In this document: positions 1 to 51,759 of the stretch, piece after piece
How the letters are laid out: each line of letters starts with the position of its first letter
Position numbering within the stretch: position 1 is the stretch's first letter
The notes under the pieces: generated by a model
The model's input: only the letters and a program-made list of their open reading frames with translations
Told to the model about the DNA's origin: nothing
The model's database searches: none
Origin: Candidatus Didemnitutus sp.
Lineage (GTDB): Bacteria; Verrucomicrobiota; Verrucomicrobiia; Opitutales; Opitutaceae
Direction: 5' to 3'
Length of the DNA: 51,759 nt
Assembly (NCBI GenBank): GCA_023701285.1
Contig: JAMPXH010000015.1
Location: 1-51,759, forward strand
Translations under genes and position numbers: made by a program

Positions 1-826
1 AATCGCGGCCCGGGAAACTGTCGGTGCGCACGCGGACTTTCTGGCCGTGGCGGATGCGGCCGAGGTCGGGTTGGTCGAGGTAGGTGCGCACCCAGATGTG
101 CGTGGTGTCGGCGACGGTGACGACCGGCGTGCCGGGCGAGACGAATTCGCCGACCTCGACGTTGTGGGACAGCACGGTGCCGGTGAGCGGGGCGGCGAGT
201 CGGGTGTTGGCGAGCAAAGTGGTGGCGAGGTCGACGGCGGCGCGGGCTTGATCCGCGCGGGCGCGGGCCTGGCGGATGGTTTCGATACGCGGGCCTTCCT
301 GCACGAGCTTGAGGCGCTCGGCGGCTTCGGCAACGCGGGCCTCGGCGACGCCGAGTTGGGCCTGCACGCTCTCGAAATCGCGGTCGGCGATGACTTCCTT
401 GGTGCGGAGTTCGCGCATGCGGGCGAAATCGAGGCGGAGGCGTTCGCGCTCGGCCTCGGCGCTGCGCAGCGCGGCGGCGGTGGCGGCGATCTCCTGCGGG
501 CGGGAGCCGGCCTCGAGTTCGGCCACGACGGACTCGGCGGCGGCGAGTTCGGCGCGGCGGAGGGCGAGTTGAGCTTGTTGCTCGGCGTCGTCGAGCCGGG
601 CGATGAGCTGGCCGGCTTGCACGCGGTCGCCTTCGCGCACGGTGCGCTCGACGACGCGGCCGGTGGCCTTGAAGCCGAGCTGGGCGTCGTCGACCTCGAA
701 GTTGCCGGAGAGGAGGAGTTCGCCCCCGGAGCGATCGGTGCGGGAACAGGAAGCGAGCAACGCAGCCGCGCCGATCAGCGCGAGAACCGCGGGCCGGAGA
801 CGATCAAGCGGCGAAGTGTTTTTCAT
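1..826 (-). CDS. HlyD-family periplasmic adaptor lipoprotein (partial)
   Basis: Membrane-fusion (periplasmic adaptor) subunit of a tripartite efflux or ABC-type exporter, cut by the left edge. The reading frame stays open from the ATG at 826 to base 2. The N-terminus is a lipoprotein signal ending in LLASC. A biotinyl-lipoyl-like half (FKATGRVVERTVREGDRV, then AGQLIARLDD) is followed by an alanine/glutamate-rich coiled-coil hairpin. The second lipoyl half and start of the beta-barrel follow (GTVLSHNVEVGEFVSPGTPV, then GQKVRVRTDSFPG). It overlaps the end of the upstream tetR gene by 23 bp, so both are probably cotranscribed and the exporter is probably controlled by that repressor. Transporter and outer-membrane partners presumably lie beyond the window. 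Family assignment is firm; the substrate is unknown. Confidence 0.88.
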   Translation of the reverse strand, partial: MKNTSPLDRLRPAVLALIGAAALLASCSRTDRSGGELLLSGNFEVDDAQLGFKATGRVVERTVREGDRVQAGQLIARLDDAEQQAQLALRRAELAAAESVVAELEAGSRPQEIAATAAALRSAEAERERLRLDFARMRELRTKEVIADRDFESVQAQLGVAEARVAEAAERLKLVQEGPRIETIRQARARADQARAAVDLATTLLANTRLAAPLTGTVLSHNVEVGEFVSPGTPVVTVADTTHIWVRTYLDQPDLGRIRHGQKVRVRTDSFPGRD

Positions 827-1451
827 AGGCTTTGCGGCCGGCGGGGGTGAGGAGTCCGCCGAAGAGGAGACCGAGGGCGCGCGGCGGGATGTCGCGCGGG
901 GAAAGCTTGAGCCGGGCCATGACGGCGGGCTGGAGGAGGCCGTGCATGGCATGGAGGAAGAACTGCACCGCGAAATCGCGATCGACGTCGGCCCGGACGA
1001 GACCGGCTTTCTGGCCCTCCTCGATGAAACGGCCGAAGACGAAGGGGATGTTTTTTTCGCGCATCTCAGCGAGCCGCTGATGGAGCTCCGGGGCGTAGCG
1101 CTGCAGGTCGCGGAGCAGGAGCGGATGCATCTCGCCGAGACGGCGGACCATGTTCTCGACGAAGCGGTGGAGGCGCCCGGCGAAGTCGAGTTTGGCGTCG
1201 GCAAAGAGTGCCTCGGCGTCGGTCCGGACCTCGCGGCTGAAGTCGTCGATGACCGCGAGCATCAGGGCGTCCTTGCTCGGGAAGTGCACGTAGAGCGTCT
1301 TCTTGCTCATGCCGAGTTCGCCCGCGAGTTCATCCATCGTGCACTGGCAATAGCCGTGGGCGAACAGGTGCGCGCGGGCCTGACGCAGGATGCGGGAGGC
1401 GACGAGGTCGTCGGCGAAAGGAGCGGGAGCAGGAACGGAGCGGATGGCCAC
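804..1451 (-). CDS. TetR/AcrR-family transcriptional regulator
   Basis: A 215-residue one-component repressor. The N-terminal helix-turn-helix lies at about residues 38-57 (TMDELAGELGMSKKTLYVHF), the canonical TetR recognition region. A helical ligand-binding domain follows, and the length is typical of the family. I chose the GTG at 1451 because the HTH domain begins right after it and longer starts would run into the divergent DUF393 gene. No Shine-Dalgarno is visible, and an AT-rich inverted repeat sits only 4 bp upstream of the GTG. The gene is followed with a 23-bp overlap by an HlyD-type efflux adaptor, the usual arrangement of a drug-responsive repressor with its pump. Effector unknown. 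Confidence 0.85.
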   Translation of the reverse strand: MAIRSVPAPAPFADDLVASRILRQARAHLFAHGYCQCTMDELAGELGMSKKTLYVHFPSKDALMLAVIDDFSREVRTDAEALFADAKLDFAGRLHRFVENMVRRLGEMHPLLLRDLQRYAPELHQRLAEMREKNIPFVFGRFIEEGQKAGLVRADVDRDFAVQFFLHAMHGLLQPAVMARLKLSPRDIPPRALGLLFGGLLTPAGRKAYEKHFAA

Positions 1452-1454
1452 GAT

Positions 1455-1482
1455 GGAAACTTTAAACGTTTTCTGAGTTTCC
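1455..1482 (-). promoter_or_regulatory. Candidate TetR operator/promoter
   Basis: Perfect 7-bp inverted repeat GGAAACT-N14-AGTTTCC at 1455-1461 and 1476-1482, with an inner AAACGTTT palindrome at 1464-1471. On the minus strand a plausible sigma-70 pair, TTGCGT-N17-TTTAAA, overlaps it, so a repressor bound here would block polymerase. Autoregulation by the adjacent TetR protein is an inference from position. Confidence 0.5.
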
Positions 1483-1582
1483 AACGCAAGGACGTATTTC
1501 GGCGGTCGTGGTGCCGGGCGGGCGGGGCGGGCACTTCGCGTTTGCCATGGGCGCGGGTCTGCGGACTGTGCCGCGAGTGCCG

Positions 1583-2008
1583 ATGCCAACGCCCCAACCA
1601 GTCCTGCTCTACGACGGCGAGTGCGGCCTGTGCAATGCGTGCGTGCGCTGGCTGTTGCGGGTCGACGAGCGGGGCGTGCTGCGCTTCGCGCCGTTGCAGA
1701 GTGCGCCGGGGCAGGAGTTCCTGCGGGCGCACGGGTTGGCGACCGACGACTTCGACACGTTGATCTTCGTGCCGGACTGGGGGCGGCCGGCGCCGGCCGC
1801 CTACCTCGTGCGCACCGACGGCGTGCTGGCGGCCTGTGCGGCGGCGGGCGGGGTCGCCCGCGAGTTGGCCAACCTGCGGGTGTTGCCCCGCGGTTTGCGG
1901 GATGCCGGCTACAAGACGATCGCGCGGCTGCGTTACGCGCTCTTCGGCCGCTATGTGCCGGTGCCGCTGCCGCGCGCGGAATGGGAGCGGCGTTTTCTCG
2001 CGCGTTGA
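1583..2008 (+). CDS. DUF393 thiol-disulfide oxidoreductase-like protein (DCC family)
   Basis: A 141-residue protein of the DUF393/DCC family. The signature lies at the N-terminus as YDGECGLCNACVRWLL, giving a DxxCxxC pair at Cys14 and Cys17 in a thioredoxin-like beta-strand/helix setting. A central LPRGLRDAGYKTIARLRY segment and C-terminal FGRY are also typical. I chose the ATG at 1583, directly before the conserved start of the fold; upstream in-frame starts add only low-complexity sequence. It is divergent from tetR and has no obvious partner. Members are predicted to act in thiol redox chemistry, but no reaction is established. Confidence 0.85.
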   Translation: MPTPQPVLLYDGECGLCNACVRWLLRVDERGVLRFAPLQSAPGQEFLRAHGLATDDFDTLIFVPDWGRPAPAAYLVRTDGVLAACAAAGGVARELANLRVLPRGLRDAGYKTIARLRYALFGRYVPVPLPRAEWERRFLAR

Positions 2009-2020
2009 ACGGATTCGAAA

Positions 2021-2054
2021 AATAAAAAACGGCCGGACGCCCAGGTCCGGCCGT
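2021..2054 (-). terminator. Rho-independent terminator of the RRM gene
   Basis: Perfect 10-bp stem ACGGCCGGAC/GTCCGGCCGT (2029-2038 and 2045-2054) with a 6-nt loop. Read on the minus strand, it is followed by a T-rich run (GTTTTTTATTTTTC). It sits 21 bp beyond the stop of the minus-strand RNA-binding protein gene. It may also end the converging DUF393 transcript, but the U-tract favours the minus strand. Confidence 0.85.
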
Positions 2055-2075
2055 CGGGAATGAGCCGGGGTTCGT

Positions 2076-2480
2076 TCAGTCGCGCGGGCCGTCGCGGCGA
2101 TCGCCGTCCCGTCCACCGCGGAAGCCGCCACCGCCGCCGCCGAAGCGTCGCGGGCCGCCGCGTCCGCCGCCACCGCCGAAGCCGCGACGTTCGCCGTCAC
2201 CGGCGCCGCCCGGACGCGGGGCGCGCTCTTCGCGCGGACGGGCGATGCTCACGCCGATCTTGCGGCCGCCGAGATCGTGGTCGTTGAATTTCTCCACCGC
2301 CTGCTGCGCGTCGGCGGGGCTGCCCATCGTGACGAACGCGAAGCCGCGCGAGCGGCCGGACATTTTGTCGAAGATGATCTCGACGACGCTGACGGTGCCG
2401 GCCTGGGCGAAGAGCGCCTCCAAATCCTGCGCGGTGGTGGTGAACGGAAGATTTCCGACGTAGAGCTTGCTGTTTTCCAT
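2076..2480 (-). CDS. Glycine-rich RRM RNA-binding protein
   Basis: A 134-residue single-RRM protein. RNP2 is LYVGNL at residues 6-11 and RNP1 is RGFAFVTM at 45-52, both complete. From about residue 85 the chain becomes an arginine/glycine-rich tail (RGG-like, ending RRDGPRD), as in cyanobacterial Rbp and plant/animal cold-inducible RNA-binding proteins. It probably binds single-stranded RNA as a chaperone under cold or stress conditions; this is inferred from the family. It is monocistronic with its own strong terminator. The approximately 200-bp upstream gap contains hairpins compatible with a structured 5' leader. Confidence 0.92.
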   Translation of the reverse strand: MENSKLYVGNLPFTTTAQDLEALFAQAGTVSVVEIIFDKMSGRSRGFAFVTMGSPADAQQAVEKFNDHDLGGRKIGVSIARPREERAPRPGGAGDGERRGFGGGGGRGGPRRFGGGGGGFRGGRDGDRRDGPRD

Positions 2481-2540
2481 GGGAGTGCGGGCGGTGCTGC
2501 GACCGGCTTCGTCCGTTCCCGACTGCCGGGATGCGAACCG

Positions 2541-2598
2541 CCACCGGGTGCGGTGGTGCTCCCGTCTGGCAATTCTCCGTGACGGAGTGATCTGGCAA
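2541..2598 (-). promoter_or_regulatory. Structured leader upstream of RRM gene
   Basis: Two hairpins in the gap before the RRM gene: CCACCG-GGTG-CGGTGG (2541-2556) and CTCCG-TGA-CGGAG (2575-2587). The second is flanked by the direct repeat TCTGGCAA (2565-2572 and 2591-2598). Cold-inducible RNA-binding protein genes often have long structured leaders; a role here is untested. Confidence 0.3.
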
Positions 2599-2678
2599 AC
2601 AACCGATCCGACGCGCCTACGATGCGCCGTGCGGTCCGGGCGCGCAAGAGCGGTTTCGGCGCGCGGCGCGCGCTCCGC

Positions 2679-3272
2679 TCAGCCGGGGAAGGGCGCGCGG
2701 CTCGGGCTCACGGACGACGTGGACGGCCAGTCGCGCCGGAGCACCCCGTAGAAGATGACGTCCTCGAACCGGTCGTTCTTCTTCATTGCGCGCGGGCTGA
2801 AGCCTTCGCGCTTCATGCCCAGTTTGAGCATCACGCGGCCCGAGGCGGGATTGCGGGCGAAGTGATGTGCCTGGATGCGTTGCAGCCCGAGCACGCGGAA
2901 ACCGTAGTCGACGAGCACGCCCGCGCCTTCGGTGGCAAAGCCGTGCCGCCAATACGGCACGCCGATCCAGTAGCCGAGTTCGGCGCGCTCGTTCGCCCGG
3001 TCGAAGGTGAGTCCCGCGCAGCCGACGAGTTCGCCGTTGTCGCGCAGGGTGAGTGCGAGCACGAGCGCGTGACCGGCCTCCCATTGGGCGGCGTGGGTCG
3101 CGATCCACTGCTCGGCCACGCCGTCGCCATAGGGATGCGGCAGGCGCGCGGTGGTGTCGGCGACCTCGGCTGCGCCAGCCAGGCGTTGCACCGCGGTGGC
3201 GTCCGCGGACGCGAAGGGACGCAGCCGCAAACGCGGGGTTTCGAGGACAGGCGGGCCCGGCGGGTAGTTCAC
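2679..3272 (-). CDS. GNAT N-acetyltransferase, RimJ/RimL type
   Basis: A 197-residue acetyl-CoA-dependent N-acetyltransferase. It begins with the RimJ/RimL-like LETPRLRLRPFASADATAV, continues with ELVGCAGL and ERAELGYWIGVPYWRHGFA, and has the acetyl-CoA/late-strand motifs FRVLGLQRIQAHHFARNPAS and MLKLGMKREG. These match proteins that acetylate ribosomal-protein N-termini or small molecules. The start is GTG at 3272. No operon partner: the RRM gene lies beyond a 198-bp gap and the SWIB gene is divergent. Substrate cannot be read from sequence. Confidence 0.9.
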   Translation of the reverse strand: MNYPPGPPVLETPRLRLRPFASADATAVQRLAGAAEVADTTARLPHPYGDGVAEQWIATHAAQWEAGHALVLALTLRDNGELVGCAGLTFDRANERAELGYWIGVPYWRHGFATEGAGVLVDYGFRVLGLQRIQAHHFARNPASGRVMLKLGMKREGFSPRAMKKNDRFEDVIFYGVLRRDWPSTSSVSPSRAPFPG

Positions 3273-3404
3273 GGCGGCGCGAAAGTGGTGGCGGTCGCGG
3301 TGGCGGGCGAGCCGAAATTCACCCGTTTCCCCTCTGGGGAATTGTGGTTTTCACTCTAGAAAATCGTTGCATCGCACCCGGCGCATTCTAATACGGGAGT
3401 CACT

Positions 3405-3674
3405 ATGGCTAAAAAATCTGCTCGCAAACCCAACGCTAAGTTCATGGCCCCGGTCACGCCGGACGCCACCCTCGCTGCGGTCGTCGGCGCCAAGCCGCTC
3501 CCGCGCACCGAAATGACCAAGAAGCTCTGGGCCTACATCAAGAAGAACGGTCTCCAGGACAAGAAGAACAAGCGCATGATCAACGCCGACGACGCCCTCA
3601 AGGCCGTGTTCGGTGGCAAGGCGCAGGTCAGCATGTTCGACATGACCAAGCTCGTGTCGAAGCACGTTTCCTGA
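3405..3674 (+). CDS. SWIB/MDM2-domain protein
   Basis: An 89-residue basic protein consisting of a short lysine-rich N-terminus (MAKKSARKPNAKFMAPVTPD) and a complete SWIB domain: LPRTEMTKKLWAYIKKNGLQ, DKKNKRMINADDALKAVFGG, then VSMFDMTKLVSKHV. In eukaryotes SWIB domains occur in chromatin remodelling complexes. In bacteria they are largely confined to Chlamydiae/Verrucomicrobia relatives and some others, where they are linked to DNA condensation or topoisomerase fusions. GGGAG is 6 nt before the ATG, and a strong terminator follows, so it is a single-gene unit. A nucleoid-associated role is inferred. Confidence 0.92.
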   Translation: MAKKSARKPNAKFMAPVTPDATLAAVVGAKPLPRTEMTKKLWAYIKKNGLQDKKNKRMINADDALKAVFGGKAQVSMFDMTKLVSKHVS

Positions 3675-3700
3675 GCGGATTCTCCACTCGCTTTCCCACG

Positions 3701-3733
3701 ACCGCCGCGGATTTTCCGCGGCGGTTTTGTTTT
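3701..3733 (+). terminator. Rho-independent terminator after SWIB gene
   Basis: Stem ACCGCCGCGG/CCGCGGCGGT (10 bp, with a tttt loop after the extra A) at 3701-3725, followed by TTTTGTTTT, 27 bp downstream of the SWIB stop codon. Classic intrinsic terminator on the plus strand. Confidence 0.92.
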
Positions 3734-3780
3734 GCCGGTTCCGCGGCGGCGAGGTTGGATGATGTCGTCACCCCGCTCTT

Positions 3781-5928
<2,148 letters not shown>

Positions 5929-5931
<3 letters not shown>

Positions 5932-6060
5932 ACCGGGATCATGCCGGAGGTGGGCGTCGGTGTCCCTACGGACGCCTGTCGCCGCTGGGACAGCGGCGAC
6001 CACCCCATGGTCAGGAACTCATCAGTCGGGAATCGCGTCCAACGGCATGAGTCCGGCTAA
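5929..6060. repeat. 132-bp structured interspersed repeat, copy A
   Basis: First of three ungapped 132-bp copies (others at 30989-31120 and 35900-36031). The ends are complementary: CCGGGATCATGCCG near the start, CGGCATGAGTCCGG near the end. Inside are two adjacent hairpins. Hairpin 1 has stem GGCGTCGGT/ACGGACGCC with one mismatch and loop GTCCCT (5962-5967). Hairpin 2 has a perfect stem GTCGCCGCT/AGCGGCGAC and loop GGGAC (5987-5991). GTCCC and GGGAC are complementary, allowing a kissing interaction. The left end coincides with the TGA of the kinase gene. Confidence 0.9.
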
Positions 6061-6120
6061 GCCGCCCCGGGCCGGCTTTCCGCTTGGAGCGCGCCGGCGC
6101 CACGCTACGCTGCGCCGTTC

Positions 6121-7089
6121 ATGACTCCCCGTGCGACGCATCACACCGCCCTGGCCATGCTCCTGCTGGCCAACCTGTTTTGGGGACTCAGTTTTCCCCT
6201 CATCAAGGCCATCGGCGCGGCGCACGGGCAGCTCATCCCGGGCAGCGGCAGTTGGTTCATCACCGCGATGTGCATCGCGCCGCGCTTCCTGCTCGGCACG
6301 GCGTTCATGCTGGTGATCTCGCGCGCGCAGCTGGCGACGGCCACGCGCTCGGAGGTGCATCAAGGGCTCTTCCTCGGACTCTCGGCGTCGTGCGGCATGC
6401 TGTTCCAGACCGACGGCCTGCAGTTCACCAGCGCCTCGACCTCGGCGTTCCTCACGCAGTTCTACGCGCTGATGATCCCGATCTACGTCGCCGCGCGCGC
6501 CCGGCGTTGGCCGCGCCCGGTCGTCTGGGTGTGCAGCGTGCTCGTGCTGGCCGGCGTCGCCGTGCTCTCGAATTTCAACTTCCGCGAACTCCACCTCGGG
6601 CGCGGCGAACTCGAGACGCTGGTCAGCTCCGGGTTCTTCATGTGGCAGATTCTCGTTTTGGAAAACAAGCGCTACACAGGCAACCGCGTGCTGCCCGTGA
6701 CGACCGTGATGTTCGCCACCGAGGCGGCGATCTTCACCGTCATGGCGCTCGCCACCGCGCCTTCGCCCGCCGATGTGCTGGTGCCGTGGACCAACGGCCC
6801 GTGGCTGGCCTTCACCGTCGTGCTCACGGTGTTTTGCACGATCGGGTCGTTCACGCTGATGAACAAGTGGCAGCCCGCGATCACCGCGACGGAGGCCGGG
6901 CTCATCTACTGCACGGAGCCGATTTTCACCTCGGTGATGGCGTTGTTCTTGCCCGGAATTTTCTCTGCATGGGCCGGGTTTCATTACGCCAACGAGACGC
7001 TCACCTGGCACCTGCTACTCGGTGGCGGACTCATCACCGCGGCGAACATCCTCATCCAGCTCCGCCCGCCGAAACCCGCCGCCGCGTGA
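6121..7089 (+). CDS. EamA/DMT-superfamily transporter
   Basis: A 322-residue inner-membrane transporter with about ten hydrophobic segments in two EamA repeats. The first repeat begins ALAMLLLANLFWGLSFPLIK, the typical EamA opening. The second half contains TEAGLIYCTEPIFTSVMALF, the characteristic helix before the last TM pair. Proteins of this superfamily export or import metabolites such as amino acids and purines; the substrate cannot be assigned. The gene follows repeat copy A by 60 bp. It is unrelated in close sequence to the second EamA gene at 8131-9003, although both are of one superfamily. Confidence 0.9.
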   Translation: MTPRATHHTALAMLLLANLFWGLSFPLIKAIGAAHGQLIPGSGSWFITAMCIAPRFLLGTAFMLVISRAQLATATRSEVHQGLFLGLSASCGMLFQTDGLQFTSASTSAFLTQFYALMIPIYVAARARRWPRPVVWVCSVLVLAGVAVLSNFNFRELHLGRGELETLVSSGFFMWQILVLENKRYTGNRVLPVTTVMFATEAAIFTVMALATAPSPADVLVPWTNGPWLAFTVVLTVFCTIGSFTLMNKWQPAITATEAGLIYCTEPIFTSVMALFLPGIFSAWAGFHYANETLTWHLLLGGGLITAANILIQLRPPKPAAA

Positions 7090-7205
7090 GCGGTTCCGTG
7101 GCATGAGGAAACCCGCGGAGCAAGCAGGCGCGTGCGCCGGCAACCACGCTCGTGCTCCGCCCGCCCTGCACTTTCAGCCCGCATCCAGACACGTCCGTCG
7201 CCCGT

Positions 7206-7234
7206 GGCAAAGTAACCTATTAGGTTACTTTGCC
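7206..7234. repeat. 29-bp AT-rich palindrome, copy 1
   Basis: Perfect palindrome with 14-bp arms around one central base. The left arm is GGCAAAGTAACCTA and the right arm TAGGTTACTTTGCC. It is identical except for the central base (T here, A there) to 31363-31391. It lies in the 268-bp gap between converging genes (EamA plus strand, hydrolase minus strand). No other gene or RNA is seen in this gap. Confidence 0.9.
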
Positions 7235-7357
7235 GGCATGGCTCCACGTTGGCGTGTCGTGGTTCCCTGACCGGATAAGTTACGAACCGGTGGGGCGGAA
7301 ACGGCGCGCGATGCGGCGGCGGCGGGCGGCCTGCGTTGCGGGGGCGCGGGTTTCGGC

Positions 7358-8128
7358 TCAGTGCGGATCGAGTGGGCCGACGGTCGGGGAAGGCGAGTTG
7401 TCGGTGCGGACGAATCTGCCGTCACGCAGGAACGCGATCACTTGGGCGTGCACGGCGGAGCGCCAAAGCATCACGGTGTGCGAGTGGGGCAGCACGATGA
7501 AGTCGCGCATGCCTTCCAATTTCGCCGACTCGACCGTGACGGCGCCGTCGTGTTGGTCGCCGAGATCCTGGCGGAATAGCGGGTTGAGCGCAGACTGACC
7601 CGCGATGACGCCGACCTCGAAATCGGCCGGGCCGAGCAGGCGCGCGATCGCCGCCTCGCCCGTGCCGAGGCGCGGCAGGTTGACCCCCATGAGGGCGCGG
7701 AGAAACGCGTTCCGGCTCGAGCGGTCCGCGGCGGCGCTGCCGTGATTGGGCGGGCCGAGCATGACGACGCGACCGAGGTTGGTCGGACGCTGGTCGCGGA
7801 GATAGAGGCGCGTCACGAGGCTGCCCATCGAGTGGACGACGAAATGCACGCGCGGCGCGGAGGCGACGTTGCCAGCCCGCAACTGCGCCGGCAGCCACTC
7901 GCCGGCGATCTGCTCGATCGGCAGCGTGCGCGACGGGTAGCTGAGGTTGAGCGTGCGGTAGCCGGCCTCTTCCAGCGCAGCCGCGAGCGGGTGCATGACC
8001 CAGGCGCCCATGCCGACGCCGTGCAACAACACCACGCACTCGCGCGGATCGGTGTTCGCGGGCGGCTGGGCATGCGCCGGCGTGATCGCCGCGAGCAACA
8101 GCAGCAGGATGTGCCAGCGCGCGCGCAT
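7358..8128 (-). CDS. Secreted alpha/beta hydrolase (lipase-like)
   Basis: A 256-residue exported esterase/lipase-like protein. The signal peptide is MRARWHILLLLLAAITPAHA. The mature part opens with VVLLHGVGMGAWVMHPLAAA, an oxyanion-hole HGxGMG motif. The nucleophile elbow is HSMGS (VHFVVHSMGSLVTRLYL), followed by PNHGSAAAD and a C-terminal PHSHTVML with the probable catalytic His. The pattern resembles PGAP1/triacylglycerol-lipase-like hydrolases. The ATG at 8128 is 2 nt past the stop of the upstream EamA gene, so the two are cotranscribed. Substrate unknown. Confidence 0.88.
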   Translation of the reverse strand: MRARWHILLLLLAAITPAHAQPPANTDPRECVVLLHGVGMGAWVMHPLAAALEEAGYRTLNLSYPSRTLPIEQIAGEWLPAQLRAGNVASAPRVHFVVHSMGSLVTRLYLRDQRPTNLGRVVMLGPPNHGSAAADRSSRNAFLRALMGVNLPRLGTGEAAIARLLGPADFEVGVIAGQSALNPLFRQDLGDQHDGAVTVESAKLEGMRDFIVLPHSHTVMLWRSAVHAQVIAFLRDGRFVRTDNSPSPTVGPLDPH

Positions 8129-8130
8129 GT

Positions 8131-9003
8131 TCAGCCCGGCAGGAGCGGCGCGGGACGGCGAAGCGAGGCCAGCGCGCGCCACGTCACGGCGCCGATCACG
8201 ATGGCGCCGCCGACGAGCGCGAGGCCGCTCGGTTTTTCGCCGAGCACCAGCATGACCCAGAGCGGATTGAGCACGGGCTCGATCACGGGGATGAGCACGG
8301 CCTCGAGGGCAGTGACGTGCTTCACGGCCTTCGCGTAGAGCAGGTAGGAGACGCCGAGTTGCAGGATGCCGAGCGCGGCGAGCGCGACCCAACTGTCGGC
8401 CGGCATCGCCGGCGCTTTCAGCAGCCACGGCAGGCCGATGAGGAACGCGAGCACGTTGCCGAGGATGATCGACTCGATGGGGGAGCCGTCCTTCTGCTTG
8501 CGCATCGTGAGCACGAGCGCGGCGAAGGCCATGCCGCTGAAGATCGCCACGGCGTTGCCGAGCAGGCCGCTGAACTTCAGCCCATCGTAGAGGAAGATCG
8601 CCATGCCCACGAACACCAGCGCCATGACCGCCCAGTCGCTGCGCTTGGGATGCTCGTGGAGCAGCCACGCGCCGAAGAGCGCGACCCAGACGGGCGCGGT
8701 GTATTGGATGAGGATGGCGTTGGCCGCCGTGGTCAGTTTCGTCGCGGTGACGAACGACACGGTCGTGAGCGCGTAGGCGAGGGCGCCGCCGAGCTGCACG
8801 GGCGACCAGGTGAAGCGCAGGCGCCGGCCGCACACCGCGGCGAGGAAGAGCGCGGCGATGATCCCGCGTCCACTGGCCACGGCGAGCGGCGGCCACTGCA
8901 CCCACTTGATGAGCACGCCGCCGAGGCTCCAGAAGAGCGCGGCGGACAGCAGCAGGGCGACGGAACGGTTGTGATCGGGATCTCTCACGGAACCGTCACC
9001 CAT
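8131..9003 (-). CDS. EamA/DMT-superfamily transporter
   Basis: A 290-residue polytopic inner-membrane protein with duplicated EamA domains. It shows LLSAALFWSLGGVLIKWVQW at the first TM, ALTTVSFVTATKLTTAANAI followed by LIQYTAPVWVALFGAWLL (the hallmark EamA helix pair), and TALEAVLIPVIEPVLNPLWV near the C-terminus. Predicted metabolite exporter, substrate unknown. It is the first gene of a two-gene unit with the secreted hydrolase (2-nt spacing) and is divergent from the luxR-type gene. Confidence 0.9.
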   Translation of the reverse strand: MGDGSVRDPDHNRSVALLLSAALFWSLGGVLIKWVQWPPLAVASGRGIIAALFLAAVCGRRLRFTWSPVQLGGALAYALTTVSFVTATKLTTAANAILIQYTAPVWVALFGAWLLHEHPKRSDWAVMALVFVGMAIFLYDGLKFSGLLGNAVAIFSGMAFAALVLTMRKQKDGSPIESIILGNVLAFLIGLPWLLKAPAMPADSWVALAALGILQLGVSYLLYAKAVKHVTALEAVLIPVIEPVLNPLWVMLVLGEKPSGLALVGGAIVIGAVTWRALASLRRPAPLLPG

Positions 9004-9084
9004 GAAGCAGAACCGGCCGGAAGAAAACCCCGAATGCGCGTCACCGGATGCCCGGCATTCCGCGTCCTAAAAGGTGGATTCTGC

Positions 9085-9101
9085 AAAAATCATTACCCGG
9101 G
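9085..9101 (+). promoter_or_regulatory. Shared upstream motif AAAAA-N5-ACCCGGG
   Basis: AAAAA (9085-9089), 5-nt spacer, ACCCGGG (9095-9101), ending 47 bp before the LuxR-type start. The same arrangement occurs at 22941-22957, before the third ECF sigma gene. The repetition with equal spacing suggests a common regulatory site, but its function is unknown. Confidence 0.3.
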
Positions 9102-9148
9102 AAACGCCGGTTCGTCCGTCTAGTTAACAAGACTCACCTGTCCAAGCC

Positions 9149-9481
9149 ATGGTTGCCCGATCTTCCCGAGCCGTTCTCGTCCCTTTCACCCTGTTGGAGG
9201 GCGCCAGCTGCCTGTTGCCGGAGCGGCGGCGCGTGCCGGCGGGCGTGGAGCCGCCTCGCTCTGTGACGGCACCGTGGCTGAGCGCCGCCTGCCCGGTCGC
9301 GTCCGTGCCGCTGACGGCGGCCGAGCTCCGCGTGTGCGAATTGATGCTCGAAGGGCTGGCGAACAAGGAAATCGCCTCCGCCCTGGATCGCGCCGAGGCG
9401 ACGATCAAGAACCAGGTCGCCGCCGTGCTCCGCAAGCACGGCGTGCCTTCGCGGATGCGCCTGATGGCCCTGTATCGCTGA
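9149..9481 (+). CDS. Small LuxR/GerE-type HTH regulator
   Basis: A 110-residue protein whose C-terminal 60 residues are a LuxR (GerE) helix-turn-helix: LTAAELRVCELMLEGLANKE, then IASALDRAEATIKNQVAAVL and RKHGVPSRMRLMALY. The N-terminal half has no recognisable receiver or ligand domain, so this is a solo HTH protein. It lies 188 bp upstream of the first ECF sigma gene in the same direction, and its leader shares a motif with the third sigma gene. A regulatory role over the neighbouring modules is plausible but unproven. Confidence 0.8.
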   Translation: MVARSSRAVLVPFTLLEGASCLLPERRRVPAGVEPPRSVTAPWLSAACPVASVPLTAAELRVCELMLEGLANKEIASALDRAEATIKNQVAAVLRKHGVPSRMRLMALYR

Positions 9482-9669
9482 TTTGTTGTGGTGTGTGTTC
9501 GGGTCCGGTCGGTCTCCGTGCAGCGCGAGGCCGGCCGGATGCCGACTCGCCGCCGGAAATCCCTTAGACGCACGAAGCCGCGCCGGCCGTAAGGAAAATT
9601 CTCCCCGGCCCGCTCCGCCGCATTGGTCGCTGGATTTTCGCGCGGGCAGGGCGATACTCGGCTGTCCCC

Positions 9670-10200
9670 ATGCCGCCTGAGGCCAGTCCCGAAACCGTCC
9701 GCTGGTTTGCCACGGAAGTGCAGCCGCACCGTCCGGCGCTGCGCGCGTGGCTGCTGGCGCGGTTCCCGACGCTGCCCGATGTGGACGACATCGTGCAGGA
9801 AAGTCTCTCGCGGCTCGTGCAGGCGAGGGAAGTCAGCCCCATCCGCTCGGCCAAGGCCCTCCTTTTCACCACGGCGCGCCACCTTGCGCTCGATGCCGTG
9901 CGCCGCCAGCGCGTCGTCGCCTTCGAACCCATTACGGACGACACCGATCCGGCCGTCTTAACCGATACGGTCGATGTCGTCGCCTCGGTCGCCAAACAGC
10001 AGGAACTCGAACTCTTGACCAAAGCCATCCAGTCACTCCCCGAGCGCGTGCGGCAGATCTTCACGCTGCGCACGGCGTATGGCCTCACGCAGAAGCAGAT
10101 CGCCGGCAAGCTCGGCGTGTCCGAGAGCACGGTGGAGAAGCAGATGGCGCAAGGCATCCGACGCTGCGCCTCTTTCTTCGCCCGCGGAGGTGCGCGATGA
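9670..10200 (+). CDS. ECF sigma factor, module 1 (FecI-like)
   Basis: A 176-residue extracytoplasmic-function sigma-70 factor. Region 2 spans about residues 22-80 (RFPTLPDVDDIVQESLSRLV, SAKALLFTTARHLALDAVRR). Region 4 spans about 115-170 (LTKAIQSLPERVRQIFTLRT, then TQKQIAGKLGVSESTVEKQM). The gene overlaps the following fecR by 4 bp (ATGA), the classical FecI-FecR arrangement. It should direct RNA polymerase to the downstream receptor promoter when released by FecR signalling. It resembles the sigma factors at 16004 and 23012, including the shared RWF.TEVQPH.PALRAWL opening, indicating duplication. Confidence 0.93.
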   Translation: MPPEASPETVRWFATEVQPHRPALRAWLLARFPTLPDVDDIVQESLSRLVQAREVSPIRSAKALLFTTARHLALDAVRRQRVVAFEPITDDTDPAVLTDTVDVVASVAKQQELELLTKAIQSLPERVRQIFTLRTAYGLTQKQIAGKLGVSESTVEKQMAQGIRRCASFFARGGAR

Positions 10201-11234
10201 ATCCGAAACCGCACGATCCGATCCCCGGGGAAATCCTCGATGCCGCCTCCGTGTGGCTCGCGCGCCGCGACCGCGGCCTGACGGCGGCCGAGCAGGATGA
10301 CTACATGCAATGGCTCCGCGCCGACCCGCGCCACGCCGAGGCGCTGGCGCAGCACGCCGCCGCGCTCGAGCGCATGATGCAGCTCTACGAGTGGACGCCC
10401 GCGCACGACACCGAGCCGAATCCCGATCTCTTCGCGTCCGCGCCGACGCGGACTCGTTCCCGGTGGCGCTGGGCGGCGGGTTCGCTCGCAGCCGCGGCCG
10501 CCGTGACGCTCGCGCTCGTCCTTGGGAGACCGGCAGCCGATTCCACGGCAGTCGCCGCGGCGCCCAAGTCCTACCTCCGCGTCAACGAGCGCATGGCCCT
10601 GCCTGACGGCTCCCGCGTGGAGCTGAAGGATGGCACGCGGCTCGTCGTGCAATACTCCGAGCGCGAGCGCCGCGTGCAACTCGCCGGCGGCGAGGCTCAT
10701 TTCAGCGTGTGGAAGGATGCGCAACGACCGTTCGTCGTCGTGGCAGCCGGCGTGGAGGTGCGCGCCGTGGGCACGGCCTTCAACGTCCGCCTCGCCGAGC
10801 GCGATCTCTCGGTGCTCGTCACCGAGGGCCGCGTGCAGGTCGAGCCCGTTGCTCCGGCCGGCGCCGCCCCGGTCGCGACGACGCTCATCACGGTCGGCCA
10901 GCGCGCCATTGTGGACCTCACGACGCGGCGCACCGCGATCGTGGCCCCACCCATCGTGCAATCCGTCAGCGGCGAGGAGATCGCGCGCGAGCTCGCCTGG
11001 CAGGCGCCGCGCCTGCAGTTCGACGAGACGCCGCTCGCCGAGGCGGTGGCCGAGTTCAACCGCCTCAACCGCCACCAGCTCGAGCTCGCCGATCCCGCGC
11101 TCGGCGCGCTGCGCATCGGCGGCACGTTCCGCCCCGACAACGTCGAAGGCTTCGTGCGTCTGCTCGACGAGACGCTCGGCCTCCAAGCCGAACCCGCGGG
11201 CGAGAACCGCACCCGCCTGCGCCGCGCGCCGTGA
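10197..11234 (+). CDS. FecR-family anti-sigma/transducer, module 1
   Basis: A 345-residue inner-membrane signal transducer. An N-terminal DUF4880 segment (ASVWLARRDRGLTAAEQDDY, then MQWLRADPRHAEALAQH) faces the cytoplasm and binds the sigma factor. One TM helix is at about residues 85-105. The periplasmic FecR domain follows (LPDGSRVELKDGTRLVVQYS, VEVRAVGTAFNVRLAERD, LSVLVTEGRVQVEPV). The C-terminal DUF4974-like segment (LQFDETPLAEAVAEFNRLNR, FRPDNVEGFVRLLDETLGL) would contact the receptor STN domain. The start ATG overlaps the sigma stop. Confidence 0.92.
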   Translation: MNPKPHDPIPGEILDAASVWLARRDRGLTAAEQDDYMQWLRADPRHAEALAQHAAALERMMQLYEWTPAHDTEPNPDLFASAPTRTRSRWRWAAGSLAAAAAVTLALVLGRPAADSTAVAAAPKSYLRVNERMALPDGSRVELKDGTRLVVQYSERERRVQLAGGEAHFSVWKDAQRPFVVVAAGVEVRAVGTAFNVRLAERDLSVLVTEGRVQVEPVAPAGAAPVATTLITVGQRAIVDLTTRRTAIVAPPIVQSVSGEEIARELAWQAPRLQFDETPLAEAVAEFNRLNRHQLELADPALGALRIGGTFRPDNVEGFVRLLDETLGLQAEPAGENRTRLRRAP

Positions 11235-11281
11235 CGCCTGCCGCGCCGGGTGCTGACACAGTGGCGGCGAGAAAGTGTTAC

Positions 11282-11341
11282 GGGTTGGTCACGGCGCTTC
11301 GTCTTGGTAGGAAGCCGGTGCACACCGGCGCACACCAACCC
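11282..11341 (+). promoter_or_regulatory. Nested inverted-repeat leader of receptor 1
   Basis: Outer arms GGGTTGGT (11282-11289) and ACCAACCC (11334-11341) enclose an inner hairpin GCCGGTG-CA-CACCGGC (11314-11329), all just before the receptor start at 11347. The segment GGTCAC...TAGGAAGCCGGTG resembles the 5' half of the cobalamin-riboswitch core, but the conserved B12-box half is not convincingly present. The segment also holds TTCGTCTTGG (11298-11307), shared with receptor 2. Real structure is likely; ligand sensing is speculative. Confidence 0.35.
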
Positions 11342-11346
11342 CCATC

Positions 11347-14300
11347 ATGCGCACACTGAGTCAACTGCTCCGCGCCGTCCTGATCGGCGCCCTGATCCTC
11401 ACCGCGGGCTTCGCGGCGGAAGATGCGAAAAAGACCTACGACATCCCGGCCGGCGACGCCGCCGCGGCCCTGAAACAATTTTCCGCCCTCTCGGGCCGCG
11501 AGACGCTCTTCGCCGCCGAGGCGGTGCGCGGCGTGAAGACACCCGCCGTGCGCGGAGAGCTGACCGTGCGGGAGGCGATCGACGCGCTCCTCGCCGACAC
11601 CGGTCTCATCGCCACCGCCGACGAGAAGTCCGGCGCCATCGCCGTGCGCCGGGAGAGCGCAGTCGAAGCAAAAAACGACGCAAGCCGTCTCGCTGATGCA
11701 GAGGCGGCGGATAGCACGCGAACGCGGATCCAGAACGGCACGGTGCAAATGGAGAAGTTCGAGGTCACCGGCACCAAAGTCACCGGCGTCGTCAACCAAG
11801 GCATCATCCCGCGCGAGGAGAACCAAGCCGTGCGCTACAGCATCATCTCGCGCGCGGACATCGAGCGCAGCGGCGTCACCAGCTTGAGCGAACTCATGCG
11901 GAATGTTTCCAGCAACGCCGAATACAGCAACACACCGGAAGGCCAGCAGGCCGGCCGGGCCGCCACCTCCGGTCAGACCTTCGCCTTTGGCGACCAGATT
12001 AATCTGCGCGGGCTCGGCAACGGGCAGACGCTCGTGATGATAAACGGGCGGCGGCTTTATGGCCGCGACGGTTCCGGCAATGGTGCGGGAGCGGACATCG
12101 GGCGCATTCCCCTGGCGGCGGTTGAACGGGTGGAGATCCTGCCGGTTTCAGGGTCGGCCATTTATGGTGCCAATTCGGTCGGCGGTGTCGTCAACGTGAT
12201 CATGCGCAAGGGCTACAGCGGCACCGAAATCGGCACCTATTTCGGCGGCAGCAAAGGCGGCGGCGAAGAATACCGCCTCAACCTCTTTCACGGCCGCTCG
12301 TTCAACGAGGGCCGCTCCAATTTTTCGCTCACGCTGGATTACCAGCGGAAGTATGAACTGCTGTCCGGAGAGCGCGCCTATTACCGTCATGCCCTGGCGA
12401 ACCCGGCCGCACAGCCCCCATCGCCCGCCTTCGTTTCCGAGATTCTGTCTACCTTGACCGGGCCGCTGCCAACGATCCGGACGACCTCGCCCCTGGGCTT
12501 GGGCATTCCTTCGAATCCGACGGCCACCCTCGCTACTGTGCCGACGGGTTCGAGCGGCCTCGGACTAACGCCCAATGACTTTAACGCCACCGCTGGCCAA
12601 ACCGGAGTGTCCACCGTGGCGATTGCTCGGCTGCCGCTGCTGCCGAACATCCAGGGCCGGTCGGCTATCCTTAACTTCGATCATGAGCTATTTGGCGACC
12701 GCCTCGGGCTCTACGTCGAGCTGATGGGACGAACGGGCGAACGATACAACACCTTCCCAAGGCCCTCCGCATCCTATTCGCTGTCGGCGACCGATCCGAG
12801 AAATCCGTTCCGAACGGGTGTGACCCCCGGGTTTGTGGGCCGCGCGATCACGATAACCCGGGCGACGGAGGATCTGCCGGACTATTACCAAATCGCCCGG
12901 GACCGCACCGTGCGCGCGGTCGCCGGATTCCAGGGCAAGTGGACGACCGCGGATGATCGCTCCTTCAACTGGGCCTTGGACGGTTCGTGGGACCGGAATG
13001 CGACCGATGCCGATTATGTCACCCCCGTGGCGGGCCTCACCGCGGCCGCGACCGCCGGCATCTACAACTTGCTGCGCGACCTGACCGGGGTTCCGCAGTT
13101 TTCGAAGGAGGAGGCAGACAAGTATGCCTACACCTTGCTCGCCCGGAACTTTTCGACCGTTACCGCCGCGAACTTCCGGTTGAACGGCGACCTCATGAGA
13201 ATGTGGGGCGGGCCGGCGCGGTTTTCGCTCGGTGCCGAGCAGCGCAAGGAGGAATTTTCCACCCGCACTGGGTATACCAATATCGGCGAATACAACGCCC
13301 TCCCAGGCGGGGCCGCAGCGCCCGGCGCAAGCCTGGCCCCCGGAGGCAGCCTGGTGTTCTCCAATGTAGTTCCGACGGAGACGGAACGAAACGTCACGGC
13401 GGGCTACGCAGAGTTGGTGCTGCCATTAGTCGGCGAGCCCAATCGCCAGCCGTGGCTGCATTCCCTCGAATTGAGCGGCGGTCTGCGCTATGAGAAATAC
13501 ACCGACTTCAAGGCGGCCCGACCGCCCGCGCTCGCAGCCAAAATGGGCGTGACGCGCGATTTTGCGCTCCGCGTCGCCTACATGGAGGGCTTCCAACCGC
13601 CGACGCTCGCCCAGCTCGATCCCACGGTGACCACCTCCACCTCGACGGCGACCGCCTATGTGGACGTCCTGCGCCCAGGCCAGCCGCTCCCGAATAGCTA
13701 CCAGGTTATTGCCTCCGGCAATCCCGACCTCACTCCCGAAACGACGAAAACCTGGGATGTCGGCGTGATCCTAACCCCCCGCTGGCTGCCGGGGTTTACG
13801 CTCAACGTGAGTTATTTCCGCTACGACAAGCGGAACAGTATCTCCACCTTGTCGCTGGCGGACGCCATTCTCTTTGATCCGTCGCTCGTCATTCGTGCCG
13901 CGCCCACGCCGGCGGACACCGCCGCCGGCATGCCTGGAATCATCACGGGATATTACAGCATCCCGAAAAACTCCACGCGGCTGGAAACCGACGGCGTGGA
14001 TTTCGACCTGAACTATCGAATTTCCACGGAGCAGTGGGGACAATTCGCGCTTGTCGCGCAGGCCACCTGGAACCGGGAGTTCCTTGCGGAAACGCGACCT
14101 GGGATTTTCGCCGCCACCCGCGTCGGCGTGGCCCCGACCAATAGCGCCACGTTCCTGCTGCGGTGGAAAGGCTACGGCGGCATCCAGTGGCAAAAGGGAG
14201 TTTGGGCGGCCAGCGTCATGGCCAACTACAGCAGTTCGTTCCAGACCAGCACCACGGAGCCCACCGCGGAGAACCCCACCGGGTCAGGCATCGATGGCGC

Positions 14301-14535
14301 TTCGATCGGACCGCATTGCACGATCGACACGCAGGTCAGCTATTCAATTCCTTTGGGCGGGAGCGCGGCGTCGAATTGGCGGCGATGGGCGGGTGGCACC
14401 AAGTGGAGCCTTGGCGTCCGCAATCTGTTCGACGCTGAGCCGCCAACCTACACGGACCGCCGCCGGAACTACTACTTCCCGCTCGCCGATCCGCGACAGC
14501 AGTTCGTGTATCTGCAAATCAAGAAAACCCTCTGA
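11347..14535 (+). CDS. STN-type TonB-dependent outer-membrane receptor, module 1
   Basis: A 1062-residue TonB-dependent transducer. A signal peptide at residues 1-24 precedes an STN (secretin/TonB short N-terminal) domain at about 30-105 (IPAGDAAAALKQFSALSGRE, TPAVRGELTVREAIDALLAD), which signals to FecR. A linker and TonB-box-like FEVTGTK are followed by the plug (LNLRGLGNGQTLVMINGRRL-type motif, then RVEILPVSGSAIYGANSVGG). A large beta-barrel carries LSGGLRYEKYTDF and FALRVAYMEGFQPPTLAQLD. It ends VYLQIKKTL, with Leu rather than the usual terminal Phe. It lies 112 bp after fecR and is followed by a secreted thioredoxin. The ligand is unknown; uptake of a metal chelate or small organic compound is possible. 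Confidence 0.92.
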   Translation: MRTLSQLLRAVLIGALILTAGFAAEDAKKTYDIPAGDAAAALKQFSALSGRETLFAAEAVRGVKTPAVRGELTVREAIDALLADTGLIATADEKSGAIAVRRESAVEAKNDASRLADAEAADSTRTRIQNGTVQMEKFEVTGTKVTGVVNQGIIPREENQAVRYSIISRADIERSGVTSLSELMRNVSSNAEYSNTPEGQQAGRAATSGQTFAFGDQINLRGLGNGQTLVMINGRRLYGRDGSGNGAGADIGRIPLAAVERVEILPVSGSAIYGANSVGGVVNVIMRKGYSGTEIGTYFGGSKGGGEEYRLNLFHGRSFNEGRSNFSLTLDYQRKYELLSGERAYYRHALANPAAQPPSPAFVSEILSTLTGPLPTIRTTSPLGLGIPSNPTATLATVPTGSSGLGLTPNDFNATAGQTGVSTVAIARLPLLPNIQGRSAILNFDHELFGDRLGLYVELMGRTGERYNTFPRPSASYSLSATDPRNPFRTGVTPGFVGRAITITRATEDLPDYYQIARDRTVRAVAGFQGKWTTADDRSFNWALDGSWDRNATDADYVTPVAGLTAAATAGIYNLLRDLTGVPQFSKEEADKYAYTLLARNFSTVTAANFRLNGDLMRMWGGPARFSLGAEQRKEEFSTRTGYTNIGEYNALPGGAAAPGASLAPGGSLVFSNVVPTETERNVTAGYAELVLPLVGEPNRQPWLHSLELSGGLRYEKYTDFKAARPPALAAKMGVTRDFALRVAYMEGFQPPTLAQLDPTVTTSTSTATAYVDVLRPGQPLPNSYQVIASGNPDLTPETTKTWDVGVILTPRWLPGFTLNVSYFRYDKRNSISTLSLADAILFDPSLVIRAAPTPADTAAGMPGIITGYYSIPKNSTRLETDGVDFDLNYRISTEQWGQFALVAQATWNREFLAETRPGIFAATRVGVAPTNSATFLLRWKGYGGIQWQKGVWAASVMANYSSSFQTSTTEPTAENPTGSGIDGASIGPHCTIDTQVSYSIPLGGSAASNWRRWAGGTKWSLGVRNLFDAEPPTYTDRRRNYYFPLADPRQQFVYLQIKKTL

Positions 14536-14603
14536 AGCCGCTCGGCTCATCCCGCGCCCGCCCATCCTGGTAGCCCTGCGCTCTGCTAGGCAAAAAATCA
14601 TTC

Positions 14604-15854
14604 ATGAAATTCCCCGCCCTCCTCCTTATCCTTGCCAGTGCCCTCCTTCCGGCGCGAGCCGCCGAGGTCACGCCGCCGCCCAGTATTTTGGCGGCCGCCG
14701 TCGCCCAGGCCGCCACGGCCGACGAAGCCTGGCTCAGTGTCGCGAAGAGCTTTGAATCGAAGTTAAATCCCGATGTCCCGCCGTTTCCCGGCCGGACGCC
14801 GCTGGCGGTGTATCGGGTGTGGGGGCTGCGATATTATGCCAGCCTCTACCAGACCGGCACCGCGTTCATGGAGCGGTTTCCTCAGGATCCCCGGCGCTGG
14901 CACGTGGTGCTGCAGATGAACGACAAGAGTGGCTGGTTGCGCGACCATGATGAGCCGGAGGTCGCGCGGGCAATCGATGCCCTGGTGAGTGCGGAGCTGC
15001 GTGCCGCCTGGCGCGCACGGGCCAAGGCCCTGGCCGAGGAAGGGCTGGTCGCGACCGATACGCCCGCGGAGGTCCGGCTCTATTTCGATATGGGGACGTT
15101 TTACCGGATGCGCGGGGCCGCGTCCCAGGCGATCACGACGAAACAGCCGGTCGAGTTCGCGGCCATGCGGACGGAGTTAGACCGCCTGATCGCAAAATAT
15201 CCCGAGGAGGAAAAGATGGGCGGGTATGTGACCCAATACGTCGGCTTGAAGCAGAAGGCCGGCGCGAGCGCCGATGAGCTTGAGCGGGAATGGCGGAGCC
15301 TGGAAAAGTCCGGCAGCGCGTCGGTGCGCAAAGCTGTCGAAACCGGCCTCGTGAAGCTCGTAGCCTACCGCCGTTTCCTCGATCTCAAAAGCCGGCCGCT
15401 GGACATCGCGTTTACCGCGGTCGACGCGCGGGCCGTGGACCTGAAGGCGCTGCGCGGCAAGGTGGTGTTGGTTGATTTCTGGGCGACTTGGTGCGCCCCG
15501 TGCAAGGAAGAGATTCCGAACATCAAGAAGGTTTATGCGGCCTACCATGAGAAGGGCTTCGAGGTCGTGGGCATTTCGCTGGAAAACGCGGGGCTCACCC
15601 CGCAGGACACGCCGGAGCAGAAGGAGGCCAAGCTCGCGAAGGCGAAGACCGTGCTGACGGCATTCACGGCGGCAAACGCCATGCCCTGGCCGCAACATTT
15701 CGACGGCAAGTTCTGGAAGAACGACATCTCGATGAAGTATGCGATCACCGCGATTCCCGCGATGTTCCTGCTCGATCAAGAAGGCAATATCGTCACCACG
15801 GATGCCCGCGGCCCGAAGCTCGAAGCCGAGGTGAAGCGCCTGCTTGGGTTGTGA
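14604..15854 (+). CDS. Secreted TlpA-like thioredoxin, module 1
   Basis: A 416-residue exported protein: signal peptide MKFPALLLILASALLPARAA, an alpha-helical N-terminal domain of roughly 250 residues without a recognised name, and a C-terminal TlpA/AhpC-TSA redoxin domain. The active site is FWATWCAPCKEEIP (Cys297, Cys300), with the family cis-Pro region ITAIPAMFLLDQEGNIV. The predicted role is periplasmic disulfide reduction, possibly on cargo or components linked to the receptor encoded 68 bp upstream. The domain plan is shared with 20841-22043, an evident paralogue. The thioredoxin function is clear; its target is not. Confidence 0.9.
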   Translation: MKFPALLLILASALLPARAAEVTPPPSILAAAVAQAATADEAWLSVAKSFESKLNPDVPPFPGRTPLAVYRVWGLRYYASLYQTGTAFMERFPQDPRRWHVVLQMNDKSGWLRDHDEPEVARAIDALVSAELRAAWRARAKALAEEGLVATDTPAEVRLYFDMGTFYRMRGAASQAITTKQPVEFAAMRTELDRLIAKYPEEEKMGGYVTQYVGLKQKAGASADELEREWRSLEKSGSASVRKAVETGLVKLVAYRRFLDLKSRPLDIAFTAVDARAVDLKALRGKVVLVDFWATWCAPCKEEIPNIKKVYAAYHEKGFEVVGISLENAGLTPQDTPEQKEAKLAKAKTVLTAFTAANAMPWPQHFDGKFWKNDISMKYAITAIPAMFLLDQEGNIVTTDARGPKLEAEVKRLLGL

Positions 15855-15859
15855 AATTG

Positions 15860-15920
15860 GGCCGGCTACAGCCGGCCTCGGGGAGCAATATGACCATAAA
15901 CAGTCCGGCTTCAGCCGGAC
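15860..15920. repeat. Paired CCGGCT hairpins (REP-like)
   Basis: Two 8-bp hairpins 25 bp apart after the module 1 thioredoxin gene: GGCCGGCT-AC-AGCCGGCC (15860-15877) and GTCCGGCT-TC-AGCCGGAC (15903-15920). They share the CCGGCT-N2-AGCCGG core. They may form a bidirectional transcription barrier or a REP-type element; the gap to the next sigma gene holds no other gene. Confidence 0.6.
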
Positions 15921-16003
15921 CTGCCCGTCGGCCCGAAAAATTCTTTTAGTGTCCTTCACGGGCTGGGACGTCTAGGGGTGTTGAGCCGACCGCTCTTCTC
16001 CCT

Positions 16004-16540
16004 TTGCCCCCGGATTCCCCCCAGTCCCGTTGGTTCGCCGAGCACGTGCTCCCGCACGAGCCGATGCTGCGGGCTTGGTTGCACAGCCGCTTTCCGGCCG
16101 GTGTGGAGATCGACGACGTCGTGCAGGAGGCGTTCTTGCGCGTGATCCGGGCCCACGAGCGGGGCCAGCTCGATTCGCCCAAGGCGTTTCTCTTCGCCAC
16201 GGCGCGCAATCTCGCGCTCGATCGCATCCGCCACGGGCAGGTCGCGCGCACGACACCTTTAGTGGAAAACGAAGGCTGGGACGTCCTGTATGACGCGGAC
16301 GACGTCACCGAGACGGTCGCACGCAACCAGGAACTCGAACTCTTGACCGAAGCCATCCAATCATTGCCCGACCGTTGCCGCCAGGTCTTCACTTTGCGGA
16401 AGGTTTATGGTATGTCGCAGGCCGACATTGCGGCGAAGCTCGGCATCTCGGAGCACACAGTCTCGGCCCAACTCACCATCGGCGTGCAGAAGTGCACGCA
16501 ATTCATGGCGAAATACCGCCGCGAAGGGAGCGGCGCTTGA
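16004..16540 (+). CDS. ECF sigma factor, module 2 (FecI-like)
   Basis: A 178-residue ECF sigma factor, probably starting at TTG 16004, which lines its N-terminus (MPPDSPQSRWFAEHVLPHEP) up with the module 1 sigma. Region 2 includes FPAGVEIDDVVQEAFLRVIR and AFLFATARNLALDRIRHGQV. Region 4 includes TEAIQSLPDRCRQVFTLRKV followed by MSQADIAAKLGISEHTVSAQ. Downstream is the cognate fecR with a 4-bp overlap. Expected target: the promoter of the receptor at 17737. No Shine-Dalgarno is visible, so the exact start is less certain than the product. Confidence 0.92.
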   Translation: MPPDSPQSRWFAEHVLPHEPMLRAWLHSRFPAGVEIDDVVQEAFLRVIRAHERGQLDSPKAFLFATARNLALDRIRHGQVARTTPLVENEGWDVLYDADDVTETVARNQELELLTEAIQSLPDRCRQVFTLRKVYGMSQADIAAKLGISEHTVSAQLTIGVQKCTQFMAKYRREGSGA

Positions 16541-17556
16541 GCGACGCCATGAAATCCCGCGAAGACGAACGCATCGATCACGCTGCCGCCGAGTGGCTCA
16601 TCCGGCGCGATCACGGCCTGTCGCCGGCGGAGCAGGACGAGTTTTTCCAATGGCTCGCGGCCGATCCGCGGCACGGCGAACGCTTCGCGCAGCACCAGCG
16701 CACGTGGAAGGAGTTCAATCTCCTCGCGCAATGGCGTCCTGAGCACAGCACCGAGCCCAACCCCGACCTTCTCGCCAAGCCGCGCCGCGCCCGCCGCTGG
16801 CTGGCGTGGGCCGCGCCACTCGCGCTGGCCGCGTCGCTCGCGCTCGGGCTGTTCGTGTGGCAACAAGGCGGCTTGGTTCCTGCCGCCGCCCCACGCGCGG
16901 AAACGGGCAGCCGGCAGGGCACGCGCGTCCTCGAGGATGGTTCGACGGTCGAATTGCGCGGCGACAGCGAGATTGCCGTCGCGTTCAGCGACGCTGAGCG
17001 GCGCGTGGTTCTCGTGCGCGGCGAGGCGTTCTTCACCGTCGCGAAGAATCCGGCGCGACCTTTTGTCGTGCGTGCGCAGGGCGTCGACGTGCGCGCCGTC
17101 GGCACCGCCTTCAACGTCCGGCTCGATCCGGAGCACGTCGAGGTTCTCGTCACCGAGGGCCGCGTGCACGTCACGCCGCCGGCAGCGCCGGCCTCCAGGG
17201 CGACGCCTCCGCCGGATCTGCCTTTGGTTGAGGCGGGCCAGCGCGCCGTCGTGCCGCTGGCGACCGCACGCACGCCCAGCGTGGCGCGCGTGGGGGAGGA
17301 GGAGATCGCCCGGGCACTCGCCTGGCAGCCCCGCCTGCTCGATTTTGATTCCACGCCGCTCACTGAAGTCGTGGCGGAGTTCAACCGCCGCAATGTCACG
17401 CAGCTCGTGCTCGCCGATGACGCGCTCGCCGGCATGCCGATCGTGGCCTCCGTCCGCTCGGACAACGTCGAGGGCTTCGTGCGCTTGCTCGAGGTCAACG
17501 GCAGCGTGTGGGCCGAGCGGCGCGACGGGAGAATTTTCCTGCGCGCCGTGCGTTGA
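16537..17556 (+). CDS. FecR-family anti-sigma/transducer, module 2
   Basis: A 339-residue transducer: DUF4880 segment (AAEWLIRRDHGLSPAEQDEF), single TM at about residues 90-112, FecR domain (VLEDGSTVELRGDSEIAVAF, VDVRAVGTAFNVRLDPEHVE, VLVTEGRVHVTPPA) and DUF4974-like tail (LLDFDSTPLTEVVAEFNRRN, SVRSDNVEGFVRLLEVNGSV). I chose the TTG at 16537 because GGGAG (16526-16530) sits 6 nt before it and it overlaps the sigma stop as TTGA, matching the ATGA overlap in module 1. An ATG 12 bp further in (16549) is the alternative, but GGGAG would be 18 nt away. It senses the module 2 receptor and controls the module 2 sigma. Confidence 0.9.
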   Translation: MSDAMKSREDERIDHAAAEWLIRRDHGLSPAEQDEFFQWLAADPRHGERFAQHQRTWKEFNLLAQWRPEHSTEPNPDLLAKPRRARRWLAWAAPLALAASLALGLFVWQQGGLVPAAAPRAETGSRQGTRVLEDGSTVELRGDSEIAVAFSDAERRVVLVRGEAFFTVAKNPARPFVVRAQGVDVRAVGTAFNVRLDPEHVEVLVTEGRVHVTPPAAPASRATPPPDLPLVEAGQRAVVPLATARTPSVARVGEEEIARALAWQPRLLDFDSTPLTEVVAEFNRRNVTQLVLADDALAGMPIVASVRSDNVEGFVRLLEVNGSVWAERRDGRIFLRAVR

Positions 17557-17708
17557 TATCCCGACTTGCTGCCGGGGCCTCATGCGCCGTTGTTTTATCG
17601 CGGGCGGAGGCGGGACGTGTTTGGCGCAAAAACATCGCCTGCTCGCGCGAAGACTCCGCGCCGCGTGGCATAAAACCCGATTTCGCCTTAGTGTGAATTC
17701 GCCGCAAA

Positions 17709-17718
17709 TTCGTCTTGG
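17709..17718 (+). promoter_or_regulatory. TTCGTCTTGG motif before receptor 2
   Basis: TTCGTCTTGG followed by GAG-C-GAA, 18 bp before the receptor 2 start. Receptor 1 has the same decamer at 11298-11307 followed by TAG-GAA. CGTC is the common -10 core of ECF-type promoters, so it may be part of a sigma-dependent promoter, but no shared -35 element at fixed spacing is evident. Confidence 0.35.
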
Positions 17719-17736
17719 GAGCGAACCCACACACTG

Positions 17737-20700
17737 ATGTCACACCTGCCCCGCATTGGATTCGCGCGCGCCGCCTGTCTCGCCGCGCTGTTTTTCGCCG
17801 TCACGCTCTCCGGCTTTGCCGCCGGTGCGGTTCGCTCCTTCGATGTTCCCGCCGGCGACGCTGCCGCGACGCTGAAGCAGGCGGCGAAGCAGGGCGGCGT
17901 CGAAATCGTCTTTCCGGCTGCGGTCGTTCGCGGCGTGCGGACGGCGCCGGTCAAGGGGGAATTCACGGCGCGCGACGCGATCAGTCTCATGCTGGCCGAC
18001 ACCGAGCTCGTTCTGGTGCAAGACGAGGAAACCGGCGCGCTGACGGTCAACCGGCTTTCCTCGGAAGCAAAAAACGTCCCAAGCCGTCCCGCTGACGCGG
18101 CGACGGCTCCCGCGAACCCGCGCATCGAGGATGGCACCGTCAAGCTGGACACCTTCGAGGTCTTCGGCAGCAAGACGCTGAACATGGATGTGGCGCGCTC
18201 GCGCGACGACGCGTTGCCGTATGTCGTGTTCGATCGCCAATCGATCAACAATTCCGGCGCGACTTCGCTTGAGGAATTTTTTCGTCAGCGGCTGACGATG
18301 GAGTCGACCGCCCTGTCCGAATCGCAAACTACCTCGAATCTCGGCGGGCGCAGCACGATCAATTTGCGCGGCCTCGGAGCGAACCAGACCCTGATCCTCG
18401 TCGACGGTCACCGCATGTCGGGCGTCGTTTCCGTCGGCTCGCCGTCGCAGCCCGACTTGAACGGCATTCCGCTCGCAGCGGTCGAGCGCATCGAGGTGCT
18501 GCCGACCAGCGCCGGCGCCATCTACGGCGGCAACGCCACCGGCGGCGTCGTGAACATCATCCTGCGCCGCGACTACTCCGGCGTGGAGCTGAAGCTCACC
18601 TACGGCAACACCTTCAAAACCGACGCGGCCACGCGTCAGATCGACCTCAGCGCGGGCGCCACGCTGTTCGGCGGCAAAACGAACCTCCTCATCGCCGCCA
18701 GCGCGAGCGATGCCAACCGTCTGCTTGCGCAGGACCGCGATCTGCGCGAACGCGGCCTCGCGCGCATCCTCGCAAACAACCCTGCGTTGATAACGAGCCA
18801 GACCGTGCCGCCTGTCGGCAGCACCTCCAACATCCGCAGCACGAACGGCTCGAATCTCGTGCTCGACGACGGCACCTTGCTCAATTCGCCGATCACCTTC
18901 GTCCCGATCGGCTACGCGGGAGCCTTCGGCGCTGGCGGTGATAACGGCGTGGCGTTCGTGGCCAACGCCGGTCGCTACAATCTGGAGAACGCGCAGACGA
19001 TCACCGGCGGCCAGCGCGCGCTGCTGAGCGCGCCGAAGCGCGAGTCGCTCATGGTCACCGTGCGCCACGAATTTTCGGACAAGCTCCAGGCCTTTCTCGA
19101 AGTCAGCGGCTCCAACAACACCAGCCGTTACCCGAGCGCGAACTCGAACAGCTTCGTGCTGCCCGGCAACAATCCCTTCAATCCCTTCCAGCAGCAGATC
19201 CGCATCACGACCCCCTATTACGGCGTGAATGATCTCGAGGCTTTCACCTCCTCGAAGGACCGCCGGCTCGTCGGCGGCGTGATCGTGCAGCTGCCCGCCG
19301 ACTGGAAAGGCGAAGTCGACTACATCTGGCACGAGGCGACGTTGCTGAACCAGCGCACGATCATGAGCGATGCGGCGCTGACGCAGGCGGGCGCGGGCGT
19401 AACGGCCGGAACGATCAACCTGCTGCGCGACACCATGGCGTATCCGGTCGATTTCCTGCCGTTCTTCGACGAGATCGACGGCGGCCTGCCATCGCGTTCG
19501 ATCAACCGCTCCATTGCGGCGCGCTTCGCCGGCCCGATTGGAAAATTGCCCGCGGGCCAGCCGATTCTCTCCACGCTCGTCGAACACCGTGATCAGCAAT
19601 ACGGCGGCCCCGGCAGCGGCACGGCGGAGCCGCAAACGCAGCGCGTCAAAAGCGCGTATATGGAAACGAAGTTTCCGCTCGTCGCGTCCGATTTCAATTG
19701 GCCGCTCGTGCAGGAACTCGAAGTCCACGTCGCCGCGCGGTGGGATGACTACACCTCGGTCGGGCAGGGGATCGCGACGCCGTTTGGCCCTCCGGGCAGC
19801 GGCACGAACAAATTCGATTCGATCAATCCGTCCGCCGGTCTGCGCTGGGTGCTGAACCCCAGCCTGATGGTCCGCGCCAGCTACGGCACCGGCTTCCTCC
19901 CGCCGAACGTGAACAACATCGCGCCGACAAGCTTCCCCGGTTTCCCGGGCTTCTACCAGGATCCGCTCCGCGGCAATGAATTCGTCGGCTTCTACGACGA
20001 GATCTTCGGCGGCAATCCAAACCTCAAGCCGGAGAAGTCCGAAACCTGGTCCGCCGGTCTCGTGTTCACGCCACCGGAGCTCAAAGGGCTGCGTATCTCG
20101 GCCGATTGGACGCGCATCGAAAAGACCGACAATTTCGGGTCGCCCGACGTGTTCGACGTGCTTGCCAATGAGGCCGCCTACCCCGGACGCATCGTGCGCG
20201 GCCCCGTGCCTCCAGGCGATCCGTTTGGCGTCGGCCCGATCATCGCGATCGACACGAGCCTGATGAACCTGGCACGCGCGATGGTGGAGACCGTGGACCT
20301 CAGCCTCGAATACACGCGCGAACTCCCGTTTGGGCGCGTCGATGTTTTTGCCACGGCCACCTACACCGTGAGCTACGAGACGCAGACGCAGGCGGGCTCG
20401 CCGGTCGTCGAGCGTGTGGGTTTCGCCAACAGCGCGCAATCTGCGGCCGGCGGCGGCGCGTATCCGCTGCGCTGGCGGGGCAACACCGGCGTCACCTGGA
20501 CGCGCGGCCGCCTGCAAGCCGGCTGGTCGCTGCGCTACATCGACGACTACCAGCTCGACACCTTCAGCGCCGCCACGCTGCTCGCCCAGGGCAACGCCGG
20601 CCGCATCGAAGACCAGATCTATCACGACGTTTTCGTCAGCTACACGTTCGGCGCACAAGACAGCACCGCCCGCTGGCGCCAGCTGCTCGCCGGCACGCAG

Positions 20701-20832
20701 CTGCGCCTCGGCGTCCGCAACCTCTTCAACTCCGAGCCGCCCGTCGACGTCAGCAACACCGCGAACTACTACAGCGGCTTCGGCGATCCGCGACTCGCGA
20801 ACTACACCGTGTCCCTCACCCACCGCTTCTAA
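17737..20832 (+). CDS. STN-type TonB-dependent outer-membrane receptor, module 2
   Basis: A 1031-residue TonB-dependent transducer. Signal peptide to about residue 28; STN domain at about 30-105 (VPAGDAAATLKQAAKQGGVE, TAPVKGEFTARDAISLMLAD); linker; TonB-box-like DTFEVFGSK. The plug has RSTINLRGLGANQTLILVDG and RIEVLPTSAGAIYGGNATGG. The barrel includes MVRASYGTGFLPPNVNNIAP and the late strand YTVSLTHRF, with canonical terminal Phe. It is separated from fecR by 180 bp and from the next thioredoxin by 8 bp, so receptor and thioredoxin share a transcript. Ligand unknown. Confidence 0.93.
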   Translation: MSHLPRIGFARAACLAALFFAVTLSGFAAGAVRSFDVPAGDAAATLKQAAKQGGVEIVFPAAVVRGVRTAPVKGEFTARDAISLMLADTELVLVQDEETGALTVNRLSSEAKNVPSRPADAATAPANPRIEDGTVKLDTFEVFGSKTLNMDVARSRDDALPYVVFDRQSINNSGATSLEEFFRQRLTMESTALSESQTTSNLGGRSTINLRGLGANQTLILVDGHRMSGVVSVGSPSQPDLNGIPLAAVERIEVLPTSAGAIYGGNATGGVVNIILRRDYSGVELKLTYGNTFKTDAATRQIDLSAGATLFGGKTNLLIAASASDANRLLAQDRDLRERGLARILANNPALITSQTVPPVGSTSNIRSTNGSNLVLDDGTLLNSPITFVPIGYAGAFGAGGDNGVAFVANAGRYNLENAQTITGGQRALLSAPKRESLMVTVRHEFSDKLQAFLEVSGSNNTSRYPSANSNSFVLPGNNPFNPFQQQIRITTPYYGVNDLEAFTSSKDRRLVGGVIVQLPADWKGEVDYIWHEATLLNQRTIMSDAALTQAGAGVTAGTINLLRDTMAYPVDFLPFFDEIDGGLPSRSINRSIAARFAGPIGKLPAGQPILSTLVEHRDQQYGGPGSGTAEPQTQRVKSAYMETKFPLVASDFNWPLVQELEVHVAARWDDYTSVGQGIATPFGPPGSGTNKFDSINPSAGLRWVLNPSLMVRASYGTGFLPPNVNNIAPTSFPGFPGFYQDPLRGNEFVGFYDEIFGGNPNLKPEKSETWSAGLVFTPPELKGLRISADWTRIEKTDNFGSPDVFDVLANEAAYPGRIVRGPVPPGDPFGVGPIIAIDTSLMNLARAMVETVDLSLEYTRELPFGRVDVFATATYTVSYETQTQAGSPVVERVGFANSAQSAAGGGAYPLRWRGNTGVTWTRGRLQAGWSLRYIDDYQLDTFSAATLLAQGNAGRIEDQIYHDVFVSYTFGAQDSTARWRQLLAGTQLRLGVRNLFNSEPPVDVSNTANYYSGFGDPRLANYTVSLTHRF

Positions 20833-20840
20833 ACCCTTTC

Positions 20841-22043
20841 ATGAAATCGTTTCTGACCGCCTTTCTTTGTCTCTCCTTTCTGAGCGCGACAGCCTTCGCC
20901 GCCGCCCCGGCCGGTCCGGCCGCCTCGGGCAGCGAGGCCGACCAGGCCTGGGCCAAGCTGGAAAAAACGCTGCAAAGCGGTCCCGGCCCCGGCGGCAGCA
21001 CGCCGGAGGACCGCTTCGTCGCGATCTTCGTCAACATCACGGATTACCTGCGCCTCGCGCAGGATTTCTTCACGCAGCATGCCAGCGACCCGCGGCGTTG
21101 GCGTGCCTTCCTCACGGCGAAGGATTTCTACGGCGCGACGCTCAACATGCTCGAACAGCAGGACGCGGCGACACGCCAGCGCGTCGACGCCATCCTCTCG
21201 GCCGCGGAGCGTGAAGCGTGGTCGGCGCGCATCGCCGGCTGGGAGCGCGCGTTCAACACCGCCGTCGATGTGCCGGCCGACGTGCGTTACCAGGCGGAGA
21301 TTGCCGGCTGGTTCGAACAGTCCTTCGCGCTGATGAACCAGAAGCTCGCCGAAGACGCCTCCGCTTGGTCCGGCATCCGCCGCGAACTCGACCGGCTCGC
21401 CCTCAAGTTCAGCGACCTGCCCGAAACCGGCGACCTCGTGAAGCATTACACCCGGATTCGTTTCGCGGAGGGCAAGGACACGACCGTGCGCCGCGCCGAG
21501 CTGCAATCCCTCGCGGCGCTCGACAACCGCCACGTCAGCGCAGCCGCGCGCGAGCAACTGCAGTTCCTCGATCTCGCGAAGAGTCCGCTCGAACTCGCGT
21601 TCACCGCCGCCGACGGCCGCGAAGTCGACCTGAAGAAGCTGCGCGGGAAAGTCGTGCTGATCGATTTCTGGGCGACGTGGTGCATGCCGTGCATCGAGGA
21701 GATCCCCACGATCAAGAAGGTCTACGCCCAGTATCACGATCAGGGCTTCGAAGTGGTCGGCATCACGCTCGAAAACCCAAGCTTAGGTCCGAAAGACACG
21801 GAAGAGCAGAAGGCAAAGAAGCTCGCGGCCGCGCGCGAGAAGATGCTCGCCTTCACGCGCAAGCACGAGATGCCCTGGCCGCAGCATTTCGACGGCAAGT
21901 GGTGGAAGAATGACATCGCCCGCCGCTACGCGATCGACGCGATCCCCGCGATGTTCCTCCTCGATCGCGAAGGCCTCCTCGTCAGCACCAACGCCCGCGG
22001 CGAGAAGCTCGAAGCCGAAGTGAAGCGCCTCCTCGGACTTTGA
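20841..22043 (+). CDS. Secreted TlpA-like thioredoxin, module 2
   Basis: A 400-residue exported redoxin with signal peptide (MKSFLTAFLCLSFLSATAFA), an alpha-helical N-terminal domain of about 240 residues and a TlpA-like domain. The active site is FWATWCMPCIEEIPTIKKVY (Cys281, Cys284), followed by AIPAMFLLDREGLLVSTNAR. Its layout matches the module 1 thioredoxin throughout, including KLEAEVKRLLGL at the C-terminus of both. The 8-bp gap after the receptor stop means the two are co-expressed, the strongest evidence in the window that receptor and thioredoxin act in one process. Likely reduced by a DsbD-type protein. Confidence 0.92.
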   Translation: MKSFLTAFLCLSFLSATAFAAAPAGPAASGSEADQAWAKLEKTLQSGPGPGGSTPEDRFVAIFVNITDYLRLAQDFFTQHASDPRRWRAFLTAKDFYGATLNMLEQQDAATRQRVDAILSAAEREAWSARIAGWERAFNTAVDVPADVRYQAEIAGWFEQSFALMNQKLAEDASAWSGIRRELDRLALKFSDLPETGDLVKHYTRIRFAEGKDTTVRRAELQSLAALDNRHVSAAAREQLQFLDLAKSPLELAFTAADGREVDLKKLRGKVVLIDFWATWCMPCIEEIPTIKKVYAQYHDQGFEVVGITLENPSLGPKDTEEQKAKKLAAAREKMLAFTRKHEMPWPQHFDGKWWKNDIARRYAIDAIPAMFLLDREGLLVSTNARGEKLEAEVKRLLGL

Positions 22044-22154
22044 GCGCAGGGTCGCCGGCTCGCGGCGCACACCGGGCGTGGCCTGGTTCGTGGTGCCGCG
22101 CGGCCGCCTCCACTCGCGGCTTGTTTTATCCCCGGCGGGGAATTTCTTCCGCGC

Positions 22155-22871
22155 ATGTCCCAAACGCCGCCCCCCGTTGGCTTCGATGCGCAAAACGCCG
22201 CCGCTTACGATGACCGCTTTGCGAAGATCAGCGCGCTCAGGGAGTCGCTGTTGTTGCAGACACGCGCGGTGCTCGGCGACCTGCCGGCCGAGGCTCGCAT
22301 CCTGTGTGTCGGTGCCGGGACCGGTCACGAAGTGCAGGCCTTGGCGACTCATTTCCCGAATTGGAGGTTCACCGTCGTCGAGCCCTCGGCCCCGATGATG
22401 GCGCTTTGTCGTCGGCGCGCCGAGGAGCAGGGGTGGACGGATCGGTGCCTGTTTCATTCCGGCTACCTCGACTCGCTCCCGCCGGTGCCGCCGCACCATG
22501 CGGCCACCAGTCTGCTCGTATCCCATTTTCTGGTTTCGCCCGAGAAGCGCCGGGAGTTCTTCCGCCAGATCGCGATCCGACTGCGCGATGAGGGCCGGTT
22601 GGTGGTGGCCGACTTGTCCGGCGACCGGTCGACGTCGTCCCACGCCCGCTTGGAGGCGGTGTGGTTTCGACTGATGGAGATTGCCGGGGCTGCGCCGGAA
22701 CAGCACGAGAAAACGCGGGAGGCTTGGCGGAGGGATGTCGGCTTCCTCCCGGTTCCGGAGCTCGAGTCGCTCATCGGATCCGCCGGGTTCGGCGCGCCGC
22801 AGTTGTTTTCCCAGTCGCTCCTCATCCGCGCTTGGTTCGCGGAGGTTGAAAGGGAAAGAGCCCAGGGATGA
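22155..22871 (+). CDS. Class I SAM-dependent methyltransferase
   Basis: A 238-residue cytoplasmic methyltransferase. It opens with FDAQNAAAYDDRFAKISALR, typical of small-molecule methyltransferases. Motif I is RILCVGAGTGHEVQALA, with an acidic residue after the second strand (FTVVEPSAPMMAL). A later strand motif is GRLVVADLSGD. No substrate-specific feature is visible. It lies between module 2 and module 3, 111 bp after the thioredoxin, and may be unrelated to them. Its gap to the next sigma gene contains an AAAAA-N5-ACCCGGG motif also found before the LuxR-type gene. Confidence 0.9.
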   Translation: MSQTPPPVGFDAQNAAAYDDRFAKISALRESLLLQTRAVLGDLPAEARILCVGAGTGHEVQALATHFPNWRFTVVEPSAPMMALCRRRAEEQGWTDRCLFHSGYLDSLPPVPPHHAATSLLVSHFLVSPEKRREFFRQIAIRLRDEGRLVVADLSGDRSTSSHARLEAVWFRLMEIAGAAPEQHEKTREAWRRDVGFLPVPELESLIGSAGFGAPQLFSQSLLIRAWFAEVERERAQG

Positions 22872-22940
22872 CGGGGGATTGGAATTGCTCTGTTCGTGCT
22901 AAGACGGACGTGTCGGCGCTTTCCATTAAGGCCGGCCTCA

Positions 22941-22957
22941 AAAAACTCCCACCCGGG
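22941..22957 (+). promoter_or_regulatory. Shared upstream motif AAAAA-N5-ACCCGGG
   Basis: AAAAA (22941-22945), 5-nt spacer, ACCCGGG (22951-22957), ending 54 bp before the module 3 sigma start. Matches the motif at 9085-9101 with identical spacing. Confidence 0.3.
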
Positions 22958-23011
22958 TAAAAGGCCTCGACTTGCGCCGGCGGCGGGCGTGGCTTGGGCA
23001 CTGTCCCCGCC

Positions 23012-23542
23012 GTGAGTTCCGAGTCCGACGAGATTTCCCGTTGGTTTGCCGCCGAGGTGCAACCGCACGAGGCGGCGCTGCGAACCTGGCTGCGCGGGCA
23101 GTTCCCGCAACTGACCGACGCGGACGACATCGTGCAGGAGGCCTTCGCGCGCGTGCTGCGCGCCCGCGAGCGCGGCGCCGTGCAGACGCCGCGCGCCCTG
23201 CTCTTCACCGCCGCCCGGCACGTGGCGATCGACCAGCTGCGGCGGAACAAGATCGTCACCTTCGAGCCGTTAACGGAAAGCCCGGCGTCGCCCGTCTTTT
23301 ATGACGACGGCCCGGGTGTCGCGGAGAGCGCCGCCCACCGTCAGGAACTCGAAATCTTGACCCACGCCATCCAATCCCTGCCCGACCGCTGCCGCCAGGT
23401 GCTCACCCTGCGGAAGATCTACGGCATGGCCCAGAAGGAGATCGCCGCCGAGCTTGGCATCTCCGAGCACACGGTCGAGGTCCATGTCGCCAACGGCATG
23501 CGCCGCTGCGCCGACTATCTCGCCCGTCACGGTCTGCCCTGA
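23012..23542 (+). CDS. ECF sigma factor, module 3 (FecI-like)
   Basis: A 176-residue ECF sigma factor from the GTG at 23012. This start gives the same length and N-terminal register (SRWFAAEVQPHEAALRTWLR) as the module 1 sigma; a TTG at 22994 is possible. Region 2: FPQLTDADDIVQEAFARVLR and ALLFTAARHVAIDQLRRNKI. Region 4: THAIQSLPDRCRQVLTLRKI then MAQKEIAAELGISEHTVEVH. The gap to its fecR is 8 bp. Expected to drive the third receptor and the long thioredoxin. Confidence 0.92.
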   Translation: MSSESDEISRWFAAEVQPHEAALRTWLRGQFPQLTDADDIVQEAFARVLRARERGAVQTPRALLFTAARHVAIDQLRRNKIVTFEPLTESPASPVFYDDGPGVAESAAHRQELEILTHAIQSLPDRCRQVLTLRKIYGMAQKEIAAELGISEHTVEVHVANGMRRCADYLARHGLP

Positions 23543-23550
23543 CACCCCGC

Positions 23551-24582
23551 ATGCGTCCCCCTGCTGAATCTTCCCCCACCTCCTCCGCGCCCGATCCGAT
23601 CGCGGAAGCCGCCGCCGCATGGCTGGCCCGGCGCGATCGCGGCTTCACCGCGGCCGAGCAGGATGCCTATTTGCAATGGCTGCGCGAGGACGCGCGGCAC
23701 AGCGCCGCCGTCGTCCGTCTCGAAGCGGCCTGGCGTGCGCTGGATCAGTTGCAGGAGTGGCGCCCCGCGCACAGCGACCGGCCCAACCCCGATCTGCTGG
23801 CTGTCCGTTCCTCGCGCCGCCTCTGGCGCTGGCTGGCTCCGCTGGCCGTGGCGGCGGCGGTGGCGCTCGGTTTCCTCGCCTGGGCTCCGCTCCACGACGG
23901 CGCCGGCACCACGCGCGTCGTGCGGCACTCGGAGGTGCGCACGTTGCCCGACGGCACCGTGGTGGAGCTGAACAAAGGCGCGGAGATCGCGCTCGATTTC
24001 TCGGGCCCCGAGCGGCTCGTGCAACTGCTGCGCGGCGAGGCGCATTTCACCGTGGCCAAGCTCGGCCCCGACCGTCCTTTCGTCGTCACCGCTGGCAACG
24101 TGCGCGTGCGCGCCGTCGGCACGGTTTTCAACGTCCGCCTGCAAGGCGATGCCGTCGACGTGCTCGTGACCGAGGGCAAGGTCCGCATCGATCCGCCCAA
24201 GCCCGCCGATCCCGGTTTCCCGCTCGTGCTCAACGCCGCGATGCTCGTCGCCGGCGAGCGCGCGTCCGTCAACCTCGCCGAGCCCACGCCCGCGCCGCCG
24301 ACCGTCGTCGCCGCCACGCCGGGCGAGATCGAGGACACGCTCGCGTGGCAGGGCCTGCGCCTGGAGTTCGACGCCACGCCGCTGGCGGAGGCGATCGCGC
24401 AGTTCAACCGCCACGGCGAAGCCACGCTCGTCATCGCCGACAGCGAGCTCGCCTCGCTGCGCATCGGCGGCAATTTCCGCGCGGACAACGCCGCGGCCTT
24501 CGTGCGCCTGCTCGAATCGGGCTTCAACGTCAGCGTCGAGCCCGACGACCGCGGGCGCCTCGTGTTGCGCGCGTTGCGCTGA
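23551..24582 (+). CDS. FecR-family anti-sigma/transducer, module 3
   Basis: A 343-residue transducer with the same plan as its two paralogues: DUF4880 (AAAAWLARRDRGFTAAEQDA), one TM helix at about residues 92-112, FecR domain (LPDGTVVELNKGAEIALDFS, VRVRAVGTVFNVRLQGDAVD, VLVTEGKVRIDPPK) and C-terminal DUF4974-like region (LRLEFDATPLAEAIAQFNRH, FRADNAAAFVRLLESGFNV). It would respond to the STN domain of the receptor at 24714. If that receptor is truncated as the sequence implies, this FecR and its sigma may be locked in one state. Confidence 0.91.
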   Translation: MRPPAESSPTSSAPDPIAEAAAAWLARRDRGFTAAEQDAYLQWLREDARHSAAVVRLEAAWRALDQLQEWRPAHSDRPNPDLLAVRSSRRLWRWLAPLAVAAAVALGFLAWAPLHDGAGTTRVVRHSEVRTLPDGTVVELNKGAEIALDFSGPERLVQLLRGEAHFTVAKLGPDRPFVVTAGNVRVRAVGTVFNVRLQGDAVDVLVTEGKVRIDPPKPADPGFPLVLNAAMLVAGERASVNLAEPTPAPPTVVAATPGEIEDTLAWQGLRLEFDATPLAEAIAQFNRHGEATLVIADSELASLRIGGNFRADNAAAFVRLLESGFNVSVEPDDRGRLVLRALR

Positions 24583-24713
24583 CCGGGGCCCGGCCGGACT
24601 TATGACGTGCCCCGGCGCTGCGCCGGTCCCGCGGGACTAATGGAAATGCGCGCGCCGTCCGTCGCTCCCCGTATCCGGCTTTGTTTCCCGCACCGGTCAC
24701 CTACGCACACCAC

Positions 24714-27700
24714 ATGAATACCCCCCGTCCTCTGTCCACGCTGCGGCGTCGCCTGCGCGCCGCGCTCATGCTGACGTTGCTCGCCACGCTGCCGTGGGGC
24801 GCGTCGGCGGCCGAATCGGCCCGCCAGAATTACCAGCTGCCCGCCGGCGATGCGGCGTCCACGCTGCGCGCCTTCTCCAAGCAATCGGGCGAACAGATCG
24901 TCTATCCCGTCGACGCCGTGCGCGGCGTGCGGACGCAGGCGGTGAGCGGCGAACTCGGCGCGCGCGAGGCGCTGGAGCGGATGCTCGACGGCACGGGACT
25001 CGTGGTCGTGCAGGATTCCGCCACCGGCGCGCTGGCGGTGCAGACGCGCGAGGCCGCGGAGCGCAACGCGCAGACCATGCCGGCCACGGACCTCCGTCCG
25101 GCCGTGAAGCTGGCGGAATACCGCGTGCTCGGCACCCGCATCCGGCAGACGGAGACCGCGGGACCTTCGCCGGTGAGCGTCTATGACGCCGACTACATCC
25201 GCGCGACCGGTGCGCTGACGCTGGCCGATTTCTTAAATTACCTGCCGCAGAACTACGCGGGCATCTCCGCCGGCCGCAACAGCGCGCCGAACGAGCTGAA
25301 CCCGGAGTTCGGCCAGCGCACCGAGAATTTCTTCCCGGCCACCAACCTCATCACCGGTGCGGCGTCCGCGCCGCCGGGGCAGACCGGCGTGTCCGGCGTC
25401 AGCCTGCGCGGTCTGGGCTCCGGCTCGACGCTCGTGCTCGTCGACGGCCGCCGGGCGGCGCAGTCGGGCGCGGGCAACCGCGGCTCGGATTCGCGGCAGG
25501 GTTTCGTCGACCTCAACACGATCCCCTTCGGCATGGTCGAGCGCATCGAGATCAGCACGGACGGGGCCTCGGCCATCTACGGCGCCGATGCGGTGGCGGG
25601 CGTCATCAACATCGTGCTCAAGAAGAACTGGGTCGGCAACGAGATCGTCGCCAGCTTCAAGGGCGCCTTCCACGGCGGCGGGCGTGAGCGCGAGATCACG
25701 GCGCTGACGGGTTTCTCGCGCGGCAAGCTGCGCGGCACCGCCTCGGTCTCGTATTACGACCGCGCGGACCTGAAGGCCTCGCAGCGCAATTTCTCCAAGA
25801 ACCAGGACCATCGCGGTATCATCGCCGGCTACGACGCGAGCGGGAATCCGGTGATGGGCCGCGACCTGCGTCTCAACTGGGGCTACCCCTCCGTCGTCCA
25901 GGCCCGCACCGGCATGCTCACGGGCTTCTTCCGTCCCGATGGCGTGACGCCCACCAACGTGGCGCTCACCCCGGAAGGCTACGCGACGACCCCGCCGCTG
26001 AGCGCTTTCACCGGCGTCGGCCCCGTGCCGCCCAACACGAATGTCTTCGCGACGCAGCAGCGCCGCGGCAACACCTCGGAGTTTCTTGATCTGATCCCTT
26101 CGTCCGAGCGCTACAGCTTTGCGGGCAACTTCGATTACACCTTCCACGACAACCTCGATGCCTACGCGAAGTATAGCTACACCGACACGCGCGGGCTCTT
26201 CAACACGCAGCCGGCCGTGTCCTCGGCCGCGACTTCCTCGGGCTTCGGCAACGTCGCCACGATCGTGCCCGCCGCCTACAATCCCTTCGGGCAGGACGTC
26301 GCGGTCGGCATGATTCACTACGAGTTCGGCTCGATCTGGCAGAAGACCAAGACGCAGGCGCACAGCGCGGTATTCGGCCTGCGCGGCCGGATAGGCCAGA
26401 GCTGGGAGTGGGACAGCGGCATCGGTTACCAACACCAGAGCAGCCACCAGCTGCGTCGCGACTTCAACCCCGCCGGCATCACCGCCGCGCTGAACACCGC
26501 CGACGATGCGGTGCGCATCAACCCCTTCATCGATGCGCGGGTGGCCGGCTACACGCAGGTCGACCGTTACGAGCGCCTCGCGGTCTATCCGACCGTCGAT
26601 GCGGAGTCCTCGCTGTTCGACTGGGACTTCGACGCCAACGGCGACCTCTTCGACGTCCCGGGCGGCACGGTGCGGGCGGCCTTCGGCGGCGCTTACAGCC
26701 ACGCCGAAAACGAGAACGTCGCCGTGAACTACTCGAACGCGGCGACTCCGGTCGCGTCGACGTCCGCGGTGGTGGGCAAGCGCAACAGCTACGCCTTTTT
26801 CAGCGAGGTTTCCGTGCCGGTCTTCGGCAAGGCGAACTCCCTTCCGCTCCTGAAGCGTTTCGATATCCAGCTCGCCGGCCGCTACGAGGACTATGACCGG
26901 GCCGGCAATACCTTCGTGCCGAAATACGGCATTTCCTGGGCCCCGGTGCAGTCGCTCCTGTTCCGCGCCAGCTACTCCGAGGGCTTCCGCGCGCCCGGTC
27001 TCACCGAGTATCAGGTGGCCACTGCCATCTCCACCGGCTCCGTGCTCGACCCGAAACGCACGCCGACGAACACCACCGGCGTCTCGCTGACCCGCGGCTC
27101 AAACGGCAACGTCCAGCCGGAGACCTCGAAGAACGAGTTCTACGGCTTGGTGTTCGAGCCGGAGTTCCTGAAGGGTTTCAACTTCCAGGTGAATTACTAC
27201 CGGACGACGCAGGAAAACGTCATCCAGCTCCTCGGCGCCCAAGCCATCGTCAACAACGAGGCCCTCTTCGCCGATCGCATCACGCGCGCCGCCCCCGACG
27301 CCAACGACGTCACGTTGAACCAGCCCGGGCGCATCACCGCCATCGACCAGACCTTCGTCAACTTCGGCGAGGTCGTGAACCACAGCCTCGACTTCGTCGT
27401 CGACTACCGCATCCCGCAGAATTCCACCGGTCGCTGGATTCTCAGCCTCGCTTCGACGCGCACGCTCAAGTCAACTCGCCAGCTCGCCCCCGGCGCCCCG
27501 CCGGTCGTGGACGAGGACGACACCTACGCGCCGCCGAAGTGGAAGCACACCGCCTCCGTCCTGTGGACGGGCGGAAACTGGAACGGTTCGGTGTTCGTCA
27601 GCTACATGGATGGCTTCAAGACCAACCAGTCGGGCAACTCGCTCACATGGACCTATCCCGTGCCTTCGGTCTAGAAGGTCGACCTGCGCGGCGGTTACAC

Positions 27701-27878
27701 GTTCAAGGACGGCGTCTGGCGCGGCTACGCCAAGAATCTCCAAATCCAGGCCGGCATCGGCAACGTCTTCGACAAGGAGCCGCCCTTCTCCGACACCGTC
27801 TTCGGCTACAACGGCGGCCTGCACAGCCAGTATGCGATCGGCCGCACCTACGAACTGTCGTTCCGTCTCCCCTTCTGA
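24714..27878 (+). pseudogene. STN-type TonB-dependent receptor, module 3, interrupted by in-frame TAG
   Basis: Receptor gene starting at ATG 24714: signal peptide to about residue 33, STN domain (QLPAGDAASTLRAFSKQSGE, TQAVSGELGAREALERMLDG), TonB-box-like EYRVLGTRI, plug (VSLRGLGSGSTLVLVDGRRA, RIEISTDGASAIYGADAVAG) and beta-barrel (LFRASYSEGFRAPGLTEYQV). Codon 987 is TAG (27672-27674). The same frame then continues for 67 codons of perfect receptor C-terminus (LQIQAGIGNVFDKEPP ... YELSFRLPF) to a natural TGA at 27876-27878. The expected residue at the TAG could be Gln (CAG). Translation stopping at TAG gives 986 residues without the terminal strands and Phe needed for BAM-dependent assembly. 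A recent nonsense mutation, read-through or sequencing error are all possible. Confidence 0.85.
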
Positions 27879-27994
27879 TCCGTCCGCCCAATCCCTCATC
27901 TCCGCGACCCGTCGCGCTCCGGCGGGTCGCGTTTCTGCTCTTCTGCCTCATCTTCGTCTCCCGCGCGCCGATGCGCGTCGTTTCCTCCTTTCCT

Positions 27995-30991
27995 ATGCGC
28001 TGTTTCCGCTCCCTCGTTCCCCTCGCTCTCGCGCTGCTGTGCGTCGCGGCCCTCCCGGCTCAGACGGTCGAGACCGTCCCTGCCTCCGCTGACGCGTCAT
28101 CCGCGCGCGTCGCCGGTCCGCAGCCGGGCGAGTTGGCGCCCGATTTCACCGTCACCGGCCCCGACGGGCGCGAGGTGAAGCTGTCCGACTTTCGCGGCAA
28201 GGTCGTGATGCTCGACATCTGGGCCACGTGGTGCGGTCCGTGCGTCGCCGCGATGCCGCACAACAGCGAACTCGCCGCGAAGCACGCCGGCGACGGACTC
28301 GTCGTGCTCGCGGTCTGCGCCTCCGACACGCGCGAGAACTACGACGGCTGGCTCAAGCGCAACGCCGCCAAATACCGTTTCCTCACCGCGCACGACCGTG
28401 CCGGCCGCGACTGGAAGTCCTCCGTGTTCAACACCACCTGGGGCGTCACGGGTTTCCCCACGATCTTCGTCATCGGGCGCGACGGCCGCCTCGTCGGCAC
28501 CGCCACCGGCGGCGGCACGGGCGAGAATCCCGGCGTCACGCGCCTGCTCGCCCGCGCCGGCCTGCCGGTTTCCACGGCGCATCTGCCGCCCGAGGATGCC
28601 GCAACGCCGAAGTCCGTCCCCGCGATGCTCAAAACCGCTGCCGCGCCCGCCACGCCCACGATGCGCTTCGCCAACATGGCGGCGGGCGAAACCGTGCCGG
28701 ATTTCGAGACGCTCGATACCTCCGGCCGCGCGGTGAAGTTGTCCGATTTCCGCGGCAAGACGGTGTTCATCAGTTTCTGGACCGGCGGCCGCAACCCGCC
28801 CGCCGACGTCGCGCAACTGCACGCCGCCTACGCCGAGCAGGGCCTCGCGGTCTGGGCGATCAACACCGCCACGGAACGCGCCGATTTCGAAGGCTGGGCG
28901 AAGGAGCACGCCGCCGCGCTCGGCCACGCCGTGTCGTGGGACCCGGCCGGCAAGGCGGTCATGGAGGCGATCTCGCACATGATCTTCGGCGCCGGCATGT
29001 ATCCGGCGTATTGCGTCGTCGGACCCGATGGCAAACTCGTGGGTGGCATCATCGGCATGGGCCCGCGTGTCAGCAGCCTGTTGCGCGAAATCGTCGGCCG
29101 GGCCGGCGTGAAGCTCACCGCCGCTGACCGCGAGGCGGTCGAGCAGATCCTCACCGCCATCCGCACCCAGCCCGCCGCCGCCGCGCCTGCGCGCATGGGC
29201 GGCCTGTTGCCCGCGGCCGGCGGCAGTGTCCCCGCGGCTGCGATCGGCGGCATGCAACCGGCGAAGCCCGTTGCCACGCCGGCTCCGCGCCCCGCCACGC
29301 TCGCGCCCGGCGCGATCGCTCCGGATTTCACGATGCACACCGTCGCCGACCGCGAGGTGAAGCTCTCGGACTTCAAGGGCAAGGTCGTCATCCTCGATTT
29401 CTGGGCCACGTGGTGCGGCCCGTGCATCGCGTCGTTCCCGCACACGCAGGAGATCGCCGCCAAATACAAGGACCAAGGCGTCGTCGTGCTCGCCTCGGGC
29501 ACGAGCGACACGATCGCGGCATTCAAGAAGTGGATTCCCGCCAACCTCGCCAAGTATCCCGACATGGTCTGGGCCTTCGATCCGCATGAGCGCGGAAGCG
29601 CGACGTTCGACGAGCGCGCGTCCAGCAAGCTCTACGCCGTCACCGGCATCCCCACGCAGTTTGTCATCGGGCGCGACGGCAAGGTCGGCGCCGTGATTGT
29701 CGGCAACGGCGGCAAGGACGACGCGCGCACCGAGGCTGCGCTCGCTGCCCTCGGCGTGAACGTCGACGCCGCCATCGTGGCGAAGGGCCGCGAGCAGCTC
29801 GCCGCCGCCGAGGCCCGCGAGCGCGCCCGCGCGGAGGAGGCGAAGATTCCGCGTCCGCCGTTCCACGAGGATTTCGGCAAATTGAAGGCCGGCGAGATCG
29901 CGCCCGAGGTGGAATTGCTCGGACTGGATGGCGCAGGCGTGAAATTCGCCTCCATCGCGAGCGGCCGCGTGAAGGTCATCGGCGTCTGGAGCGGCGGCCA
30001 CGGTCCGGGCGACGGCTATCTCGCGCAGTGGCGCACGTGGAGCGCGAAGTATCCCGGCGTCGCCTTTGTCGGCGTCGGTGGCTTCGCCGCGCTTGAGGAG
30101 GTGCAGGCGTGGAAGACCGCGCGCGGTGCGGATTTTCCTTTCGCGCTCTACGCCGATCCCACCGGACGCCCGCCGCGGCCGGCGAAGGAGATGGACGAGA
30201 TGACCGACGAGGAGAAGGCGGCCTTCCGCGATGCCTCGCGCGCCCATTACGACAATATCTTCACCGTGAAGCTCGGCGGGATCATGGCGCCCGTGCCCAC
30301 GACCCTCGTTTTCGATGCCACGGGCAAGCTCGTGGGGTGGAGCGCCGGCTTCGGCGACCAATATTCCGAGGTGCTGGGGAATCTCTTCCTCCGCGCCGGC
30401 GTGAATCTCGCCGAGTCCGACCGTCCCGCGCGCGTCTGGACGCCCGAGGAGACGAAGCCCAAGCCGCCCGAGCCGCGCGGCGAAGCGCTCAAGATCGGCG
30501 CCGCCGCGCCGGATTTCACCACGCAGACCCTCGACGGCCGCGACGTGAAGCTCTCCGACTATCGCGGCAAGGTCGTCATCCTCGATTTCTGGGCCACATG
30601 GTGCGGTCCGTGCATGGCGGCCATGCCGCATACGCAGCAGGTCGCCGCGCAATACAAGGACCAGGGCGTCGTTGTCCTCGGCTCCTGCACGAGCGACACC
30701 CGCGCGAAGTTTGAGGAGTGGGTGCGGCGCAACCAGGAGACTTATCCTGACATCGTCTGGTCGCACGATCCCGCCGAGCGCGGGGCCGACCGGGCGTCGA
30801 ACAAGCTCTACGGCGTGCGCGGCATCCCGACGCAGTTCATCATCGATCGCGAAGGCAAGGTGGTGGACATCGTGATCGGCTACCAGAAAGGCGAAGTCAT
30901 CCTCGATGCCTCGCTCGCCAAGGCCGGCGTGAAAGTCGCGCCCGAAGTCCTCGCGCAAGCCGCCAAGCAACTCAAAGCCCGCGGCAACTGA
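27995..30991 (+). CDS. Five-domain TlpA-like polythioredoxin
   Basis: A 998-residue exported protein with signal peptide MRCFRSLVPLALALLCVAAL, followed by five TlpA/AhpC-TSA thioredoxin folds spaced about 185-205 residues apart. Domains 1, 3 and 5 carry ATWCGPC (Cys80/83, Cys474/477, Cys870/873). Domains 2 and 4 have WTGGRNPPAD (from Trp262) and WSGGHGPGDG (from Trp665) at the same place and no cysteines there. Each active domain has PDFT...DGREVKLSDFRGKV-type strands and GIPTQFVI/GFPTIFVI cis-Pro loops. Linkers are Ala/Pro-rich. The start is ATG 27995 (27971 also possible). It sits 116 bp after the interrupted receptor, in the slot held by single thioredoxins in modules 1 and 2. Its stop codon lies in repeat copy B. 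Predicted periplasmic multi-site reductase; substrate unknown. Confidence 0.93.
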   Translation: MRCFRSLVPLALALLCVAALPAQTVETVPASADASSARVAGPQPGELAPDFTVTGPDGREVKLSDFRGKVVMLDIWATWCGPCVAAMPHNSELAAKHAGDGLVVLAVCASDTRENYDGWLKRNAAKYRFLTAHDRAGRDWKSSVFNTTWGVTGFPTIFVIGRDGRLVGTATGGGTGENPGVTRLLARAGLPVSTAHLPPEDAATPKSVPAMLKTAAAPATPTMRFANMAAGETVPDFETLDTSGRAVKLSDFRGKTVFISFWTGGRNPPADVAQLHAAYAEQGLAVWAINTATERADFEGWAKEHAAALGHAVSWDPAGKAVMEAISHMIFGAGMYPAYCVVGPDGKLVGGIIGMGPRVSSLLREIVGRAGVKLTAADREAVEQILTAIRTQPAAAAPARMGGLLPAAGGSVPAAAIGGMQPAKPVATPAPRPATLAPGAIAPDFTMHTVADREVKLSDFKGKVVILDFWATWCGPCIASFPHTQEIAAKYKDQGVVVLASGTSDTIAAFKKWIPANLAKYPDMVWAFDPHERGSATFDERASSKLYAVTGIPTQFVIGRDGKVGAVIVGNGGKDDARTEAALAALGVNVDAAIVAKGREQLAAAEARERARAEEAKIPRPPFHEDFGKLKAGEIAPEVELLGLDGAGVKFASIASGRVKVIGVWSGGHGPGDGYLAQWRTWSAKYPGVAFVGVGGFAALEEVQAWKTARGADFPFALYADPTGRPPRPAKEMDEMTDEEKAAFRDASRAHYDNIFTVKLGGIMAPVPTTLVFDATGKLVGWSAGFGDQYSEVLGNLFLRAGVNLAESDRPARVWTPEETKPKPPEPRGEALKIGAAAPDFTTQTLDGRDVKLSDYRGKVVILDFWATWCGPCMAAMPHTQQVAAQYKDQGVVVLGSCTSDTRAKFEEWVRRNQETYPDIVWSHDPAERGADRASNKLYGVRGIPTQFIIDREGKVVDIVIGYQKGEVILDASLAKAGVKVAPEVLAQAAKQLKARGN

Positions 30992-31120
30992 GCCGGGATC
31001 ATGCAGGAGGTGGGCGTCGGTGTCCCTCCCGACGCCGGTCGCCGCTGGGACAGCGGCGACCACCCCATTGGCAGGAGCTCATCAGTCGGGAGTGGCGTCC
31101 AACTGCATGAGTCCGGCTCA
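30989..31120. repeat. 132-bp structured interspersed repeat, copy B
   Basis: Same length as copy A, with no gaps. The ends are near-perfect inverted repeats: TGAGCCGG-GA-TCATGCAG at the left and CTGCATGA-GT-CCGGCTCA at the right. Hairpin 1 has stem GGCGTCGG/CCGACGCC with loop centred on GTCCC. Hairpin 2 has stem GTCGCCGCT/AGCGGCGAC and loop GGGAC. The left TGA is the stop codon of the polythioredoxin gene. Changes relative to copy A keep the outer pairing (GCCG/CGGC there, GCAG/CTGC here). Confidence 0.92.
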
Positions 31121-31151
31121 GCCGCGCGCACTCCTTCGCGCGGGACAAATT

Positions 31152-31197
31152 CACGCGCGCGCATGCGCATGCGCGGCGTTGTGCACCAACGCCGCGC
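31152..31197. repeat. Alternating purine-pyrimidine tract plus 11-bp hairpin
   Basis: Bases 31152-31175 alternate pyrimidine and purine without a break for 24 nt (CACGCGCGCGCATGCGCATG followed by CGCG), a Z-DNA-prone sequence. Overlapping its end is a perfect hairpin GCGCGGCGTTG-TGCAC-CAACGCCGCGC (31171-31197). There is no U-tract, so it is not a canonical terminator. Confidence 0.75.
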
Positions 31198-31362
31198 CGC
31201 CCTCGTGCACCCTCACGCCCGCCGCGCCTCGCCGGAAACCGGAATGCCCGCTCTGCCGCGCCCCGTCTTATCCGGCCCGGTGTCAGGGCAATTGACTCCG
31301 CGTTGGCGAAAAGTCTCTCGTCTCTCTTCCCTCTCCCTCCAGGACATGGCGTGTCGCGCTGC

Positions 31363-31391
31363 GGCAAAGTAACCTAATAGGTTACTTTGCC
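31363..31391. repeat. 29-bp AT-rich palindrome, copy 2
   Basis: Perfect palindrome with arms GGCAAAGTAACCTA and TAGGTTACTTTGCC around a central A. The same as 7206-7234 apart from the centre (the two are reverse complements), and again in a gap between converging genes. Both copies are followed by GGC. Confidence 0.9.
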
Positions 31392-31447
31392 GGCGGGCGG
31401 TTACGCGGTGGGAGGGAGCGCGATGCACTTGGCGACCGGCACCGTCG

Positions 31448-31477
31448 GGCACGGTCCGGCACGGTCCGGCATGGTCC
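31448..31477. repeat. Three-unit 10-bp tandem repeat
   Basis: GGCACGGTCC, GGCACGGTCC, GGCATGGTCC in direct succession (31448-31457, 31458-31467, 31468-31477). Noncoding, probably a slippage product. Confidence 0.85.
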
Positions 31478-31602
31478 TGCGGCGGCGCGTGAATTCGCGG
31501 CCGCACGGAATGGACGCAACTGCGCGGCGGCGCGGAACTGCACGATAGCGCGAATTGCGCTGGGTTGTGCGAAGTTGCGCGGGTGGCTGAGGTTGGGCGA
31601 AA

Positions 31603-31623
31603 GTGTCACCGAACGGATGACAC
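31603..31623 (-). terminator. Hairpin 3' of dsbD (weak terminator candidate)
   Basis: GTGTCA-N9-TGACAC at 31603-31623, ending 12 bp past the dsbD stop on the minus strand and followed by TTTCG there. Stem only 6 bp with a short U stretch, so termination would be inefficient. Confidence 0.4.
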
Positions 31624-31635
31624 CCGCCCGGCCGG

Positions 31636-33837
31636 TCAGCGGGCGATCTCGGCGAGTTTCTCGAGGACGATGCCGCCGGTGAGAAGCTCGGGGAGCACGA
31701 CGGGCTCGGGCTTGCCGGGGGCGTAGATCAGGTTGAAGGGCACGGCGGAGCGGTTCCACTTCGCCAGCTCCTGCGTGATCTGCGGGTCCTTGTTGGTCCA
31801 GTCGGCCTTGAAGAGCACCACGCCCTTGGCGCCGAATTCCCGCAGCACATCGGCCGACGAGAAAACCGTGGCCTTGTTCGTCTGGCAGGTGGCGCACCAG
31901 CGCGCGGTGAAGTCGACATAGGCGAACTTGCCCGCGGCCTGCGCGGCGGCGACGGCCTCGGGGCTCCATTTCTGCCAAGTCACCTGATAGGCGGCGGCGC
32001 CGGTGGCACCGGGCGCAGGAGCCGCGACGGCGCCCTTCGGCCAACCGAGCCAGAGGCCCGCGACCAGCAGCGCGGCGGCAAAGGCGCGTCCGAAGAGTTG
32101 CTTGCCGGGTTTGCCCCAGGCCTGGCCGAAGCGGCCGTAGGCCCACGCGGCCATGGCGATGAGGACGAAGGCAAACGCGATCATGAGCAGCGCGTAGTCG
32201 TCGTCCGACGTCTGCGCGGCGAGCACCCAAAGCAGCCAGCCGACCGTCGCGTAGAGCGGGAAGGCCATGAACTGCTTGAAGGTCTCCATCCACGCGCCGG
32301 GGCGCGGCAGCAGCTTGATCGCCTGCGGGAAGACCGAGAGCAGCAGGTAGGGCGCGGCGAGGCCGAGGGCGATGGCGGTGAACACGAGCAGCGACTCGCC
32401 GGCCGAGAGCGCGAGCGCGGCGCCGAGCGCGGGCGCGAGGAACGGCGCGCTGCACGGCGTGGCGACGAGCGTGGCGAGCATGCCGGTGAAGAACGAGCCG
32501 GCGAGGCCGTCCTTGCTTTGCAGCGAGGCACCCGCGCCGGTGGCGGAGAGGCCGACCTCGAACAGGCCGCTGAGGTTGAGCGCGAACACGAGCAGGAACG
32601 CCGCCATGGCGAACACGAAGGCGGGCGATTGCAGTTGAAAGCCCCAGCCGAGCTGCGATCCGCCGGCGCGCAGCGCGAGCAGCAGCCCGGCGAGCGCCCA
32701 GAATGAGACCAACACGCCGACGGCGAACATCACGCCGTGGAGCACGACCTTGGCCTTGTCGCTGCCGGACTGGTTGACGAAGCCCATGATCTTGATGCCG
32801 AGCACCGGGAAAACGCAGGGCATGAGGTTGAGGACGAGGCCGCCGAGGAAGGCGAGGAACAGCGTGCCGAGCAGCGAAGCGGGCGCGGCGCCGGACGCAG
32901 TCGTCGCGTCGCCGGCGGGCGGAGTGCCGGAGCCACCGGAGGCGTTGGCGGGCGCGTCGGATTTGGTTTCCTTGATCGGCTCGCGCACGACGAAGGGCGT
33001 GTCGACGAGCAGCGCGCGGCCTTCGGTGCCGCCGAAGCCCTGGCTGGCGGTGAGCACGCCCTTGAGGCCCGGCGCGGCGGCGTCGGCCTCGGCGGCGGCG
33101 GTCAGCGTGAGCACGTAGGTGGAGCCTTCGCGCGTGAGCGGCTGCGCGGGCACGTAGTCGACGACGGCATTCTCGTCGAAGTAGCGCACGTCGCCCAGCT
33201 CGGGCGTGGCGCCGGAGCGCGAGGCGAAACGCAGCGTGATCTTGGCGCCGTCGCGTTGGGCGGTGAACGCCCAGTCGGCCGACACCTTGGGCAGGGCGGC
33301 GAAGGCGTTGTTGAACAGCCGGGCGATGCTCGTGTCGGGTTGCGGCGGCTCCGCGGTGACGGGGCGCGTGAGCGTGAGCGTGGCATCGCCGGGCATGCAG
33401 GAATCCTTGCACATGAGCCACTCGGCGGCGGCCTGCAGCGTGACGTTGCCGCCTGGGACGAGCGACGCGGGCGGCGTGATCTGCGTGAAGATGAACACCT
33501 CGCCCTCGTAGCCGTTGCCCGTGACGGTGCCGGCGGTGTCCTTCACGGCGTGCGGTGCGGGCCAGACGATCGGGCCGGCGCTGAAACCCTCGGGGAGCGT
33601 CCAAGCGATCGAGGTCGGGTAGCCCGTGCCGGCGTTGATCCAGTAAGTGTGCCAGTGCGGATCGTGCGTGATGCGCAGCGCCACCCAGAACGGTTGTCCG
33701 GGCCGGATGGACGCGTCGGCCGCCACGAGGTCGACCGTCACGGCGCCGTTGCGGACGGGGCGGGCGGACAGCGGGGACAGGCTGGCGAGGACCAGCAATA
33801 AGCCGAACAGGGCGACGAACGGGCGGAAAAACTTCAT
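31636..33837 (-). CDS. dsbD: DsbD-family thiol:disulfide interchange protein
   Basis: A 733-residue membrane electron conduit from cytoplasmic thioredoxin to periplasmic partners. Start ATG 33837, signal peptide to about residue 26. The periplasmic N-terminal DsbD-alpha/DsbC-like domain carries the cysteine pair WLMCKDSCMPGD. The central CcdA-like membrane domain has eight or so TM helices with redox cysteines in NLMPCVFPVLGIKIMGF and VATPCSAPFLAPALG. The C-terminal thioredoxin-like gamma domain has ARWCATC (Cys648, Cys651). All three cysteine pairs are present, so it should be functional. It converges on the polythioredoxin gene, making it a natural reductant for the three TlpA-like proteins encoded nearby (inference). 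cysK lies upstream on the same strand, 130 bp away. Confidence 0.94.
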   Translation of the reverse strand: MKFFRPFVALFGLLLVLASLSPLSARPVRNGAVTVDLVAADASIRPGQPFWVALRITHDPHWHTYWINAGTGYPTSIAWTLPEGFSAGPIVWPAPHAVKDTAGTVTGNGYEGEVFIFTQITPPASLVPGGNVTLQAAAEWLMCKDSCMPGDATLTLTRPVTAEPPQPDTSIARLFNNAFAALPKVSADWAFTAQRDGAKITLRFASRSGATPELGDVRYFDENAVVDYVPAQPLTREGSTYVLTLTAAAEADAAAPGLKGVLTASQGFGGTEGRALLVDTPFVVREPIKETKSDAPANASGGSGTPPAGDATTASGAAPASLLGTLFLAFLGGLVLNLMPCVFPVLGIKIMGFVNQSGSDKAKVVLHGVMFAVGVLVSFWALAGLLLALRAGGSQLGWGFQLQSPAFVFAMAAFLLVFALNLSGLFEVGLSATGAGASLQSKDGLAGSFFTGMLATLVATPCSAPFLAPALGAALALSAGESLLVFTAIALGLAAPYLLLSVFPQAIKLLPRPGAWMETFKQFMAFPLYATVGWLLWVLAAQTSDDDYALLMIAFAFVLIAMAAWAYGRFGQAWGKPGKQLFGRAFAAALLVAGLWLGWPKGAVAAPAPGATGAAAYQVTWQKWSPEAVAAAQAAGKFAYVDFTARWCATCQTNKATVFSSADVLREFGAKGVVLFKADWTNKDPQITQELAKWNRSAVPFNLIYAPGKPEPVVLPELLTGGIVLEKLAEIAR

Positions 33838-33967
33838 GGTATGAACGTGAGAGTAGGGCATCGGGGGATTATTTCAAACGGCGAGGCCAGGCGAGGGGGC
33901 GGTCCGGCGGGCGGGAGACTGGCGCGGGTGGCGCGCGGACGGCCCGCGGCGGGCGCCCGTCCCTTTG

Positions 33968-34981
33968 TTAGACGGATGACGCGGGGTTTTCCGCGAAAAG
34001 TTTCGTCGAGTAGTAGCGCTCGGCGCGGTCGCACAGGATGGTGACGATGCGGGCCTCGGGGCCGAGCTTCCGGGCGGTGCGCAGGGCGGCGACGACGTTG
34101 GCCCCGGAGGAGGTGCCGACGAGCAGGCCGAATTCGCGGGACAGGCGTTGCGTCATGGCGAGCGCCTCGGCGCTGGAGACCTTTTCCGGCCAGTCCACGT
34201 GGACGCCTTGGAGCAGCGGCGGCAGGTAACCGCCAGCGACACCCTCGATGCTGTGGCAGCAGGGCGATTCGCCGCTGAGCATGGCGGCCTCGGCGGGCTC
34301 CATCGCCACGATCTTGATGGCGGGATGCGTGGCGCGGAGGGCGCGGCTGGTGCCGTTGAGCGTGCCGCCCGTGCCGTAGCCGCTGACGAAGGCGTCGATG
34401 CGGCCGGGGAGCTGCTGGATGATTTCCTGGCCGGTGGTGAGGAAATGATCCTCGGCATTGAGCGGGTTGGCGAACTGGCACGGCAGGAAGATGCGCGGGT
34501 CGGCCGCGGCCATGCGCTCGGCCATCTCGATGCCGGTGATGTAGCCGCGGTCGGTGTGGAAAAGCTGCAGCTCGGCGCCGAAGTGCCGCATCAGGTGCCG
34601 GCGCTCCACGCTGGCGGTGTCGCTCATCAGGATGCGCACCTTGTAGCCCAGCACGGCGCCGACCATGGCCAGGGCGATGCCGGTGTTGCCGCTGGTGCAC
34701 TCGAGGATGATCGAGTCGGGGCGCAACCGGCCCTGCGCCCGGGCGTCGAGCAGGATGTGGCGCGCGAGCCGATCCTTGATCGAGCCGCTCGGGTTGAGGA
34801 ACTCGGCCTTGGCGTAGAGCGTGCAACCGGCGTCCGCGAAGTGCAGCGGGAGCAGCGGCGTGTGGCCGATGAGATCCAGCAACGGCGGCGAGGCCGGCGC
34901 GGCGGACGAAGCGGAGACGGGGAGAGGCGAGGGATGGCTCACGGCGAAGGCAGACAAACGGGAAGGGACGGGCGACGCCAC
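33968..34981 (-). CDS. cysK: Cysteine synthase (O-acetylserine sulfhydrylase)
   Basis: A 337-residue fold-type II PLP enzyme that makes cysteine from O-acetylserine and sulfide. After a variable Ser/Ala-rich N-terminus, the core begins LLDLIGHTPLLPL. The PLP lysine is Lys69 in NPSGSIKDR, the substrate loop is TSGNTG (96-101), the PLP phosphate loop is GYGTGGT, and the C-terminal cofactor contact is GTSSGAN. The start is GTG 34981; the first 30 residues lack conservation signals, so a shorter start is possible. Cystathionine beta-synthase shares the fold, but no CBS domains are present. It supplies cysteine to the cystathionine gamma-synthase encoded nearby. Confidence 0.9.
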   Translation of the reverse strand: MASPVPSRLSAFAVSHPSPLPVSASSAAPASPPLLDLIGHTPLLPLHFADAGCTLYAKAEFLNPSGSIKDRLARHILLDARAQGRLRPDSIILECTSGNTGIALAMVGAVLGYKVRILMSDTASVERRHLMRHFGAELQLFHTDRGYITGIEMAERMAAADPRIFLPCQFANPLNAEDHFLTTGQEIIQQLPGRIDAFVSGYGTGGTLNGTSRALRATHPAIKIVAMEPAEAAMLSGESPCCHSIEGVAGGYLPPLLQGVHVDWPEKVSSAEALAMTQRLSREFGLLVGTSSGANVVAALRTARKLGPEARIVTILCDRAERYYSTKLFAENPASSV

Positions 34982-35055
34982 GGATTAAATGGCGGCGGAC
35001 CCGCGAAGGCGCGAGTGTAGCACGCCGCACGCGGGCCGACCATAGGCCGTTGGGA

Positions 35056-35763
35056 CTAACGCGCCGGCGCTCGCGCCGTGATGAGCGAGAAGAGGATGAC
35101 CCAAAAGCAGTTCACCAGGCAGCAAAGCGGCAGTTGGAGCGGCAGCGGCAGGGCGTAGATGCAGGCCACGGCCGGCACCCACACGCCCCACACGGCGATC
35201 ATCACCGGCAGCACGCGGCGCAGATACCAGCCCGGGGCGCGCAGGTCACCCAGCGGCGCCGCCCAGCGGAAACCCGCATCCTTCCAACCGTAGAGAATCA
35301 CCGCCAGCGGCGCGGCCCACACCGGGTTGTAGACGAGTTGGTCCACGGCCGTCTTCGCCGCGATCGTGACGACCTCCGTGCCGTCGCCGAACATCCGCGA
35401 TTGCAGCCGGTAGAGCAGGTCCACTTCCAGGCCCTTGTAAGCCCAGAACAAAACGAAGAAACCGCCGTGCGTCCACGGGTGGTGCGCCGCCGTGGCCGGA
35501 TGGAGCCGCAGGTAAAGGAACGGGATGAATCCCGCGAACAGCGCGCTGATGCCGGCGGAAAAGGCGAAACCGCCCGCGGCGCGCCACTCCGCCAGCTGCG
35601 CCAGCGCCGCGTGCACGGCCGGCACGCGGTAATACGCGGCGACGACTCCGGCCGCCATCGCCACCAGCACGAGCCCCGGCCACGCGAGCCGTTTCGCGCT
35701 CTCCACGCCGGCGCGCCAAGGGGCGGCGGAGGCGGGGAGCGAGGCGGCGGAGTTCGAGGGCAT
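35056..35763 (-). CDS. Mpv17/PMP22-like integral membrane protein
   Basis: A 235-residue protein with about five TM segments. It matches the Mpv17/PMP22 pattern: FLYLRLHPATAAHHPWTHGG, then YKGLEVDLLYRLQSRMFG, the hallmark KTAVDQLVYNPVWAAPLAVI, and a C-terminal VLPVMIAVWGVWVPAVACIY followed by CLVNCFWVILFSL. Mpv17 proteins are channel-like membrane proteins best known from mitochondria and peroxisomes. Bacterial members are uncommon and of unknown role. ATG at 35763 chosen; the frame upstream runs through repeat copy C and is not coding. Assignment rests on motif recognition, not on a search. Confidence 0.65.
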   Translation of the reverse strand: MPSNSAASLPASAAPWRAGVESAKRLAWPGLVLVAMAAGVVAAYYRVPAVHAALAQLAEWRAAGGFAFSAGISALFAGFIPFLYLRLHPATAAHHPWTHGGFFVLFWAYKGLEVDLLYRLQSRMFGDGTEVVTIAAKTAVDQLVYNPVWAAPLAVILYGWKDAGFRWAAPLGDLRAPGWYLRRVLPVMIAVWGVWVPAVACIYALPLPLQLPLCCLVNCFWVILFSLITARAPAR

Positions 35764-35899
35764 GAAAATCCACCACACACACCGGCGCCATGGGCGGCGA
35801 GAGCGAATTCCGCCCGGTGACCGAACGGCCCGGGTCGGGGCTCGCGCAGGCTTCCGGGCGCCGCGCGGCCGATCCGGGCACTGGCTGCGCCCGCCGGGC

Positions 35900-36031
35900 T
35901 CAGCCGGGATCATGCAGGAGGTGGGCGTCGGTGTCCCTACCGACGCCTGTCGCCGCTGGGACAGCGGCGACCACGCAATTGTCACGAGCTCATCAGTCGG
36001 GAATCGCGTCCAATTGCATGAGTCCGGCTCA
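35900..36031. repeat. 132-bp structured interspersed repeat, copy C
   Basis: Third copy, again exactly 132 bp. Hairpin 1 is perfect here (GGCGTCGGT-GTCCCT-ACCGACGCC) and hairpin 2 is unchanged (GTCGCCGCT-GGGAC-AGCGGCGAC). Outer arms pair with one G-U (ATGCAG with TTGCAT). The right end TCA (36029-36031) is the stop codon TGA of the minus-strand cystathionine gamma-synthase gene. So relative to its flanking gene the element is inverted compared with copies A and B. Confidence 0.92.
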
Positions 36032-37531
36032 GGCGCCGAGCGCCTCGTCGAGCGCGGCGATGATCTCGTAGACCGGCTCGATGCCGACGGAGAGACGCAG
36101 CAACTCCGGCACGAGGCCCGCGCGCGCGAGTTCGTCGCCGCCGCCGCGGTGCGGCAGCAGATCGTAGTGCGCGAGGTAGATGTAAGGGCAGAGGAGCGTC
36201 GTCCGCATGCCGAAGCTCGGTCCCTTGGCCAGCGGCACGCGGTCGTAGAAGGACGCGATGGGCCGCTTCAAGGTGAACGACACCACGGCGCCGACCGCTT
36301 CCGGGCGGCGCGCGATACGGCGGTAATTCGCGGCAGTCCCTTCCTGCAACGACCACCACACACGCTCGACTGCCGGGTGACTTTCTAGAAACGCCACGAC
36401 CTGCGGCTTGTTGGCGTTGATGCGCGCGACGACTTCGGCCGCGGAGCCGATCTCGGCAGCCAGGCGCGCGAGATCGCGCGGGTAGGGGGCGTCCAGCCCG
36501 GCGGCGACCCGCGTCTGCAACGCCGCCGCGTCGGGCCCGGCCGGGTTGACCACGGCCGCGCCGGCCATGACGTCGCCCTCGTGCGAGGCATACTTGGTGA
36601 GGCTGAACGCGACGATGTCCGCGTGCGGCAACACATCGACGTTGAAGGGCGAGGCGATGGCCGGGTCGACGATCACGCGCACCCCGTGGCGGCGCGCGAG
36701 CGCGGCGACGGCGGCGAGGTCGGCCGTGTGCAGCAGCGGGTTCGTGGGCGCCTCGGTGATCAGGCCCGCGATGCGCGGCCCGTGCGCGGCCAGCAGTTGC
36801 TCCAGCGCGGCGAGGTCGCGCACATCGTGCAACACGAGGTGGTCGTGCGCCGGGTCGGGCGTGAATTTTTTCAGCAATGCGATGGTGTCGAGGTAGAGCC
36901 AGCCGAGCTGCACCCAGGCGGTGCGGCCGCGCGGCGCCTGCACTTCGCCGACCGCCCGGAAGGCGGCGTGGATGGCACTCATCCCGCTCGGTGCGAGGTG
37001 CAGGTGGCGTTCCGCGCCCGGGAAGCAAGGCCCCAGCACCCGGCGCACCGCCAGCGCGGCATCGCCCTTGAAAGTCGTCTCGGCGCCGGCGGCCGGCAGC
37101 CGGCCGAGGCGCACCAGCGCATCCTCCGCGCCCCGCGAGCTGAGCAGCGTGCCGGTGTGTTGCAGCCAGAGCTTCGCCTGCGCCGCGAGCGCTTCGCCGG
37201 CGGGATGCAGCACCGCTTCCACGCCCTGCACGCGGACGTGTCGCGCGGGCGCGCCGCCGAGTTGCGCGACGAGGGTCTCCGCGGCCCGGGCGGAGATGAG
37301 TGGCCAGAGTTGTTCGCCGGCCTGTGCCACCTCGGCGGTCAGCGCCGCGATGAGTTGTCGCACGAACGGGTGCAGCGCGAAGCGCGGGTAACCCGCCTGC
37401 ATGCGCGCGGTCACGGCCGGATCGCGTTCTTCGTAACCGATGATGTCCGCCAGCGTGGGCAGGCTGCACGAGACGGAGTGGACCGATCCGGGGATCGGGC
37501 AGCCGAGCGGGAGAGGGGTGAACGCGGACAT
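36029..37531 (-). CDS. Cystathionine gamma-synthase, fungal (STR2-like) type
   Basis: A 500-residue fold-type I PLP enzyme of Cys/Met metabolism that would join activated homoserine (probably O-acetylhomoserine here) with cysteine. Start ATG 37531. Unlike the usual bacterial MetB of about 390 residues, it has a 100-residue extension beginning PIPGSVHSVSCSLPTLADII then GYEERDPAVTARMQAGYPRF, which resembles the N-terminus of fungal cystathionine gamma-synthases. PLP lysine is Lys313 in FSLTKYASHEGDVMAG. Other motifs: ITEAPTNPLLHTADLAAVAA, VRVIVDPAIASPF, and C-terminal RLSVGIEPVYEIIAALDEAL. Divergent from metX-thrA. The stop codon lies in repeat copy C. The 157-bp divergent region shows no SAM riboswitch. 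Confidence 0.88.
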   Translation of the reverse strand: MSAFTPLPLGCPIPGSVHSVSCSLPTLADIIGYEERDPAVTARMQAGYPRFALHPFVRQLIAALTAEVAQAGEQLWPLISARAAETLVAQLGGAPARHVRVQGVEAVLHPAGEALAAQAKLWLQHTGTLLSSRGAEDALVRLGRLPAAGAETTFKGDAALAVRRVLGPCFPGAERHLHLAPSGMSAIHAAFRAVGEVQAPRGRTAWVQLGWLYLDTIALLKKFTPDPAHDHLVLHDVRDLAALEQLLAAHGPRIAGLITEAPTNPLLHTADLAAVAALARRHGVRVIVDPAIASPFNVDVLPHADIVAFSLTKYASHEGDVMAGAAVVNPAGPDAAALQTRVAAGLDAPYPRDLARLAAEIGSAAEVVARINANKPQVVAFLESHPAVERVWWSLQEGTAANYRRIARRPEAVGAVVSFTLKRPIASFYDRVPLAKGPSFGMRTTLLCPYIYLAHYDLLPHRGGGDELARAGLVPELLRLSVGIEPVYEIIAALDEALGA

Positions 37532-37688
37532 CGGCGGAAGCGTCGTGGGCGGCGGATTACGGGCAACGCACCCCCACGTCACCAGCCTGAATTCCATGTC
37601 ATATGGCGTCGTCGGATAGGCCGCTCAGGCTATGACTTGTTGCGGGGTTGTGAGTGGTTGCGCCGGGGAGGATGGTCGGCCTCTGCCG

Positions 37689-38735
37689 ATGTCCGTCCGC
37701 GCCATCAACGCTGCTTCGCCGCAGTCCTTCATCCTCACCTTGCCCGATCTTCCGCTCGCGCGCGGCGGGCGCGTGCGCCGGCACCGGGCGGCGGCGTGGT
37801 GGTGGAGCCGCGAGGGCGACACGCCCGCGCAACCGCAGCCCGGCGTGCCCACGGTGCTGCTCGTGCACGCGCTCACCGGCAGCGCGCAGGCCGGTGGCAA
37901 AGGCGGCTGGTGGGAGCCGCTCATCGGCCCCGGTCGTGCGCTCGATCCGGCGAAGGTGCGCCTCGTGTGCTTCAACAACCTCGGCTCCTTCTACGGCAGC
38001 AGCGCGCCCGGCATGCCCGGCTGGCCCAAGGGCCGCGCCGTCACGCTCACGAGCATCGACCTCGCGCGCGCGATCCTGCTCGGGCTGGATGCGCTGGGCC
38101 TCAAGAGCGTGCAACTCGCCGCGGGTGGCTCGCTCGGCGGCATGGTCGTGCTCGCGCTCGCCGCGCTGGCCCCGAAGCGCTTCGCGCGCATCATGCCGGT
38201 GGCGACGACCGCGACTGCGAGCGCCTGGATTGTCGGCTGGAACCACGTCGCTCGCGGCATCCTCCGCCTCGATCCCGGTTACCCGCACCACGGCGCGCGC
38301 GGCCTCGAGGTCGCGCGCCAGCTCGCGATGCTCACCTACCGCGCCGAGCCCGGCCTCGCCACCAAGCACAGCGCGACGCGCGGCATCGGCAGCTACCTCG
38401 AACACCACGGCAGCAAGCTCCACGGCCGCTTCACCGCCGCGTGCTACGAGTCGCAGCTCGATGCGATGGACCACCACGACCTGACCCGGCCGCTGCCCGG
38501 CACCCGCGGCCCGGCGCTCGCCCGCATCCAGGCCCCGGCCCTTGTCGTCGATGTCGACACCGACCAGCTTTTCACCCCCGCGCAATCCACCGCCCTCGCC
38601 GCCGCGCTCCGCGCGCACGGCCGGACCGTGCAACGCGCCACCCTCCGCAGCCCGCACGGCCACGACGCCTTTCTGCTCGAATGGGAGCAGTTGGCGCGGT
38701 TAGTGCAAAGGGCTCTCCGACTTCCTCCTGCATGA
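37689..38735 (+). CDS. metX: Homoserine O-acetyltransferase
   Basis: A 348-residue alpha/beta-hydrolase-fold acyltransferase that activates homoserine for methionine synthesis. Family marks: VLLVHALTGSAQAGGKGGWW, FNNLGSFYGSSAP, nucleophile Ser148 in AGGSLGGM, Asp292 in DVDTDQLFTP, and His325 in GHDAFLLE completing the triad. ATG 37689 chosen because conserved sequence starts soon after; an upstream ATG at 37632 adds an unlikely Cys-rich leader. The stop overlaps the next start as ATGA, so it is translationally coupled to the aspartokinase/homoserine dehydrogenase that makes its substrate. Confidence 0.93.
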   Translation: MSVRAINAASPQSFILTLPDLPLARGGRVRRHRAAAWWWSREGDTPAQPQPGVPTVLLVHALTGSAQAGGKGGWWEPLIGPGRALDPAKVRLVCFNNLGSFYGSSAPGMPGWPKGRAVTLTSIDLARAILLGLDALGLKSVQLAAGGSLGGMVVLALAALAPKRFARIMPVATTATASAWIVGWNHVARGILRLDPGYPHHGARGLEVARQLAMLTYRAEPGLATKHSATRGIGSYLEHHGSKLHGRFTAACYESQLDAMDHHDLTRPLPGTRGPALARIQAPALVVDVDTDQLFTPAQSTALAAALRAHGRTVQRATLRSPHGHDAFLLEWEQLARLVQRALRLPPA

Positions 38736-41215
38736 ACGTTTCCTGGCAGATCTACAAATTCGGCGGCAGCTCGCTCGGCACTCCGGGCCGGCTGCCCCGT
38801 GTGCTCGAGCTCATCGCGCGCGGCCCCCGGCCGCTCGCGGTGGTGGTTTCCGCGCTCGGCGACACGACGGATTGGCTGATCCTCGCCGCGCGTTCCGCCG
38901 CCGATGGCGAGATCACCCAGGCCCGCGGCGAACTCGCCCGCGTGCGCGAGCTGGCCGTCTCCACCGCCCGCCCCGTGCTCACCGCGCACGGCTTGCGCGC
39001 CTTCAAGGCCGACCTTGACGCTGTGCTCACGCCCGTCGAGCGCACCCTCTCCGGCATCGAGCTGACGCGCGAGTGTTCGCCCCGCTCGCTCGATGCCGTC
39101 ATCAGCGCCGGCGAACGCATCTCCATCGCGCTCGTCTCCCGCGCCCTCACCGAGCTCGGCGCCCCGTCGGTGCCCGTCGATGCGCGCGACTTCATGGTGA
39201 CGGACGCGACCTTCGGCTCCGCTGCGGTGGATGTCGCCGCGACGCGCGAGAAGTTCAACGCCCTCCTGCCCGCCTGGTCCGGCGTGGTGCCGCTCATCTC
39301 CGGCTTCATCGGCCGCACCCGCGACGGCCACACCACCACGCTCGGCCGCAACGGCTCCGACTACACCGCCACGCTGCTGGCCTCGCTCTTCCGCGCCGAG
39401 GCCGTGACGGTGTGGACCGACGTGCTCGGCGTGATGACCGCCGACCCGAACCTCGTGCGCGAGGCCGCGCCCGTCGACCGCCTCTCCTACGACGAGGCGC
39501 TCGAGCTGGCCTACTTCGGCACCCGGATGTTCCACTCGCGCACGATCATCCCGCTCCGCGATTGCGGCGCGGCGCTGGTCATCCGCAGCACGACGCAACC
39601 GGACGCGCCCGGCACGCGCATCGACGCCACCGGCAATCCCGATCCGGCTCGCCCGACCTGCGTCACGAGCCTGGAAAACCTTTCGCTCATCGGCGTCCAG
39701 TCGCGCCGCACCGGCCTCAGCCGTCCGGTGGGCAGCCGCATCGTCGCGGCGCTCGACGCCGAGGGCGTGCGCGTGTGGCTGAGCACCGAGTCGACGCTCG
39801 GGCAGACCTTCACCGTCGTCGTGCCCGTGGCGGACGAGCCGCGCGCCGTGGAGATCATGCAGAGTGCGCTCGCCTCCGAGGTGTTGCGCGGCGACCTCAC
39901 GATCGGTCCGGTGCGCTCGCCGGTGTCGCTGGTCACGCTCGTGGCGGAGTCGATGGTCGCGCGGCCCGACGTGGCCGGCCGCATGTTGCACGCCATCGGC
40001 TCGGTGGGTGTCGCGGCCCGTGCGCTGGCGCAGGGCGCCTCGGCGCGCAGCATCTCGTGCGTGGTCGACGCGGCGGACACCGCTCTGGCCGTGCGGACGG
40101 TGCACGCGGCCTTCAATCTCGCCCACGCGGAGCTCAACGTGCTTCTGCTCGGCAAGGGCATCGTCGGCGGCAGCCTGCTGCGGCAGTTGACAGCGCACGG
40201 CACGGCGCTGCGCTCGCAGCATGACGTGAATGTCCGCCTCGTGGGCCTCGCGGGCAGTCGCGGCGGCATCTTCGACGCGCGCGGCCTCGCGCCGGAGGCG
40301 GCGGCGGGCTTGCTCGCCAAGGCCGGGCACGGCCGCGCCGTGGCGGAGCTCTTGCCCGAGCTCGCACGCCTGCCCAACCCGGTGCTGGTCGATTGCACGG
40401 CCTCGGCCGGCATGGAGGAAGTTTACATGGCGGCGTTCAAGCAGGGCATCAACGTGGTGTCCGCGAACAAGCAGCCGCTGGCGCTGCCGCGCGAGCAGCG
40501 CGACGCCCTGCACGCCGCCGCGCGCCGGCATTTCCGCGTCTATCTCTACGAGACGACCGTCGGTGCGGCGCTGCCCGTCATCGAGACGCTCAAGAACCTC
40601 GTGCGCACGGGCGACAACGTCGTGCGGATCGAGGGCGCGTTCTCCGGCACGCTCGGTTATCTCTGCGAACAGCTCACCGCCGGCGTGCCGCTCTCGGCCG
40701 CCGTGCGCCGCGCCAAGGAGCTCGGCTACACCGAGCCGCACCCGCGCGACGACCTCTCCGGTCTCGACGTGGCCCGCAAGGCGCTGATCCTTGCCCGCGA
40801 ACTCGGTCTCAAGCTCGACCTCGCCGACGTGCAGCTGAAGCCTTTCATCCGGGAGGAGCTGCTGCGCGAGGACGATCCGGAGCTGTTCCTGCAGAAACTG
40901 GCCGCGGGCGACGCGGAGACCGCGGCGCAGGTGGCGGAGCTCAAGGCCAAGGGCCAGCTGCTGCGCTACCTCGCGCGCATCGAGCCCGGCGCCAACGGCG
41001 CTACGGTGACCGTCGCCCCGCTCGGGGTCGACGCCACGCATCCCGCCGCCGGTCTGCGCGGCTCGGAGGCCTTCGTCGCCTTCCACACGGAGCGCTATAG
41101 CCAGTATCCGCTGGTCGTGCGCGGCTCGGGCGCGGGCGGCGACGTGACGGCGGCCGGCGTGCTGGCCGACATCCTGCGTCTGGCCCAGAATCTTCGCAGC
41201 CGCCGCGAAGGCTGA
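38732..41215 (+). CDS. thrA: Bifunctional aspartokinase/homoserine dehydrogenase
   Basis: An 827-residue fusion enzyme catalysing the first and third steps of the aspartate family pathway. The aspartokinase part (about 1-290) starts IYKFGGSSLGTP and has GFIGRTRDGHTTTLGRNGSD. Two ACT-type regulatory segments follow at about 310-465. The homoserine dehydrogenase part starts with a nucleotide-binding loop LLLGKGIVGGSLL (Gly474 onward) and has VVSANKQPLAL, FSGTLGYLCEQL and the ThrA-specific PHPRDDLSGLDVARKALILA. The 4-bp ATGA overlap with metX channels homoserine to methionine. Threonine feedback through the ACT domains is expected from the family. Confidence 0.94.
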   Translation: MNVSWQIYKFGGSSLGTPGRLPRVLELIARGPRPLAVVVSALGDTTDWLILAARSAADGEITQARGELARVRELAVSTARPVLTAHGLRAFKADLDAVLTPVERTLSGIELTRECSPRSLDAVISAGERISIALVSRALTELGAPSVPVDARDFMVTDATFGSAAVDVAATREKFNALLPAWSGVVPLISGFIGRTRDGHTTTLGRNGSDYTATLLASLFRAEAVTVWTDVLGVMTADPNLVREAAPVDRLSYDEALELAYFGTRMFHSRTIIPLRDCGAALVIRSTTQPDAPGTRIDATGNPDPARPTCVTSLENLSLIGVQSRRTGLSRPVGSRIVAALDAEGVRVWLSTESTLGQTFTVVVPVADEPRAVEIMQSALASEVLRGDLTIGPVRSPVSLVTLVAESMVARPDVAGRMLHAIGSVGVAARALAQGASARSISCVVDAADTALAVRTVHAAFNLAHAELNVLLLGKGIVGGSLLRQLTAHGTALRSQHDVNVRLVGLAGSRGGIFDARGLAPEAAAGLLAKAGHGRAVAELLPELARLPNPVLVDCTASAGMEEVYMAAFKQGINVVSANKQPLALPREQRDALHAAARRHFRVYLYETTVGAALPVIETLKNLVRTGDNVVRIEGAFSGTLGYLCEQLTAGVPLSAAVRRAKELGYTEPHPRDDLSGLDVARKALILARELGLKLDLADVQLKPFIREELLREDDPELFLQKLAAGDAETAAQVAELKAKGQLLRYLARIEPGANGATVTVAPLGVDATHPAAGLRGSEAFVAFHTERYSQYPLVVRGSGAGGDVTAAGVLADILRLAQNLRSRREG

Positions 41216-41265
41216 GCGGCGCGGATTTCCGGGGCCGTCGATCGCGCCGCCCGTCTCGCTTGGGG

Positions 41266-41280
41266 CGGTCGGGACGACCG
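41266..41280. repeat. Small GC hairpin 3' of thrA
   Basis: CGGTCG-GGA-CGACCG, 50 bp after the thrA stop, with a GGGAC segment at its loop similar to hairpin 2 of the 132-bp repeat. No U-tract. Possibly a transcription barrier; nothing else is seen in the 182-bp gap. Confidence 0.45.
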
Positions 41281-41397
41281 TCGCTGCCGCTCCAAGCAGA
41301 GTCGTGGCAGGGAACCCCGCCGTCCTAGCCGAAAGGAGGCCCCGCTACGCACGTCTGCGTATGGGCAACGACGGAAAAATCCCCTACGTTGCCGGGG

Positions 41398-41697
41398 ATG
41401 AAAGCCACGCTCCTCACCTCAGTTCCCTTGCGCCGGGTCGGCGCCGGCGAGGGCGTGTTGCACATCGGCATCGCGGCGGCGCTCTTCGCCGCGCTGGCGC
41501 AACCGCTCGAAGGCGGCTGGGCGGTGCTCGTGACGCTGGCGATGGGCGGTTTCTGGACCGGCTGCTACGTCGTGTTCCGCTACGCGCGTCTGCGCGACTG
41601 GTTCGGCGCGTGGGACACGGTCTCCTTCGCGACCGTCGCCAGCTACGCCGTCGTGCTCGCCCTGACCTTCGTCGGCGCGCTCAATCGCTGGGTTTGA
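41398..41697 (+). CDS. Small integral membrane protein of unknown function
   Basis: A 99-residue hydrophobic protein with three predicted membrane segments: about residues 22-38 (LHIGIAAALFAALAQ), 43-60 (WAVLVTLAMGGFWTGCYVVF) and 76-95 (VSFATVASYAVVLALTFVGA), separated by an arginine-rich loop. I do not recognise a family. ATG 41398 is preceded by CCGGGG; a TTG three codons upstream is an alternative. It stands alone between thrA and the ribonucleotide reductase gene. Confidence 0.65.
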   Translation: MKATLLTSVPLRRVGAGEGVLHIGIAAALFAALAQPLEGGWAVLVTLAMGGFWTGCYVVFRYARLRDWFGAWDTVSFATVASYAVVLALTFVGALNRWV

Positions 41698-41817
41698 GCC
41701 GCGCGAGCGAGCGCGTGTGCGGTGCCTCGCGGCGCGAGCAGAGGATGCGTGGCGAACACGCGAGCTTTAATGTGCGGATATGACCAGAAATCGGTGTCTG
41801 CGCGCCGCGCGGCCGCC

Positions 41818-41840
41818 GGATTTTTTGCGGGGATTTTTTC
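41818..41840 (+). promoter_or_regulatory. Tandem GGATTTTTT tracts upstream of the reductase gene
   Basis: GGATTTTTTG (41818-41827) and GGATTTTTTC (41831-41840), 13 bp apart, stand out in GC-rich sequence about 100 bp before the reductase start. They could be terminator remnants of the small membrane gene or part of the reductase promoter. No NrdR box or cobalamin box was seen in the 239-bp gap. Confidence 0.3.
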
Positions 41841-41936
41841 GCCGCAATTTATGCGTAGAAATTTCCGGAATAGCGCAACCGATGGTTAGCGGTGCGGGAG
41901 CGTGCGGCGTAAGATGCGCCGCGACTTTTCCTCCAC

Positions 41937-44426
41937 ATGACCGCCGCCACTCTTCTTGCCCGTTTCAACCACCGTCATCACGCCCGTCCCGCCATCGCCG
42001 CCGCCGACCGCCGCGTCGTGAAGCGCGACGGCTCCACTGTCTCCTGGGACAACGCCAAGGTTGTCCGCGCCGTCGCGCTCGCCTTCTTCGAGGTGAAGCA
42101 CGGCACGAACGAGAACCCGCATCGCGGGAGCGCCGAGGCGCGCTACGGCCTCGATGTCGACACCTTCGCCCGCTGCCAGGCCATCGGCGCGCGCGTCAGC
42201 CGCATGGTCGAGCTGATCTACCGCTCCGGCCGCCACCCGACGATCGACGAGGTGCAGGACACCGTGGAGAAGGCCATCGCCGCCGACGGCGAGTGGGAGG
42301 TCGCGCGCGCCTACATCGTTTACCGCGCGAGCAAGGCCGCGCACCGCCTGACGCATTTTCCCGAGAACGGCCTGAGCGACTACATCGCCACGGCCAAGTA
42401 TGCGCGTTTCCGCCGCGATCTCGGCCGCCGCGAGTCCTTCCCCGAGGCCGCGCGCCGCGTGATGGCGATGCACCTCGAGCACTTCAAGGACCGGCTCACG
42501 CAGCGCCTGCCTGCGCCGGACGACAAATCGCCCGCGCAGCCCGGCGACCGCCACCTGCTCGCCGAGTGGCTGGCCGGCGGCACGCTCTCCGATGCGATCC
42601 ACCGCGCCTTCGGCAGCGTGGCGATGAAGCGCGTGCTGCCCTCGATGCGCTCGCTGCAGTTCGGCGGCGACGCGATCCTCAAGAACCACGCCCGGCTCTT
42701 CAACTGCTCCTTCAGCCCGGTCGACCGCGTCGAGTTCTTCCGCGAGTATTTCTTCCTCCTGCTCGCCGGCACGGGCTGCGGCTTCTCGGTGCAGCGCCAC
42801 CACGTGGAGATGCTGCCCACGCTGCCGCTCCGCGGCGAGGAGATGGAGCTCCGCGTCGAACACTACACGATCGAGGACACGATCGAAGGCTGGGCCGACG
42901 CGCTGCATTACCTCGTGCGCAGCCACTGCGAGCGCTTCAAGGCCGAGTTCAACTTCTCCAAGATCCGCCCGCGCGGCGCCGCGCTCGTCACGGCCGGCGG
43001 CAAGGCCCCGGGCCACCTGCCGCTGAAGCAGGCCCTGATCGACGTCGAGGCGGTCCTCACCGGCGCCTCCGGTCGCAAGCTGCGCCCGATCGAGGTCTAC
43101 GACATCTGCATGTTCACCGCGCGCGCCGTGCTTAGCGGCGGCATCCGCCGCTCGGCCACGATCTGCCTCTTCTCGCCCGACGACGACGAGATGATGTCCG
43201 CCAAGACCGGCAACTGGTTCGAGAAACACCCGCAACGCTCCGCGTCGAACAACTCCGCCGTGCTCTCGCGCACCCAGGCTGACGACGCGCAGTTCCGCCG
43301 TCTCTTCAACGCCCAGAAGGAGTTCGGCGAGCCGGGCTTCTACTTCGCCGATCATCCCGACTACGGCTGCAATCCCTGCTGCGAGATCGGCCTGCACCCG
43401 GTCGTCGGCGGCGAGCTCGACGACGAGGTCGAGGTGGCGAAGCTCCGCGCCCTCGGTTACACCGGCTCCGTCGAGCCCGGCACGCGCCTCTCCGGCTGGC
43501 AGATGTGCAATCTCAGCACGATCAACGGCGCCGCGCTCCAGACGGTCGACGATTTCTTCGTCGCCTGCATCCAGGCCGCGGTGATCGGCACGCTCCAGGC
43601 CGCCTACACCGACATCCCGTATCTCGGGCCGGTGACGCGCTACCTCAACGAGCGCGACGCGCTGCTCGGCGTCTCCATCTGCGGGTTCATGGACAACCCC
43701 GAGATCCTCTTCAACCCCGAGGTGCTCGAACGCGGCGCGTGCCTGTGCCGCGCGGCCAACGAGATCGTCGCGAAGGTCATCGGCATCCGCCCGGCCGCGC
43801 GCGTCACCTGCGTGAAACCCGAAGGCACCGCCTCGCTCCTGCTCGGCGCGGCCTCCGGCATCCACCCGCACCACGCCCGCCACTACTTCCGGCGCGTGCA
43901 GGCGAACCGCAAGGACCCCGTTTACCGGCACTTCCGCTCGCTCAACCCGCACATGACCGAGGCCTCGGTCTACCGCCCCGAGATGGACGACGTCATCACG
44001 TTCCCCGTCGAGGCGCCGCCGCACGCCATCCTGCGCGACGAGGTCAGCGCGGTGGAGTTCCTCCACTTTGTGCAGCTCGTCCAGCAGCACTGGGTGCTCA
44101 ACGGCGAGGTCGCGCACTCGCGTTCGCCCGGCCTGCACCACAACGTCTCCAACACCTGCACCGTGAAGGCGGAGGAGTGGAACGCCGTGGCCGACTTCAT
44201 CTGGAAGTATCGCGAGCACTTCACCGGCGTCGCGCTGCTCGGCCACGATGGCGACAAGCGCTACCCGCAGGCGCCGCGTGAGGCCGTGACGACGGCGGAC
44301 GATTTCGCCAAGTGGAACCGCCTCCGCTACGTGCCGGTGAACTACACCGAGCTCGCGGAAAATTCCGACGAGACGAAGCTCAAGGAAGTCGTCGCCTGCG
44401 CCGGCGGCGCCTGCGAGCTGACCTGA
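41937..44426 (+). CDS. nrdJ: Adenosylcobalamin-dependent (class II) ribonucleotide reductase
   Basis: An 829-residue reductase making deoxyribonucleotides. An N-terminal ATP-cone-like region (VVKRDGSTVSWDNAKVVRAV) is followed by the ten-stranded barrel. Active-site cysteines can be mapped: Cys257 (LFNCSF), thiyl Cys481 in NPCCEI, and Cys524 in WQMCNLSTIN. The C-terminal redox pair is Cys821/Cys826 in CAGGACELT. VKPEGTASLLLG and RYVPVNYTELAEN are also typical. The monomeric RTPR-like make-up, C-x4-C tail and absence of nrdB nearby indicate class II. Unusual points: the doubled Cys481-Cys482 where most enzymes have NPCGEI or NLCLEI, and an about 20-residue insertion between Cys482 and Cys524. 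Confidence 0.9.
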   Translation: MTAATLLARFNHRHHARPAIAAADRRVVKRDGSTVSWDNAKVVRAVALAFFEVKHGTNENPHRGSAEARYGLDVDTFARCQAIGARVSRMVELIYRSGRHPTIDEVQDTVEKAIAADGEWEVARAYIVYRASKAAHRLTHFPENGLSDYIATAKYARFRRDLGRRESFPEAARRVMAMHLEHFKDRLTQRLPAPDDKSPAQPGDRHLLAEWLAGGTLSDAIHRAFGSVAMKRVLPSMRSLQFGGDAILKNHARLFNCSFSPVDRVEFFREYFFLLLAGTGCGFSVQRHHVEMLPTLPLRGEEMELRVEHYTIEDTIEGWADALHYLVRSHCERFKAEFNFSKIRPRGAALVTAGGKAPGHLPLKQALIDVEAVLTGASGRKLRPIEVYDICMFTARAVLSGGIRRSATICLFSPDDDEMMSAKTGNWFEKHPQRSASNNSAVLSRTQADDAQFRRLFNAQKEFGEPGFYFADHPDYGCNPCCEIGLHPVVGGELDDEVEVAKLRALGYTGSVEPGTRLSGWQMCNLSTINGAALQTVDDFFVACIQAAVIGTLQAAYTDIPYLGPVTRYLNERDALLGVSICGFMDNPEILFNPEVLERGACLCRAANEIVAKVIGIRPAARVTCVKPEGTASLLLGAASGIHPHHARHYFRRVQANRKDPVYRHFRSLNPHMTEASVYRPEMDDVITFPVEAPPHAILRDEVSAVEFLHFVQLVQQHWVLNGEVAHSRSPGLHHNVSNTCTVKAEEWNAVADFIWKYREHFTGVALLGHDGDKRYPQAPREAVTTADDFAKWNRLRYVPVNYTELAENSDETKLKEVVACAGGACELT

Positions 44427-44770
44427 GCGGTGGAAATCCATGGTCCACTTGAAGAGGTCGCAAGGATCTGACGGCGCTGTGGCTTAACTAAGCGCTTCCG
44501 CTTGCGCCTTGCCCAGTCACTCTGCGTCGATCCGACTCGGCGTGGTGGTCTGTTGGCCGGTGGCCAATTGTTCCGCCATGCACAAGCCGGGTGCGTTGTA
44601 TCGTGCCTCGGCTGGCGCGCAGGCTGCGCCATCGCGTCAATTGATAGAAAGGTGTCGAAGTTCACGTCGCGTTTACGCGTGCGAGAGGGTTTACGCTCGC
44701 CGAGACGGCCAAAATTCGTGCAAGATTTTTAACACGTTGTTTTGAGGGCCACAAAGCAACGACTACGTTT
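44427..44770. other. 344-bp gene-free gap
   Basis: Between the reductase and the secreted-protein cluster. I see no credible gene. It contains a short inverted repeat GTGGA...TCCAC just after the reductase stop, and a GTTTACGCG/GTTTACGCTCG pair of direct repeats near 44665-44700. An AT-richer stretch (GCAAGATTTTTAACACG) about 50 bp before the next start may hold a promoter. Base composition falls from the reductase level here and stays lower through 51.5 kb. Confidence 0.5.
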
Positions 44771-45511
44771 ATGAAATCTGTCTGTTGGACAAGAAGGCCC
44801 GGGAGTTGGTTGATTCGAATCGCCGGCGTGGCATTGCTCGCGTCCATCTGCCCGGCACAGACTGAGACATCTGCCGTGGGTGCGGCGCGCTATTCAGAAA
44901 TCGCGCGCAAGAAGCGGCAGTTGAGTGATCATTCTGTCACGGTCGTGAAAATTCGCCCGCCAACGTTGCTCACCGCACCGGCGTCGCTTGCGGCTCATGT
45001 GCTGTCCGAAGAGGAGCGGGCGGTAGCCGAACGTCGAGCGAAGAAAAGCTACGAGAGCCTCACCTTGTCCGGCACGGTGTATCTTGATGGTGATCGAGTC
45101 CTGACGGAGTTGACCTGGACAGTCGACGAGCGTCGATACCGCGCCTTCTCCACTGCCGATTTCCGATTGCTGACGCAAATCATGGAACTTGAAACGGAAT
45201 CGTCCGTTTACCTGTGGTTCCCCTTCATCGCCGCCACCGAAGGCTGGCCTGGCGATGCAATTACCGCGCTCGCGCAGCTTGGCAAAAACGGCAAAGAAGC
45301 CGACTACCTGATCGAAGGCGACGTCGGCGAGGTCAATGCGCACATGGATGATGCGTTGGACTACCTTCACGCCTATTACGAACTGAACAAACCAAGTCTG
45401 CGCGCCGCTTTTCTGAAAAGGGAGGCAGAGCAGGAGGAGCGCGACCTGCAGCCCGTTGCGCCCCCGGCAAGCAAGATGATCTATTTCTGGCCGGGCAAAG
45501 CGAAACCTTAA
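44771..45511 (+). CDS. Exported protein of unknown function
   Basis: A 246-residue protein with an N-terminal signal sequence (SWLIRIAGVALLASICPAQT, cleavage likely after the PAQ region). The mature part is hydrophilic, with an alpha-helical centre (HVLSEEERAVAERRAKKSYE) and beta-like segments (LSGTVYLDGDRVLTELTWTV), and ends in a Pro-rich MIYFWPGKAKP tail. I recognise no family. It is 12 bp before the DxDxDG-repeat protein gene, so it is probably the first gene of a four-gene transcript of exported proteins. Codon use is less GC-rich than in the core genes upstream. Confidence 0.75.
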   Translation: MKSVCWTRRPGSWLIRIAGVALLASICPAQTETSAVGAARYSEIARKKRQLSDHSVTVVKIRPPTLLTAPASLAAHVLSEEERAVAERRAKKSYESLTLSGTVYLDGDRVLTELTWTVDERRYRAFSTADFRLLTQIMELETESSVYLWFPFIAATEGWPGDAITALAQLGKNGKEADYLIEGDVGEVNAHMDDALDYLHAYYELNKPSLRAAFLKREAEQEERDLQPVAPPASKMIYFWPGKAKP

Positions 45512-45523
45512 CTGCGATCCTCC

Positions 45524-47323
45524 ATGTTGCACCGCGTTCTGCTTTTGCTCGCATTATTTCCCGTCGCCCCGGCTTGGGCCGCTTCGATGACTTATGAGGA
45601 CGTTGACGCCTTGGAGCAGCACCTAGCCGTCGATAATTCGACTGTGCCGTCAATCTGGACATATTCCTGGCGCTCGCAGCCCGACTGCCACTACCTCGTT
45701 CAAGTCAGCACGGACCTGCAAAATTGGGCTTTTCTTGCCGCCTACAATCCGAGCGGAACCGGTGAAATCTTCGTCATTCATCTCCCGGAAGAAGCCGCGC
45801 CCACGCTTTTCATCCGGTTGATCCGGTTCAGTCCGCTGGACGAAACGGACTCATCGGAAGACGTGGACGGCAACGATTTGCCGGACCCGTGGGAGCGATA
45901 CTATTGGGATGTAACGGGCCAAGATCCCAATGCTGATCCCGACAATGACGACCTGAACAATCGCGAGGAATTCCGGCACGGCACAAACCCGTTGCTCGGC
46001 GACACGGACGACGACGGGATGCCGGATGGCTGGGAAGTGGCTCACGGCCTGAATCCAAAGTCCTCGTCCGATGCAGTCGAGGACCCCGACGGTGACGGCC
46101 TCACGAATCTTCAGGAATACGTGGCCGGCTCCAGCCCGCAGGATTATTACAACGGCAACGCGCCGTTCCCATTCTTCATCGATTTTGAAACGAGTGAAGG
46201 GTTCGTTGCCGGGCCTCTCCAAGGACAGAAAGGCTGGCGCGCCACCCCCGGAGTCATGATTGCCAGCCAAGGGCGCATCAACGGCGCGCTGAGCGTGAGT
46301 ATCCCCGACTCTGCTAATCCCGAACGGATCGATTTCTTTCCGCCGCCGAGTCCTTCCTCGGAGAAAATTCTCTTCGTAGATTTCTACCTCGCTCCCGTGG
46401 TCGGCACGACCCCAGACGAGAGCGTCATCTTCGATTGCTCGGGCGCCCGTGTCGCCTACGTCAAGAACGGCCTCCTCGGAGAATTCCACGTCTTCGATGG
46501 CAACGGCAGCGGGACAGGCGTCTGGCGTCGGATCGAATACAACTACACCGTAGACTTCGATCCCTTCAACGGCATGGCGGAGTGGGAGCCCGAATTCTGT
46601 GTCCGCTTCGATTTCAACCGAAAGTGCTGGGATCTGCAGATCGATGGCGTGGCCGTGGCTGCCAATCTCGGCTTGCTCAATCAAGACATCAGTGCGCTCG
46701 GTAAACTGACAGTCTTTGGCCACACGGCATCGCCCGTCTATTTCGACAGCTTGTTGATCACGGCAGACAACCCGGGCTTCACCGACGTCGACAAGGACAA
46801 CATGCCCGACGACTGGGAGACGCTCGCTGGTCTGGACCCGCTGATCGACGATCGCGATGGAGATGCGGACGGGGACGGCGCGACCAATATCCATGAATAC
46901 ATTTCCGATACCCTGCTCGATCATGCCGATTCCGATGGTGACGGACTGTTGGACGGGTTCGAAATCCGCCACCGGCTCGATCCGTTGATCCCCACTGAAC
47001 CAACCGACGAAGACGGCGATGGGGTCTCCCAAATCCTGGAAGCGATTAACGGCACCGATCCGAACGATTACTACAACGGAGCCACGCCGCAGATCACCAT
47101 CCTGAGCGGGGAAGGAAATCCCGACGGCGAGTTTGTTGCGCTGATCCACAAACCCGACGGGACGCCGTATCCGAGCGCCCCGGTGACATTCGAGGTGCCG
47201 ATAGAGAGCGCGGCCCTCGCCGGCAATCCCGACAGCACCATTACGCATCAGCTCATCAGCACCCGAGCGGACGAGTCCGGCATCGTGCGCGTCTATCTTC
47301 GCCCGGTCACTCCCGAGCCTTGA
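45524..47323 (+). CDS. Secreted DxDxDG calcium-repeat protein
   Basis: A 599-residue exported protein. Signal peptide MLHRVLLLLALFPVAPAWAA. A beta-rich domain (YLVQVSTDLQNWAFLAAYNP) is of the type widespread in Verrucomicrobia surface proteins. The first acidic repeat block is at about residues 113-205 (GDTDDDGMPDGWEVAHGLNP, DPDGDGLTNLQEYVAGSSP). A lectin/LamG-like beta-sandwich follows at about 220-415, then a second acidic block at about 420-525 (DVDKDNMPDDWETLAGLDPL, DSDGDGLLDGFEIRHRLDPL). An Ig-like C-terminal piece ends the protein. The blocks match thrombospondin type 3-like Ca-binding repeats. Likely extracellular and Ca-stabilised; ligand unknown. The gap to the next gene is 10 bp. 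Confidence 0.82.
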   Translation: MLHRVLLLLALFPVAPAWAASMTYEDVDALEQHLAVDNSTVPSIWTYSWRSQPDCHYLVQVSTDLQNWAFLAAYNPSGTGEIFVIHLPEEAAPTLFIRLIRFSPLDETDSSEDVDGNDLPDPWERYYWDVTGQDPNADPDNDDLNNREEFRHGTNPLLGDTDDDGMPDGWEVAHGLNPKSSSDAVEDPDGDGLTNLQEYVAGSSPQDYYNGNAPFPFFIDFETSEGFVAGPLQGQKGWRATPGVMIASQGRINGALSVSIPDSANPERIDFFPPPSPSSEKILFVDFYLAPVVGTTPDESVIFDCSGARVAYVKNGLLGEFHVFDGNGSGTGVWRRIEYNYTVDFDPFNGMAEWEPEFCVRFDFNRKCWDLQIDGVAVAANLGLLNQDISALGKLTVFGHTASPVYFDSLLITADNPGFTDVDKDNMPDDWETLAGLDPLIDDRDGDADGDGATNIHEYISDTLLDHADSDGDGLLDGFEIRHRLDPLIPTEPTDEDGDGVSQILEAINGTDPNDYYNGATPQITILSGEGNPDGEFVALIHKPDGTPYPSAPVTFEVPIESAALAGNPDSTITHQLISTRADESGIVRVYLRPVTPEP

Positions 47324-47333
47324 ACCAATCCCC

Positions 47334-50300
47334 ATGCGTGCGACGCTCTCCGTTACTCTGACCTTGCTGGCTGCCGGCAGCTCGTTCGTCCAGGCGCAGA
47401 CCATCAATCTAAAAGCAGGCAAAGCGCAGTCGAGCGCGCCGGTGCAAAACCGCATCGCGACCGAACTGCCGCCAGCGCCCGATCTCGCGACGGCCTATTT
47501 CTACGTCGAGAAGCTGCCCTTGATGTTACCCGGCGGCGGAACGTTTTTGGCTTCCACCTATGCACTGAACAACGCCGATCACATTTTCGGCGTCGGCGGG
47601 GGCACAGTTCCTATTATCTGGAACGGCTCCTCCGTCGTTTTTTCCGGTCCGTCCAACTACCGCATTAGTTCTGTGTCCGTGGGGAAGCTCAACGATTTCT
47701 CGGACCTCGTGGTCAATCGCGTCACCGGCGGACCGGAAGGGGCTGTGTTCTCCTTTGCCGAATCGGCGGGCTTCACATTGCAACGCACGCTTGCGGGGCG
47801 GGTCGTTCATCTGATCAACGATGCCGGCTGGCTGGTCGCGACCGAACCCGACGACCGGTGGGATAACGAGGAAGGATATTGGGGCCGGCATTACATTCTG
47901 CGTGGTTCGGCAGAAACACCAATCAAGCTCCCGCATGACGCGACTCGCGGTGCCGTTTTTTCCGACCAAAATCTATTCGGCGAGATCGTCGGCAGCGCGG
48001 ATCCCAATTTTGGCAACACGGGCGCTCGTGCCATTTACGTCGCTCCGGATGGCCAATTCCGCTGGCTGCCCGGCGATGCGATCTTTGACCAAGCCCATGC
48101 GATCAACGTGCATGGTCAGATTGTGGGACAAACCGCCGTGCCGGACGGGCCTTTTTATGCCTCGTCCGACCTGCCCGCGTTCTGGGAGAACGGTCGCGGC
48201 GGAAAAATTGAAACTCTTCCAACGGGAAGCATCGGTTACGAGTATGCCTACGCGAATGGCATCAATCGCTGGGGGCAGATCGTCGGCCATACGTCTCAGG
48301 GCGCCGGGCTATGGATCAACAAGAAGCAGGTTGATTTGACGGGGCGGCTCATCAACCCCGATAATCTCACCGTCGCGAATCTCAAGGATATCAACGATGA
48401 TGGCGTCATGCTCGGCGAGACGAATTTCCCGAATTACGCGTCGTTTCGCTTGCGCCCCGTATGGCCTAAACTGGCGGTTGACGCGAACCGCGACGGAGTG
48501 ATTCAAACGAGCGTCAATGACGTTTCCGATACGACCTCGACCGCAGCGCCATACCACTTCTGGGCCAATGATGATGATGACGACGGGGACGACAAGCGCG
48601 CGGCCGCCGACGACATCCCCTTGCCGGAAGGCGACAGCAAGCGCGACTCCGAGAATACCAAGGTCGACGGCATCCGCGACCTGGAGGACTTCTTCCCGGT
48701 CTTCTTCGACATCAAGCAGCTCCTCTCGATGCTGCCGCCGGGAACGAACGACCTCGCCTATTATTTGAAGCACGAGGACTCCGCGCTCGGCGTGGTCTTT
48801 ACGAGCTACACGCGAGCCCAGGCCTTCGACTATCTCCGTGGCTCGCCCACGGCGCTCGATACCGGCTTTGGGCCGGCGCTCACGCAAAAGGCAGGCGATG
48901 CCACAGTCGTGAAAATCACGGCGGCGGGCGTGAACATCTCGACCGCAGGCCAGCCCACGGCGAGCCCGGCCTTCTTCGACCGCATCAGAAACAACGACGG
49001 CGGCGTGTTGCTCGTCGAGGCCAGCAAGGCGACGATCAAACCGCTCGTGCTGGAGGTGCGCAAAAGCGGCATCGTGATCGCAGAAATCTCGCTGCCTCTG
49101 AAAGTCGATCCGGTCGAGACGATGTTCCGATACGTCAACCTGCGCTCCTTCGCGCACGGCACGCCCATCGCCGCGAACAACCAAGGCCCCGGCTACGGCT
49201 CCACCACGCCCACCGCCGCGCCCAACGATCCCTTCACGACGGCGAGCAACCGCAAGAACATGGTCTTCGTTCACGGCTACAACGTGAACGGCGAGGGCGC
49301 GCGCGGGGCGGCAGCGACTGCCTTCAAGCGCTTCTACTGGTCCGGCTCCAAAGCGAAATTTTACGCCGTGCTCTGGCGCGGCGACGACGGGCAGGGCGCG
49401 GGCATCGCCCCGGCGGGCGCCACCCCGGACTACCACCGCAACGTCGGCCACGCTTGGCAGCAGGGGCCGCTCTTCCGCGACTTCCTCGGCACGCTCCAAG
49501 GCGACACCGCGATCATGGCTCACAGCCTCGGAAACGGGGTGACGAAAGTGGCTCTGACCCGTGCCCGCGATCCCAACAATCCCGCGCGTCTCATCCCGGC
49601 TTCGAAGCCAGCGACGGTGAAACATTACTTCGCCGTGGACTCAGCGCTGCCGCTTGAGGCGACATCGGCCAGCGACATCACGACCGAGAGCAAGAGCCGG
49701 ATGCGGCACTCCTGGTGGGCGGAATACGACAGCCAGGAGCGTCTTTGGCCCACCCACTGGCACAAGCTGTTCGAGGGGACGGGCGACGGGCGCGAGGGCC
49801 TCACCTGGCAAAACGTCTTCGCCAATCTGGAGGTAGGCACCAACTTTTACTCCTCAGGCGAGGAGGTGCTGGCCAATCCGGTGAACGACAGCATGCCGGT
49901 GTGGGAACCGCTCTTCTTCGCCGGTCTGCGCGCCTGGATCGCCCAGGAAAAACACAAGGGTGGCAACGGTGTGGCGGCCTCCTTCTTCCGTTCCTGGACG
50001 GCCGGCTGGGTGGAAAACGAAGCGTGGTATGTGCCCATTGTGCCGACGCCGCCCTATGGGTCTCCGCAGACTCGCCGACGCTTCGCCTCCGAGGCGCAGG
50101 ACGTGGCCGCGCCCAACGGCGTGCCCACGTCCGCACTCGCCAGCGAACCCTTTTTCCAGCGCTTCCAAGCGAGCGAAAGCGGCGGTTTTTATCCGGGCTA
50201 CCAAGGCTCCCGGCTCCATGCGCCAATCGGCGACACCAATGCCGACGACGAGGCCCGGAAACTCGTCACCGTCGCCAAGTGCCTCGGCGAGGCTATTCCG

Positions 50301-50531
50301 GCGCTGTCTTATCCGCAGGGCAGCAACCCGGCGAGCGCCTTCACGGGGCCGGGGATGGGCGGTAACTTTAATCTAAACGATGACTACGATCCAAACACTG
50401 GCTTGGGGTTTAAGAATAGCTGGCCTACGTCCCGACCAAGGAACGATTGGCTTCACAGCGACTGCCTAGATGTATCCTACATCTTTCACTTTCGATTTTA
50501 CGATCGCATGAAAATCAACGGAGGACTTTAA
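47334..50531 (+). CDS. Large secreted protein with C-terminal lipase-like hydrolase domain
   Basis: A 1065-residue exported protein with signal peptide MRATLSVTLTLLAAGSSFVQ. The N-terminal half has repeated beta-propeller-like units of the HAF type (INVHGQIVGQTAV, NGINRWGQIVGHTSQ, DINDDGVMLGETNF). The middle has an acidic segment (VDANRDGVIQ, FWANDDDDDGDD). The C-terminal half contains an alpha/beta-hydrolase core: VFVHGYNVNGEGARG with oxyanion His647, and nucleophile elbow Ser731 in AHSLGNG. The catalytic acid and His cannot be assigned with confidence. The TAA stop overlaps the next ATG by one base. Predicted surface or secreted esterase; substrate unknown. Confidence 0.78.
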   Translation: MRATLSVTLTLLAAGSSFVQAQTINLKAGKAQSSAPVQNRIATELPPAPDLATAYFYVEKLPLMLPGGGTFLASTYALNNADHIFGVGGGTVPIIWNGSSVVFSGPSNYRISSVSVGKLNDFSDLVVNRVTGGPEGAVFSFAESAGFTLQRTLAGRVVHLINDAGWLVATEPDDRWDNEEGYWGRHYILRGSAETPIKLPHDATRGAVFSDQNLFGEIVGSADPNFGNTGARAIYVAPDGQFRWLPGDAIFDQAHAINVHGQIVGQTAVPDGPFYASSDLPAFWENGRGGKIETLPTGSIGYEYAYANGINRWGQIVGHTSQGAGLWINKKQVDLTGRLINPDNLTVANLKDINDDGVMLGETNFPNYASFRLRPVWPKLAVDANRDGVIQTSVNDVSDTTSTAAPYHFWANDDDDDGDDKRAAADDIPLPEGDSKRDSENTKVDGIRDLEDFFPVFFDIKQLLSMLPPGTNDLAYYLKHEDSALGVVFTSYTRAQAFDYLRGSPTALDTGFGPALTQKAGDATVVKITAAGVNISTAGQPTASPAFFDRIRNNDGGVLLVEASKATIKPLVLEVRKSGIVIAEISLPLKVDPVETMFRYVNLRSFAHGTPIAANNQGPGYGSTTPTAAPNDPFTTASNRKNMVFVHGYNVNGEGARGAAATAFKRFYWSGSKAKFYAVLWRGDDGQGAGIAPAGATPDYHRNVGHAWQQGPLFRDFLGTLQGDTAIMAHSLGNGVTKVALTRARDPNNPARLIPASKPATVKHYFAVDSALPLEATSASDITTESKSRMRHSWWAEYDSQERLWPTHWHKLFEGTGDGREGLTWQNVFANLEVGTNFYSSGEEVLANPVNDSMPVWEPLFFAGLRAWIAQEKHKGGNGVAASFFRSWTAGWVENEAWYVPIVPTPPYGSPQTRRRFASEAQDVAAPNGVPTSALASEPFFQRFQASESGGFYPGYQGSRLHAPIGDTNADDEARKLVTVAKCLGEAIPALSYPQGSNPASAFTGPGMGGNFNLNDDYDPNTGLGFKNSWPTSRPRNDWLHSDCLDVSYIFHFRFYDRMKINGGL

Positions 50532-51499
50532 TGAAAACACTCTTAACTTCGGCCCTCTGTGGATGGGCGCTTCTTGTATCGCCCGGATGCGTGATCGCAC
50601 AGGAACTCGTGATGCCTGCTGTCCCAATCACGGTTGAGGCGCATGTGCGCGACCCGGAAAGAAGTCCCGTAGAGCATGCCACGGTATATCTAGCTTTGCC
50701 GCGCTACGGTTATCAGGAAAATAAAGGGCAGAAGATCAAAGCTCAGACCAACAAGGAAGGCGTCGCCATCGTGTCGGGAACCGCCCAGCAGGATTATGCA
50801 GTTAGCGTTGAGAAATCTGGCTTTTATCGGACTCAAGGTCCGCACCGCGGTATAAACGACGAAAAGAGCTTCCAAGAATACGCGGTCGGCGTGCAGAAGA
50901 TCGACTTGGAGCTGCGCCCGGTCCGAAATCCCATCTTGGGCATCAGAAAAGGTGTTGATCGTGAACCGCTGCCCTCGACCGACGGTCCGATGAGCTTCGA
51001 TCTTGAAATCGGCGATTGGGTAGCCCCGCACGGCAAAGGCCGCACGGCTGATTTTATCTTCGAACTGGACGGGCGCTTCACTTCGAGCAGGGACTACGAC
51101 CAGAAGTTTACGCTCCGGTTTAGTAGGCTGCAGGACGGCATCACCGTCTTCAAACATCCGAAGAACATCGGCTCGGCCTTGAAGTGGCCGTATGAAGCGC
51201 CGCTCTCCGGCTACGAGTCTTCGCGGACTTGGATTTTGAAATGGAGCATCAAGGAGGGCGGCCGGGGAACGACCATCGATCTAGGTGGAGAAACCAACTA
51301 CCTCTTCCGCGTGCGCAGTGAAGTGGACGAAAAGGGCAACGTCGTCCGTGCACTGTATGGAGTCGTGAGCGGTGATTTTATCCCGGTGGGCGGAAACAAC
51401 GAGATCGGCCGGAACGTGAGCTTCACGTATGCGTTGAATCCGGATTGGACGCGCAACCTCGAGTTTGACCCGGTGAAGACGGCGTCGTCTCCACGCTGA
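50531..51499 (+). CDS. Exported protein with carboxypeptidase-regulatory-like domain
   Basis: A 322-residue exported protein with a signal peptide that may be of lipoprotein type (WALLVSPGCVIAQ). Residues about 35-115 form a carboxypeptidase-regulatory-like/transthyretin-type beta-sandwich (ITVEAHVRDPERSPVEHATV, TNKEGVAIVSGTAQQDYAVS). The C-terminal part is a beta-rich region I cannot name (FSRLQDGITVFKHP, GVVSGDFIPVGGNNEIGRNV). GGAGGA lies 7 nt before the ATG, and the start overlaps the preceding stop, so it belongs to the same operon as the lipase-like gene. Function unknown. Confidence 0.78.
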   Translation: MKTLLTSALCGWALLVSPGCVIAQELVMPAVPITVEAHVRDPERSPVEHATVYLALPRYGYQENKGQKIKAQTNKEGVAIVSGTAQQDYAVSVEKSGFYRTQGPHRGINDEKSFQEYAVGVQKIDLELRPVRNPILGIRKGVDREPLPSTDGPMSFDLEIGDWVAPHGKGRTADFIFELDGRFTSSRDYDQKFTLRFSRLQDGITVFKHPKNIGSALKWPYEAPLSGYESSRTWILKWSIKEGGRGTTIDLGGETNYLFRVRSEVDEKGNVVRALYGVVSGDFIPVGGNNEIGRNVSFTYALNPDWTRNLEFDPVKTASSPR

Positions 51500-51681
51500 A
51501 TTTCGGAGAGCTACGCGGCGCACATCGTAAAGACGGTCAAGTCGTGTCACGGCGTGTGATTCTTGCCCCTGTTTCCGGCCTGCGGGGCGCCGCGTTGCGC
51601 CGGGCGGCAACCGTAGAAATACGCCATGCTCGCGCGCTCCGGCGGCTCGCTTTTGTGGCGTGCGCTTCAAGACTCGCGCGC

Positions 51682-51759
51682 ATGTCCCGCTCCCGTTTAC
51701 CCCACGTCTCCCTCGCTCTCCTTGCGTGTCTGCTCACCTTGCCGCTCGCGGCGCAAACG
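51682..51759 (+). CDS. N-terminus of an exported protein (partial)
   Basis: Open frame from ATG 51682 to the right edge, 26 codons. It encodes a textbook signal peptide: basic start MSRSRLP, hydrophobic core SLALLACLLTLP and small-residue cleavage region LAAQ. Nothing of the mature protein is in view. The 182 bp before it hold no gene. Confidence 0.6.
   Translation, partial: MSRSRLPHVSLALLACLLTLPLAAQT

Follow-up and report, generated by a model that had tools for sequence, protein, structure and literature searches.

The 132-bp repeat that occurs three times in the window (the whole 51,759-nucleotide stretch of DNA analysed here) is very probably a non-autonomous MITE of IS1380 type, recognisable by its ends and its CTNAG target, which carries as cargo a REPIN of the GTAG/GTGG kind. 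The three copies (5929-6060, 30989-31120 and 35900-36031) lie where an earlier note had placed them, each with the two hairpins described there, and copies 2 and 3 align with copy 1 without gaps at 88% and 89% identity, respectively, over 146 nt. Of the two explanations that the note had offered, a kissing-loop or pseudoknot RNA and a nonautonomous mobile DNA element with internal structure, it is the second that is borne out, by terminal inverted repeats (TIRs), target duplication, empty sites in the sister species G012 and an IS1380-type partner in relatives. Each component is already of a known kind, and what would be new is the combination. The 132 nt extend from the T that opens the left TNA to the A that closes the right one and so include the three inner bases of both CTNAG; with the two targets in full the unit measures 134 bp, without them 124 bp (Table 1).

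Table 1. Positions in the window of the three copies of the repeat and of their parts.
Feature	Positions	Strand	Remark
Copy 1 with both targets	5928..6061	+	left CTGAA, right CTAAG, unequal
Left TIR, copy 1	5933..5945	+	compared with IS1380-type ends
REP unit 1 (hairpin 1), copy 1	5949..5976	+	
REP unit 2 (hairpin 2, inverted), copy 1	5977..6004	-	
Right TIR, copy 1	6040..6056	-	compared with IS1380-type ends
Copy 2 with both targets	30988..31121	+	left CTGAG, right CTCAG, unequal
Left TIR, copy 2	30993..31005	+	compared with IS1380-type ends
REP unit 1, copy 2	31009..31036	+	
REP unit 2 (inverted), copy 2	31037..31064	-	
Arm from REP pair to right end, copy 2	31065..31099	+	varies more than the REP core, 66 copies
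Right TIR, copy 2	31100..31116	-	compared with IS1380-type ends
Copy 3 with both targets	35899..36032	+	CTCAG at both ends, identical
Left TIR, copy 3	35904..35916	+	compared with IS1380-type ends
REP unit 1, copy 3	35920..35947	+	
REP unit 2 (inverted), copy 3	35948..35975	-	foot departs from the exact REP pattern
Right TIR, copy 3	36011..36027	-	right-end pattern

The source genome (G000) is a draft of 4.02 Mb in 220 contigs, 95% complete, in which the window is contig C119 and repeats break the contigs. Loci were fetched from it as matches to a core-hairpin pattern with at most two mismatches; rows with three mismatches, mostly the same sites on the opposite strand, were left out. The fetched loci contain 88 distinct nhmmer matches, with about 80 copies of the repeat beyond the three in the window. 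Sixty-six matches are exactly 132 nt long, with a mean pairwise identity of 91%, four are truncated by contig ends, two (L073 and L086) are the hairpin part alone, and the remainder have indels or damaged ends. The copy count is a lower bound, because further element ends sit at contig edges. At L199 (2672-2781) and L204 (104-219) of the same genome the hybrid is shortened by deletion to 110 and 116 bp, with part of the hairpin pair gone. A search of a plasmid collection gave no match to the repeat, and a pattern scan of the genome contig collection gave none to the composite.

The ends of the element are inverted repeats, CCGGGATCATGC and CCGGACTCATGCAGTTG, enclosed by a 5-bp duplication, CTNAG, and the copies share the register C-TNA-G CCGGGATCATGC ... 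GCATGAGTCCGG C-TNA-G. As is usual for a MITE, the unit is short, non-coding and bounded by TIRs, with 124 bp between the targets and the ends CCGGGATCATGC and CCGGACTCATGC. A CTNAG-type target is readable at both ends of 60 of the 84 G000 copies and unreadable in the other 24. The two TNA are identical in 56 of the 60 readable copies (29 TGA/TGA and 27 TCA/TCA), evidence of target duplication that is carried solely by the variable middle base of CTNAG; since an inverted repeat would pair TGA with TCA, the two TNA form a direct duplication. The base flanking TNA is C on the left in 62/64 and G on the right in 62/66. Because these outer bases are nearly fixed and are the same in the IS1380 relatives, the target is read as the 5-bp CTNAG, and a first reading as a 3-bp TNA duplication was given up. 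Targets are unequal in two of the three window copies (copies 1 and 2), and the left and right CTNAG agree in 11 of 16 elements of relatives that were listed by hand.

The sister species G012 provides a view of the sites before insertion. Its assembly is 86% complete, 1.2 Mb of its 2.9 Mb were read for junctions, and its flanks are 93.0% identical to those of G000 (flanks aligning at ≥85%). Against the many copies in G000, genome searches of G012 found no element, end or REP, and no element is present in the 1.2 Mb either. For 22 copies, one of them the hairpin-only L073, the flank could be aligned up to the junction in G012, and at these junctions CTNAG is present in 14/22 and a called stop in 18/22. 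Both flanks are contiguous, within 12 bp, at eight of the junctions, as at empty sites of a MITE; window copy 3 yielded two short matches only. The empty sites with their existing stops indicate, therefore, that many insertions most likely postdate the split of G000 and G012 and were made onto stop codons already there, with loss of all copies in G012 being formally possible but unlikely. Among the copies that could be aligned to G012 the sense orientation relative to the gene prevails (17 TGA/TAA versus 4 TCA/TTA), although TGA and TCA are balanced overall (29 and 27).

The origin of the ends is indicated by longer elements in relatives. The right-end pattern (≤1 mismatch) is present in 11 of the 38 genomes searched, and the same ends enclose unlike interiors in G004, G006, G013 and G029. 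Elements of ~1.4-1.5 kb with CTNAG and CCGG..TCATGCA ends occur in G025 (L245, L253 and L254), comparable ones occur in named MAGs of Opitutaceae (L266) and Verrucomicrobia (L267 and L268), and an element of this size in G009 (L225) has CTNAG and both ends in more divergent form. L253 encodes a 476-aa transposase of the IS1380 family (NF033539, 242.7 bits against a cut-off of 180; PF13701, 129.7 bits), and L266 bears one end of each variant known from the MITE. In relatives, ends and target are accordingly common to the MITE and to an IS that encodes an IS1380-family transposase. A transposase-like C-terminus also reads into the same end in G022 (L169), where the fragment scores 18.5 bits against PF13701, below the cut-off of 34.7, and in G004 (L210), where the frame lies at a contig end and its similarity to the transposase was judged by eye only. 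Neither PF13701 nor a protein-fragment search gave a match to an IS1380 transposase in G000, which is weak evidence for its absence because both searches also gave none in G004, despite L210, and because G000 is a draft.

Other candidates for the engine were discarded. The IS1031 group of the IS5 family has a TNA target, and was dropped once the IS1380 transposase turned up. The Y1 transposase of contig C144 was ruled out as the cognate enzyme, being flanked by another inverted repeat; the Y1_Tnp gene lies between inverted copies of AAGGGGTCATGGCTTGACTCTTGACA (L213:1300-2360) and in this resembles published tyrosine transposases with flanking TIRs. In G013 (contig C17, L118:1-456) a MITE end of the family adjoins a helix-turn-helix transposase-like gene, which was considered as a partner and is taken instead as a probable insertion into a MITE. 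Inverted ends and a 5-bp duplication are shared by the repeat with IS1380-family IS and IS-derived MITEs, the 5-bp direct repeat being listed for IS1247 of the IS1380 family (PMC3281130, Table 2), and the lack of coding capacity and the placement of copies outside coding sequence are shared with IS-derived MITEs. Unlike in these elements, the target of the repeat is a fixed motif, CTNAG, and its interior is a REPIN rather than a deleted transposase gene. The open-licence PubMed Central literature yielded no paper on IS1380 MITEs of the repeat's group.

The interior consists of an inverted pair of GTGG-tagged REP hairpins, hairpin 1 being GGTGGGCGTCGGTGTCCCTACCGACGCC and the reverse complement of hairpin 2 being GGTGGTCGCCGCTGTCCCAGCGGCGACA, which is the arrangement of a REPIN. 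The name, the two alternative folds (a long hairpin or a clover) and the link of REPINs to RAYTs are given in passages of PMC3116915, and GTGG is the form of the tag in most GTAG-20 elements of Opitutus terrae according to a section of PMC3733652. The cargo thus resembles REPINs and GTAG-type REPs in having two inverted REPs as adjacent hairpins with a GTGG tag. The exact REP pattern is present in 7 of 57 genomes, with 139 sites in G000, 11 each in G001 and G002, 19 in G006, 8 in G007, 37 in G008 and 1 in G027, of which G001, G002, G006, G007 and G008 are genus members; the reversed control pattern gave one site in G000 and one in G005. REPs of the same family are also found outside the MITE in relatives. 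As in REPIN/RAYT systems, RAYT genes are flanked by such REPs in relatives, exactly in G008 and with one mismatch in G007, which bears out the earlier suggestion of RAYT-type transposases as far as the interior of the repeat is concerned. The G008 and G007 RAYTs score 79.2 and 74.6 bits against NF047646, slightly below the cut-off of 80, and 26.4 and 27.5 bits against PF01797 (cut-off 23), and RAYTs that match the G007 one at ≥62% identity over nearly the full length are present in G001, G002, G007 and G008. A cognate RAYT was not found in the G000 draft, which is again weak evidence for its absence; the nearest RAYT frame there (contig C176) has 40% identity and one internal stop. This nearest RAYT-like frame (L309:815-1335) is flanked by a different palindrome, GGTGGGGGCGGTTGTCC.

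An ordinary REPIN or BIME moved by a RAYT, with the outer 132-bp frame as nothing but conserved flank, would account for the inner REP pair with its GTGG tag and for the RAYTs beside such REPs in relatives. It is nevertheless very improbable: the supposed flank terminates in DDE-type inverted repeats between duplicated targets, its ends are also those of an IS1380 partner, and they enclose other interiors as well. Moreover, among the REP sites examined, which do not cover all those near contig ends, REPs without the frame make up 2 of the 88 matches (L073 and L086), and G000 did not yield the RAYT that such movement would call for. The IS1380-type MITE with REP cargo differs from ordinary REPINs in that nearly every REP pair examined in G000 lies inside a DDE-type MITE and has multiplied with it, and from REPIN/RAYT systems in that no cognate RAYT was found in the same genome.

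The loops GTCCC and GGGAC, which the earlier note had reported as exact 5-nt complements, keep this property in 54 of the 66 copies of 132 nt. The complementarity arises because the two hairpins are one REP unit in opposite orientations, and the kissing loop or pseudoknot that had been proposed from it is unsupported as an explanation. Both stems are fully paired in 33/66. REPs beside RAYT genes retain the GTCCC loop even where the next inverted REP is ~500 bases away. Rfam gave no match at the gathering score in the window, and at E≤5 on L001, L005 and L025 the best overlap was Scr3202, a chance-level hit of 25.9 bits (cut-off 52).

It is very unlikely that the repeat is a structured RNA (a kissing-loop or pseudoknot RNA, whether a cis-regulatory element or an sRNA) that has spread as a repeat and whose fold is its function. 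The fold is very stable, beating shuffles on either strand for all three copies (z -3.6 to -6.8; one shuffle in 6 x 200 equalled it), and this favours such an RNA, as do the complementary loops, the lower variability of the stems than of the arm at G/C sites (1.3% versus 4.7% per site, p=8e-5) and the stem covariation between species. The last was seen in 50 REP units of relatives, obtained with a pattern that fixes the CG pairs, in which three variable stem pairs are paired in 137/150 cells with several pair types. Within the family, however, double compensatory changes are no commoner than chance predicts (1 versus 0.9 expected in 66 copies, with few changes and low power), wobble-keeping changes do not differ between sense and antisense (7:2 versus 6:1, p=1, again at low power), the repeat lies as often in one orientation to the gene as in the other, and Rfam gave no match for the window or the three loci. 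Variants common to several copies are fewer in the hairpins (16 in 56 sites versus 24 in 35 arm sites, p=0.008, kinship ignored), whereas private variants are not clearly rarer there (32 in 56 versus 25 in 35 sites, p=0.42); the lack of a clear difference in private variants also speaks against a functional RNA. Shared variants being depleted and private ones not clearly so, the pattern points to a constraint on amplifying copies rather than on those already inserted, with small numbers and kinship ignored; selection by the host on the hairpins after insertion was tested with the private variants and was not seen. The fold is concluded to belong to the REP cargo.

Hybrids of an IS1380-type MITE with a REP pair, full-length or nearly so, also occur in G006 (L109) and G007 (L124 and L306). 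At five further loci in G006 (L172, L187, L192, L196 and L216), IS1380-type ends surround a different, REP-like inverted pair with GTGGGCCAGC feet; none of 14 loci checked contained a RAYT with such feet. In G002, REPs of the same family are held by another carrier, 125 bp long, with the unlike ends TACCA...TGGTA. Twenty of the G002 matches were fetched, and 17 of them are full elements (L388-L397, L399-L401 and L403-L406); L125 and L135 are duplicates. Identical 3-bp TNA stand on both sides in 13/17 of the full elements, and 1/17 is at a called stop, judged from flanks of only ~300 bp. Searches for a transposase or autonomous partner of the TACCA carrier gave nothing.

Taken with the IS1380-type, CTNAG carrier of G000, G006 and G007, the TACCA-ended, TNA carrier of G002 raises the speculation that REPINs can change engines, with at least two uptakes by MITEs with unlike ends and with a cargo in G000 that outlived its RAYT and now stands in ~80 copies, mostly on stops. 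The same proposal holds that the hairpins may help their carrier, since the shared variants that are depleted in hairpins (p=0.008, kinship ignored) probably predate the amplification. As a whole it is put forward tentatively, with a little less than even confidence.

All three window copies adjoin a gene end directly. The left TGA of copy 1 (5929-5931) is the called stop of a PAS/histidine-kinase gene (3781-5931), the left TGA of copy 2 (30989-30991) is that of a redoxin/thioredoxin-domain gene (27995-30991), and the right TCA of copy 3 (36029-36031) is that of a minus-strand PLP-enzyme gene (36029-37597). The single gene that ends in copy 2 encodes redoxin/thioredoxin-like domains several times over (repeats D1 and D12; Pfam). 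Elsewhere in the window, positions 9670-27674 hold three similar modules in tandem of a FecR-type regulator and a TonB-dependent receptor (repeats D2-D8), identified with Pfam in one module of the three.

Across the genome, with genes called by a small, simple codon model trained on the window, 48 of the 60 copies whose targets are readable had a called stop, and three of the other 12 have nearly no flank. Used as a gene caller under stricter rules, the model placed 44 copies at stops, 10 in intergenic sequence and 1 in coding sequence (n=55); with both TNA weighed and a slightly wider target pattern, the figures were 48, 12 and 0 (n=60). CTSAG sites in the same sequence served as background, and the 197 of them divide into 132 coding, 30 stop and 35 intergenic ones. 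Every CTNAG contains a stop codon on one strand, and orientation relative to the gene is even, at 29 TGA and 27 TCA. The preference for stops over intergenic sequence persists against non-coding CTSAG (48/60 insertions versus 30/65, odds ratio 4.7, p=0.0001) and when intergenic sites on the 3' side only are compared (48:4 versus 30:12, p=0.012), and both comparisons would suit active targeting, in which the transposase or a partner recognises gene ends, in place of a choice of CTNAG followed by loss. Active targeting is nevertheless regarded as unlikely. In relatives, by the codon model trained on the window, 6/21 of the family's outward-facing ends of stop type coincide with a called stop, and the G002 carrier does so in 1/17; the bias towards stops may thus be peculiar to G000. 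Furthermore, 0/60 insertions are coding (1/55 under the stricter rules) compared with 132/197 background sites, from which it follows that selection acts, and the gene calls behind the preference rest on a simple codon model.

The favoured sequence of events, choice of CTNAG followed by loss, would begin with an IS1380-type transposase that acts in trans and cuts at the CCGG...TCATGC ends of a MITE that had, presumably, captured a REP pair. The unit would insert at CTNAG with duplication of the five bases and, where CTNAG is a true gene end, the duplication would restore the stop, so that the protein would be unchanged and the copy tolerated, a tolerance that probably works through purifying selection. 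The hairpins would multiply passively with their carrier and end up just behind the gene, where they may have an effect on the mRNA. A position mainly behind genes is shared with QMITE2 of Coxiella, a MITE of 3' UTRs (described in the review PMC10969869); what sets the repeat apart is that its duplicated target is itself the stop codon. As with GTAG REPs that give flanking ORFs their stop, the end of the repeat coincides with the stop; in the GTAG REPs the tag TAG supplies it (PMC3733652), whereas in the repeat the stop is also present at the orthologous empty site and is then duplicated.

A REPIN cargo in an IS1380-type MITE, multiplied in a genome that yielded no cognate RAYT and placed mostly on stop codons, was not found in the open-licence PubMed Central literature. 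REPINs are regarded as dependent on a RAYT and as passed on together with it. If the present reading is true, a REPIN that multiplies in a DDE-type MITE, with no RAYT of its own found, would break this rule and offer a natural test of what the hairpins need. In addition, an element that inserts at stop codons and re-creates them would be a clean case of harmless insertion. Strong hairpins sit directly behind dozens of genes in this organism, and any effect on transcript ends would be measurable by comparison with the sister species, in which searches found no copies.
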